Shown one piece after another: positions 1 through 49,404 of a DNA stretch of 49,404 bases. The stretch comes from Candidatus Woesearchaeota archaeon (GTDB lineage: Archaea; Nanobdellota; Nanobdellia; Woesearchaeales; GW2011-AR9). The notes under the pieces are model-generated. The model was not told where the DNA came from and made no database searches. It worked only from the letters and a program-made list of their open reading frames with translations. A program made the translations under genes and the position numbers. The stretch lies in contig JACPND010000036.1 in NCBI GenBank assembly GCA_016185625.1, positions 1 to 49,404 of the forward strand, written 5' to 3'. Every line of letters begins with the position of its first letter. Within the stretch, counting starts at the first letter, position 1.

Positions 1-26
1 TAGCTAAAGCTACACAAATCTAGTGC

Positions 27-67
27 AAGAAGACAAGAGCCTAACGGCTTTTGTTTTTTGTCTTCTT
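27..67. other. Stem-loop (AAGAAGACAA/TTGTCTTCTT, inner AGCC-taac-GGCT)
   Basis: 10-bp perfect inverted repeat with a nested 4-bp stem, at the window start downstream of the 87..686 ORF. Confidence 0.5.
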
Positions 68-86
68 TTCTGAGAAATACGTTAAA

Positions 87-686
87 CTACAAGAATTTTA
101 CGCCACCGGTCATAGACCGGGATGGAAAGACGTATTCTAATAGCATAACTCGGTATCCTGGTATAAACTGATCTATCTTATCAGTCTCCACTTCCAGCGC
201 GCGAATGCCCAGTTTGTTTTCATAATCATAGACTGCCATCACAAACACAGCCATCGGCTTATCTTTATTGTAGGTCGGATCGCTCCAGTTTCGGTTCGAT
301 TCCTCTAAAAGATCAAGAGAATAGCGCTGCGGATTGCGAATGCGGGATGGTAATTCAAAAGCGTCGGTGGTAATCTTTTCATACTCCTCGAATTCGCCAG
401 CCGTCAGGCCTTCTAAATCAATATCTTCGAGCCTCTTCTCGGCGTTATGCTCGTACCGTTTCCTGGTAAGAAGGACGTCCTTCTGGCCTTCGTCGCTCAG
501 TTTAACCAATTCTTGCTTAGAAGGCTTCGGCTGCCCTTCTGCATCTGCCAGCCGTGTCACTAATTCTTCCCTATATAATTCTCGCTCTAAAGCACTCTCG
601 GTAAGAGCAGGACGGCAGGAAGCCAGCAGGCCGCCTAAGGCCAGTCCGCCCAAATACAGACCTGCCCGCTGAAAGAGATTCATCAT
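87..686 (-). CDS. Hypothetical lipoprotein-like secreted protein
   Basis: 199-aa ORF with N-terminal hydrophobic stretch and lipobox-like LLASC. Confidence 0.65.
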   Translation of the reverse strand: MMNLFQRAGLYLGGLALGGLLASCRPALTESALERELYREELVTRLADAEGQPKPSKQELVKLSDEGQKDVLLTRKRYEHNAEKRLEDIDLEGLTAGEFEEYEKITTDAFELPSRIRNPQRYSLDLLEESNRNWSDPTYNKDKPMAVFVMAVYDYENKLGIRALEVETDKIDQFIPGYRVMLLEYVFPSRSMTGGVKFL

Positions 687-816
687 ACTGCTTAAAAGAA
701 GCCGTATTTATAAACATTTCTATTTTTACCACTTTAAAGAGATTAAATTTTTATCCACTCCTCTTCAATAAAATATATAAACCCCGGCTTAACTGCTCCA
801 GAAGAGGTGACCGATC

Positions 817-1134
817 ATGTTCTGTCCAAAATGCGGTTCTATCCTGCGTCCTAAAGACAAAGGCGGCAAAAAAATTTTGTATTGTAGCTGCGGGTTCAGT
901 AAAAATCCCACTGAAGAAGATGTTTCTACCCAAATCAAAGAAACCGCCACCGGAACGAGAAAGATTGAAATCGTCGAAAATATCGATGCGAATCCCAGAG
1001 TCAAAATCCGCTGCGAGAAGTGCGGGAATAATTTAGCTTCGTATTGGACGCAGCAGACACGGGGAGCTGATGAGCCGGAAACGCGCTTCTTCCGCTGCAC
1101 CAAATGCAACCATACCTGGAGAGAGTATGCCTGA
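817..1134 (+). CDS. tfs: Transcription factor S (TFIIS/RPB9-like zinc ribbon)
   Basis: Two CxxC zinc ribbons; C-terminal QTRGADEPETRFFRCTKCNHTWREY is the TFIIS signature. Confidence 0.95.
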   Translation: MFCPKCGSILRPKDKGGKKILYCSCGFSKNPTEEDVSTQIKETATGTRKIEIVENIDANPRVKIRCEKCGNNLASYWTQQTRGADEPETRFFRCTKCNHTWREYA

Positions 1135-1624
1135 GCCAAATGAATTAGTGCAGGCACTTTCCCAGGATTCATTATTTCAACAGTGGCAGCAGCAGCATCC
1201 TGAGGGGTATCTTTCTCATCTATTTTGTGTTCTGGCGCCAGAACCGCAGAATTGGGAATTAGGGCATTATGATCCTGCCACCCAATTAATCACTGTGTTT
1301 GCCCAGCATGAAAATGGCTTTGAGATAAAACCCGCAGATGCGGTCTTCAAGGAAGAACATAACATCGTGGAAAAATTAGAAATAAACAAAGTCCAGATTC
1401 CTGCATCACGTGCTTTAGAACAATTTGCGCAGAAAAAGGAAGAATATTTTCCAAAAGAAGTACTGGGAAACGGCTTTCTGGTCTTGCAGACGCTGCATCA
1501 GAAAATATGCTGGAACTTCACGTTCATCACCAACACCGTGCGCTTCGTCAATCTTAAGATTAATGCGGAGACGGGAGCGGTGGAATCATCGGAGACTATT
1601 GATCTGGTGCAATCTCGCAAGTAA
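1127..1624 (+). CDS. Conserved hypothetical protein
   Basis: ORF 1070..1624 with likely start at MPEPNELV (1127), overlapping the tfs end. Confidence 0.65.
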   Translation: MPEPNELVQALSQDSLFQQWQQQHPEGYLSHLFCVLAPEPQNWELGHYDPATQLITVFAQHENGFEIKPADAVFKEEHNIVEKLEINKVQIPASRALEQFAQKKEEYFPKEVLGNGFLVLQTLHQKICWNFTFITNTVRFVNLKINAETGAVESSETIDLVQSRK

Positions 1625-1891
1625 CAAACCGGCTTCTTATTTCTCTAGTGGTATCCGCTTGCAGAATAGATGTTGCAGGTCAATAGTCTTTAAATAGTAA
1701 AATTAATTTCTATCTACTGATAGATGTGGGAAAAGGGGTGGTAGATTTTGAAAAATCCAATTTCTTTTAAGGCTCAGGCGAAATGCAAGAAGCTGGATGC
1801 TTTTCTTGAAGAAGAGAAAAAAGAGCCGTCAGCATAAAAGAAACCGACGAACAAAGTGACCCTGCCCGATTTCTTTTTGAGGACGCCAACG

Positions 1892-2116
1892 TCATCCTTC
1901 GAGTACTCTGATGATTTTATCTCTGCTCTTTAGTCCTGAGACAATCTCGACTTTAACACGCATTTCTTTCTTGAAGAATTTAATGACTTCTTTATTGGCT
2001 TTATCTTTTTCCGGAGGAGCGTGGATGTATAATCGTAAGTGCTCTCCATCTGCTGCTAATTCGTTCCTGCTGCTATTAGGAATGACACGCAATGAGAATT
2101 GCTTAGAGAGGTTCAT
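1892..2116 (-). CDS. DUF167 / YggU family protein
   Basis: MNLSKQFSLRVIPNSSRNEL...YIHAPPEKDKANKEVIKFF, typical DUF167; start trimmed from ORF 1892..2176. Confidence 0.85.
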   Translation of the reverse strand: MNLSKQFSLRVIPNSSRNELAADGEHLRLYIHAPPEKDKANKEVIKFFKKEMRVKVEIVSGLKSRDKIIRVLEG

Positions 2117-2948
2117 GGATCGCCTCCACCACGTATAAGCGCATCCAGGCCAAAAAGAGCAGGGCCGCCACGACATGAATGATGGATGACGCTAAGGATG
2201 AGGAAACAAGAGATCTCACCGGCCACAGGAGAAGAGTAAGCACGATGGCCGTCAGCAGCATCAATAGTGCTGCTTTCCAGAGTTTCTTCTGATGCAGGCG
2301 GACCAGATGAAATCCCTCGCCAATCGAATTCCAGGCTTTATATTTCTCTGTAAAGACATAATAGATTAAAAATATCCAGATGAAGAACACCAGCATCAAC
2401 AGGAAGGAAACAAGCGCATTCAGATTCTGCAGCACGGCGGTGAGCAGTTGGCTATGCCGGAAATAAAATGTCGGGCTAAGGGAGATCAGGCTCTTGAACA
2501 GAAAGCCAAAAAAAAGCTTAACGATTAAAAATAGGATCCCATACAGCAGAAGCGGAACAATGAGCGCCAGATTAAGCCCATTCCAGCGCCAATAGGTGCT
2601 TTTAGTCAATTTCTTTTCTCGTAACAGATTCCAGATCAATCCCTGCGACCAGGAATAGAAGAAAAGCGCAAACAACAGAAGCAGGATACTACCGGCAAAA
2701 GAGATTACGAAGAACCATTTCAAGTTAGCCATAAATGATGCTAATTGCTCCGGCTGATTCATCAATAACTGCTGTATTTCCTGCGGTGTTTGTCCCTGCA
2801 TCAAAGCGGCGGATTGCTCTTTGACGTATCCTCCAAACCAGGAGAAGATGATGGCAATTGAACCTACCAAAAGAAGATCTATCAGGAAAATCGTCCAGAA
2901 TTTCTCTCCAAGCCTGAATGAATGGAGATATTGGCGGAAGGCGGTCAT
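2103..2948 (-). CDS. Multi-pass membrane protein
   Basis: 281-aa ORF with several hydrophobic segments. Confidence 0.75.
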   Translation of the reverse strand: MTAFRQYLHSFRLGEKFWTIFLIDLLLVGSIAIIFSWFGGYVKEQSAALMQGQTPQEIQQLLMNQPEQLASFMANLKWFFVISFAGSILLLLFALFFYSWSQGLIWNLLREKKLTKSTYWRWNGLNLALIVPLLLYGILFLIVKLFFGFLFKSLISLSPTFYFRHSQLLTAVLQNLNALVSFLLMLVFFIWIFLIYYVFTEKYKAWNSIGEGFHLVRLHQKKLWKAALLMLLTAIVLTLLLWPVRSLVSSSLASSIIHVVAALLFLAWMRLYVVEAIHEPL

Positions 2949-2967
2949 AGGAAAGGGATCATTTTTT

Positions 2968-3125
2968 TAGTATAGCTAATGTGTCAAATATTCGAACATT
3001 ATTCTACACATTTGCTTACAAGAAATGAAGAAACTACTTCATTTCTGTACCAAAAATTGCTTATCAATTTTCGTGTATTAGTAATTGTGAACAAATGTTC
3101 GAAAATAATTCACAATTACTATAAA
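2968..3125. repeat. Hairpin-rich AT element with imperfect terminal inverted repeats (element E)
   Basis: TTCGAACATT...AATGTTCGAA arms; hairpin AGAAATGAAG-6nt-CTTCATTTCT (3021-3046); hairpin AAAATTG/CAATTTT; 12-bp IR AGTAATTGTGAA/TTCACAATTACT (3080-3091/3109-3120). Confidence 0.55.
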
Positions 3126-3293
3126 TAGCGGTTTGCCCCTAAACACTTTCACCTGTACTGCTGGCGGAAGCACATCAAAGACGCTGATGTCAATGCCAGA
3201 AAGCGGCGTTTGTCTTGACGTGCCCTGCGAACCGAACAAATACGCAGCCAGGATGTTTTTGTTTTTCTGCAGTTCTTTTGCGAAAGGGAACAT
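3078..3293 (-). pseudogene. Truncated MNT-type nucleotidyltransferase
   Basis: AAYLFGSQGTSRQTPLSGIDISV resembles the MNT motif GSxxxG..SDxD; reading frame runs into the hairpin element at its 3' end. Confidence 0.6.
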
Positions 3294-3407
3294 AGGCAGT
3301 GAGGGAGGAGTATTCTATATAAATATTTCTACCACCTCCTCGATAGTGGCGGCCATTAATTTTTGAACATGTATGGTCGGTTCCTTTTTGAGTTAAGGAA
3401 TTATACA

Positions 3408-3770
3408 CTACACCTTCCTTACCAGAAAACCATCGTTCGAAATAGGAAGAATTTTCACCGGCGTTCCTGGCTTTAAATGAATGTGCTCTGCCAACTCTGC
3501 CGGAATGCCTACCACCAAACTTCTTCCACTTATGGTAACCTTTCGTTGAAACCCAAAAGCATATTCTTTCAGTTCGTCTGTTCTCATTTCCATCTCTTTT
3601 GCTTGCTCTTCCGTAAAAAATAGTTGAGCACAAGTCTGGCATTTGTACCCCTGAACATGATGAAGCGGCAACCCTTCTTCAAATTCATATTGAGGAATGG
3701 AAACTAACCTCATTTCCTTATCGCATTTTGCGCACAAAATACCTTCCACATTTTCTTTTAATTTTGCCAT
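3408..3770 (-). CDS. YgiT-type zinc finger plus AbrB/SpoVT-type domain antitoxin
   Basis: CxxC...CxxC followed by RKVTISGRSLVVGIPAELAEHIHLKPGTPVKI (AbrB fold). Confidence 0.8.
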   Translation of the reverse strand: MAKLKENVEGILCAKCDKEMRLVSIPQYEFEEGLPLHHVQGYKCQTCAQLFFTEEQAKEMEMRTDELKEYAFGFQRKVTISGRSLVVGIPAELAEHIHLKPGTPVKILPISNDGFLVRKV

Positions 3771-4000
3771 GTTTTTTTCCTCCTTATCGGGTAGGCGGTA
3801 ATTACTTTTTCTTCTTCGTTTTCGTAGGCATAAATGATTACTATTTTCTTATCTTTAGCATCGAGTTCCTTGCCGTAGCGTAGTTCTCCTCTCACTACTT
3901 GTTTGATTATAAGCTTCCCGTATCTTAGACAATGCTCAACTTCTTCTTCGCTGAGATCACTATGCTCCATCTCATCTCGGGCATGAGCAGTGATAATCAT
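3758..4000 (-). CDS. DUF4258-type toxin
   Basis: HARDEMEHSDLSEEEVEHCLRYGKLI...KIVIIYAY; overlaps the antitoxin gene start. Confidence 0.75.
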   Translation of the reverse strand: MIITAHARDEMEHSDLSEEEVEHCLRYGKLIIKQVVRGELRYGKELDAKDKKIVIIYAYENEEEKVITAYPIRRKKTWQN

Positions 4001-4066
4001 GATAGTTCACTTACCAAGTAAGTGCTTTTCTTTATAAATATTTCTGAGAAGATTACCTTGAAACAA

Positions 4067-7000
4067 TTACCAATCCGTATTTCTTCCCACCTGCCCGGAG
4101 GACACTCTCACTGAGCCGCCGCTTCCGGGCTTGCCGGCATTCTTCCAGTTGACTTGTCCAACGGAAGAGATATCGGTATCGAAGCAGACATCAGGTATAG
4201 GATCTGACCCGAAGCCGAAAGTGGGTTGGGTATTCGGCGCCTGATTCCATTTAATGCAGGCCTTACTATATTCCTTGGGAGAATATTGAATGATCAAATC
4301 ACGGTCGCCTTCTCCATTCTTTAACTGGATTGGTCCGGCGGTATCGCCTTGGTAATTATAAATGGGGATAGAAGAACTGCCATCTTCGGGATAGAGAAGG
4401 ACGTTGAAAGAGACGGCCACGCCATTTTCATCGATGAGAGGCGTAAGCGTTTCATCTCTCGGGGCTGTCACTCCCCAAGTCACTTTATAGAAATAGGCTT
4501 GCTCTGGTGTCTCTGCTCCTCCTTTATAGCAGAATTGGTCTTCCCGGCATTGTAATTGGCGCGCACAGATGGATGGCTCTTCTGCTTCTTCATCGGGATT
4601 CTGCTCGCAGAGAGTAGGAGAAGGTTTTTCCGAGCGTTCAATCTGGATGCTCGCCACAGCCTGATACGTTCCGGAGACAGTTTTTATCATGCCGACACCT
4701 TCCGGCTCGATGTCGTAATGGCTTTCGCAAATCGTCGAAGGGAACCAGTTGCTGCCGAGGAGAGGGGCAAAGGACTCGTCTGATGTTCTCTTCCAGTCCT
4801 GATACCAGTTGAAGTCTTGAAACAGGAAATTGCTCAACGCTGGATAGGATTTGACGGACTGGGTGACGGCGTAGACAGTTTGAAGTCCGGCACGAGCACT
4901 CACTACCCAGCCTTGGGAGAGCGTGTAGACGTTTTGCACGTTTTCCTTCTGGCTTTCTGTACATCCAGCACAATCCTGCTTTACTGTCTTTACTGTCTTT
5001 TCTGTTTTATCCTGTTTAGGAGAAATAGTGGTGATGGTGAACTCTCCGGTATATTTACCCTGCGTATCTACGTTTGCCGTAATTATTTCTCGAGTGCCAT
5101 CTTTGGTTGTTTCCACCCCTTCAAAGTTTCCGGTGACAGCATTGAATAATTCGATTTCCTTGACTGTTCTCGTCGCTTCTGATCCTTCCAGATCAAATTT
5201 TTCAAGCTGTTGTCGGTTATCAGGCAGCGTACGTGTCCCTCCCGTCGCGACGAAGCAGCCATTTTTTTCTTTACAGCCACCTTTGCCGTTCTGGTAGTAG
5301 TCGCCTTCCCGCTCGCTCTTTTCCTTGGTTAATGTATTCGTGACAGTTTGTGTTAAGGTTTTGAAATTGGTGTTGGTGATTAAAGACTGAGATAGTTGAA
5401 GCTGGCCCAGAGGCTTATCTTTTTCTTTTTCCTCTTGAGTGGCATAGTAGGTCAGCCCTTTGGTGAGTGAACCCGCAGCCAACTCTTCACCAATATAGAT
5501 TACAGAGCCATCCACCTGTATCGTTTTTTGTTCTTTCTGAGACACACCTTGCCGCGCTAGTTCCACACTCCCCTGCCTGAAGACGGTCGTGGATTTCTCG
5601 TTGTCCGGTACTTTTTCCTCATCCACCACTTTTTCCAAATCATAGATAATCGTCGTCAGACCGGTCTTATCAGTATGGGAAGTTATTGACCCGCCAACAT
5701 TCAACGCGATTAGCGTCGTGCCGTCTTCTTCTTTATTAGATTCTCCCCAGTCAATTAGGTTTTTATAATTCTCATAGTCTTTCCCCAGAATCTGTTGTAC
5801 TTCATAAGAAAATTTTACTGATGGCCCCTTGATGGCGGCACTCTCTTGAGGAATCTGTGTTCCGCCAAGAGCAATTGGTTGGGGAATAATTTTTCCATCT
5901 GTACCAAAGCAGCCTTCACTGACAGTACAAGTACACTCTCTTTCTTGACATTGCCAGCCGGAAAGATATGGCGTGGGTGTAATTCTTTTTACATTTAATC
6001 CCTCCGCCCACTCATATCCTTCTTTCTTCTCAAAAACTCCAGATACTCCACTATATTGTATCCCCTCTACTTCATTCCCTTGCGAGTCCCAAAGCTTATC
6101 GTCGTCATACCAATAGATTCTCTTTTCCCTCACTTCAAATACAAAATCAGCCGTTGCTGACACTTCTCCCGGCCTTAACTTAGCAATGTCTGCGGCGTCA
6201 AGTTCTATATTCTTGTTTCCATCTTCCGAGAAAAGTTTTTGCTTTTTTGGATCGTAGAATACATTTTTGTCATTGAGTTGACCTACGAATTGAAGTGGAG
6301 AAGGTACGGGTGCCGTTGCTGCCACTTCTTCAACAGCTACTTCCAATTGTGTTTGCATCTCTTTTTCCTTTATACCATCAAGCTCAGATTCTAGTTCTAT
6401 TTTCTTCTGGTTCAGCTCGTCAATCTTTTGCTGCCTATCAAGACTTTCAAAAGCAGACTGCAAATCATCTGTCTCTGCTTCAACTTTCTTCACTTCTTCC
6501 TGGAGTGCATTCTTTTCCATTTGCTGCGCTACGGCAGAAACAGCACTCCCCAGTTGTTGTAACTTAGCCACGGTTGCTGCTTTCTGTACTTCCTCTCTCC
6601 CCTTCTTTTCCAAATCTAACTGAATATCTTCGAGTTCCTGCTGGGATTGGATTAGCTTCGCAAACTGCTCATTCTCGGCGTCTGTTCGTTTTTTTTGCTC
6701 TAGACTATCTATTACCGCTTTAGTGGTCGCGAGTGTTTTTTCCACGGCTTTTTTAGCTTTTTCTTGGTCTTCATCAAATTGTACCGCGGCTGCATTGAAT
6801 TCCGTTTCCGTTGCCAACAACTCTTCCAAGTCCTTTTGAGAAATTTCCTGCGGGACAGCCGCCGGCTTTTGAGCAGCTAATGCCTTCTGCATTGCTGTAT
6901 CATAACCCGATCCTGGTTCTGCTGCCTTTTTCAGTAGTGTTTGGTCAGAAACGTACTTGCCTTCAGCATCGAATAAGAGGCCTTGAGCATCAGTATAGAT

Positions 7001-8011
7001 ACTTTGTTTGTTGCCTTTTGAATCCAGAAATTCCCCCACAAAAAACGCATCATTGGCGGTATAGTCCTTTGGTTTTATTTTCTCAGGCGGTTTGCTTACA
7101 GCTTTTGGAAGTGGCATTGGTTTCTTTGCCTCGGCTGTTGGAGAAATTTCCTGCGGGACAGCCGCTGGCTTTTGAGCAGCTAATGCCTTCTGCATTGCTG
7201 TATCATAACCCGATCCTGGTTCTGCTACCGTTTTCAGTAGTGTTTTGTCAGAAACGTAATTGCCTTCAGCATCGTATAAGCGGCCTAGAACATCAGTATA
7301 GATAATTTGTTTGTTGCTTTTTGAATCTGTAAATTCTCCAACCAAATAAGCATCATTGGCGGTATAGTCCTTTGGTTTTATTTTCTCGGGTGCTGCTTTT
7401 GGAACCGGGGTTGGAGTTGCCACTTGTTGAGCCGGAGCTGCGGGAGGAGGCGCTCTTTTGGATTCTATCACTATCACTATTGGTTCAGGAAGATTTGTCA
7501 CATCACCCCACTGTTGTCCCTTATCATCAGGAATCTTAACTGTTTCAGGAAATTGCATAGGCCATTCCTCTAATGGTTTACCAGTAACTATTGTGTTTGT
7601 ATTTATGTCCAGTGTCCCTTTCCGTTCACCAACCTTTTCCATTCCAGAAATGGATTGTTTATATACCACTTGAGTATCGCCTTTTTTAGCGACCCAGTAA
7701 TAATTATCATTATTGTCTTTATAACTCTTCAACTGGCCTTGTGCTGTTACGACAGGATACGACTTACCGCTTTTTATTATCCTCACTTCTGTTAGCGTCA
7801 CTGCCTCAGCCGCTGCCTTCCCCGCCAACGCCCCCCGGTCAAACCATCCTTTTCCTGCCCTATTCTCCGGATTTCCCCACAAGAAACAGCTGATGGAACC
7901 CCAAAAGCCGGAACAAGATGATTTCTCTTCCGATTCAGCCTGAGCTACAGTCAAGAGAGGAGTAAGTAACAAAACAAGTACCAATACGCTCACTAACCTC
8001 TTTTTGCTCAT
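4067..8011 (-). CDS. Giant secreted protein (1314 aa) with coiled coil and ~101-aa tandem repeats
   Basis: Signal peptide plus CSGFWGSISCFLWGNPENRAGKGWFDRGALAGKA leader; long uninterrupted ORF. Confidence 0.9.
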   Translation of the reverse strand: MSKKRLVSVLVLVLLLTPLLTVAQAESEEKSSCSGFWGSISCFLWGNPENRAGKGWFDRGALAGKAAAEAVTLTEVRIIKSGKSYPVVTAQGQLKSYKDNNDNYYWVAKKGDTQVVYKQSISGMEKVGERKGTLDINTNTIVTGKPLEEWPMQFPETVKIPDDKGQQWGDVTNLPEPIVIVIESKRAPPPAAPAQQVATPTPVPKAAPEKIKPKDYTANDAYLVGEFTDSKSNKQIIYTDVLGRLYDAEGNYVSDKTLLKTVAEPGSGYDTAMQKALAAQKPAAVPQEISPTAEAKKPMPLPKAVSKPPEKIKPKDYTANDAFFVGEFLDSKGNKQSIYTDAQGLLFDAEGKYVSDQTLLKKAAEPGSGYDTAMQKALAAQKPAAVPQEISQKDLEELLATETEFNAAAVQFDEDQEKAKKAVEKTLATTKAVIDSLEQKKRTDAENEQFAKLIQSQQELEDIQLDLEKKGREEVQKAATVAKLQQLGSAVSAVAQQMEKNALQEEVKKVEAETDDLQSAFESLDRQQKIDELNQKKIELESELDGIKEKEMQTQLEVAVEEVAATAPVPSPLQFVGQLNDKNVFYDPKKQKLFSEDGNKNIELDAADIAKLRPGEVSATADFVFEVREKRIYWYDDDKLWDSQGNEVEGIQYSGVSGVFEKKEGYEWAEGLNVKRITPTPYLSGWQCQERECTCTVSEGCFGTDGKIIPQPIALGGTQIPQESAAIKGPSVKFSYEVQQILGKDYENYKNLIDWGESNKEEDGTTLIALNVGGSITSHTDKTGLTTIIYDLEKVVDEEKVPDNEKSTTVFRQGSVELARQGVSQKEQKTIQVDGSVIYIGEELAAGSLTKGLTYYATQEEKEKDKPLGQLQLSQSLITNTNFKTLTQTVTNTLTKEKSEREGDYYQNGKGGCKEKNGCFVATGGTRTLPDNRQQLEKFDLEGSEATRTVKEIELFNAVTGNFEGVETTKDGTREIITANVDTQGKYTGEFTITTISPKQDKTEKTVKTVKQDCAGCTESQKENVQNVYTLSQGWVVSARAGLQTVYAVTQSVKSYPALSNFLFQDFNWYQDWKRTSDESFAPLLGSNWFPSTICESHYDIEPEGVGMIKTVSGTYQAVASIQIERSEKPSPTLCEQNPDEEAEEPSICARQLQCREDQFCYKGGAETPEQAYFYKVTWGVTAPRDETLTPLIDENGVAVSFNVLLYPEDGSSSIPIYNYQGDTAGPIQLKNGEGDRDLIIQYSPKEYSKACIKWNQAPNTQPTFGFGSDPIPDVCFDTDISSVGQVNWKNAGKPGSGGSVRVSSGQVGRNTDW
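6838..7443 (-). repeat. Two tandem ~303-nt coding repeats in the giant protein
   Basis: KIKPKDYTANDA..VGEF.DSK.NKQ.IYTD..G.L.DAEG.YVSD.TLLK.AEPGSGYDTAMQKALAAQKPAAVPQEIS occurs twice; gagaaatttcctgcgggacagccgc at 6838 and 7141. Confidence 0.9.
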
Positions 8012-8039
8012 CTTTTCCTCTTAGGATATGAATTAGTAT

Positions 8040-9050
8040 TTAAATTAGTTTCCGTACTTCTTGGACTAATTCCTCTTTGGTGGGAAGACATAATTTATAT
8101 TTCGACGCAAAGATATGCTTATTATCTTCTGGAAGGGTATATCTAACGATTGCCTCTTTCTTGTCTGCACATAACAAAATGCCTAAAGTAGGATTCTCAT
8201 CTTGCTGTTTAACCTGCTGGTTGTAATAGTTAACGTACATTTGTAACTGGCCTAAATCCTGATGGGTTAATTTCCCCACTTTAATCTCTAAGATAACAAA
8301 GCATCGTAAGATTCTATTATTAAGAACCAAATCAAGATAGAAGTGTTCATCTTCTATGGTTATTCTCTGTTGTTGAGAAACAAACATAAATCCTTTCCCA
8401 AACTCTAAGAGAAAATCATTTAAATTGTTGATGATGGCTTCTTCTAAAGAGGTTTCAGTATATTTTTCAGAAGGCCCTACATTTAAAAATTCCAAAACAT
8501 AAGGGTCTTTAACAATATCTTCCGCTTTATTCACCATCTGGCCTTTCTCAGCAAGTTCGAGAACTCCTTTTTTGTCTTTACTTAAAGAGAGACGTTCAAA
8601 CAACATAGAATTAATTTGTCGATCTAATTCTCGTACGCTCCACTTCTCTTTATCCGCTTCCATTATATAAAATTGCCGAGCTTGCTTGTCTTCTACCCGC
8701 ATAAGTAGGCAGTAATGGTTCCACGACAATTTCCAAGACAGTGTCGCGGATTTTGGAAAAAGAAGATAGAATTTCCGCATTCTTTCCAGATTATCGCGGG
8801 AAAACCCTTTTCCGTATTTTCTCCCCAAATCCAAAGCTAGGGTATCCAGAAGTTGACTTCCATATGTCGCTTTTTCTTTTCCCTGTTGTTGAAATTCAAT
8901 GATGTATTTACCTATTTGCCAGTAGGCGGTAATAAGAGTTTGGTTTATGTGGGAATAAATCTTCTTTCTAGCTTCAATTAAAAGAGAGCCCACTGATTCT
9001 ATTAAATGCTGGTAAGTTTTAGATAAAATTACTCTGTTTTTTCTTTTCAT
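8040..9050 (-). CDS. DUF1016/YhcG-family PDDEXK nuclease-like protein (copy 1)
   Basis: N-terminal ...LIEARKKIYSHINQTLITAYWQIGKYI and C-terminal FYLDLVLNNRILRCFVILEIKVGKLTHQDLGQLQMYVNYY. Confidence 0.9.
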   Translation of the reverse strand: MKRKNRVILSKTYQHLIESVGSLLIEARKKIYSHINQTLITAYWQIGKYIIEFQQQGKEKATYGSQLLDTLALDLGRKYGKGFSRDNLERMRKFYLLFPKSATLSWKLSWNHYCLLMRVEDKQARQFYIMEADKEKWSVRELDRQINSMLFERLSLSKDKKGVLELAEKGQMVNKAEDIVKDPYVLEFLNVGPSEKYTETSLEEAIINNLNDFLLEFGKGFMFVSQQQRITIEDEHFYLDLVLNNRILRCFVILEIKVGKLTHQDLGQLQMYVNYYNQQVKQQDENPTLGILLCADKKEAIVRYTLPEDNKHIFASKYKLCLPTKEELVQEVRKLI

Positions 9051-9063
9051 TCTAAACCCCCTT

Positions 9064-9246
9064 TTACTTTCCCGCCGCTCCCCTTTCAAACCAGCCCTTC
9101 CCGGCTCTCGCTTCGGAACTGCCGAAGAAGAACTTCCCGACTTTGCACCAGAAACTGCACTCTTTAGTCTGCGTTTCTTCCTGTGCCAGAACAAAGAATG
9201 AACTAAGCAACACCAGAAGTACAAACATCACCATTGCTTTTTTCAT
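9064..9246 (-). CDS. Orphan secreted leader ORF L5
   Basis: MKKAMVMFVLLVLLSSFFVLAQEETQTKECSFWCKVGKFFFGSSEARAGKGWFERGAAGK*; homologous to the giant-protein N-terminus. Confidence 0.8.
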   Translation of the reverse strand: MKKAMVMFVLLVLLSSFFVLAQEETQTKECSFWCKVGKFFFGSSEARAGKGWFERGAAGK

Positions 9247-9247
9247 A

Positions 9248-9889
9248 TTATACCCTCGCAATCCAAAGGTCGGTTCTTTTATACTGAACGTTCGTATCTT
9301 TAAGCAATTTTGTGAATATTCCTGCCCTCCTAAATGGGACTATAATCACAGCCATACCCGCCTTCCAGCCATTATACTTTTGTACTAGGCCAATACTTTT
9401 TGAAGTATATTTCTTCCTTTTATATTCTTTTTCTGTCATGTGACCATAGAGGATTCTCGTAAGCCTGGTTCTCATTCCCTGAGGACAGTTAGTCGTATCA
9501 TACTGGATGAGCGAATATGGTTCTAATCGTAATTTTCCAGCTTGCACTTCCAGCCGCGTTCCATATAACACAATTCCTTCTTTCATGACATTTTCAATAA
9601 AATTAGGGTCTAAGCCAGAAAATTGCCTGTCGGTTAAGATGCTTTGAATAGTTAGATTATATTTTCTTCCTATTTTCATCAGAATTTGATTTAATTCTTT
9701 CTTTGCTCCTTTTTTCTCCAGAACAAGTAAAATATCAAGGTCTGACCGCGAGTCTGCTTCCCCCCTGGCAACGGAACCAAAGAGGATAATGGCGACCACG
9801 CTTTCGATAGTAGAAAGCTCCTGGGCTAACTCAAACACGATTTCACGAAATTTGGCCGGAATCATTTTCTTAGTATTAGTATTACGCAT
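9248..9889 (-). CDS. MNT nucleotidyltransferase (HEPN partner)
   Basis: VVAIILFGSVARGEADSRSDLDILLVL. Confidence 0.9.
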   Translation of the reverse strand: MRNTNTKKMIPAKFREIVFELAQELSTIESVVAIILFGSVARGEADSRSDLDILLVLEKKGAKKELNQILMKIGRKYNLTIQSILTDRQFSGLDPNFIENVMKEGIVLYGTRLEVQAGKLRLEPYSLIQYDTTNCPQGMRTRLTRILYGHMTEKEYKRKKYTSKSIGLVQKYNGWKAGMAVIIVPFRRAGIFTKLLKDTNVQYKRTDLWIARV

Positions 9890-10267
9890 TTATAATATTT
9901 GTGCTTTTCGTAGTATTGGCAAACAAAAAGATTCTATCTGCTGAAAGAGTTGCTGTGCGGCCAATGATCGTTCACCATTTATTTTTCCGCCATAGAGCTG
10001 CCCCGGCCGGATTTGGTTTTCCAGCTCTTGAAATTTTTGCCAGATTTCTTTCGTATTTTCACCGAAGATAGTTTTATTCTCTTCGAGGTATTGACGAACA
10101 AGTTGGTGTTTATTGATATGTATCCTCTGTAAGGCCAAGCAAGATTCGATAATGTGAAAACTCGCTTCAAACGAAGCCTCAATTCTCGTCATTGGAGAAT
10201 TGTCTTGATTATTCGCATCTTTTTTGAAGAGCTTGTATTTCTCTACATGAATCTCTAAGGAGGACAT
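9890..10267 (-). CDS. HEPN-like protein
   Basis: Small helical protein directly upstream of the MNT gene; typical MNT/HEPN arrangement. Confidence 0.65.
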   Translation of the reverse strand: MSSLEIHVEKYKLFKKDANNQDNSPMTRIEASFEASFHIIESCLALQRIHINKHQLVRQYLEENKTIFGENTKEIWQKFQELENQIRPGQLYGGKINGERSLAAQQLFQQIESFCLPILRKAQIL

Positions 10268-10271
10268 AAAA

Positions 10272-10451
10272 CTAATTCACCCCTGCATTTTTATCAAACC
10301 ATCCTTTTCCTGCCCTATTCTCCGGATTTCCCCACAAGAAACAGCTGATGGAACCCCAAAAGCCGGAACATTCGTTTTCATTATCTTGAGCCAGAGTTAA
10401 AGGAGATAAGACTAATAAAAACAGTACAAACACGCTCACCGCTTTTTTCAT
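10272..10451 (-). CDS. Orphan secreted leader ORF L4 (not in supplied ORF track)
   Basis: Manual translation: MKKAVSVFVLFLLVLSPLTLAQDNENECSGFWGSISCFLWGNPENRAGKGWFDKNAGVN*. Confidence 0.8.
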   Translation of the reverse strand: MKKAVSVFVLFLLVLSPLTLAQDNENECSGFWGSISCFLWGNPENRAGKGWFDKNAGVN

Positions 10452-10867
10452 TTTAACAATTTTAATAATAATTGAATAATTGCTTCAAAGCTTTTATAAT
10501 TTTCCTTATGATAATCATAGGCAACCCTTTCACCGTAATACTCTAGTCTATTTCTTAAATAGCTCATTTGTTGAATTACGTTAACTTCGGCATCATGTCC
10601 ATATTTTTTGTTGAAAAAAGTAAACAAGCATTGATGGTTTTTTGAGCGCATTCCTTGTTTGAGCATTAAAGCAACAAGTAATTCTTTAATGATTTCGTAG
10701 TAATTGTCAAAGATAAAGCTAACATTTTTTTCATCAGCTTTAAGACTCTTTACAAAATCCAACCTTTCTAACGCCATCTCAATAATCGAATTGATTTTCT
10801 CAGTATCAACACTAACTCGGCGAATAAATTTTTCTTCACATTCCGGCCAAGACATTAATTCGTTCAT
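10448..10867 (-). CDS. HEPN-like protein
   Basis: Helical 139-aa protein with YLRNRLEYYGERVAYDYH; ATGA overlap with the upstream wHTH-MNT gene. Confidence 0.7.
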   Translation of the reverse strand: MNELMSWPECEEKFIRRVSVDTEKINSIIEMALERLDFVKSLKADEKNVSFIFDNYYEIIKELLVALMLKQGMRSKNHQCLFTFFNKKYGHDAEVNVIQQMSYLRNRLEYYGERVAYDYHKENYKSFEAIIQLLLKLLK

Positions 10868-11391
10868 TTTATCGTAAAATACCCCTGTAGCTTAATTCCG
10901 TTAACCACATTGTTGAGTAAATGGGTGGGTAGTTTGGTAATTTTAGGTTTGGTAAATAATTGTATTTTGTGGCCTAGTGATCTTTCAAACATGGTTAAGT
11001 CAAGTTTCTTTTCCCTGGCACATTCAACAAAAAAGTCTATATCGCTTTCTTTTACCGATTCGCCTTTCCTAAAACTGCCAAATAAAATTATGGCAGAAGC
11101 AGCCAGTTCTTTTTCTAAGTAATCAATGAGGCCGGTATCAGCCATTCTTTTAATATAATAGTTTGTTTTCTGAAAACGATTATGCCAATTATCAATCCAC
11201 TGGTTATTTTTAGATACAATATTTTCCACTTTAAGTTTTTGTAACTGATATTGGACTGTTGACCTGCTCAAGCCGGTCTTTGCAGCTAATTCTCTCACCG
11301 TAAATCTGCCAAGAGGATTAACATAAAAAAATTCTAGTAGTCCATCTTTTTTGGACTTAAGTCCAATATCTTTAGACAATTTTTTAACCAT
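10864..11391 (-). CDS. wHTH plus MNT nucleotidyltransferase
   Basis: FTVRELAAKTGLSRSTVQYQLQKLK (wHTH) then AIILFGSFRKGESVKESDIDFFV (MNT). Confidence 0.9.
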   Translation of the reverse strand: MVKKLSKDIGLKSKKDGLLEFFYVNPLGRFTVRELAAKTGLSRSTVQYQLQKLKVENIVSKNNQWIDNWHNRFQKTNYYIKRMADTGLIDYLEKELAASAIILFGSFRKGESVKESDIDFFVECAREKKLDLTMFERSLGHKIQLFTKPKITKLPTHLLNNVVNGIKLQGYFTIK

Positions 11392-11392
11392 T

Positions 11393-11575
11393 TCACGCCA
11401 GCGCCCTTCTCTCAAACCAGCCTTTCCCAGCCCGTGCTTCTGAACTGCCCCACAAGAAACAGCTGATGGAACCCCAAAAGCCGGTACAGGAAACAGAAGT
11501 AACTTCCTCCGCTAACGTAATCGTACTCATAACTACCAAGAACGCCATTAGTACCGCTATCAGCCTCTTTTTCAT
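11393..11575 (-). CDS. Orphan secreted leader ORF L3 (mosaic)
   Basis: MKKRLIAVLMAFLVVMSTITLAEEVTSVSCTGFWGSISCFLWGSSEARAGKGWFERRALA*. Confidence 0.8.
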   Translation of the reverse strand: MKKRLIAVLMAFLVVMSTITLAEEVTSVSCTGFWGSISCFLWGSSEARAGKGWFERRALA

Positions 11576-11602
11576 GGGATAAGCACAGTAATATCTCCTC
11601 AT

Positions 11603-12607
11603 TTAAATTAGTTTCTTTATCTCCCGTTCTAATTCTTCTTTGGAAGGCAAATAAAGCTTGTACTTGGAAACAAACAATTGATTAGAGATTCCGCCTAAAG
11701 CATATTCTACAAAAAAGTTATTCTTCTCCGCAGCGAGGATTATACCTATTGGCTCTCCATCACCCACGCTCGTCTCTTCCTTCTTAAAATAATTAAGATA
11801 CAGGTTCATCTGTCCGATGTCGTTATGGTCTACTTTCCCCATCTTTAAATCAATTAAAACAAAGCACTTCAGTATCCTGTGATAGAATACCAAATCCACA
11901 TAAAAATGCTGCTGGTTTAAAGTTATCCTATACTGACGTGCAACAAAAGTAAATCCTTTTCCTAACTCTAGCAGAAACATCTGCAAGTTATCTATTATTT
12001 TTTGCTCAAATTCTTTTTCTGTAAGATCGAGCCCTGGAGGCACGCCTAAGAATTCAAGCACATAAGGATCCTTGACCACGTCCTTTGGAGAAGAAACAGA
12101 TTGACCGCCAGTCGACAGAGCCAGAACTTTACGCTTATCCTTGCTTAGCGCCAACCGCTCAAAAAGCATAGAATTAATCTGCCGAGATAATTCCCGGACG
12201 CTCCATTTTTCATCTATGCATTGTTTCTCGTAAAAGCTCCTCGCCAGGTCGTCAGATACATTTAGTAATTCGCAATAATGCGACCAGCTCAATTTTCCAG
12301 ACGCTGTCTGGATTTTTGGATATTTAATGAAAAACAGCCTCATTAAATAAGTATTGCTCCTGCTAAACCCTTTTCCATGACGAAGCCTTAAATCTTGGGA
12401 TATTTTATCTAATAGTTTACTCCCATACTCTGCTTTTTCTTTTCCTTTCTGTTCATATTCCACAATAATCTTTCCGATTTCCCAGTAAGCCTTGACTAAA
12501 GTTTGATTTGCGCGATAGTATACTTCTGTCCTAGCCTTTTCTAATATCACTCCTACGGAATCGAGAAATACACGGTAATCGGTATTTTTTTTAATGATAG
12601 GGTTCAT
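11603..12607 (-). CDS. DUF1016/YhcG-family PDDEXK nuclease-like protein (copy 2)
   Basis: FYVDLVFYHRILKCFVLIDLKMGKVDHNDIGQMNLYLNYF; paralogous to 8040..9050. Confidence 0.9.
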   Translation of the reverse strand: MNPIIKKNTDYRVFLDSVGVILEKARTEVYYRANQTLVKAYWEIGKIIVEYEQKGKEKAEYGSKLLDKISQDLRLRHGKGFSRSNTYLMRLFFIKYPKIQTASGKLSWSHYCELLNVSDDLARSFYEKQCIDEKWSVRELSRQINSMLFERLALSKDKRKVLALSTGGQSVSSPKDVVKDPYVLEFLGVPPGLDLTEKEFEQKIIDNLQMFLLELGKGFTFVARQYRITLNQQHFYVDLVFYHRILKCFVLIDLKMGKVDHNDIGQMNLYLNYFKKEETSVGDGEPIGIILAAEKNNFFVEYALGGISNQLFVSKYKLYLPSKEELEREIKKLI

Positions 12608-12609
12608 TT

Positions 12610-12804
12610 TTAGTTTCCCGTCGCCTTCCCCGCCAATGCCCCGCGGTCAAACCAACTCTTGCCGGCTCTTGCTTCGGAACTGCTGAAGAAGAACTTCCCG
12701 GCCTTGCACCAGAAACCACATTCTTTTGCGGTCTCTTCCTGCGCCAGAACAAAGATAGAACTAAGCAAAACCAACAGTACCAATACCCCCAGCATCTTTC
12801 TCAT
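12610..12804 (-). CDS. Orphan secreted leader ORF L2
   Basis: MRKMLGVLVLLVLLSSIFVLAQEETAKECGFWCKAGKFFFSSSEARAGKSWFDRGALAGKATGN*. Confidence 0.8.
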   Translation of the reverse strand: MRKMLGVLVLLVLLSSIFVLAQEETAKECGFWCKAGKFFFSSSEARAGKSWFDRGALAGKATGN

Positions 12805-13307
12805 CTGATAAACTCTTTATAATTCTCTCTTAAATATAAGATTAACTCCCTTTTAGTTCTTGGCAGTTTTGCTTTCAATTTTAACTCCAAAAACTGAAAA
12901 CATAGCTCTACAAAATCATGGGTGGAATTAAAAGCGTCAATCACCTCCTTTTCTTCAAACTCTTTAAGATGTATTCTGCCATGTTTATCCACTCCATAAC
13001 GAGAAGTGATATAAAAATTTTCCAAAATACTCACTCTAATCATTAGCTTTTCAAAAGATTTTCTTAGATTACCAGAACTGGGGACAATCATCTTTTGCAG
13101 AAAATCCGCGTACTTATGCTCATCAGCTAACACCATCGCCAGTAAAGATAAGCAGGCCTTACTGGCCTTTTCACTAGCCTGTTGGGAATGGAATATGACG
13201 AGGCTAAACATCTTTTTTTCTAACAGCATCTCCGCAGCCAGTACATCATCTACTGCATCAATAAGGTAACGTATAGCCTGACCCTCATTGAGCGATTTTC
13301 CAGCCAA
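12801..13307 (-). CDS. HEPN domain protein
   Basis: AIRYLIDAVDDVLAAEMLLEKKMFSLVIFHSQQASEKASKA is a HEPN N-terminus. Confidence 0.85.
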   Translation of the reverse strand: MAGKSLNEGQAIRYLIDAVDDVLAAEMLLEKKMFSLVIFHSQQASEKASKACLSLLAMVLADEHKYADFLQKMIVPSSGNLRKSFEKLMIRVSILENFYITSRYGVDKHGRIHLKEFEEKEVIDAFNSTHDFVELCFQFLELKLKAKLPRTKRELILYLRENYKEFIR

Positions 13308-13680
13308 TGTTTACACCTCCTTTTGTTAAGACTTGTACTTTTCCTGCCTGTTCCTTAAACTGCAAAGAATAGTCTTTCCCATAAATCAATCTATGCTTTT
13401 TACCAATCTCATACAAAAAAGGCGAGGCATAATTTAAATCGTCTTCTTCCATAAAAACAATATCTACTGGCTTGTCCAGCTTAGGCATTAATTCTGTTTT
13501 AATTTTTCCGGCAATTTTCCAGTCTTCTGCCATCTTCTTTGCAGTGAGAATGAGAAGGTCATAATCATTGGCCTTTTTAAGCGATTTCACTGCGCTGCCG
13601 AATAAGATGATGGCTTTAAGATTATGCGGACTTACTTGTCTTTTTATCTCCTCTTCGATAAAGTTTAAAGGTGAAACCAT
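13285..13680 (-). CDS. MNT nucleotidyltransferase
   Basis: LKAIILFGSAVKSLKKANDYDLLIL; overlaps the HEPN gene. Confidence 0.85.
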   Translation of the reverse strand: MVSPLNFIEEEIKRQVSPHNLKAIILFGSAVKSLKKANDYDLLILTAKKMAEDWKIAGKIKTELMPKLDKPVDIVFMEEDDLNYASPFLYEIGKKHRLIYGKDYSLQFKEQAGKVQVLTKGGVNIGWKIAQ

Positions 13681-13681
13681 G

Positions 13682-13864
13682 TTAACCCACCACTGCTCCC
13701 CGGTCGAACCAGCTCTTGCCGGCTCTCGCTTCGGAACTGCTGAAGAAGAACTTCCCGGCCTTGCACCAGAAACCGCGCTCGCCGGTCTGCGTTTCTTCCT
13801 GTGCCACAGCAAAGATAGAACTAAGCAAGACGACAAGTAAAAGCAGACCTAATATTTTCCTCAT
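13682..13864 (-). CDS. Orphan secreted leader ORF L1
   Basis: MRKILGLLLLVVLLSSIFAVAQEETQTGERGFWCKAGKFFFSSSEARAGKSWFDRGAVVG*; ATGA overlap with the upstream 1051-aa gene. Confidence 0.8.
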   Translation of the reverse strand: MRKILGLLLLVVLLSSIFAVAQEETQTGERGFWCKAGKFFFSSSEARAGKSWFDRGAVVG

Positions 13865-16800
13865 TTTAGCACGCTATCACAATATTGCAATCCTCCTGAT
13901 TCAAAATCGGCTTTCACCGTGGTGATAAGATTGGCGATCTGTTCCAGATAATCAACCCAACTCCAGATATAAGTGCTGTAGGAACAAAATGACGCTGCCT
14001 GCCCGGAGACGGGACAAGCCAGCCCGCAGTAAGCTATATTCACTGTATGAACCAAGGCAATTGGATCCTTCCAGGCATCTCCCAGAGCCCGGATAGTTGA
14101 ATCCCAAAACTGCGAAAACGGAAAAATGTACCATAATTCACCGACGAAATACTTACAGGTCAACAATCCTTCCAGCTCGTTGCAGCCGGAAACAGTGGTC
14201 AATCCCGCTTTCACTTCATTTTGCAGGCAATAGATCTTTCTACATTTGATTTGACGATATTTATCTAAATTCTTCACGATGCCCGGCACGCAGAGCGTCG
14301 CCATGGACAAATACAAATTCTGTCTCACGTCCCGCCCTGGCTTGAACTGTCCTTCCACCGCTCCTAATGGACTAGTTGGGCTTTTCAAAATTTCCAGATT
14401 ATACATTGACAGCACGGTTTCCTGCCATTTTCCATACCACCCTAATTTTTCGGGAGTGGGGCGGCAGGATAACACTTGAATAGGCACATCAATCCAACCC
14501 ACGCGAGTATCGAGGTTTTTTTCAACAGTAGTCAATCCGAAGCACTCTGCAACCGATAGAGCCTGTCCGCCAGGGAGCGGCTTAAAAGCGTCTGTGGCTG
14601 TCTTTGCTGAACTCACTAAAGATATCGCTCCCGTCACCAAATGCACCGCCTGCACGCCATAATCAACCCACACCAATATTTTCTGCATCGTTCCGATGGC
14701 TCCCCACAATCCCGTCTCCACCGCCTCTTTCTCCTTCTTAATCAACTCCTCTAAATTCTCATCCTGCGCCCCCAAGGTTGAAAATCCAAAAGGAACTTTT
14801 ATCATAACCTCCTGATTCTCAATGCCCTGCACCACTTTCTTTCCCGCCTGAGAACTGATTTTCAGTGAGCATTTATATTTGATTTCCCTCGTCGTAAACA
14901 CGTCCGTCTGCTTGATACCAAATAATTCCCGTCCATTAAACGGCTCAAACTCGAGGATGATTTTTGGCTTGGGCAGACTCTCTCCTGCCGTACTCACACC
15001 GCCATATAACAGGCTCCTGCTCAGCACCGGCGCATTCTCATCCTCAGAAGTGCAATCGCCTGCCAATCCCATCTCCAGCACTTTCACCTCATCCGTAGCC
15101 GGTTTTAACTTCACTTCTATCGGAATGCGCGCTTTGGCCAGCTGCGTCACATCTAAATCCACAAACAGAACCAACGGCGTCACTTTCGCCACGCCCCAGA
15201 AATCAGGATTCGCTTCCTCCTCCACACCCAGCAACTCAACATTATACTTCCCTCTCTCGCCGGACTTCACATTCCTCGGTGATACTGTCCATACGCCTGC
15301 ATTTCCTGCTGTATCAGACACCCGTATCTCCAGCGGCACCAAACTATCGTATCCGCTTTTCACCGCAGGCGTTTCCAGCACGCAATTCCAAGCCGCTTCC
15401 TTCTTCTCACAAGCCTCTTCCGTAAATTCGATCCAACCCGCAGGAACATCCCCTGTTTCCAGATACAACTGTTCCGCGTCCATCACCAATTCACGTGCAT
15501 CCAGCAGCATCCGCAATCCACTAAACTCTTCCACTCTCAACTCCACATGAAAAACATCCTTGCTCTGGAAATAATTATGTTTCGCACCAGAAGTCACACC
15601 GTACAATTCCACGCCGGCAATTTTCGGAGCCGTATTATCCGCCTGTACTTCTATAGTCTCCAATTTACCCTCATTACCGACGTTATCTTCCAATTGTGCG
15701 ATGGTCACGCGAGCTGTATCCTGCGAGCCAAATCCTTTGCTCACTTTCCAGCGGCACTCAAACGCCTCGCCATCGTGCTCACAGGCATCCGGCTTCTGCG
15801 CGGTGCTTCCTCCGACTTCACCCAAATCCAGTTTCACATGATTTTCATCAATACCGGCGCCCACTTCTTTCACCCGCAGCACAAACACATTATCGCCATC
15901 TTTCACAAAACTCTGTTCCCCGTAATTCCGCTGCGTCCCAAAATACTCCGTCTCCGGGGCGGCACTATCCTTAGTAAACGAAGGAGGAGTGATGGTCTTC
16001 ACTTCTTCATTGCCTGCATCGTCAACTGCCGTAAAGGTAATGGAGATGCTTTCCGCCGGCTGGAATTTCACTTTTTCCCAAGTACAGGAATAGACGTTCA
16101 GCGTTCCGGTGAGAGCGCATTTCCCCGGCACATCCTTCATTGCTCCCTGTTCCGAACTCGCCAGAACCTCTTTCAGCGCGTGCTCCGTCACATTAATCGT
16201 AACATCACTTTCCGCTTCAAAACTGCCGATGAATTTCCCAAAATCCACCAATGACAGACTATTTTCCTGAATACTTGGCTTCACAAAATCAAGTGTCAGC
16301 GCCAGCGGATTGCTCGTCGCGCTATGCCCGAATCTATCCTCTGCGCGGATTTTAAACGACCGCGTTCCTTCTCCGGAAACACTCGCTTTTAATATTCCCG
16401 CAGACTCGCTCTCTGCAAAATTATAACTGCATTGCTCAGTTCCCGGCTCAGTTCCAAAACTAGAAATCGTTTGCAGCACCTCATTACTGCCAGCGTCCAC
16501 AATCTCTATCTTCTGCAGTCCCACACAGGGCGTTCCTTCTTCAACCGTAAAACTCATCCTTACTTTTTCTTTCTCCTGGATCACGCTCTCCAGATTCACC
16601 GTAGGAGCATCGCCATCAACATGAATCGCTGTGCTATCTGAAACTCCTCCGGGAACATAACTCACCTCAAATGTATACGAGCCTGATTTCACACCATTGC
16701 TCAATGGACTGACGTATTCGCAGCTCACGCCAAACGCTTCCGCACCGGAACAGGAATTAAATTGAACCTCATTAGTCCCGATCGTAATCTTCATCTCTTC

Positions 16801-17016
16801 CGGGTTCACTGTCTCCACGGCAGATACCTGTGCCTGCACTGTCCAGACATCGCCTGCGCCGTCAATAAAATTCTCGATGCCAACTTTCCCGGTATTTTTC
16901 GTGATCTGCACCGACGCCGCAGAAACATCCACCGAATACAGTGGAAGACCCACTACCAAAGCAATAATCCACAGTGCCTGCATCTTTCTCCAGTTCAAGT
17001 TCATGTTCCACTTCAT
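13861..17016 (-). CDS. Large secreted protein with Ig-like/bacterial-adhesin-like repeats and Cys-rich C-terminal region
   Basis: 1051-aa ORF with signal peptide and repeated beta-domain motifs (DxxGNxG...). Confidence 0.85.
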   Translation of the reverse strand: MKWNMNLNWRKMQALWIIALVVGLPLYSVDVSAASVQITKNTGKVGIENFIDGAGDVWTVQAQVSAVETVNPEEMKITIGTNEVQFNSCSGAEAFGVSCEYVSPLSNGVKSGSYTFEVSYVPGGVSDSTAIHVDGDAPTVNLESVIQEKEKVRMSFTVEEGTPCVGLQKIEIVDAGSNEVLQTISSFGTEPGTEQCSYNFAESESAGILKASVSGEGTRSFKIRAEDRFGHSATSNPLALTLDFVKPSIQENSLSLVDFGKFIGSFEAESDVTINVTEHALKEVLASSEQGAMKDVPGKCALTGTLNVYSCTWEKVKFQPAESISITFTAVDDAGNEEVKTITPPSFTKDSAAPETEYFGTQRNYGEQSFVKDGDNVFVLRVKEVGAGIDENHVKLDLGEVGGSTAQKPDACEHDGEAFECRWKVSKGFGSQDTARVTIAQLEDNVGNEGKLETIEVQADNTAPKIAGVELYGVTSGAKHNYFQSKDVFHVELRVEEFSGLRMLLDARELVMDAEQLYLETGDVPAGWIEFTEEACEKKEAAWNCVLETPAVKSGYDSLVPLEIRVSDTAGNAGVWTVSPRNVKSGERGKYNVELLGVEEEANPDFWGVAKVTPLVLFVDLDVTQLAKARIPIEVKLKPATDEVKVLEMGLAGDCTSEDENAPVLSRSLLYGGVSTAGESLPKPKIILEFEPFNGRELFGIKQTDVFTTREIKYKCSLKISSQAGKKVVQGIENQEVMIKVPFGFSTLGAQDENLEELIKKEKEAVETGLWGAIGTMQKILVWVDYGVQAVHLVTGAISLVSSAKTATDAFKPLPGGQALSVAECFGLTTVEKNLDTRVGWIDVPIQVLSCRPTPEKLGWYGKWQETVLSMYNLEILKSPTSPLGAVEGQFKPGRDVRQNLYLSMATLCVPGIVKNLDKYRQIKCRKIYCLQNEVKAGLTTVSGCNELEGLLTCKYFVGELWYIFPFSQFWDSTIRALGDAWKDPIALVHTVNIAYCGLACPVSGQAASFCSYSTYIWSWVDYLEQIANLITTVKADFESGGLQYCDSVLK

Positions 17017-19385
17017 GTAAAGCTTGGCTCCAATTCTTTTCGCACTTGTTGAGACAGATTGCCTAACTGCCCCATCACCTGCAGATCTTCCAGCACCCGT
17101 TGATCGGCAGGCACATTCTTCTCATCAAATCCTAACACATAAAACGTGATTTTATCTGATCCATAGAGCTGCTCAGGTGTTATTTTCACATAAGTCTTGG
17201 GCGTATCCCAGCTCACCTGCCCCACTAACAGCGAATCTAACACCTGCTCCTGAAATGTAAAGCAGCAGCCATCAACATCAAAACAGGCCACCGCTTCCGT
17301 AATCCCGCTGGTGCAGCGTTCTCCTTTGGGAATCGCCACTGGTTCTGTACTCGTCACCAGACCTGTCACTTCATACAGTCCGGGGACTAATTGCACTTCC
17401 GCCTCCGCCTTTCCTTTCAGCTGCGCACTCGCCATTAGCTCATCACCTAAGACAAATGGATTCAGATCGCCTACCCGCCGCAGCATAATAGTCGCATCTT
17501 CCTTCTCATTCAGATTTTGGACGCTATTTGAAAAAACCCAGCGATGTTTCTCCTTCAGTATCGTGGGGGTATAAGAATATAATTCCTCGCCGCCAAATAA
17601 TCCCTGCGTCGTGCATTTCACACCAACACATTTCTCCAGATTTTTCTTTTTCACGTCCACTTTAATAGTTCTCAGTTTATGCATCTCCATGACCTTCTCT
17701 GTCCATCCCGCAACGGCATAGCCAATAACTCCTGGCGTTTCTTTATAATGATAGGTATCCAGCGGATAAAAATTCGTCAAATATTCGGCTTTCACGACGC
17801 TTCCCACCCCGCCATAGACAGCTGGATATTTCACCGCCAGCCCGCCATGAGCATCGGTCAATCCCATCACGCAGTCGCCCTGCTCCGGAACAGAAAAGCC
17901 GATCTGCACCGCTTCTAACGGCTCTTTGGTAAAGCTGTCTACCACCACGGTCTTTATCAATTCCGTGTTCCGCTTGTCGCAGACCATGCTCTTTCCCAGG
18001 GCGACAATCGGCGGCGGCAGGACCTCTCCCGAACGGGGAATCTCATTGTTGCGGATAGTGGCTTCCAGCGCAAACAGAAACGTAAAGCCTTCCCCTTTCA
18101 ACGCTGCGGGATCACGGATGGTAATCAGCACCGGATAGCTCAGATCGTAGGTCGTGTAATAATGCTGCGTCGCGAACTGCAGTGCATAATAATTCACCGG
18201 CGTAGAACTCGGGCCAATCTGTCCGCTTTTGTCATTCGCATCAAAATAAAGCTCCCAGCCGAAATAATCAAAACTCACTTCTAATCCGGATCCTTTCTCC
18301 AGAGGGATAATAGTATTATCATAATTCTTCTGATGCAGATCACTCAGTTCCGCAACCGCACCTTTTCGATAATCAAAGCGATAAAAATCCCTGCTGGCCA
18401 AATACCGTAATACCGGAACATACGACACTAATAAGCCTTTCATACGTTCTTTAATCTCCGCTTCACTCCAATACACTGTCGGAATCAAATCAAATGTCAT
18501 CGCTTCCATCGGCGGCAGCTTGTCCACTGCCACACCGCCGTAACTGGAGATCAAGTCCAAAGCCTGCCGCTCGATAAAACTGGCAGTGCGTTCTACGTCG
18601 GCTAACTCAGCTGCTGTCTCATAATATTTCTTCAACTCCAGCGGCACTTTAACATAAAACTGTTCCATCTTTTGTTCAGCTGTTCCTCGCCTTGCGGTCA
18701 GCGGCATCTCCAGCCAGAAATTCACGGTATTATCACCGATGATAACCTGCACTTCCCTCCCTCCTATCTCTTCACTTTGCTCAGGCAGCTCTACGGTAAA
18801 TCCCTGTTGCGTAAAGGGAGCATACTCCTGCAGGCAGTCCGCGAGCTTCTCTTCCACGAATCGTGAAAGCTGCGCTTCAATGCTCAGGACGGGATCTTCC
18901 TTGTTGTAGAGCTTCGGCTGCAAGGTCGCAAACTGCACCACCAGCTCAGCATTTGGTTTCACATTATAATGCCAATATGGCACTTTCAATGGTTCCAGAT
19001 TAAGGCCGTCTGCGTCGGTGGGATTGGTTGCAGAATACGTGCCCACTAACTCTGGATAAAGATAGCCGCCCTGTTGGCCGAGAATATGCAGGCCTTTGAT
19101 GCCCACCTGGGAAAGGCAATTCTCAGTGTACGTCTGAATGGGCTGGAATTCCTGCGGTACTTGGGCAATGACTGGTTCGCCTTCGGCGGTTACTTTCTCT
19201 TTCACCACTTTTTTCGTGACGTAGGTTACGCCGGCAAACGTAAACAGAATGACGATGCCAATAATAATGAAGATAGTTACCTGTCCTTTTCTGTCAAGTC
19301 CTTTCCTAGTGGATCTTTTTCTGCCGATGGGGTTATCAAAATTCCTAAAACTAGTACTATCTCCGCGCCTCTTTTGTACGTCCAT
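17013..19385 (-). CDS. Large surface protein with class III (pilin-like) N-terminus
   Basis: DRKGQVTIFIIIGIVILFTFAGVTYV: charged K-G followed by a hydrophobic helix; overlaps the next gene by 4 nt. Confidence 0.85.
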   Translation of the reverse strand: MDVQKRRGDSTSFRNFDNPIGRKRSTRKGLDRKGQVTIFIIIGIVILFTFAGVTYVTKKVVKEKVTAEGEPVIAQVPQEFQPIQTYTENCLSQVGIKGLHILGQQGGYLYPELVGTYSATNPTDADGLNLEPLKVPYWHYNVKPNAELVVQFATLQPKLYNKEDPVLSIEAQLSRFVEEKLADCLQEYAPFTQQGFTVELPEQSEEIGGREVQVIIGDNTVNFWLEMPLTARRGTAEQKMEQFYVKVPLELKKYYETAAELADVERTASFIERQALDLISSYGGVAVDKLPPMEAMTFDLIPTVYWSEAEIKERMKGLLVSYVPVLRYLASRDFYRFDYRKGAVAELSDLHQKNYDNTIIPLEKGSGLEVSFDYFGWELYFDANDKSGQIGPSSTPVNYYALQFATQHYYTTYDLSYPVLITIRDPAALKGEGFTFLFALEATIRNNEIPRSGEVLPPPIVALGKSMVCDKRNTELIKTVVVDSFTKEPLEAVQIGFSVPEQGDCVMGLTDAHGGLAVKYPAVYGGVGSVVKAEYLTNFYPLDTYHYKETPGVIGYAVAGWTEKVMEMHKLRTIKVDVKKKNLEKCVGVKCTTQGLFGGEELYSYTPTILKEKHRWVFSNSVQNLNEKEDATIMLRRVGDLNPFVLGDELMASAQLKGKAEAEVQLVPGLYEVTGLVTSTEPVAIPKGERCTSGITEAVACFDVDGCCFTFQEQVLDSLLVGQVSWDTPKTYVKITPEQLYGSDKITFYVLGFDEKNVPADQRVLEDLQVMGQLGNLSQQVRKELEPSFT

Positions 19386-19529
19386 TGTAATAGGTGTAAG
19401 GAAAGAATGAGGATATATAAAGGTTTTGTGCGTGGCGTTGCACAAATTATTGACTTTTTTGTCTCACTTTTTACCACAAGAAATTTAATGAGAAAGGCCT
19501 TGTTGTACTATTACCAATAGGAATGTCCC

Positions 19530-19823
19530 ATGGGATTTTTCATACCTCACGAGCAAGCAGCAGTGGTTAAGTACTTAGTACTTAGTGAGCCGAAAGGCTA
19601 CATGGGAAAAAGTCCAGAGGACAATTATCTGAATCGGGCGATGAGCAGAGCGATGGGCACATCTACGCCGATAAGAACGGAGCGAAATGTAACGACGGAT
19701 TTGTATACATCTGCAACGGGCATAACTTCAGATCTGTATCAGATATCAATCTCGCCGGGAGCACTCCCGGGAAAGTATGCAGCTTCTACTGGCTATGATG
19801 TTGGATCCGGTTACCGGCATTAA
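19530..19823 (+). CDS. Orphan small protein (97 aa)
   Basis: Only sizeable ORF between two minus-strand genes; no recognised family. Confidence 0.4.
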   Translation: MGFFIPHEQAAVVKYLVLSEPKGYMGKSPEDNYLNRAMSRAMGTSTPIRTERNVTTDLYTSATGITSDLYQISISPGALPGKYAASTGYDVGSGYRH

Positions 19824-21040
19824 AACGGCTTTTGAATAAATTCTTTCAATGGAAGCATATTCTTCCCGCTCGTCGATGCTGTAATCAGCAAAGGAGTAAA
19901 CGCTTTATGTTTTTTCAGGAATTCTTTTAATCCCTCTTGTTCCCGTTCGGGGATCTCGTCTGTGGCAGTGACATTAATGGCGGTCTTTTCTACAATAAAA
20001 TCAACCTCGTTTCGTGCAGATGACCAATAATGAACATCGGGATATCTCGCAGCCAGATGAATTAAAACAGTGTTTTCAAACATTTGCCCCCTGTTTTTCA
20101 TGTACTTCACACTCACCACGTTAATTAATCCATTATCCAGCACGTATAATTTTGGCAGTTTGGTGACGTCGTGCCTGGTTTTGAGAGAATAAGAGAACCA
20201 AGAAACCTCATACAGAAGATAGGCTTCAATGAGATAGCTGACATATAATGAGACGGCTTTCTGAGAAATGCCAAATATTCTCGCGAGTTTGCTGATGCTT
20301 ACTTTACCGCCGGCCGCACTTATCAAATACGTTGCAATTTCCATCAATTGCTTGGTATTCCTGATGTCATGCCTATCCACCACATCTTTATAAATAATGT
20401 CCGTGAGGTACTGCTGAAGCAGTGTCCTTTTCTTAAACTCTGAAGGCTGCAATACCACTTCGGGAAAACCGCCAAACTCTAAATATTCCTGCAGGGTCCC
20501 GGTACTGCTAAAAGAGCAGAACTCTGAGAAAGAAAGCGGGCGAACGATAAAAGTGAGATTTCTTCCGGTCATCACGGTAGACGATTCTCGCAACATCAGC
20601 TCCGAAGATGAGCCAGTCACCACAAACTTAATTTTTTCCTGGCGGTCGTAGTACGTTCTAATCCATGTTTCCCAACCTTTGATCTTTTGCACTTCATCAA
20701 TGAACATATACACTTTTTCCCGATTTTTGGTATGCTTCTGATACGTTTTGAGAATTTCCTCCAGAAGGTCAACTTTTAAATGAGGGGCGAAATTGTAATC
20801 CTCCAGGTTGAGATATAAAATCTGAAGCGGATTTGTACCCTGGCTTATCAGTTCCTGTATTAATTGCCTCAAAATCATAGACTTGCCGGAACGGCGGATT
20901 CCTTGCAGGATCAGTACCTCTTTATTGTCTATAAAAGGATAAATCCAGTTAAGGTAATTTGGGCGGGGAATTCCCGCATCCAGCGGTTTCTGCCAAGGGT
21001 TCCATTTTTGCAGCACTTCGACGATGATAGAGGTATCCAT
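19820..21040 (-). CDS. AAA ATPase (DUF4143-type archaeal ATPase)
   Basis: LQGIRRSGKSMILRQL (Walker A), YMFIDEVQ (Walker B), C-terminal nuclease-like NEVDFIVE. Confidence 0.9.
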   Translation of the reverse strand: MDTSIIVEVLQKWNPWQKPLDAGIPRPNYLNWIYPFIDNKEVLILQGIRRSGKSMILRQLIQELISQGTNPLQILYLNLEDYNFAPHLKVDLLEEILKTYQKHTKNREKVYMFIDEVQKIKGWETWIRTYYDRQEKIKFVVTGSSSELMLRESSTVMTGRNLTFIVRPLSFSEFCSFSSTGTLQEYLEFGGFPEVVLQPSEFKKRTLLQQYLTDIIYKDVVDRHDIRNTKQLMEIATYLISAAGGKVSISKLARIFGISQKAVSLYVSYLIEAYLLYEVSWFSYSLKTRHDVTKLPKLYVLDNGLINVVSVKYMKNRGQMFENTVLIHLAARYPDVHYWSSARNEVDFIVEKTAINVTATDEIPEREQEGLKEFLKKHKAFTPLLITASTSGKNMLPLKEFIQKPF

Positions 21041-21170
21041 AGCCTAGCATATTTCTCATTTATTTATAAATGTTTCTATTAAGATGAGAACCTATATAAA
21101 TAAAATTAAATTCTATTTATTAAATTTATAAATGTTCTTCTTATAAGTAAGTATAGCCATGGAAAAAGAA

Positions 21171-21307
21171 TAACTGGCTCTGGCCATTTTTTTAAAAAGA
21201 ATCTAAAGAGGCCAGAACCCAGGTCAGCCGAGGGATTTCCCTAGGGGATGTCCGCCTGCCGCCGGTGGCGTTTGCCTTGGAAAGCGAAAGAGCCGCAACC
21301 AGTTTTC
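21171..21307. other. Structured intergenic segment
   Basis: Ends AACTGGCTCT ... AGAGCC(gcaacc)AGTT can pair; internal hairpins TCTGGCC/GGCCAGA and CGCC/GGCG. Confidence 0.35.
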
Positions 21308-21350
21308 AGAATTATTTTGAAATAATATGGGAGACCGCTCAGAAATAGCC

Positions 21351-21718
21351 GTAATACTTCAGCATCCTGAAGTGAAGCGTTACCATCTTCTCGCCTCTGG
21401 ATGTTTTTATCGAGGACAGACACAAGAAATGAAGCAACAACTTCATTTCTGTGCTGAAAACGAATCGTTGTTTGTTTTCATGCATCTCCGTAAGAGACAA
21501 CCCTCTGTCTGTTCGATACTTTCTTTGAAGAGGCTCGACCTGCAAGTATCCTATGCGAGATTCTCAGGTGGGGCACTCACTCCGTTCGACCCCACGACGA
21601 TAGGTTGTTGCACTATGGGGGATTTTTCCGCAGAAATATCCCCCTGACGTACGACTCGCCTAGTGTAACTGGCGGCGTGACCTTATGATGGTAACGCTTC
21701 ATATTGCTGAAGTACTAC
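21351..21718. repeat. Structured TIR element A (candidate ncRNA / non-autonomous mobile element)
   Basis: GTAATACTTCAGCA...TGCTGAAGTACTAC plus TGAAGCGTTACCATC...GATGGTAACGCTTCA terminal pairing; several internal hairpins; AAATAGCC at 21343-21350 and 21724-21731. Confidence 0.75.
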
Positions 21719-21748
21719 AAATAAAATAGCCGGAATATTTATAAATAC

Positions 21749-21758
21749 ATACATGTAT
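21749..21758. promoter_or_regulatory. Palindromic operator-like site upstream of vapB
   Basis: ATACATGTAT palindrome inside atacatacatgtatacatac, 10 nt before the ATG. Confidence 0.5.
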
Positions 21759-21768
21759 ACATACAGCT

Positions 21769-21999
21769 ATGACCAAAGTAATCTCTATTTCCGATCAAGC
21801 ATATGGAGAGTTGAGCGGCATTAAAAATACTGGAGAGTCTTTTTCAGGAGTAATTTTGCGAGTCGTGCAGAAGGAAAAACGAAAATCGTTGCTGGATTTT
21901 TTTGGAAAATGGCCGGGAAGTAAAACGGAACTTGATTCAATAAAAAAGGAATTGGAAGCGGCTAGGAGAACGTTTAAAACAAGAGATGTGGCTTTCTAA
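21769..21999 (+). CDS. vapB: VapB-like antitoxin
   Basis: Small VapB-type protein overlapping vapC. Confidence 0.85.
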   Translation: MTKVISISDQAYGELSGIKNTGESFSGVILRVVQKEKRKSLLDFFGKWPGSKTELDSIKKELEAARRTFKTRDVAF

Positions 22000-22394
22000 T
22001 GTACTGCTTTGATACAAACATCGCCATAGATATCTTCCGTGGAGATAGGGCGTTGCGAAGAAAGTTAGAACTGGCTCAGAAACTGGGCGTCGATGTTTCC
22101 ATAACTTTATTATCACTATGTGAACTGCTGAAAGGAGCGTATCTTTCTTCAAGGAGAGACGAAGCCTTAGCCTTGATTCAGGAATTCGCAAGAAATATTA
22201 CTCTTCTCAATCTAAGCGGAAAGAGCTGTGAATTGTTTGCAATGGATTATGCATACCTTAAAGAGAAAGGAATTCCATTACCAGAACTGGATTTGCTTAT
22301 TGGCAGTGTCGCCAAGGCAGAAGGAAAGATATTCGTAACGAGGAATGCCAAACATTTCAATACCATACCGGACTTAAAAGTTGAAGTATGGTAA
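21999..22394 (+). CDS. vapC: VapC PIN-domain toxin
   Basis: MYCFDTNIAIDIFRG ... CELLKGAY ... PELDLLIGSVAKAEGKIFVTRNAKHF. Confidence 0.95.
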   Translation: MYCFDTNIAIDIFRGDRALRRKLELAQKLGVDVSITLLSLCELLKGAYLSSRRDEALALIQEFARNITLLNLSGKSCELFAMDYAYLKEKGIPLPELDLLIGSVAKAEGKIFVTRNAKHFNTIPDLKVEVW

Positions 22395-22396
22395 TC

Positions 22397-23551
22397 TCAC
22401 ACCGTAAACAATCCCGAACTGCTGAATTTTCCTAACACGTATTCCTTCTGGTAGAGCAGGCGAACCAATACTTCGGTTAAGGCAAAGGCATCTTTATAAT
22501 TCAATAACGCCTGGAGCTGTTTCTCAGAATAGTGAAAATCCTGAAAGAACTTATGGCAATATTCTTTCTCGCGTTCGGCGTGCTTCTCGTATTCCTTCCA
22601 CTGATGATGCAGGCGGCAGTCATACTTCCGTACGATTTCAGAATAAAGTTTCATCGGATGCATCTCCTGCGGATCCCACTTTGTCACTTCCCACAGGCCT
22701 TTGGTCTGGAAGGTATAGCGATGAAAAGCCAATTCAAGAATGGGAACTGTCTTCCGGATGCCTTTCTGCAGATTCTGATAGCAGATGTTCACAAAGGCAT
22801 CATAGGTCGCCTTGCAGCATTTGTTGAACAAGCGTTCTGTCGAAGACCATTTCTGCCGTGAACCCAGCCCCACGAATTCATGTTGCTCGAGCAGATGCTC
22901 TTTGGCGCTGTTCAAAATAAAAATATTCTTAAAGCATTGATACAGCTTTTGCTCGTCGGTAAATTCGTTAAGGGAAAGGACGTTATGGGTGCGGTCCGCT
23001 AATTTTACCTGAATCGCCCGCTCACGAATGGCTTTATCGGGATGGGTGAAAATTTCAGTGATGTAATGGTAATAATCATGGCGCTTGTGGTTCGTGAGTA
23101 CGATTGCCAGCTCCATGATGGCGCGAATGTCGTCTTCCGGAATCCGGTTCTGGCTCGCTTCGGCAAGCAGTCCTTCCTGCAATTCTCTGATGACCTGGCG
23201 TTCATACTGTTCGAGGACTTTGATGTCAGCAGTATTTTCTTCTTTCTTGAAGAGGTCTACTTTTTCTTCAATGAGGTCGTGGATCAACCCCGCGCTAAAG
23301 GTAAGATAGTCCATAATATTTGCTTTTTGCAGGTAGAGTACGATGTTCAGCGGATGAATGAAAGCATTCTTGCCGTTTTTTCGCCGGGGGAAATGGATGT
23401 ATTCCTTTCTTGTTTTGGTGTACAGAAAAGAGAATAATCGTGATTGAGGTGTCGGGATAGCGGTCAAGAAGGCAGAGAGAGGCATAATTTTGTTTACGGG
23501 CTGCCAGAAGTCGAGAATCCGAAAAAACGCATATTCTGGTGTCGTTTTCAT
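22397..23551 (-). CDS. HD-domain phosphohydrolase, RelA/SpoT hydrolase-like
   Basis: IHPLNIVLYL...AGLIHDLIEE...KLADRTHNVLSL. Confidence 0.75.
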   Translation of the reverse strand: MKTTPEYAFFRILDFWQPVNKIMPLSAFLTAIPTPQSRLFSFLYTKTRKEYIHFPRRKNGKNAFIHPLNIVLYLQKANIMDYLTFSAGLIHDLIEEKVDLFKKEENTADIKVLEQYERQVIRELQEGLLAEASQNRIPEDDIRAIMELAIVLTNHKRHDYYHYITEIFTHPDKAIRERAIQVKLADRTHNVLSLNEFTDEQKLYQCFKNIFILNSAKEHLLEQHEFVGLGSRQKWSSTERLFNKCCKATYDAFVNICYQNLQKGIRKTVPILELAFHRYTFQTKGLWEVTKWDPQEMHPMKLYSEIVRKYDCRLHHQWKEYEKHAEREKEYCHKFFQDFHYSEKQLQALLNYKDAFALTEVLVRLLYQKEYVLGKFSSSGLFTV

Positions 23552-24675
23552 GTGTGAATCACGCTCAGGGGAATGATCAATTCTTCTCTGCTCAAGCCGC
23601 CGTGATTGCCGCGAAAAAAATGCTGCTTCTCTTTTTTCATGAAATCACGGAGAGCATAATTCTGTTTAGGGAGGAGGATATGGGTTCCGATTCTGTGTTT
23701 GATAGCGGGATGCGCTTTCCCCAAGCCAAAATATCCTTGTTCAAGGAGATCAGAAGAACGATACCATACGGCGTATTTTTTCAGTTTAGTCTCACAGAAC
23801 TGTTCAAACTGCAGTTGATATTTCTGCTCTACGATGCAGAAGACCGCCCGTGGCTCGCCCCAGAACGAAGAGCAGTGAAATTTCTCCGGTTGCATCATCA
23901 GGCCCTGCTCCAGTTCCATCTGTCCATGATCGGCGGTGATGAGAAGAGTCGTATCTGTCCCTTTGAGATGTTTGACTAATTTTTTAAAATAGTCATTCAG
24001 ATGCCGGAAATGTTCCCGCGCTTCTTTGCTGTTGTAGCCTTTGGCATGACAGACGTCATCAAATAATGGCCAATATGCATAAATGTATTTTGGATGATCC
24101 TGTTGGCATAATTGTTTGAGCTTATGGAATAATCCGGCAATGCTTCGATAGCCGACAAGTGTTGCGCCTGCACAGGCCGCTTTATTGTACCCTAATTTTA
24201 GATACCCTTTGGGCAGGATGCAGTACGACTTTCTATTTATCTGCTGATAGACGGTTTTGAACGGCAGCAGTGTTGAGGGATGAACTTTGATTTTCTTTCT
24301 GTCTTTTCTGGTGATATACGGCAAAACAAGCGCAATTTCATCCAGCTGCTCAAAATAGGTGAACCAGCCGGTGATGCCATGCTGCTGCGGCGCCAATCCG
24401 GTCATGATGGTCGTGATGGCCGATGCAGTTGTGGAAGGAAAGACTGACGTTATTTCTCCTTTCAGATAGCGATGAATGACACTGCCAGTAGCATAGTTCC
24501 TCAGGAATTCCATGCCTAAGCCGTCGATGAGAAATAAAACGACGGTTTTTGGATTCGTGATTTGTTGCGGGGGAAGGATTTTGAGCGGGTCATACTGGCT
24601 CTTTCCGCCGAAGGCCTGCAGGATGGAACTTGTCAGATTGACGAGGCTGCCGTCATGATAGTTTGGTTTGAGCAT
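23548..24675 (-). CDS. Alkaline phosphatase superfamily / type I phosphodiesterase
   Basis: TVVLFLIDGLGMEFL...FPSTTASAITTIMTGLAPQQHGITGW...TLLITADHGQ. Confidence 0.9.
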   Translation of the reverse strand: MLKPNYHDGSLVNLTSSILQAFGGKSQYDPLKILPPQQITNPKTVVLFLIDGLGMEFLRNYATGSVIHRYLKGEITSVFPSTTASAITTIMTGLAPQQHGITGWFTYFEQLDEIALVLPYITRKDRKKIKVHPSTLLPFKTVYQQINRKSYCILPKGYLKLGYNKAACAGATLVGYRSIAGLFHKLKQLCQQDHPKYIYAYWPLFDDVCHAKGYNSKEAREHFRHLNDYFKKLVKHLKGTDTTLLITADHGQMELEQGLMMQPEKFHCSSFWGEPRAVFCIVEQKYQLQFEQFCETKLKKYAVWYRSSDLLEQGYFGLGKAHPAIKHRIGTHILLPKQNYALRDFMKKEKQHFFRGNHGGLSREELIIPLSVIHT

Positions 24676-24776
24676 GGGGGTAATAAAAAGCGCGGTGTTT
24701 TAATATTTATCTGAAATATGTAGACAGAGTGCCAAGTGCCCTATAAACTTATAAAGTACAGCTGAAAAATGGATTT

Positions 24777-25208
24777 ATGCATCTCATCCACAACGGGGAT
24801 ACCGTCACGCTTCATTATACGGGAACATTAGCTGACGGCGCCACCTTTGATTCTTCTGCCGGCCGTGAACCGCTGCAATTCACCGTCGGTTCAGGTCAAG
24901 TGATTGAAGGATTCGACAAAGCCGTTCAGGGAATGCAGCAGGGACAGAAAAAAACATTCACCATTCCTGCAGACGAAGCCTACGGCCAGCCACGACCAGA
25001 GCAGATTCAGGCCGTGCCGCGAAATAAATTCCCGGCAAAACCAGAACCGCAGGTTGGCCTGCAATTAGTCATGCAGAGCCAAGGGCAGCAGATTCCTGCA
25101 AGGATCGTCAAAGTCGATGCCGATTCAATAACCCTTGACTTAAATCATCCCCTGGCAGGAAAAGATCTCACGTTTGCCATAGAAATTATTGAGATTACGC
25201 ATGGCTAA
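24777..25208 (+). CDS. FKBP-type peptidyl-prolyl cis-trans isomerase (SlyD-like)
   Basis: GDTVTLHYTGTLADGATFDSSAGREPLQFTVGSGQVIEGFDKAVQGMQ. Confidence 0.97.
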   Translation: MHLIHNGDTVTLHYTGTLADGATFDSSAGREPLQFTVGSGQVIEGFDKAVQGMQQGQKKTFTIPADEAYGQPRPEQIQAVPRNKFPAKPEPQVGLQLVMQSQGQQIPARIVKVDADSITLDLNHPLAGKDLTFAIEIIEITHG

Positions 25209-25752
25209 ATTCATAAAAGTTATCTTCTCCGTTTTTAGTGTAGTATTTTTCTTATTGCTTTCCTATTATCTTACGGTAGCCTTCTGGAACGTAACACCAA
25301 ATCAGCAACAAACTATGGATCTCTTGAAAGGCAAAGGAACTGTACAGATTAATTATACTGTTTCTGAAGTCTCCCATCTAGAAGATGTGGCGCGCGTTAT
25401 GAATATTGTTGATGTTGTCTTTGTTCTCTTATTCATAGGGCTTATGGGTATCCTGTATTGGAAAAAGAGAGAGTTGCCTGATTTATTATTCTACGGCGGC
25501 ATCAGCACGGCCATCATCACGCTCTTTATACTTCTGATGGCCATCTTTGGCTTTGACGCTCTTTTTACTGCCTTCCATACCCTCTTTTTTCCGCAGGGCA
25601 ATTGGATATTTCCGGCAGATTCGCTGTTGATTCAAACCTTTCCTTCCATCTTTTTCATCAAAATAAGTATCATCATCTTTCTCGTAACTCTCTTTGAAGG
25701 AAGCCTTTTTATATTCCTTAGCTTTTACCTACGTCATGTTCAAAGGGGTTAA
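25189..25752 (+). CDS. Membrane protein
   Basis: 187-aa ORF with about four hydrophobic helices. Confidence 0.7.
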   Translation: MRLRMAKFIKVIFSVFSVVFFLLLSYYLTVAFWNVTPNQQQTMDLLKGKGTVQINYTVSEVSHLEDVARVMNIVDVVFVLLFIGLMGILYWKKRELPDLLFYGGISTAIITLFILLMAIFGFDALFTAFHTLFFPQGNWIFPADSLLIQTFPSIFFIKISIIIFLVTLFEGSLFIFLSFYLRHVQRG

Positions 25753-25960
25753 GGTCTGGCTGATCATTGTCGTGATAGTACTCGTGGTCATTATCTTCCT
25801 TACTTTCCTTCTTTCCCTGCTTCTGGCTTTGCTGCCGGTTATTTTGCTGATTATAGCTTTGTATTATCTTTTTAAATATCTGCATAAAGCAGATGGCCAG
25901 GCCAAGAAAACGGGTCGTTCTAAAGAGACCATCGATGTCCAGTATCACATTAAAAAATGA
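25736..25960 (+). CDS. Small membrane protein
   Basis: MFKGVKVWLIIVVIVLVVIIFLTF...; short overlaps with both neighbours. Confidence 0.6.
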   Translation: MFKGVKVWLIIVVIVLVVIIFLTFLLSLLLALLPVILLIIALYYLFKYLHKADGQAKKTGRSKETIDVQYHIKK

Positions 25961-26619
25961 AGCCTACAATGAAACCATTGATTTTAATTAACTTCAAGAC
26001 CTATCTAAAAAGAACAGATGGCCTTGAACTCACAAAAAAGCTTATGCAAGTAAAATCCTCAAAGTACACACTGGCTATCGCACCATCATCATTAATAGTA
26101 GCGGAAGTCTGCCGGAAAATTTCTATAGCCGTCTTTGCCCAGCATCTTGATCCGGTGGGATTTGGCCCGCATACAGGTTCCCTTTCCGCAGCAGAAGCTA
26201 AAATGCTGGGTGTCACCGGAACAATTTTAAATCATTCGGAGAAAAAACTATCCTCTAAAACACTACAGAAAACAATAGGCCTCTGCAGGAAATTACGGCT
26301 TCAGACCTGTGTCTGTGCATCAACCATTCGGGAAGTGAAGAATATAGCTCCATTGAAACCAACCTATCTTGCCTACGAACCTGTTGCGTTGATTGGCGGA
26401 AATATCTCGGTAACGGAAGCCCGCCCGGAGATCATTCAGGAGGCGGTACGAACCGCCAAGAAGATCTCCCCGGCAACAAAAGTGCTCTGCGGTGCTGGCG
26501 TGCATTCATCGGAAGATTTACACCATGCGCTATCGCTAGGGACAGAAGGAGTGCTTCTGGCACACGCCATTGTTTTATCCAAAGATCCGGTAAAAGCACT
26601 GAAAGAACTCATAACCTGA
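25957..26619 (+). CDS. tpiA: Triosephosphate isomerase
   Basis: LINFKTYLKRT, AQHLDPVGFGPHTGSLSAAEAKMLGVTGTILNHSE, YEPVALIGG, GAGVHSSED. Confidence 0.95.
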   Translation: MKPTMKPLILINFKTYLKRTDGLELTKKLMQVKSSKYTLAIAPSSLIVAEVCRKISIAVFAQHLDPVGFGPHTGSLSAAEAKMLGVTGTILNHSEKKLSSKTLQKTIGLCRKLRLQTCVCASTIREVKNIAPLKPTYLAYEPVALIGGNISVTEARPEIIQEAVRTAKKISPATKVLCGAGVHSSEDLHHALSLGTEGVLLAHAIVLSKDPVKALKELIT

Positions 26620-27153
26620 TCATTTCACATTAACCGTAAATTTCTGCGGATTGCCGTATGGATCGTCTCCAACGAGCACTTTGGCAGTAAAAATATACAT
26701 CCCTCTCCGTGCATCTTGAGGAACGCTCACAAGAATTGATTCCTTGCGGTGTTCGTTTTTTAGGATAGTCATTGGTTCTTCGTTGTAGAGAAGCCAGGCT
26801 CCGGCGTCAACTCCTTTGATTTCATTTCCCTGCTCATCAGCTGCTTTTGAGGGTGTTACTTTTATTCTGAATTGGTCTCCTTTGCCGCCAATATTAAGGA
26901 TCCCTAATCCGAAGGCATGGCTCTCACCCCGCGAAACATCCGCAACATGTAAAGGTAACGCTACCTGCTTGCCCTGATCAACAAGAAGGCGTTCTAATTC
27001 TTCCTGTGTTTGCTGGTCGAGCTTGGTCTTTATATCCGTCGCTCCACCCCCTAATTGATATAAAAAAGCTACTCCTGAACCCAGAATGACCAACGAAATA
27101 ATTATAATTACTAATGTATTTATCGACAGCTCAATAGAACCTTTTCTGTCCAT
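26620..27153 (-). CDS. Archaellin/pilin-like protein
   Basis: MDRKGSIELSINTLVIIIISLVILGSGVAFLYQL class III signal. Confidence 0.8.
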   Translation of the reverse strand: MDRKGSIELSINTLVIIIISLVILGSGVAFLYQLGGGATDIKTKLDQQTQEELERLLVDQGKQVALPLHVADVSRGESHAFGLGILNIGGKGDQFRIKVTPSKAADEQGNEIKGVDAGAWLLYNEEPMTILKNEHRKESILVSVPQDARRGMYIFTAKVLVGDDPYGNPQKFTVNVK

Positions 27154-27163
27154 AAAGAAAAAT

Positions 27164-27388
27164 TCACTTCCAGACTTCATATTCTTTGACGATAATAATG
27201 ACGAAGAGAAGCAATACCACCGCACCAGCGATCATGTACCACAATCCTGCAAGTACGCTGGTCTGGCTCAATGACTGATACATTCCCCAGCCCATGATAA
27301 TGAAGCCTAACCAGAGGAATTTATCTAACACTAGCTTCATGATTTGAAACTCATGTTCTTCCGTCATTCTCTTTTTTGATTTTACCAT
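27164..27388 (-). CDS. Small two-TM membrane protein
   Basis: 74-aa ORF between two pilin-like genes. Confidence 0.6.
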   Translation of the reverse strand: MVKSKKRMTEEHEFQIMKLVLDKFLWLGFIIMGWGMYQSLSQTSVLAGLWYMIAGAVVLLLFVIIIVKEYEVWK

Positions 27389-27400
27389 GTTACACCTAGC

Positions 27401-27985
27401 TTATGATACTTTTACAAAAAAACTTTGTGTATCATATATTTCACAAGCCCCTTTAACAATGGATCCACTACTACATCCTCCTTCCGTAATTTCCTGCCAG
27501 ACATCTGCTTTGTACAAATAATTCCCAGATGCTTGATTAGAAGCAGAGATAGTAATTTTTATAACATTAGCATCTGTTGGAGAAAGTTTAAGATTAATTT
27601 CATCGCTGTAAAAGAAAATAATTTCTCCCCCTACGTCTTCTGGTTTGGTATAAACAGTAGTTGCACCAGTAGTACTTAATTTCTTTACCGGAGTTATTTT
27701 TATTCCATAAATTAGAGTACTAGTTCCACCATTCATAACCCCTATCCCTTGTACAACCTCCTCTCCTCTTTCTAACACTATTTGACCAGGTACAGATAAT
27801 TTTTTGTTGGATGCTCTCAAATCATTCAAAATCTGTTCTTTTATATTAGCTTGTACCTCTTTACTAGTTCCAGTAATATCTTTAAAAGTTCCTTTGACAA
27901 AACCAAGTCCAAGTCCTAACACAATAAATGCAATCACCACTACAACAATCGCTTCGATCGATAAATTGAGAGACCCTTTTCGCAT
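27401..27985 (-). CDS. Archaellin/pilin-like protein
   Basis: MRKGSLNLSIEAIVVVVIAFIVLGLGLGFVKG. Confidence 0.85.
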   Translation of the reverse strand: MRKGSLNLSIEAIVVVVIAFIVLGLGLGFVKGTFKDITGTSKEVQANIKEQILNDLRASNKKLSVPGQIVLERGEEVVQGIGVMNGGTSTLIYGIKITPVKKLSTTGATTVYTKPEDVGGEIIFFYSDEINLKLSPTDANVIKITISASNQASGNYLYKADVWQEITEGGCSSGSIVKGACEIYDTQSFFVKVS

Positions 27986-28037
27986 CCTAACACCTCTTTT
28001 ACTACCAAGAAGATATTCTCTAGTATAAAAAGGTTTC

Positions 28038-28081
28038 TAAGACAGGTAATACTTCAGTAATGTGAAGTATTACTAAGACAG
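28038..28081. repeat. Minimal foldback element C with 8-bp direct repeats
   Basis: TAAGACAG-[GTAATACTTCA-gtaatg-TGAAGTATTAC]-TAAGACAG; 11-bp perfect IR (28046-28073). Confidence 0.75.
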
Positions 28082-28349
28082 CTACTTAAGAAACTTTAAC
28101 AGAGCTCTGTTTATCCTTAAAGACTACCATCCGGACTTTGTGGTTGTTTCTCTTGGTTTTGATACTGCTAAGGGCGACCCCATTGGACGTTTGGATTTGT
28201 CTCAGGATTGCTTTAGTTCGATTGCCATCCAGCTTTTTGATCTAAAAATCACTCTCTTTCTTGTACAAGAGGGAGGTTATAATCCAGAACTAAACGCAAA
28301 GTGTGCCCGCGCCTTCTTCACGAGCCTCGTTGCTCCAGATTCTTACTGA
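28077..28349 (+). pseudogene. C-terminal fragment of histone deacetylase/acetylpolyamine amidohydrolase superfamily protein
   Basis: YHPDFVVVSLGFDTAKGDPIGRLDLSQDCF...FLVQEGGYNPELNAKCARAFF; no N-terminal catalytic domain upstream. Confidence 0.8.
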
Positions 28350-28740
28350 AAAAGACATATTCTTTGCCTTTTATAAAACCATTCTGGTCATAGAAATTAA
28401 CGGAGCTACGATTTGCAGCTGGTACAAAAAAGAAAATCATAGTGGCTCGAAGCTGTTGAACTTTGGCTTTAAACTCAAAAAGTAATTTTGTTCCAATTCC
28501 TTTCCCCCGTTCCTTTGGGTCAACAACAAGACCATTTAAGTACACTACTCCCCCCATTTAAAATTTCTCCGGCTATATATCCCCCACGGCTTTATTTTTT
28601 CTGCTACAAGAAAGAGACCTCTTCCTATAAATGTGCGCAAGTAGTCAGCAGTAGGATACTCTCCCTCCGGCGTTTTAAGATCCTCTGTCCTGCTTAATAC
28701 CTCGCATTGCTTCAAATCCCGCTCAATGGTCTCTCAATGA
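28318..28740 (-). pseudogene. GNAT acetyltransferase with frameshifts
   Basis: ERDLKQCEVL...RTFIGRGLFLVAE / GYIAGEILNGG / GVVYLNGLVVDPKERGKGIGTKLLFEF in shifted frames, at A6 and G6 runs. Confidence 0.75.
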
Positions 28741-28873
28741 TTTCCATGATAGACTGGGCTGATGATAGTCTTAAATATTTTTCTTACAGCGATTCTACGG
28801 TCTCTTTTCGATCATTTTTGTTACTTCCAGACAAGAACCTGCCCGTATCGGGAGCGGTTTTCCTATCCTAACC

Positions 28874-29773
28874 TTACCCAAAAACCAGTCTCAGTCCCCA
28901 CGCCCAAAGCTCCTTGCCAAAGAGTAACAGCACATACGACAACAAAAAACTGGGCACAAAAGGCACTCCTTCTTTAATCACAATACTAGGTATGTTAGCA
29001 GCCCGTAATATCGCCAAATCCTCCTTCTCCAGGGTCTTGGAGGATACCAGTATCTTTCGCCCTACTTTCACATCTTCTACCATCCAGTCTCCTTCCGTCG
29101 CTTTATGCAGCGGAATGTGTTTGATAAAGCAGGTTTTTTCCACCGATTTGATGAAAATGAAGGAATGGAATAAGAGAAATGGAATCAGAGCAAGTATCAG
29201 CAGTAAAGGCTGAATCGGCGTGAGGCCCAGCAACAGCAACGACGTTAGGCCTGTTGTTAAATGCAGGTGTCTCTTCAGGTGCAGCGATTCCTTCCATAAG
29301 GGCAGGAAATTTGTCTTATTCAGATACGCTGCATATCCCATCCAGCATAAGCCGTAGAATGCGCCAAGGATCAGCAGTCCAAACAAGAAAAAAAATAAAT
29401 TCAGGCTCAAACCCGTGAAAGGGTAACTCACGCCAATGGCAGCACCTAATCCCATCAAGAGTTTGCTGTCACCGCCACCCCATTGATGAGTGTAATAAAA
29501 TAAGGAAGCTAATCCAAAGCTCACCAGGAAGCCCAAGACACCACTCAGCAAAATGTGCCATTCCCCTTCTATAGAATAAATGGCGCGAACGCCAAAGACA
29601 GCTATAAGCAGCCCATAATTCAGCCAATCAGGAACTTCTCTGGTTTTAAGATCAGTGTACGTAGCGATAAGAAGAGTTGTTGCGGAGATGGAAATAAGGA
29701 GCAGATCTAAAGCCATGGCAGGATAAAATAACACTCCTTTAAATTTGTTTGGCGTAATCTTTATATACCTCAT
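28874..29773 (-). CDS. A24-family prepilin/preflagellin peptidase
   Basis: TDLKTREVPDWLNYGL and GGGDSKLLMGLGA. Confidence 0.9.
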   Translation of the reverse strand: MRYIKITPNKFKGVLFYPAMALDLLLISISATTLLIATYTDLKTREVPDWLNYGLLIAVFGVRAIYSIEGEWHILLSGVLGFLVSFGLASLFYYTHQWGGGDSKLLMGLGAAIGVSYPFTGLSLNLFFFLFGLLILGAFYGLCWMGYAAYLNKTNFLPLWKESLHLKRHLHLTTGLTSLLLLGLTPIQPLLLILALIPFLLFHSFIFIKSVEKTCFIKHIPLHKATEGDWMVEDVKVGRKILVSSKTLEKEDLAILRAANIPSIVIKEGVPFVPSFLLSYVLLLFGKELWAWGLRLVFG

Positions 29774-29802
29774 GATATTTATAAATTAAAAAAGTGGTGA
29801 TG

Positions 29803-30300
29803 ACTATGCAAGAATATGAACTTCTCCCCCATCAATTGTTGGAAGACTTAAAATATGATGTAGAAGCACTAAAGAAAAAATTGGTGCAGCCAGATGCCAA
29901 AGCTGAAGAGCTGATTCTGGAAATCGAAAGCCTGAAAGACTCTATCCATGAACTGACTTCCGTGTTCCAAAAAGCGTTGGAGATGACCAAGGACGAAGAT
30001 GCTACATTGTCGTTGAAGAGCATCAACCAGAAATTAGATTCCGTGCTAAGTCAGAATGAAACGATCGCCAAAGGGATGATTGCGGTCTCTGACAAAGTAG
30101 ATGTATTTGTGTCGCAGGCGGCTGGTGTTCCGTCAGCTTCTGCTCTGGCGCGCCCGGTCATGCATACGATGGGCGCTCCAGCGATGCCGGGAATGAGAAT
30201 GGCGCCGCCGCCGGAAATGCCAGGAATGCGTCCATCCTTGGAAATGGAAACTCCGCCGCCACCTCCATCTGCAAAGAAACGAGTGGGCATCTTCAGATGA
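29803..30300 (+). CDS. Coiled-coil protein with Pro/Met-rich tail
   Basis: ORF 29794..30300, likely start MQEYELLPHQ. Confidence 0.7.
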   Translation, partial: TMQEYELLPHQLLEDLKYDVEALKKKLVQPDAKAEELILEIESLKDSIHELTSVFQKALEMTKDEDATLSLKSINQKLDSVLSQNETIAKGMIAVSDKVDVFVSQAAGVPSASALARPVMHTMGAPAMPGMRMAPPPEMPGMRPSLEMETPPPPPSAKKRVGIFR

Positions 30301-30962
30301 GTTTTGCCACTTTGCATCTGCTGCGAACTGCCGCCGAGCTTTATTCTAGAGAAAGGGCAGTATCTTCTGCGCAGGAAATCCGACACAAGATAGAAGAAAT
30401 AAAATATTTAGCCGCGCAGAAAAAAGTTCCCCGTCTTTCACTGCGTAAGGAAATTCTTCACCTAGAGCAGCAGCTGCAGAATATGATGAATGCCAAACAG
30501 AAAGTGGCCATGGGAAAGGAACGCGAGAATGCAAAAATTGTTAGTCTGAAGAAGCAAATGGCGCAAATGCGCCGGCGTTTGGCGATGTGTGAAGAGAAGG
30601 ATGTGCAGAAGAAGCTGGAGAAACTGTCGCATATCTTAGGTGATTATGCTGCTAAGAAGCAAGTGGAAAGGGAATTGAAGCCAGAACGTGAAGTAAAACA
30701 GAGTAACGCTGAAGCACACAAGCGCCTGCTGCAGTCAAGGCTGAGAATACTGAAACAGGAAATTGAGATGCAGAAAAAGCAGGGAAAGGATGGAAAACTG
30801 GCGGCGATTGAACAACAGGTCCGGGTTCTTGAAGGGAAGATGGGCCCGGCAGAAATCCAGCATCAGGTCTTATTTGAGCCGGTGATGCTAAAAGCGAATG
30901 TGCCGGAAATATCATTGCCATTGCCACCGCCGCCGAAGATGAAGAAAATGATGTATAGATAA
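30297..30962 (+). CDS. Coiled-coil protein
   Basis: 221-aa K/E/Q-rich helical ORF overlapping the upstream gene by 4 nt. Confidence 0.7.
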   Translation: MSFATLHLLRTAAELYSRERAVSSAQEIRHKIEEIKYLAAQKKVPRLSLRKEILHLEQQLQNMMNAKQKVAMGKERENAKIVSLKKQMAQMRRRLAMCEEKDVQKKLEKLSHILGDYAAKKQVERELKPEREVKQSNAEAHKRLLQSRLRILKQEIEMQKKQGKDGKLAAIEQQVRVLEGKMGPAEIQHQVLFEPVMLKANVPEISLPLPPPPKMKKMMYR

Positions 30963-31188
30963 CTGCATAACTTAGAGCACGTATGTACCAACAAAGAAAG
31001 AGTTTATCACTTTTTTCTTCGCTGTGTTCCTTACATCTTTCTCTTGAGAAGTTTCCTCAATTCTTTTGTATCTTGTGCCTGATGGCTTGGCTAGAAGTGT
31101 GTGCTGAGAATTACTTTTGCTTGCAGGGAGTATTTGGATAGTGCCATCAATCCCCCACTTTTATATAGTTTCTCTCTTCTGAGCTAGT

Positions 31189-32034
31189 ATGCCTCTCCAT
31201 CGCCTCGTCTGGAAACAGAATCAACACGAATACGCCGTCGAGAAATTCTACGAGAAAGGCGTGGAAAAGTACGGCGATCATCACGGTGGCTATCTGAATT
31301 TCGGCTTATGGGAAGAAGGGGCTAAGAATTACCAGCAGGCAGCAGAACACATGGTACAGAAACTCGCAAAGTTGGCCGGTCTCAATAAACGAGGTCGTCT
31401 GCTCGACGTCGCCTGCGGAATGGGTCCAGAACTGCTTTTCCTCCAAAAGAATTTCGGCTGTACGATCGAAGCCCTGGAGGTGACCTGGAAACATCTTGAA
31501 TGCGCGCAGCAGCGTATCCTGAAAGAAGAGCTGGATGAACATATTCATCTGCATCATGGGACGGCAACGAGATTGCCATTTGAAAAAGAGACCTTCACGC
31601 ATCTCTTGTGCATCGAAGGGGCGCAGCATTTTCCGACGCGGGAAGATTTCCTGAAAGAAGCCCAGAGAGTGTTGATTCCCGGAGGAGTTTTAGGATTAGG
31701 AGATTTCGTCCTGAAGCGCCAGCCAAAAACAGCGAAAGAAAAAATAATGTTAGAAACCGCACGACGAGCATGGCATGTGCCAAAAGAGAATTATGACACG
31801 CTCGAATCATATAAGCATAAATTGTCACGGCAGGGATTCCGGAACATAGTCATAGAAGAAGTGGGAGACCTGACGATTCCGAGGTATTATGCGGAGCAAA
31901 AAAGAACGGTGCGAAATACAGCAAAAATACGGGGATATGTAAATGCCTATGGAAGTTTGCTAATTGATTACGTGACCTGGAAAGCCTTTGAAGAAGGATT
32001 GATCGAATATATTCTCGTAAAAGCAGAAAAATAA
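31189..32034 (+). CDS. Class I SAM-dependent methyltransferase
   Basis: GRLLDVACGMGPELLFLQ ... THLLCIEGAQHFPTREDFLKEAQRVLIPGG. Confidence 0.92.
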   Translation: MPLHRLVWKQNQHEYAVEKFYEKGVEKYGDHHGGYLNFGLWEEGAKNYQQAAEHMVQKLAKLAGLNKRGRLLDVACGMGPELLFLQKNFGCTIEALEVTWKHLECAQQRILKEELDEHIHLHHGTATRLPFEKETFTHLLCIEGAQHFPTREDFLKEAQRVLIPGGVLGLGDFVLKRQPKTAKEKIMLETARRAWHVPKENYDTLESYKHKLSRQGFRNIVIEEVGDLTIPRYYAEQKRTVRNTAKIRGYVNAYGSLLIDYVTWKAFEEGLIEYILVKAEK

Positions 32035-32037
32035 AAC

Positions 32038-32349
32038 TTACTTCTTCCCAGGACTTGGCCTTTTCACTGTAATCGGCAGCACGCCTTCGTCATACTCCCG
32101 CAGCGCAATCTGGATGGGATTATATCTCACTCTTTCCAATTCTTCCGGCTCTAACTTTATCAGGAATGGCGCGCCCATGGCTAACTGCAGCCCGCGAGAG
32201 CCGACCATGCGGGCTTTTTCGTATTTGGTATATTCTATTCCTTCTTCAGAAGCTTCTTTTTTCATTTGTTCACTGGGTTGATACCCCGCCCATTTTGGCG
32301 CCCTTCCTTTTTTGTTCGCTGGTTGCCCAGTGAAGATTGAAAATCCCAA
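32038..32349 (-). CDS. rpoK: DNA-directed RNA polymerase subunit K (Rpb6-like); start uncertain
   Basis: YTKYEKARMVGSRGLQLAMGAPFLIKL...NPIQIALREYDEGVLPITVKRP. Confidence 0.9.
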   Translation of the reverse strand: MGFSIFTGQPANKKGRAPKWAGYQPSEQMKKEASEEGIEYTKYEKARMVGSRGLQLAMGAPFLIKLEPEELERVRYNPIQIALREYDEGVLPITVKRPSPGKK

Positions 32350-32387
32350 CGTTCATAATAGATACCGCCGCTGGCGGTAGTTGGGAT
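32343..32387 (-). other. Intercistronic stem-loop between rrp42 and rpoK
   Basis: ATCCCAAC...GTTGGGAT enclosing TACCGCC-gct-GGCGGTA. Confidence 0.5.
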
Positions 32388-32389
32388 TC

Positions 32390-33172
32390 TCATTTTAATT
32401 GCCCTCTCAGGAATTTGGCTTTTTCCAACGCTAAATCGATGATACGGTCTATTTCTTCTATACTTAACGGAGCCTCGCCGCCTTTTTGCAGCGCTGACAG
32501 TATCCCTTTTTCATCAGAAGCAACGGTCAGTCTGGCCTCAAAAGCGTCTTCTTCCTGAGACGTCAAGTCAACCAACAGCTGGCCGCTGATTTTATAGACG
32601 GTTACAGGTAATGGCTCTTTAATCAGCGGCAGGTGCTGATCAGTTTTCGTCTTGTAATCAATAACGCCCGTGTGGGGCTCATAAGCTGGGAAGACTGCTT
32701 CTTTCAACACCGCTAAAGCAGCTAATCCTGCAGCATCCAATAAATTGCCGGCGTCATTTAACGTGACTAGATCGATAGTGATAAACCAGGCTTTTTCACC
32801 CTGAACCAGACAGAGCTTTTTCATGTCGATAGCTTTGGCTTCACGAATGCCGCGATCAACTACGCGCGCCAGCTCCACTGCTTTTTTTCCAGGTGGACCG
32901 GGTTCATATTGCGGACCAGACAGGGGAACTAACTCAGCATTGATCATGATGCCGCCCTCATCGGGGGTGTCGTTATACGGTTTTTCGATGGCCATCTTTA
33001 ATCCCGCAAGAATGATCGTTTGCCCAATCTGCACTCTCACAGAACCTTCCGCAGTCTTAGAAATATTAGTTTCTATTGCGATTGGCGTACGATATTCAGT
33101 CAGACCTCTTCCATCCAACCTTTTATCTTGCAACGCTAATTGTGCAATAGTTTCTTTATTGACGATGATCAT
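32390..33172 (-). CDS. rrp42: Exosome complex component Rrp42
   Basis: RNase PH fold: RLDGRGLTEYRTPIAIETNISKTAEGSVRVQIGQTIILAGLK. Confidence 0.95.
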   Translation of the reverse strand: MIIVNKETIAQLALQDKRLDGRGLTEYRTPIAIETNISKTAEGSVRVQIGQTIILAGLKMAIEKPYNDTPDEGGIMINAELVPLSGPQYEPGPPGKKAVELARVVDRGIREAKAIDMKKLCLVQGEKAWFITIDLVTLNDAGNLLDAAGLAALAVLKEAVFPAYEPHTGVIDYKTKTDQHLPLIKEPLPVTVYKISGQLLVDLTSQEEDAFEARLTVASDEKGILSALQKGGEAPLSIEEIDRIIDLALEKAKFLRGQLK

Positions 33173-33864
33173 TGGAATCGCTCCTTAAGTGCTTTCATCT
33201 GCACAGCATAGACTTGTTCAGTAGCTATTTTCGCCATCTCCAAGGCAACTAAGAGATCTTTTTTAGATATCTCGCCGTCCATCTGCAATAACGTGACTTG
33301 CTTGCTGTTATGCAGCATCGCTACAGGAATATCCGAGACAATCGCCGGATAGGCTTCTTCGTTATAATTTAGATCGGCAACCACCGTGCCATCAACTTGC
33401 CCGACGGCGACGGAACTGACCATGTCTTTCATGGGAATGCCCGCATCAGCGAGAGCGATAGCCACGGCAGAAATGGCGGCGCAGCGGGTGCCGGCATCGG
33501 TCTGAGGCAGTTCCACAAAAATATCGACCACAGTATTAGGAAATTCACTGAGGTCAATCACGGGTGCGAGCGCATTGGTCATCACCAGAGAAATTTCCTT
33601 AGAGCGGCGATTACCGCCTGGTCGGATGCGTTCACCTGAACCAGAAAAAGGCATCATGTTGTAAAAGCAGCGGATAATCCCTGTTTTAGGATTCTGCAAA
33701 AATTTTGGATATAATTCCCGTGGACCATAGACGGCAGCATAGGCAACCGTATTGCCTATCTTGAAATAGGCCGAGCCGTCTGCATTAGGAATGACGCCAG
33801 CTTTGGCTTCCATAGGGCGAAGCTCGTCCACTTTCCGTCCGTCTACTCGTTTTTTGTATGCCAT
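33169..33864 (-). CDS. rrp41: Exosome complex exonuclease Rrp41
   Basis: VDGRKVDELRPMEAKAGVIPNADGSAYFKIGNT...TVVDIFVELPQTDAGTRCAAISA. Confidence 0.97.
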   Translation of the reverse strand: MAYKKRVDGRKVDELRPMEAKAGVIPNADGSAYFKIGNTVAYAAVYGPRELYPKFLQNPKTGIIRCFYNMMPFSGSGERIRPGGNRRSKEISLVMTNALAPVIDLSEFPNTVVDIFVELPQTDAGTRCAAISAVAIALADAGIPMKDMVSSVAVGQVDGTVVADLNYNEEAYPAIVSDIPVAMLHNSKQVTLLQMDGEISKKDLLVALEMAKIATEQVYAVQMKALKERFQ

Positions 33865-33873
33865 GATGACCGA

Positions 33874-34545
33874 TTATGATAAAAACTGTTGTATTTTTTC
33901 CGTCAGGCCTTCAAGATGGGATTTCTCTTCCACCAGATGAATTGCCTGCTCGGCTTTCAATTCTCCTTCCGGCGTGCCTTTGAGCCAGATCAAGCCATTT
34001 TGGCCGACGGTGATTTCCGTCTGAGTGCGTTCTTTGATAAGTGTGATCATGCTGCCCTGCTTTCCAATGACGCGGGGTACTTTGTGAGTATTGATCTTGA
34101 TGATGCGTCCACCTAGCAATTTATGCATGCCCGGCTCTTTCATGGAGAGATCGATGAGATTTTGAGAGGTCACGTTGACGATCATCGCCACCACATAATC
34201 CCCGATGGAGAGAATCTTGCTTAAATCTTCTTCTTTGCGGATGAAACGGGCGGTAGCATCCTTCACATTCAGCATCGCCGAATAGGCAGTATTGGTGTCG
34301 ATGCGCCAGCCGCTGAACGTGATATCGGTCACCTTACAGATAATCTTATCACCGACTCGGGGAATATACGGTCCGGATAAGGAAGTCACTTTGAGCACTC
34401 TTCCGGTGATAGACGCTAAGCCCAGGACTTTAGAATAAATCTTTTCGCTTTCTCTATAAGTGTTTTCACCTGGAAGGTAATCCATACCTTCTGCTAAGGC
34501 CTCTCCAGGAATGACAATGTCGCGTTCTTTCGTAAGTAAGCTCAT
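33874..34545 (-). CDS. rrp4: Exosome RNA-binding component Rrp4
   Basis: VIPGEALAEGMDYLPGENTYRE, S1 domain, KH region INTHKVPRVIGKQGSMITLIKE. Confidence 0.95.
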   Translation of the reverse strand: MSLLTKERDIVIPGEALAEGMDYLPGENTYRESEKIYSKVLGLASITGRVLKVTSLSGPYIPRVGDKIICKVTDITFSGWRIDTNTAYSAMLNVKDATARFIRKEEDLSKILSIGDYVVAMIVNVTSQNLIDLSMKEPGMHKLLGGRIIKINTHKVPRVIGKQGSMITLIKERTQTEITVGQNGLIWLKGTPEGELKAEQAIHLVEEKSHLEGLTEKIQQFLS

Positions 34546-34714
34546 GTTCTTCTCTCGTTCGGTCTTTAAATTGAGGGCCTATTTAAAAAGATTGCGTTTT
34601 TGGGTTCTGGTTAATCCTTAGCTCTTAAATCTCAGCTGGTAACTATCGGCTGTTGGAGAGCTTTTGTAAGAAGCTCTTTCCACTCTGCCTTTTGATTAAT
34701 AGTTATTAATTCTT

Positions 34715-34794
34715 GCATGCTATTTTTATTCTGCATGCAATATGATCCCCGGGCGGCATTTAAACTTTGCATGCAGAACTTGCTAACGCATGCA
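34715..34794. promoter_or_regulatory. Four GCATGC iterated sites upstream of/overlapping the RelA/SpoT gene start
   Basis: GCATGC at 34715, 34733, 34769, 34789 (spacing 18, 36, 20). Confidence 0.5.
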
Positions 34795-35890
34795 AAAATT
34801 TATAAACCCTGCACAATTACTAAAAAGTATGGCCTGGACGAAACCAGTATATGGAAAAGCAAAGGTAGACAGAGCAGGACACATAATTATGGATGAAGAT
34901 TCTACGGAAGAAGCAAAAGAGGAAGCATTAACTATTCTCAATAATTGGCGCTCCTCTCATGGGTATCCTATGAATACTTTTCAAGCAAGACTAAGACAAA
35001 TGTCTAAAAAGGTTGATGAGAATGCTTTAGTTGTTCAGCGACTAAAAAGAGTTCCATCTGTCATAAAAAAACTCAAAAGAGAACAAACAAAAACTATGAG
35101 TTTATCTCAAATGCAAGACATTGCTGGATGTAGGTCTGTGCTATCGGATGTTGATAAAGTAAATGAATTAACTGAAATTTATCGGAAAAGTCGTGGGTTG
35201 AAACATAGAAAAGTTAGGGAAAAAGATTACATAAAAAATCCTAAAAAAGACGGATATAGAAGCATGCATTTAATTTACAAATACAGAAGTGATAAAATAA
35301 ACACCTATGATGGTTTACTTATTGAAATTCAAATTAGAAGCAAAATTCAGCACTCCTGGGCTACAGCGATAGAGATAGTTGATTTATTTACGAAACAAGC
35401 AATTAAATCTAATGAAGGCGAAGAGGAATGGAAAGAGTTCTTTAAATTAGTCAGTTCCGCATTTGCAAAAATGGAAAAACAAAAAGAAGTAGAAGGAACA
35501 CCCACTGATAACAGCGAACTTTACAAGGCAATTAAAGAAAAAGTGGACAAGCTAAAGATTTTTTCAAAAATGGAGAATTGGTCTCAAGCATTAAAAGTAA
35601 TAGAACCAAAACTTAAACAATTGCACTTCTTTTTACTTGAATTAGATGTATCAGAAGAGAATAATGCAAAATTAAGCGTTAGGGGTTATCCCGAAGAAGC
35701 GGAGTCTCTGGCAACGGAGCATTATCTTGAAGCAGAAAAATTACAGAGTGGTAGCCATAACAAAGATGTTGTTCTTGTTGGTGCAAAATCTATAGAAGAA
35801 TTGAAAAGAGCATATTTAAATTATTTTGCAAATTCAAAAGAATTTTTAGAGCATTTAAAGTATTACTTAGAGAATAAGGGAGAAATCTAA
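34790..35890 (+). CDS. RelA/SpoT nucleotidyltransferase-domain protein (small alarmone synthetase / toxSAS-like)
   Basis: MQDIAGCRSVLSDVDKVNEL...KDYIKNPKKDGYRSMHLIYKY...LLIEIQIRSKIQHSWATAIE. Confidence 0.92.
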   Translation: MQKFINPAQLLKSMAWTKPVYGKAKVDRAGHIIMDEDSTEEAKEEALTILNNWRSSHGYPMNTFQARLRQMSKKVDENALVVQRLKRVPSVIKKLKREQTKTMSLSQMQDIAGCRSVLSDVDKVNELTEIYRKSRGLKHRKVREKDYIKNPKKDGYRSMHLIYKYRSDKINTYDGLLIEIQIRSKIQHSWATAIEIVDLFTKQAIKSNEGEEEWKEFFKLVSSAFAKMEKQKEVEGTPTDNSELYKAIKEKVDKLKIFSKMENWSQALKVIEPKLKQLHFFLLELDVSEENNAKLSVRGYPEEAESLATEHYLEAEKLQSGSHNKDVVLVGAKSIEELKRAYLNYFANSKEFLEHLKYYLENKGEI

Positions 35891-36034
35891 AGAAAACGTA
35901 TTTGTTTAGCATCATAAAGTCAAAATTCCTTCGATAATCTCAACAAGAGCGACAGAGGGACGGCTCCTACGGAGATGTCGCTCTGCGATTATCACGTCGA
36001 GAATTTTGAAGATGCTAAACAAATACAAGAAAAC
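35890..36034. mobile_element. MITE-like foldback element D with 16-bp perfect TIRs and 8-bp TSD
   Basis: AAGAAAAC-[GTATTTGTTTAGCATC...GATGCTAAACAAATAC]-AAGAAAAC; nested TCAAAATTC/GAATTTTGA, GATAATC/GATTATC, AGAGCGACA/TGTCGCTCT, CTCC/GGAG. Confidence 0.85.
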
Positions 36035-36159
36035 CAATAACCCCTCCCTCATTTACCGGCCTTTACTTAACAGCCGATAACTTACTGCAACCAAGTTTTT
36101 CGATGGCTAGGCATAATTATGAAATTCCTTTCAAAATAAAGAAGGATCTAAGAGAACTC

Positions 36160-36843
36160 TTACTCCCTGACCACGACCTGCCCATGCGTCAGCGCATTCA
36201 ATTTGTCAATGAATTCAAATTTCAATCCTGCCGGCATTTCCACCGTCGCCGTCCAACTGCCATCGGGATTCCACGTCTCAGAAAGAATTTTAGAACCACT
36301 TTTCACTACGGCATACGCCTTCCCGGTAAACTGAGGAGGAATAGTAAGCGTCAATTTCTTCTGTTCAATATTAATCGGCAAAATAGGCCGGAGTTTAGAA
36401 ATAACTTCATCAAATTGCTCTTCCACAGTGCGATGGTCATCAAGATGCATTTTTCCCTGCTCCATGGCCGCACGAATCCGGCCTGGAGGATGCGGATAGC
36501 CCGTCTTGGGATCAACGGCCTGGCGATGGATCAGATCAATCAATCGGTTCAGCTTCTGCTCCTGTTCTTTTTTCCGGTGTTCGGCCGTGAGCTGAATTTC
36601 GCCTTCCTTCACAATGACGGCAGCAATCACTAAAGGATCAGTGGTCTTGAAGATTTTTTGCAGCAAGTCCTCAGAAATCTTTAATCCCTTGCTGGCATCA
36701 GAATAGATGTGTTCGGCATGCAGGACCTCGTGAATATCATTCCGTTTTCCTTGCTTGAATTCCAGCGCCAGATCAGGATCGACGCTGATCTCAAAAGTCT
36801 GGCCGAACTTCTTCAGGCGGGCGATGGTAAGTTTAGCGGACAT
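36160..36843 (-). CDS. sdo1: SBDS-family ribosome maturation protein
   Basis: TIARLKKFGQTFEISVDPDLALEFKQGKRNDIHEVLHAEHIYSDASKGLKIS. Confidence 0.97.
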   Translation of the reverse strand: MSAKLTIARLKKFGQTFEISVDPDLALEFKQGKRNDIHEVLHAEHIYSDASKGLKISEDLLQKIFKTTDPLVIAAVIVKEGEIQLTAEHRKKEQEQKLNRLIDLIHRQAVDPKTGYPHPPGRIRAAMEQGKMHLDDHRTVEEQFDEVISKLRPILPINIEQKKLTLTIPPQFTGKAYAVVKSGSKILSETWNPDGSWTATVEMPAGLKFEFIDKLNALTHGQVVVRE

Positions 36844-36869
36844 TTTATTAAAAAATAGATGAAAATACT

Positions 36870-37595
36870 TTATTTCAAATACCGCCTCATCTCTTCTTCC
36901 GTCAGACGGGTGTATTTCTTATCTTTCACATTGACATAACTGACGTCAATCCTCTCAAAATTGAAATCGTCTTTAAGGAAATCTTTTAGTGCACCGACAG
37001 CAACTTTCAGGGCTTCATCAAAGCTCATGCCTGCGCGCCATTTTTTCAAAAGAACCGGCTCGATGTCCGCATCGCCTTCGCCGATCACGGTCGCTTTATA
37101 CTGAAAATAAAGACCATAGGGTTCAGTCAAAAATAATTTGATCGTGCCATCATTATCCACGCCGCCGACTAACATCGAGACGCCAAAAGGGCGTAAGCCG
37201 CCGGACTGCGTGCAGATCTGTTTCAAGTCGCAGATCTCTTTGACGATGGATAGGATATCAATCTTGGTGTCATAGGTGACCGCGTGCTGCTGCGCGCGAA
37301 GCTGCGCCCGATCGACTAAGACACGGGCATCAGAAATTATCCCCGCAGCCGTGGCTGCAAGATGGTCATCAATCTTGAACATCTTTTCAATCGCTTCCGG
37401 CACCATCAATTTGCTGGTGATGCGTTTATCGGCAACCAGCATGACACCGTCTTTATATGTAATGCCGATGGCGGTTGAGCCTTGCTTGACTGTCTTTTTC
37501 GCATATTCGACCTGCAGCAATCTGCCGTCAGGCGAAAACATCGTAATAGAACGATCATAACCCATCTTATCAATCATTTGCTTGTTCATGGTCAC
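36870..37595 (-). CDS. psmA: Proteasome subunit alpha
   Basis: GYDRSITMFSPDGRLLQVEYAKKTVKQGSTAIGI. Confidence 0.98.
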   Translation of the reverse strand: MTMNKQMIDKMGYDRSITMFSPDGRLLQVEYAKKTVKQGSTAIGITYKDGVMLVADKRITSKLMVPEAIEKMFKIDDHLAATAAGIISDARVLVDRAQLRAQQHAVTYDTKIDILSIVKEICDLKQICTQSGGLRPFGVSMLVGGVDNDGTIKLFLTEPYGLYFQYKATVIGEGDADIEPVLLKKWRAGMSFDEALKVAVGALKDFLKDDFNFERIDVSYVNVKDKKYTRLTEEEMRRYLK

Positions 37596-37598
37596 ACC

Positions 37599-37925
37599 TC
37601 ATAGATATGTTCCGGCCTTTTTAAGCGTTCCGGAAGTAATTATAGAGCGTAAAAGTACGGAGGTGTTTTTAATCTTTTTGATTAAAGTGAGAGCTGCCTT
37701 GGCTTCATCAACATAAGTATGGTTGACTTTGAGAATGATGGTATCGGCATGGAATTGCTCTTTGACCAGCAACGGAGAGGCTTTGGCAACGCCCAGCTGG
37801 CCGAGAAACTGAAGCAACGCCTTCTCGATAGTTGAACGAAGCTCATCAATGGCGATGGCTTTATCTGTCAGGACACTAAATACGATATAACGCTTTTTCT
37901 GTTTCAGGGATGGGAGGAGCTTCAT
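37599..37925 (-). CDS. rnp2: RNase P protein component 2 (Pop5/Rpp14)
   Basis: LPSLKQKKRYIVFSVL...; adjacent to psmA as in other archaea. Confidence 0.88.
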   Translation of the reverse strand: MKLLPSLKQKKRYIVFSVLTDKAIAIDELRSTIEKALLQFLGQLGVAKASPLLVKEQFHADTIILKVNHTYVDEAKAALTLIKKIKNTSVLLRSIITSGTLKKAGTYL

Positions 37926-37957
37926 AGCAGAGAAGAGAAATGAGATTATTTATAAAT

Positions 37958-38350
37958 CTATTCCACGTCTTCTTCGGTGAATTCCGGCTCTTCACCCTCT
38001 CCTGCGGCTTCAAAATCGATGGGAGGCGGCGCAAACAGGCCGGGATCATTGCTGAGAACTTCCTTCTGCACTATTTCTATTTTCCCAAACTTTCCCGTCG
38101 AGAGCTGCTTTTCTCCTTTGTATTCCGAGCACCAGCCGTTTTGCAGACGAATGGTATCGCCTACTTTAATCAGATCCCCATCGTCATTCCAAAGCGTAAG
38201 CTTTATTTGCCCGGTCTGGTCCTTAAGCAAGGCATTGCAGACCTTTCCCTTCTTGCCGAATTTTTCGAATGCGCGTGGCTCTTCCTTAGAAACGATTTCA
38301 GCCGTAATGTCGATATTTCCCTGGTTGGATTTAAGGTCTTTGATGTTCAT
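37958..38350 (-). CDS. OB-fold single-stranded DNA-binding protein
   Basis: NIKDLKSNQGNIDITAEIVSKEEPRAFEKFGKKGKVCNALLKDQTGQIKLTLWNDD. Confidence 0.88.
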   Translation of the reverse strand: MNIKDLKSNQGNIDITAEIVSKEEPRAFEKFGKKGKVCNALLKDQTGQIKLTLWNDDGDLIKVGDTIRLQNGWCSEYKGEKQLSTGKFGKIEIVQKEVLSNDPGLFAPPPIDFEAAGEGEEPEFTEEDVE

Positions 38351-38427
38351 AGGCTCTCAAAACCGCTCCCCTTTTTATATTTTACTTCGCTAAATTTATA
38401 AAAGGGATAGATGTACGTCCAAAGGAT

Positions 38428-38537
38428 GGGCTCGTAGTCTAGCGGCTATGACGTCTCGTTGACGAGGAACACTCAAAATCGAGAAGGTCCCCGGTTCGAA
38501 TGCATGTAACCTCTGCAAGAAAGTCCGGGCGGGCCCA
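38428..38537 (+). tRNA. tRNA-Val(GAC) with a 14-nt anticodon-loop intron and a ~23-nt T-loop intron
   Basis: GGGCTCG/CGGGCCC acceptor; anticodon stem TCTCG/CGAGA; T stem CCCGG/CCGGG split by gcatgtaacctctgcaagaaagt; 73 nt after intron removal. Confidence 0.85.
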
Positions 38538-38545
38538 TTTTCAGT

Positions 38546-39016
38546 ATGGACGAACAGCCACTTTATATATTACCACAGAGTAAGATGAGAGCAGCACTTG
38601 CACCTCTGCTGGTGCAACTCATTCTCACAACCATTCTCTATCTCGGTATTCTTCTGAACTTATCTTTGCTCGACCTGCGAGCCCAGCAGGAAACGATCAT
38701 AAATACCTCTTCCCTCATAGCGTTGGTCATTCTCTTGATTATAGGGATTATTGTGAATGTTCAGCGTGCCAAAAAATCCTACCTCTTCTTCCAGAGCCAA
38801 ATTCAGTTTGGAACGCAACAGCTCTCCTACGCTGCCATCACCAATACAGCCCCTCAGCAAAATATTTTAGATAAAATCTTGAAGACATATAGCATTAAAC
38901 TGGCACCTGATTTCTCCCTGCAGAACATCCCGCAGGGGATTCAAATTCAGCCGTATTTAGAGCAAATGCGTGCTTATGCACGGCGGGCTACTCCTTCGTC
39001 ACTGATGTCTCTATAA
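38546..39016 (+). CDS. Membrane protein (156 aa)
   Basis: ORF with two hydrophobic helices. Confidence 0.7.
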   Translation: MDEQPLYILPQSKMRAALAPLLVQLILTTILYLGILLNLSLLDLRAQQETIINTSSLIALVILLIIGIIVNVQRAKKSYLFFQSQIQFGTQQLSYAAITNTAPQQNILDKILKTYSIKLAPDFSLQNIPQGIQIQPYLEQMRAYARRATPSSLMSL

Positions 39017-40019
39017 TCACCCAGGTCACAGAAAGCAATAACGGGCCGATAATCACGCCCAGCGGCCCAAACATCAGCAACCCCCCAAAAATGCCCACCA
39101 TGACGATGGCAGGATGGATCTTTGCTTTCTCACCTATCAATTTAGGCTTCAAAATATTGTCAATACCGGCGATAAAAATCAGGCCGTAGAAGAATAGGCC
39201 GATGCCTTTGGCCATCATGCCATTTGAATTCTGAAACATCCCGTCCAGAAACAATAAGGCAGACGCCGGCAGCCAGACCAGTCCCGTACCCAGAAAGGGT
39301 ATCAGAGCCAAGAGCGCCATCATCATCCCCCAAAATAAAGGAGAAGACACGCCAAAGAGAAAAAAACCGGCCGCACCGATAGCGCCTTGAATAAAAGCTA
39401 CTAAAAGATACCCAAAAACGATGCCATGGACAATTTCCCGTATCCGCTGTAAAAAAAGAGCATATTTCTGCTGATGGAAGCCAAAATATGAGTTCATCTG
39501 TGCAAGATGCTGCTCTCCTTCACGCAAAAAATAAAATATGCCAAAAAACATGACTATCAGGTTAAGTACGATCCGCGGCACACTCAACAGCAACTGTGAG
39601 CCACGTTGAACGACCCATTCCGTCGCCGCTTTCATAATCTGCTGCACCTGCTGGTTGATGGACGGATTATGAAGCATTCCCTTTACCGACAAACAAAAAG
39701 AGTTAACACAGTCACGAAAAAGCCCAATAGCCAGCTTTTGCTTTACAAGAACATATAACGCAAACGATTCTTTCACCACCGCTTCAATAAAAAACACCGA
39801 GGGCACAACCAGAATAAGAAGTATAATCCCGCAGACGATGAGCGAGGACAGCGTAGGGCGCCTGGTCTGGCTTCGTATCCAGCGAAAAAGCGGATGGAAA
39901 AGATAGGCAAACAATGCTGCGAGAACGAGTGCAATCAGAAATGGTTTTATCAGGAAAAAAGAGAGGATTAACAAGAGAGAAAATACAATGAGCGGGATGT
40001 ATTGGCGGTATCGTTCCAT
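38988..40019 (-). CDS. AI-2E family (PerM-like) transporter
   Basis: Multi-TM; FLIKPFLIALVLAALFAYLFHPLFRWI; FLGTGLVWLPASALLFL; GPLGVIIGPLLLSV. Confidence 0.92.
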   Translation of the reverse strand: MERYRQYIPLIVFSLLLILSFFLIKPFLIALVLAALFAYLFHPLFRWIRSQTRRPTLSSLIVCGIILLILVVPSVFFIEAVVKESFALYVLVKQKLAIGLFRDCVNSFCLSVKGMLHNPSINQQVQQIMKAATEWVVQRGSQLLLSVPRIVLNLIVMFFGIFYFLREGEQHLAQMNSYFGFHQQKYALFLQRIREIVHGIVFGYLLVAFIQGAIGAAGFFLFGVSSPLFWGMMMALLALIPFLGTGLVWLPASALLFLDGMFQNSNGMMAKGIGLFFYGLIFIAGIDNILKPKLIGEKAKIHPAIVMVGIFGGLLMFGPLGVIIGPLLLSVTWVIIETSVTKE

Positions 40020-40085
40020 AGCCTCAACTAAACTGCTGACATTTATAAAGATTTAGAAAAAGAAAAGAAAAAAAGCCAAAAGGCT

Positions 40086-42752
40086 TTAACTGGTTGTTGT
40101 CGTGGTTGTCGCTGTTTCTGTCGTTGCGGCTGCTTCTTCTTTCTTCATCACTGGTGTAGGCGCTCCGATAGTGGCATCACTATAGGTCGTCCCTTCCACT
40201 TCGACTTCCGTTCCTGACAGTTCACTGGCTCTGTGTGCCACAACTTTACCGGCTAATCTGGTGTCCGCACCGCTGTAACCTGCTACCAGCATGGCGACGT
40301 TGCCATTGGTCTGCTCGAACAATTTCACTCGAGCTTTTCCAGGAGCAAAGCCTTCCGTACAGTCCGACGGATTGCCCAGCAATTCTGCTGCTACACTGTT
40401 GACACATGGTCCACCCACAACAATCAGGTTCTGGGCTGTCGCATCGGCAACTTCCGTGTCCAGCTTCGTCGCATCGACCACGGTCACTGCAGTCAGGTCG
40501 CCTGCTGCAGACGTGGCAGATGTAACTGCTCCGCTCGTGACGTATACTTGCGCCGTTCGCTGCTTCTCAGGATATGCCAAGGTTAGCTCTTGCGGGTCAC
40601 TGGTGGGAGAATTCAAGGTTATGAACGAACCCATGGATGTATACCCGTAACTCACATCAGTTTTCCCGTCTGGTGTTCGCAATGTTAGACCACTTACCGC
40701 AGCCCGGACTTCCGGATCTGAAGTCGAGGTGATGTTAACCCTCACAACAGCAGGTGCAACATTGTCGTAGTCATCTCCATTTGGCGCATCCAGCGAGAAC
40801 TGAATAGATTCCTGAGCAGTTGTGTTTGTGGCACTTAAGCCTGGTTCATTAGCCGTCACATTCGCTCTATCCAGCGTCCATCGCGCACCATACGAATCAA
40901 CTATCGTAACAGTGTTCGTACCAAGTGTAGCTCCTCCATCCAGGTCCACATGTAACTGGAAGTCATCCGCCAGTGTAGAACTCGCGTTCTCGACAAAGAA
41001 GGAGTACCCCCCTAACTTGATGGTCGCAACGGTCCCGGTTCCGCTCGTAGATACTGACGATACCGAGTACTCCAGTGTTTCACCATTTCCCAAGTTTTTG
41101 AACTTAATCTTCGGGCTGGATTTCGTCTGCTTATCTGATCCTTTGTATTGCATTAGATAGCTCTTTGCCGAACCATCTGTAGCCGTACCTCCGGTCACCA
41201 CAAAGTAATCATCTTTGTAGATGTTGTCACCCGTACCTCCATCCGTGGCAGTACCACCTGATGCACTTTCGGTAAGGATCAACCTCTTATTGTTTGCTCT
41301 TGAACCAGTCCAGGCTTCTTCACCTATACTCAGGTTAAGATTTCCTTCCGCGTAGGCTATCGGTACATCAATCGCTTTCCCATCTCCGTCAAACAGATGC
41401 AGTTGGTAGCGCCGTGATGATGACGTCTTCACTTTCAGGTCGTGCGTCGTTTCATCTGACAGGCCTTTATATTCAACATCCCAGTTCTGGCCAAACAACA
41501 CTTCTTTTTCTTCGCTGGCTGCCGCAATGACATCACTTAATTTTTTGCCGGCGCCGACAAAGAAGTCATCTTCAGCCGTCATGTTGACTTCAATGGTGCT
41601 GACAGTAAACGTTGAGTTGTTGTCCGTACCGGTAATGATCACTTTGGTTCCGTCAATATTTTCCGAACCCATCTTGACATTATACGAACCGGTTACATCG
41701 GTTACCTGATCATCCCGAATCTCCATTTTTGAAGCTCCCACAAAGAAGGTTGTCGAGTGCACCCCTCCCGCATAGCTCTGGTAGAGGACTTCACTGACAC
41801 CAATCTCACTCTTGTCTTTCAGGACGTAGGTCTCTCCAACCTTGAGTTTGTTGGTGGACTCCCCATTGACGATGAACTTGGCTTCGTCGTCATCAACAAA
41901 GCTAAGCTGCACTTCATAGGTTTTGTCCTTCACACTGTAGGTTTTCTTTTCCCCCTCTAAAAGGGTGTCCCGGGCAGATCCAGCCATCAAGATTAATTTA
42001 ATGCCCATTTCACCGCCGGTAGCCGTCGTTGAAGTAAGTGGCCTTCTCGCCAGAACGACCGTATATGGTTTCCCCATAATATCCAGATTAGTATTCTCAA
42101 AGTCATCCAGATAGGTTCCTGTGGTATCAGAAGATCCCGCAGAATCAGTAACGTCTGACTGCGCCGTAGAGCTGAATTCCATCTTATACCGTCCAATCTG
42201 TCGGCCATTCCCTAAAAAGAAGTAATCTGCGTCGATATTGTCATCACTTTCAGCATACTTTACAATCCTGCTTCGGGAAGCGCCACCATAGCCTTCTTCA
42301 TCCCAGAAGAGGAACTGTTGAAAGTCGTAGGTTCGCTCGTTGGTCGCCCAACCGCCATCTGCCAAGGCCTGCAATTCCTCATCACCAATAAACGTCACGA
42401 TATCCCGAAATTGCTCTCCGTTAATACTGGTATCAGTGATGTTGCTGTTGGCCATCTCCAATTTCTTCGAGCTGGTTCCCACCTTCCAGGCATCTCCTGT
42501 TACCGTGGTCGTCTTCTTGTCGCTGGGTTTCTTATACATCATGCTGGCCGCAATGTCTGTCATCGCCAAGTTATCCACAGACGCTGCCTTTTCCCCAACC
42601 ACAAAGAAGCCGTTGAACGTTCCATCCGTCACGAACATATTTGGGTATGTATTTAAGTCCGCTGCTGCTAATGCTCCGGACACCGTCGCTCCGAGCATAA
42701 CTGAACCCGCAGCAAACGCTGATAATCGCTTCACCATTCGTTTTATTTCCAT
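40086..42752 (-). CDS. S-layer protein
   Basis: Signal peptide, ADLNTYPNMFVTDGTFNGFFVVGEKAASVDNLAMTDIA, C-terminal NLIVVGGPCVNSVAAELLG...VAMLVAGYSGADTRLA, Thr-rich tail. Confidence 0.93.
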   Translation of the reverse strand: MEIKRMVKRLSAFAAGSVMLGATVSGALAAADLNTYPNMFVTDGTFNGFFVVGEKAASVDNLAMTDIAASMMYKKPSDKKTTTVTGDAWKVGTSSKKLEMANSNITDTSINGEQFRDIVTFIGDEELQALADGGWATNERTYDFQQFLFWDEEGYGGASRSRIVKYAESDDNIDADYFFLGNGRQIGRYKMEFSSTAQSDVTDSAGSSDTTGTYLDDFENTNLDIMGKPYTVVLARRPLTSTTATGGEMGIKLILMAGSARDTLLEGEKKTYSVKDKTYEVQLSFVDDDEAKFIVNGESTNKLKVGETYVLKDKSEIGVSEVLYQSYAGGVHSTTFFVGASKMEIRDDQVTDVTGSYNVKMGSENIDGTKVIITGTDNNSTFTVSTIEVNMTAEDDFFVGAGKKLSDVIAAASEEKEVLFGQNWDVEYKGLSDETTHDLKVKTSSSRRYQLHLFDGDGKAIDVPIAYAEGNLNLSIGEEAWTGSRANNKRLILTESASGGTATDGGTGDNIYKDDYFVVTGGTATDGSAKSYLMQYKGSDKQTKSSPKIKFKNLGNGETLEYSVSSVSTSGTGTVATIKLGGYSFFVENASSTLADDFQLHVDLDGGATLGTNTVTIVDSYGARWTLDRANVTANEPGLSATNTTAQESIQFSLDAPNGDDYDNVAPAVVRVNITSTSDPEVRAAVSGLTLRTPDGKTDVSYGYTSMGSFITLNSPTSDPQELTLAYPEKQRTAQVYVTSGAVTSATSAAGDLTAVTVVDATKLDTEVADATAQNLIVVGGPCVNSVAAELLGNPSDCTEGFAPGKARVKLFEQTNGNVAMLVAGYSGADTRLAGKVVAHRASELSGTEVEVEGTTYSDATIGAPTPVMKKEEAAATTETATTTTTTS

Positions 42753-42803
42753 TGTCTCAAAACACCTCCGTGTTTTAAATATGATTCTTTTTCAGCCCCT
42801 TAC

Positions 42804-42863
42804 CATCCGTAAAAGTTCCGAAAGAAGTACTTTTTCTGGTACCCCTTTTCGATTTTACAGACG
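42804..42863 (-). other. 5'-UTR stem-loop of the S-layer mRNA
   Basis: CGTCTGTAAAA pairs with TTTTACGGATG (with G-U pairs); inner CGAAA/TTTCG. Confidence 0.5.
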
Positions 42864-43122
42864 GCTACCTTCGGCTGTAGGGCTAATGACCTAAAATCCG
42901 TTTATAAGCCTTTCGCAAAAATTCCTTTTTGAATTCTCTGATTTTTACGTTAAAAGCCTAATACCTCTATTTTTTTGACTTTCAGACGTTCATCATCCTC
43001 AGATAACAAAAACCATAAACCTAGAACAGTGTTCCTTATTGGGGTTAAATCGGTCATGGTACGGGCTAGTAAAGCACAAAGGAATATAAAGAGTGCGCTT
43101 TCTGACAGCTCTTAGAATAGCT

Positions 43123-43788
43123 ATGAAACTTGCCGAACTGTCTTTGCCGGACTTCTTCAAATCCTATTATGCCCAATTTCCGGTTCTAACACCCATCCAG
43201 GAGAAAGCGATTGAGGCCGGACTCCTTAAAGGAAAGTCACTGGTCGCCTGCGCTCCTACTGCTTCCGGGAAGACGCTTGTAGCCACCATGTCTATTATAT
43301 ATAGTATCGGCGAGGGGAACAAGGCCGTTTATCTTGTGCCGCTCAAAGCGCTGGGAAGCGAGAAGTATAAAGAGTATCAGAAGCTCTTCCAGAACACGCC
43401 CTATAAAGTCATGCTCTCCACTGGCGACATGGATTCAGAATCCAATTACCTCGCTAAGTATGAGGTATTGATTCTCACCACCGAAAAATTAGATTCCCTG
43501 CTTCGCTTCCGGGTCCCCTGGATCAATAAAGTCAAAACCGTGGTCGTTGATGAAATCCACTTGCTCAACGATCAGAGCCGAGGACCAACATTAGAAATTA
43601 TCCTTACTCTTCTCAAAACGTTCATCCAGCCGCAATTTGTGGGTTTGTCGGCCACGATTGGCAACCCCGAGCAGTTGGCGGAATGGCTGGAGGCAACCTT
43701 AATTATCGATAGTTGGCGGCCGGTGGAATTAAAGCAAGGAATTCATCTGCAGGGAAAGACGGAGTTTTATGGAAAGCAGGGTAGATGA
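43123..43788 (+). CDS. Ski2/Hel308-like helicase, N-terminal RecA domain only (truncated)
   Basis: APTASGKTLVATM, KAVYLVPLKALGSEKY, VVDEIHLLND, GLSATIGNPEQLAEWL; ends before helicase domain 2. Confidence 0.85.
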   Translation: MKLAELSLPDFFKSYYAQFPVLTPIQEKAIEAGLLKGKSLVACAPTASGKTLVATMSIIYSIGEGNKAVYLVPLKALGSEKYKEYQKLFQNTPYKVMLSTGDMDSESNYLAKYEVLILTTEKLDSLLRFRVPWINKVKTVVVDEIHLLNDQSRGPTLEIILTLLKTFIQPQFVGLSATIGNPEQLAEWLEATLIIDSWRPVELKQGIHLQGKTEFYGKQGR

Positions 43789-43793
43789 AGAAA

Positions 43794-45680
43794 TTAGAAT
43801 TCCACCGATCCAAGTGCCGTCAGTTTTTCCATCCGCTCCTGTACCTCTTCTCTTTTATATCCTAACTCCTTCGCTTCCCCATACTGCACCAGCGCCATTT
43901 CAAGATTCCCCTGCCGTTCATAGGCCACGCCTAGATTATAATACGCCCGTCCATGCTGCGGATGCAACTGTAAAGCCCGCTTCAGATAGGAAATCGCTTC
44001 CGTGAACTTATTCTGTTTCTCCGCGATTGCGCCTAAATTCACATACGCTTCCACAAACAACGGATTATAATATGCCGCCAATCCAAAATTCTCTTTTGCT
44101 TTTTCCAGATCCTGCTTCTGGAAATAACAGAAACCCAATCCGAAATAGGCCTCGCTGTTCTTTTCGTCATGTTGAAGCACTTTCCAGAACAAGTTCATCG
44201 CCTCATCATATTGCCCTTGTTTCTGTACTGTGATGGCTAAATTCAGCAGTGGAGTTAGCGGTTGAGGGTCAAGTTCCACCGATCTTCGTAATGCTTCTTC
44301 TGCTTCTGCGAATTGTCCCAGCTGTTTGTATTGTATCCCTAATTCGCAATAGGCTTTGGCATCCTGAGGATTATCAGCGACTTTCTTTTTCGTCAGCAGT
44401 ACATTCCGCCGCACTTTTTCTTCCTTCGGCCGCAATTCGCCATAGTGATGGACGACGACGGGAAGAGCCTGGATTTTTCCGTTCAATGCCGTCAATGTCT
44501 TTTCCACCATTTCATGGACTGCTCCTTCAAACTTCACTCCCTCTTTTCGCTGGAATAAGCGTACTTTTAATGAAGGATACCAGCCAGGTAATCCGCAAGA
44601 GAGGGTTGCATCCTCTGCCGGCTTCCAGCCGCTCACCGCAGAGTCGGAAGTATAATTCCGCGTTAAGATCTGATATCCGGCAATCTCCCAACAGTTTATT
44701 GCTTCATCAATAATCCTTTTACTGCCGCTATCCAGAACTTCATCCGCATCCAATAATAAAATCCAGTCCCCCGTGGCATGCTTCAGGCTTTCATTTCTGG
44801 CCGCAGCAAAATCGTCCGTCCATGCAAGAGAGTAAATCTTATCAGTATAAATCTTGGCTAAGTCAATAGTTCGGTCGGTTGATCCGGTATCAACAATAAT
44901 CATCTCATCAACCAGAGAGTACGCTGACTCCAGGCAACCCTGCAGAAACTGCGCTTCATTCTTCACAATCATGCAGAGTGAAATCGTCGGCTTCCTCAGC
45001 AGCCGGGAAAAGGTATCTAAAGTCGTTTCGCGCATCATCCACTGCCGCGCATAGTGTCCTGATCCCTTACCAAATCCTTTCTCAACCGTGACGGCCGTTT
45101 CATGGCGAAGCAACACCGCCTCCGCCACCTCATCATTATATTTCCCAAACGGATAACAAAAATGCCGTGCCGTATGTCCCGTTCTGAATTCAATCTCCTT
45201 CTTAGCTGAATCCAAATCTTTGGCTAACGAAGTAGCATCTAATTGCAGCAGGTTCTTATGCGCAAAACTATGCGATCCTAATTCCCAGCCGTGGTCCGCG
45301 AGTTCCTTGAGCTGCATCCAGCTGCAGAATCCGGAGTATTGTTCAAGGGCAGGGACATTTACGCCGGCGATCCATTCCGGAACGATGTAGATGCAGGCGG
45401 TAAAACCAAATTTTTGCAGCACGGGAAAAGCATATTTGTATGCTCCTCTCCGAGCATCGTCAAAAGTAATCACCATTTTTTTCAAATCAGATTCTTTTCT
45501 GTCTTCTATTTCTCTTCCCTCATCTACTCCTCTCTTCAATTGGGACAGAGAAATAGTCTGATAGCCGTTCTCTTTTAAAAATTTCATCTGCTCATAAAAG
45601 GCTTGGGGAGAGACACTCCAGGGGCTCTTCTCCTCACCGATATCATGATACATCAAAATGGGGATGTCTGAGTATTTCAT
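43794..45680 (-). CDS. Polysaccharide deacetylase - GT2 glycosyltransferase - TPR fusion
   Basis: PILMYHDIGEEKSPWSVSP...VITFDDARRGAY; SLCMIVKNEAQFLQGCLESAY...GDWILLLDADEVLD; C-terminal TPRs. Confidence 0.92.
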   Translation of the reverse strand: MKYSDIPILMYHDIGEEKSPWSVSPQAFYEQMKFLKENGYQTISLSQLKRGVDEGREIEDRKESDLKKMVITFDDARRGAYKYAFPVLQKFGFTACIYIVPEWIAGVNVPALEQYSGFCSWMQLKELADHGWELGSHSFAHKNLLQLDATSLAKDLDSAKKEIEFRTGHTARHFCYPFGKYNDEVAEAVLLRHETAVTVEKGFGKGSGHYARQWMMRETTLDTFSRLLRKPTISLCMIVKNEAQFLQGCLESAYSLVDEMIIVDTGSTDRTIDLAKIYTDKIYSLAWTDDFAAARNESLKHATGDWILLLDADEVLDSGSKRIIDEAINCWEIAGYQILTRNYTSDSAVSGWKPAEDATLSCGLPGWYPSLKVRLFQRKEGVKFEGAVHEMVEKTLTALNGKIQALPVVVHHYGELRPKEEKVRRNVLLTKKKVADNPQDAKAYCELGIQYKQLGQFAEAEEALRRSVELDPQPLTPLLNLAITVQKQGQYDEAMNLFWKVLQHDEKNSEAYFGLGFCYFQKQDLEKAKENFGLAAYYNPLFVEAYVNLGAIAEKQNKFTEAISYLKRALQLHPQHGRAYYNLGVAYERQGNLEMALVQYGEAKELGYKREEVQERMEKLTALGSVEF

Positions 45681-45712
45681 CTTCATTTCCATCTTTATTT
45701 CCATCTTCATTT

Positions 45713-45759
45713 TATGAATCTTTGCGTTGATTAGTTGAATTTTTAAGCAAAGATTCATA
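45713..45759. other. 13-bp perfect inverted repeat upstream of the deacetylase-GT gene
   Basis: TATGAATCTTTGC (45713-45725) / GCAAAGATTCATA (45747-45759). Confidence 0.6.
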
Positions 45760-45797
45760 TTAGAAATGCATTAATATTTGTACTAAAACGCATTTCT

Positions 45798-47000
45798 CTA
45801 TAATTTTAACCCCGCCAAAATGGCCTGCAGATGGACTTGATCGTGGGGTTTTTTATATTCTTTGGCCAGATCTCTCAGTTTTTCCACGTTGATAAGCCAT
45901 CCTTTTTCCGACAATACTTTTTTATTCCGGCAGATATATTCCACCCACTGCGTCACGTTCTGCGGCTCCTTGGTTTCTTTGGTTCTTTCAAAATCAATCA
46001 ATACCGGGCCGCCTGCTGCGATGATGACGTGTTTGAGTGGATGATGCATCTCTTCTTTGGTTACCCCTAGTTTATCCATGAGAAAACATTGCTGCAACAC
46101 CTCCCCCAACACTTTTCGCGTCTCTTCTTTCCCACTCTTCTCCAGCCAATCGCTGATATATACGCCGTCGACAAATTCATACACCAGATAGTGTCCACCA
46201 AAAAAAAGCATCCTTGGCCCAATCCCTTTTTTATTTAAGGCTTGTAACCAGTTGATTTCATTCTCGATGCGTTCTGTAGCAGTACTTTCTGCCCGCTTTA
46301 CTTTGACCGCCACTTTGATAGCCTCCGGCTTGCTCAAGAATTTCTTGATGTGAAAATTCTTGTTCCAGAATCCGGTAAAAACATCGCCTCTTCTTCCGTG
46401 CGCAAAAAAAGATATTTTGCTGATGCCTTTCCGTTCCAGTTCCAGACGAAGTTTGCTTTTCCAGATGAGATAGACAAACAATTCCTCAAACATCGGCATT
46501 TTTTCCCGTTCCAGCAATTCAAATTCAAACAAGGAATGCTGCACGATTTCCTGCACTCTGGTGTGCGGCGTGAGTGAAGAGCAGAGCAAGAGGATTTTCC
46601 CGTCGGCAAATAAATATTCCGAGACGTCCCGGAAGAACCGCTCAAAGATCTCATGGCCTTTCTTCCCGCCGTAAATCGCGGGATCCAGGATCCCCTTGTC
46701 CTGGGGCAGATAGGGGGGATTAAAAATTACCGTATTGAATTGCCCATCCACGTTGGCAAACAGGTCGCTGTGGAGAAATTTTATTTTTCTGGATTTTTTT
46801 TCCTGCACTTCTTTTTGAAGAATCTCGACGGCTTTGGGATTGATGTCAATGCCCACCACTTCGCGGACGAGCTTCACATCCATCGCAGTAAAGGCCTGGA
46901 TGCCTGAGCCGGTGCCCACATCCAGCACACGGCCAATGGCGCATTGCCGGACATATTTTTGCAAGAGGTAGGAGTCTTCAGCAGGTTCGTAGATGTCCAT
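45798..47000 (-). CDS. HemK/Mtq2-like methyltransferase fused to a predicted Ser/Thr kinase-like domain
   Basis: MDIYEPAEDSYLLQKYV...VLDVGTGSGIQAF...NTVIFNPPYLP; then IKVAVKVKR...ERIENEINWLQALNKKGIGPRMLFFGGHYLVYEFVDGVYISDW...VLIDFERTK. Confidence 0.88.
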   Translation of the reverse strand: MDIYEPAEDSYLLQKYVRQCAIGRVLDVGTGSGIQAFTAMDVKLVREVVGIDINPKAVEILQKEVQEKKSRKIKFLHSDLFANVDGQFNTVIFNPPYLPQDKGILDPAIYGGKKGHEIFERFFRDVSEYLFADGKILLLCSSLTPHTRVQEIVQHSLFEFELLEREKMPMFEELFVYLIWKSKLRLELERKGISKISFFAHGRRGDVFTGFWNKNFHIKKFLSKPEAIKVAVKVKRAESTATERIENEINWLQALNKKGIGPRMLFFGGHYLVYEFVDGVYISDWLEKSGKEETRKVLGEVLQQCFLMDKLGVTKEEMHHPLKHVIIAAGGPVLIDFERTKETKEPQNVTQWVEYICRNKKVLSEKGWLINVEKLRDLAKEYKKPHDQVHLQAILAGLKL

Positions 47001-47065
47001 TTTGAATGAATAGTATTATTTTATTAAAAACCTTTTTAAAACATCTGATTAAATAAACAAACCAC

Positions 47066-47168
47066 GGACCCATAGTCTAGCGGCTATGACGTCTCCTTTA
47101 CACGGAGAAGGTCGCCGGTTCAAATGCAAGCAGCTCCTGGTTGCTGCGCGAAAGTCCGGCTGGGTCCA
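47066..47168 (+). tRNA. tRNA-Val(TAC) with a ~30-nt T-loop intron
   Basis: GGACCCA/TGGGTCC acceptor; anticodon arm CTCC-TTTACAC-GGAG; T stem GCCGG/CCGGC split by gcaagcagctcctggttgctgcgcgaaagt; 73 nt after removal. Confidence 0.85.
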
Positions 47169-47181
47169 TTTTTCCAGAAAA

Positions 47182-47430
47182 TCATCTGAATCCAATAATC
47201 TGGAATCCATACTTCTCGATTTCTTCCTTCGTCCAGAATTTCACGTTCTTGGTTCTGATCACATAAGTAACCGGTTTCTCTAGAACTCTTCCCGTATACT
47301 CCTTTGTTTCCGGATCCCCTTCTCGTAAGATCAAGACATCTCCGGCATTGCACTCAAAATCTGCTAATCGCAGTTCAAACATTTTCTCTCCGGATAGAAT
47401 TTTCTCAAAGAACTGCGGCCAGACCTTTTT
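47182..47430 (-). CDS. DUF3850-like protein with disrupted or non-canonical start
   Basis: (KKVWPQFFEKILSGEK)MFELRLADFECNAGDVLILREGDPETKEYTGR; the conserved N-terminal part lies upstream of the only ATG. Confidence 0.7.
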   Translation of the reverse strand, partial: KKVWPQFFEKILSGEKMFELRLADFECNAGDVLILREGDPETKEYTGRVLEKPVTYVIRTKNVKFWTKEEIEKYGFQIIGFR

Positions 47431-48828
47431 TCAACGCTCATTCCCTTCCGTACCCTCTGGATTCTTTTCTTCTTTTTGCCTGGGCTCTTCCTTCTTCTCC
47501 TCCAGTGGATGCTCTTTCTTTTCTTCCAGCGGCTTCTTGGTCATCTTCATCTTGACGTTCTCGCCCAGCTTCTTGGCATGATGGCTGGCTTTGATTAAGA
47601 GCCCACTGACCGTTCCCAACGCTGCGATAATCGCCGTAATCGCCACGGCATTCTCTTTCAGCCACTGCAGAAACGTCTGATCCTGCTTCTTCGACACCGC
47701 TAAATTTGTTTCAATATCCTCGATGCTCGTGCCAACCAAATCAAGATTCACTTTCGCAGAAGATAATTTTTCTGTTAAGATGTTCTCCTGGATATCCTGC
47801 AATTGTTTTTTAGCCCCTTTAATGCTTTCAAAAATTTCCGCAACCAGATATTCCTGTGATTTTTTATCATAATAGATAGTTTCCTGCTCCTGCAGTTCTG
47901 CCTTCAGCACATCCAACCGTTTTTGTAATTGTTCTTTGTCATATTTTATTTCGCCGGTAACCGTAAACTGCACGGGAAAAAATTTATCCAGAACCTTGGC
48001 TGTCCCCTCAATCGCTCCACTCTGCAAGATATTGACTTTCACCGTCAGCGAATCCTGTTCGCCGGGGTTCAATCGCGCAATCTCTGTCGAAGTCAAATGT
48101 TGAATCCCTCCACCTACCACCTTTGCATTGATGCCGCTCAAGACCTCCTTCCCGCCATTAGAAACGATAAACGTGATTTGATTCTCTCCTTCTTTTAATG
48201 TCGTGGGAAAATACGATGTCAGGCTCAGCTTTGAATCGAATCTGCTGGCCGTAACAGGCACGGTCTTGGTGACTTTATTCCCTGTAGCATCCATCACCGT
48301 CAACGTCACAGTATATTCCCCGTCAGCATCATACGTAAACGTCGGATTCTGCTGAGTGCTGTCTATTTTTCCATCACTGGTAAAATCCCAGGAGTAGCTC
48401 AAAGGCTCTTTTCCGGTCGCTGCCGCGGTAAATTGCACAATCAGGGGAGCAGTTCCCGACGATGGATTTGCCGAGATAGAAGCCGTCATCACCGTTGATG
48501 CCACAATCTTTTTCGTCACAGTAACTGTTTCATTGCTCGGCGACATGACAGTGAGGGTGACGATATACACCCCTTCTTTCGGAAACAGGTATGCAGCCAT
48601 CTTATCCCGGCTGTCAATTTTATCATCCGCGTTAAAATCCCAGGCATAGGAAGAAATTTCCTTAGCAGTATTTACGCTGAATGTAACCTGCAAGGGCGCC
48701 GTTCCTGTTTCTGGATCGGCAAAGATAGAGACGGTATCAGCGGTAAGTTCTTCTGCGTGAACAGACAGGGCTAAACATAACAACACCGCTATCGCCGACG
48801 AAAATCTTTTCATGGCCTTCATCAACAA
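47431..48828 (-). CDS. PKD-domain secreted membrane-anchored protein
   Basis: Signal peptide; two PKD repeats (YAWDFNADDKIDSRD, YSWDFTSDGKIDSTQQNPTFTYDADGEYTVTLTV); C-terminal TM. Confidence 0.9.
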   Translation of the reverse strand: MLMKAMKRFSSAIAVLLCLALSVHAEELTADTVSIFADPETGTAPLQVTFSVNTAKEISSYAWDFNADDKIDSRDKMAAYLFPKEGVYIVTLTVMSPSNETVTVTKKIVASTVMTASISANPSSGTAPLIVQFTAAATGKEPLSYSWDFTSDGKIDSTQQNPTFTYDADGEYTVTLTVMDATGNKVTKTVPVTASRFDSKLSLTSYFPTTLKEGENQITFIVSNGGKEVLSGINAKVVGGGIQHLTSTEIARLNPGEQDSLTVKVNILQSGAIEGTAKVLDKFFPVQFTVTGEIKYDKEQLQKRLDVLKAELQEQETIYYDKKSQEYLVAEIFESIKGAKKQLQDIQENILTEKLSSAKVNLDLVGTSIEDIETNLAVSKKQDQTFLQWLKENAVAITAIIAALGTVSGLLIKASHHAKKLGENVKMKMTKKPLEEKKEHPLEEKKEEPRQKEEKNPEGTEGNER

Positions 48829-48850
48829 GTAACTTCTTTTTAAATGTTTG

Positions 48851-49130
48851 GATTTTTAGGGCTGTGGGACAGTAAAAACATATTTAGCATTTATTGTGGA
48901 AAGACAGTCTTTTTCCCTAGCTTTCCACATATTCAGTAATGACCAAAAAGAAGATAAAATTTTCTGTCTTCTTTCATTCAGGAAGTTACGGATGAAGACT
49001 ACCTTATCCGTCGTAAAAGCCCCTCCTCCTCTTCAAAACAGGGAGGCTAAGAAAAATAGACTATAAAAACAGACTTCGGATGCTTATTTTAGAAAGAATA
49101 CAACTTTACTGTCCCGCAGCCGATTTTTAG
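48851..49130. mobile_element. TIR element F with 9-bp direct repeats
   Basis: GATTTTTAG-[GGCTGTGGGACAGTAAA...TTTACTGTCCCGCAGCC]-GATTTTTAG; internal hairpins GTGGAAAG/CTTTCCAC, ACGGAT/ATCCGT, CCTCC/GGGAGG. Confidence 0.8.
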
Positions 49131-49404
49131 TAATACTTCAGTATCCTGAAGTGAAGCACTGTCATCTTCTCGCTTTCGAAGTGCAAATAGAGAACCGACG
49201 CAAGAAGGGATCGTTGCAAGACGGGATAGGTTTCCCGTCTGCACAGGAAAGAAATCGTTGTTTCTTTCCTTGTGTCCCTTCTGCACCGAAGGGGAATTCC
49301 CTTCGTGCGTTCTCCGTAAGTCTAGTCACTCCGCTTTGCTCCGTTCGTGTCAAGTCACTAGCGTTCGTGAGTTACCTAACGGTAACAGTTGCTTGTCAGC
49401 AACA
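49130..49404. repeat. Structured element B, 5' portion, runs off window end (candidate ncRNA family with element A)
   Basis: Shares GTAATACTTCAGyATCCTGAAGTGAAGC...CATCTTCTCGC with element A; two hairpins with same spacing and different but pairing stems. Confidence 0.75.

Follow-up and report, generated by a model that had tools for sequence, protein, structure and literature searches.

A cassette-like array of toxin-antitoxin and nuclease modules between leader copies in a surface operon of Woesearchaeota

DPANN archaea have small genomes and carry little CRISPR or restriction-modification (PMC12988326). The route by which these archaea gather and exchange defence and toxin-antitoxin (TA) genes is the question that this locus addresses. 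The window, a contig stretch of 49,404 nt from a host genome of 1.16 Mb, holds a cassette-like array without an identified integrase, and such arrays occur in tiny uncultured archaea of one Woesearchaeota family. In our reading, to which a probability of roughly two in three is given, the junction between A1 and giant in the A2-A1-giant operon is a TA/defence hotspot, where modules duplicate and are exchanged by homologous recombination via repeated leader copies. This proposes a simple and testable mechanism, namely homologous recombination anchored by repeats within a surface operon. The site is syntenic across the family, which lets module gain, loss and shuffling be followed, and it also provides a handle for mining new defence genes: whatever sits between successive leader copies. 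Among open-licence papers, no description of such a locus was found.

Layout of the array in the window

All genes of the array lie on the minus strand. The conserved left flank is A2 (17013..19445), which encodes a secreted or pilin-like protein of about 800 aa with a GQVTIFIIIG motif, and the conserved immediate upstream flank is A1 (13861..17016), which encodes a 1051-aa secreted protein. At the other end lies giant (4067..8011), which encodes a 1314-aa secreted protein in which a Pfam search found no domain, and the right flank of the hotspot is the conserved membrane-protein gene MEM280 (2103..2948). The 5' end of giant is the leader source, and a leader consists of a signal peptide plus about 35 codons of this 5' end. 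Six leaders, the five orphans L1 to L5 and L6 (7820..8011), which is the N-terminus of giant itself, separate five TA or nuclease modules. All six leader copies in the genome are inside this operon (E 3.8e-36 to 4.7e-7), and they are not chance matches. The six-leader operon of the original prediction, including gene order, strand and boundaries, was borne out when the coordinates were rechecked. An assembly artefact is unlikely, given that the leader copies are not identical and that many independent MAGs show the arrangement too.

Orphan L1 (13682..13864, type A) is followed by an antitoxin-like MNT nucleotidyltransferase (13285..13680; Pfam Polbeta 6.4e-11) and a toxin-like HEPN protein (12801..13307; Pfam HEPN 1.5e-12), which from their adjacency and Pfam domains form a predicted type VII HEPN/MNT gene pair. 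L2 (12610..12804, type A) precedes the DUF1016/YhcG PD-(D/E)XK nuclease #1 (11603..12607; Pfam 1.7e-57; PADLOC PDC-S02 3.2e-137). After L3 (11393..11575, a chimera) come a wHTH-MNT fusion (10864..11391; Pfam HTH_24 3.1e-8 and Polbeta 4.4e-8; PADLOC PDC-M05A 1.5e-9) and its HEPN-like partner (10448..10867). L4 (10272..10451, type B) is followed by a gene for a 125-aa protein (9890..10267) and its partner, an MNT nucleotidyltransferase (9248..9889; Pfam Polbeta 3.4e-11; PADLOC PDC-S09 5.3e-17), and L5 (9064..9246, type A) by the DUF1016/YhcG nuclease #2 (8040..9050; Pfam 2.5e-54; PADLOC 2.3e-137). Both nucleases carry DUF1016_N and YhcG_C in Pfam, and the three MNT proteins are recognised by Pfam (Polbeta/NTP_transf_2). 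In the two latter pairs, the HEPN partner is weakly supported, by PADLOC: the HEPN-like protein matches PDC-M05B at 8.4e-5, and the 125-aa protein, whose call as HEPN is unproven, has no Pfam match and a PDC-M05B E-value of 0.0064. The cargo products are probably cytoplasmic TA and nuclease proteins. DUF1016 corresponds to PDC-S02 and MNT/HEPN resemble PDC-M05, and the modules may have a role in defence or addiction.

The predicted ATGA overlaps at 13861 (A1 with L1), 12801 and 10448 are all present, and the gaps between leader stop and next start, predicted to be 1-13 nt, measure 1, 2, 1, 4 and 13 nt. A programmed frameshift that fuses leader to module was rejected, because these gaps are irregular and because, in most cases, the module comes with a separate start and ribosome-binding-like stretch.

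The same junction in related genomes

For comparison, 49 related species genomes were used; each species is represented by a single genome, in most cases a fragmented MAG. A2 is present in 44 of these (45-58% identity in an alignment with seven relatives), homologues of A1 (~1,100 aa) adjoin A2 in nearly all assessable genomes, orthologues of giant with an N-terminal leader are found in about 30, and MEM280 lies 3' of giant in many. Between the conserved A2-A1 and giant-MEM280, the content is empty, single or multiple depending on the genome, as in a core defence hotspot. Orphan leaders occur at this A1 to giant junction in 14 of the 49 genomes, belonging to 12 genera; the junction is empty in about 13 genomes and holds modules without orphan leaders in about 10. 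The linkage of leaders and modules therefore recurs in 13 other species, and a one-off duplication, which the original prediction had named as the alternative, is refuted by it. A fixed order with fixed partners does not hold either, as cargo order and partners vary between genomes. Several genomes have two or more modules without an intervening leader.

The module families at the hotspots are DUF1016, MNT/HEPN, wHTH-MNT/HEPN, AlbA2 and PIN-like, and the wHTH-MNT/HEPN-like pair is kept in genomes G036, G006, G001, G008, G012 and G041. That DUF1016, wHTH-MNT/HEPN, AlbA2 and PIN recur, and that synonymous divergence is saturated in most modules common to different hotspots, would fit an array already complete in the family ancestor, with all modules and leaders, followed by differential loss. 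Such a history is nevertheless highly improbable: empty and filled junctions are mixed inside the genera g30, g27 and g24, mapping orphan leaders on the A1 tree gives a scattered pattern that needs at least 5 changes, and DUF1016 relationships disagree with this tree. In 10 of 11 cases, the best match of a hotspot DUF1016 is another hotspot copy, mostly from another genus; for the eleventh it is a G041 copy, itself at the same site. Nuclease #2 belongs to a different hotspot lineage from nuclease #1, nearest to G010/G012 in the tree.

Nuclease #1 is 85-86% identical at the amino acid level to the hotspot copy of G020. A recent transfer from G020 was considered and weakened to an old exchange by comparison of Rrp41 and pS: between the window and G020, DUF1016 has 86% amino acid identity and a pS of 0.65, and A2 has 47% and 0.75. 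The DUF1016 pair common to both is old, and as its pS is near saturation, differential retention is a less likely alternative for it. In our reading of exchange at the hotspot, modules would have passed from cell to cell.

Leader types, mosaics and decay

Two leader types are present in the window: type A (L1, L2 and L5; FWCKAGKFFFSSSEARAGK) and type B (L4 and L6), with L3 as a chimera. The claim that the leader equals the N-terminus of the giant protein thus does not hold for every orphan; in the type B orphan L4, the core is identical to that of giant over about 77 nt. Leaders are mosaics, and copies within one genome change partner inside the leader. A significant identity break was found in 24 of 85 within-genome leader pairs, compared with 6 of 120 between-giant control pairs, and the breaks fall at varied positions. 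The pS of signal and core is 0.72 and 0.16 for L4-L6 in the window, 0.49 and 0.00 in G016, and 0.61 and 0.05 in G038. Trio tests, in which the leader halves are short and every partner assignment uses 36-58 informative sites, gave p 5e-5 for L3 of the window, G012 11462, G030 3498 and G033 3075, and p 2.5e-4 for G020 13692.

The G030 3498 leader combines the signal of giant with the core of the first orphan, and is what unequal crossover within the leader would be expected to produce. The signal half of L3 resembles a leader in G020, another genus, where it lies 3' of the sister DUF1016 gene, and its core half is the window's own (p<=5e-5). Nuclease #1 and the L3 signal half match the G020 DUF1016 and the leader behind it. 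Tandem units were also observed: AlbA2 three times in G020 and twice in G033, and MNT-HEPN twice in G030. The mosaic leaders, these tandem units and the cross-genus signal half shared with its upstream cargo support the earlier proposal that the leader is a recombination anchor. The proposed pairing of a leader with the module behind it probably has the order the wrong way round. The first module often lies directly against A1, without an intervening leader, a leader is nearly always found 3' of each module, and the L3 signal pairs with the upstream DUF1016, so the natural unit is probably a module plus the leader behind it.

On this basis, direct-repeat copies of the 5' end of giant behind each module would serve as homology anchors, and recombination within leaders would duplicate and replace modules. 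It would also join modules common to other species' hotspots onto the resident array, giving chimeric leaders. Homologous recombination would act here, rather than a dedicated recombinase. The anchor model alone does not generate the first orphan leader, which could have arisen through tandem duplication of a [module+leader] unit or through integration of a circularised one. Another origin would be tandem duplication of giant itself, with upstream copies cut to leaders by independent module insertions. Full-length tandem paralogues are known (G033:C156, 1055 and 813 aa), and G040 and G042 carry a second leader-bearing giant, but no remnants of the giant body were recognised after orphan leaders, which stop at nearly one place. 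In addition, [leader-module] units duplicate whole in G020 and G030, and the five orphans of the window would require five independent precise truncations. This origin is considered improbable.

Start, signal peptide and stop are all preserved in most orphan ORFs, the core shows protein-level constraint (pooled within-genome pN/pS 0.3-0.4), and little space separates the leader from the next gene. This would suit a secreted peptide of about 35 aa selected for its own activity, as a signal, an envelope stress sensor or a regulator of the following module, although the core constraint may be inherited via conversion from the leader of giant. Orphan relics exist with the signal only (G006, G010 and G033), with the core only (G036 and G005) or with an internal deletion (G039). 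The G041 orphans match the different 5' signal of their own giant and are without the GFW core, and the same cargo families occur without leaders at this junction in the ~10 species and at other loci of the window genome. The functional coupling of a secreted peptide to each module, proposed earlier, is thus unsupported, and a peptide with its own activity is unlikely. Based on the decay, the tracking of the local giant's 5' end in G041 and the cargo families elsewhere without them, leaders look like recombination anchors or scars and not like dedicated peptides; the peptides themselves are probably dispensable.

Likeness to known systems and translation at the joints

In chromosomal integron arrays, TA cassettes are common. 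The array resembles such arrays (e.g. PMC1382264) in its co-oriented cargo and repeat units, but its repeat is a protein-coding leader and no integrase was recognised near it. A trans-acting integrase that captures cassettes at the leader would explain one repeat per module and the lack of recognised mobility genes inside. However, DNA-conserved sites of the attC type were not found, as synonymous sites of the leader core have reached saturation between genomes (pS 0.80). Breaks at varied leader positions and chimeras that resemble ordinary crossover or conversion also argue against it, as does the fact that no integrase was recognised among the genes inspected near the array of the window, making this explanation very unlikely. 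A site-specific recombination site in the leader was rejected, since leader DNA is unconserved between genomes.

In surface-antigen switching loci of the Mycoplasma vsa/vpma type, a conserved surface-gene 5' leader serves as the recombination segment. The hotspot is like these loci in that a surface-gene leader takes part in recombination (PMC2268961, PMC5634654). There, a site-specific recombinase swaps the leader onto alternative surface bodies, whereas here unrelated TA and nuclease genes follow the leaders, and two leader-bearing giants were found in only a few genomes (G033, G040 and G042). CDI/Rhs systems also combine a large surface-protein gene with orphan toxin cassettes, for which recombination via a segment that shares homology with the main gene has been proposed (PMC3150448). 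Their cassettes are alternative C-termini located downstream, whereas here the repeat is a 5' end and the cargo is upstream and unrelated to the surface protein; the giant has no Pfam domain of the module families.

The core defence hotspots of Pseudomonas aeruginosa, as far as described in the parts of PMC10250203 considered here, similarly have variable defence content between conserved core genes, many occupants without assigned function and content shared by distant isolates. According to these parts, mobile elements of various kinds insert there, and no inter-system repeat is described, whereas the present locus has repeats of the downstream gene's 5' end and single-gene or pair modules in one co-oriented operon. 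We tentatively suggest, at somewhat less than even odds, an integrase-independent archaeal cassette platform, in which leader copies would be homology handles for cross-species shuffling as well as built-in translation starters, an ordinary leader being the equivalent of a cassette site.

Orphan leaders, which start at the preceding stop and end right before the next start, may persist by keeping the operon translatable, and their G-rich 3' end could supply a ribosome-binding-like stretch. A translational role of the leader, as ribosome-binding site or through stop-start coupling to the module, is likely, although the ribosome-binding signal may be incidental because leader 3' ends are inherently G-rich. 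Leader 3' ends place a ribosome-binding-like stretch ahead of each module, and an SD-like match of at least 4 nt was found at 27 of 35 cargo starts behind a leader, compared with a background of 26% and with 11 of 41 leader starts.

Leaders and cargo of the array

The gene order, tight junctions and six leaders of the original prediction are borne out by minus-strand translation. A leader consists of a signal peptide (the signal half) and a conserved core of about 35 codons; L1 to L5 are orphan copies, and L6 is the N-terminus of the 1314-aa giant protein. In a search of the 1.16-Mb genome, all six copies were found inside this operon. Leaders fall into two types, A (L1, L2 and L5) and B (L4 and L6), so the proposal that each leader equals the giant's N-terminus does not hold for every orphan; L3 mixes type B with other material. 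Pfam and PADLOC searches assign the modules between the leaders (the cargo) to MNT/HEPN pairs and to two nucleases of the DUF1016/YhcG family (PDC-S02, E about 1e-137). Among the HEPN labels that had been assigned, only that of 12801-13307 is firm. In two minus-strand stretches (13285-13836 and 8040-9224), the reading frame of the module stays open across the leader ahead of it, in a second frame, and mechanical ORF calling there yields long N-terminal extensions that are spurious.

Recurrence at the A1/giant junction

In about 30 of the 49 family genomes, searches of the relatives placed the leader at the N-terminus of a single large secreted protein; where records of these loci carry a name, they are Woesearchaeota or unassigned Nanoarchaeota/archaeon MAGs. 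The loci share one gene order: A2 (~800 aa, pilin-like N-terminus), A1 (~1,100 aa), the giant (600-1,900 aa) and the membrane-protein gene MEM280. The A1/giant junction (the hotspot) is empty in G002, G009, G014, G015, G018, G021, G023, G024, G028, G029, G037, G042 and G043. Modules without orphan leaders are present in G001, G003, G013, G017, G026, G032, G040, G047 and G048, and probably in G045 and G022 (contig or gene calls incomplete). Orphan leaders occur in the window, G006, G008, G010, G012, G016, G020, G027, G030, G038, G039, G041, probably G005, and G033 and G036 (6% contamination; one contig of G036 is almost identical to G002). Content varies between neighbouring species within genera g17, g24, g27 and g30. 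At least five changes of the orphan state are needed on the A1 tree, and the clustering of this state is no stronger than in many shuffles (43/500). The sample is one genome per species, drawn from fragmented MAGs, and the leaders are short.

In G002 (L129), a DUF1016 fragment, HEPNb and MNT lie between A2 and A1 rather than between A1 and the giant, indicating that the whole A2-A1-giant trio attracts modules. G033:C156 (L053) carries two full-length leader-bearing giants in tandem (2599-5766 and 7184-9625) with one module between them. The highest cross-genus giant identity is 82%, possibly G033 versus G035. The giant of G020:C5 (L038, about 2200-6350) appears fragmented, its own leader being truncated after the signal; the G020 array ranks among the longest seen in the relatives.

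Defence hotspots and repeat-anchored cassette change are known kinds (PMC10250203, PMC3150448, PMC1382264). No TA/nuclease array bounded by copies of the 5' end of the downstream surface gene came up in the searched open-licence literature.

Mosaic leaders and the proposed natural unit

Between genomes, the leader is constrained at the protein level only (giant-giant synonymous divergence, pS, 0.67 in the signal and 0.80 in the core). Within one genome, the two halves have different histories: L4 and L6 of the window have the core in common (pS 0.16) but not the signal (0.72), and leader pairs of G016 (core 0.00, signal 0.49) and G038 (0.05, 0.61) behave likewise. Using max-chi-square with codon permutation, breaks at p<0.01 were observed in 24 of 85 within-genome pairs, which are mutually non-independent, versus 6 of 120 between-giant controls. 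In the trio comparisons, leaders switch almost perfectly from one partner to another. G012 11462 has the signal of the giant and then the core of L10271, G030 3498 has the signal of the giant and then the core of L4304, window L3 has a G020-like signal and then a window core, and G033 3075 is also mosaic (each p<=5e-5), as is G020 13692 (p 2.5e-4); the trios were picked after the best matches had been seen, which makes the p-values somewhat too favourable. The G030 3498 pattern is the necessary outcome of unequal crossover in the leader duplicating leader-MNT-HEPN. In G041:C6 (L208), the giant starts with another signal peptide, one that lacks the GFW core, and the G041 orphans match that signal. 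G041 is an independent test case of orphans copying the local giant and shows the same pattern on a different giant N-terminus.

The first DUF1016 of the window (12607-11603, before L3) is 85-86% identical to a hotspot copy in G020, of another genus, versus backbone identities of 37% (A1) and 38-47% (A2). DNA similarity continues past the DUF1016 stop codon, covers the signal half of the leader behind it and ends at the core. The best matches of the L3 signal are G020 leaders, the top one lying behind the sister DUF1016, and those of the L3 core are in the window. Synonymous divergence of the pair is 0.65, lower than the 0.75-0.76 of the backbone yet old, and an exchange between the species would be an old one. 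Hotspot copies are clustered in the DUF1016 tree but are not one clade (6 changes; shuffled mean 9.6, 7/500 as low), with a G041 copy that lies within the G041 hotspot counted as outside. The second window DUF1016 (9050-8040, before L6) groups with G010 and G012 in a second hotspot lineage.

A module is nearly always followed by a leader (window 5/5, G012 3/3, G010 4/4, G006 4/4, G039 3/3), and the first module often adjoins A1 with no leader ahead of it. Since the L3 signal also goes with the upstream cargo, the natural unit is a module plus the following leader, and the earlier unit of a leader plus the module behind it is probably reversed.

Probable role of the orphans, and cargo families

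Orphan leaders start at or near the preceding stop codon and end at the next start. An SD-like match of at least 4 nt lies in the leader 3' end before 27 of 35 cargo starts (background 26%; leaders' own starts 11/41). The orphans are also subject to decay, with signal-only, core-only and internally deleted relics found among them. Most likely, orphans serve as homology anchors and translation bridges; a function for the peptide itself is improbable.

Recurrent cargo includes DUF1016, wHTH-MNT with a HEPN-like partner, HEPN-MNT, HEPNb-MNT, a Schlafen AlbA_2/HATPase protein (E 5.6e-24) and a protein with PIN-like motifs and no Pfam match; ORF6N occurs in G005. About a dozen of the family's 38 DUF1016 matches lie in the hotspot, itself roughly 1% of each genome, and the junction is enriched in DUF1016. 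The window's genome has 34 MNT matches and four DUF1016 matches, two in the array and two without a leader, indicating that the leader link is positional and not cargo-specific.

Directly downstream of the giant, a small TA-like pair is present (3408-4000, minus strand), consisting of a MazE/AbrB-type antitoxin (PF04014, 2e-5) and a DUF4258 protein (4.3e-12). After these comes a truncated MNT fragment (3078-3293). Upstream of the operon lie a PIN-domain gene (2e-8; 21999-22394, plus strand) and an AAA_14/DUF4143 ATPase (19820-21040, minus strand).
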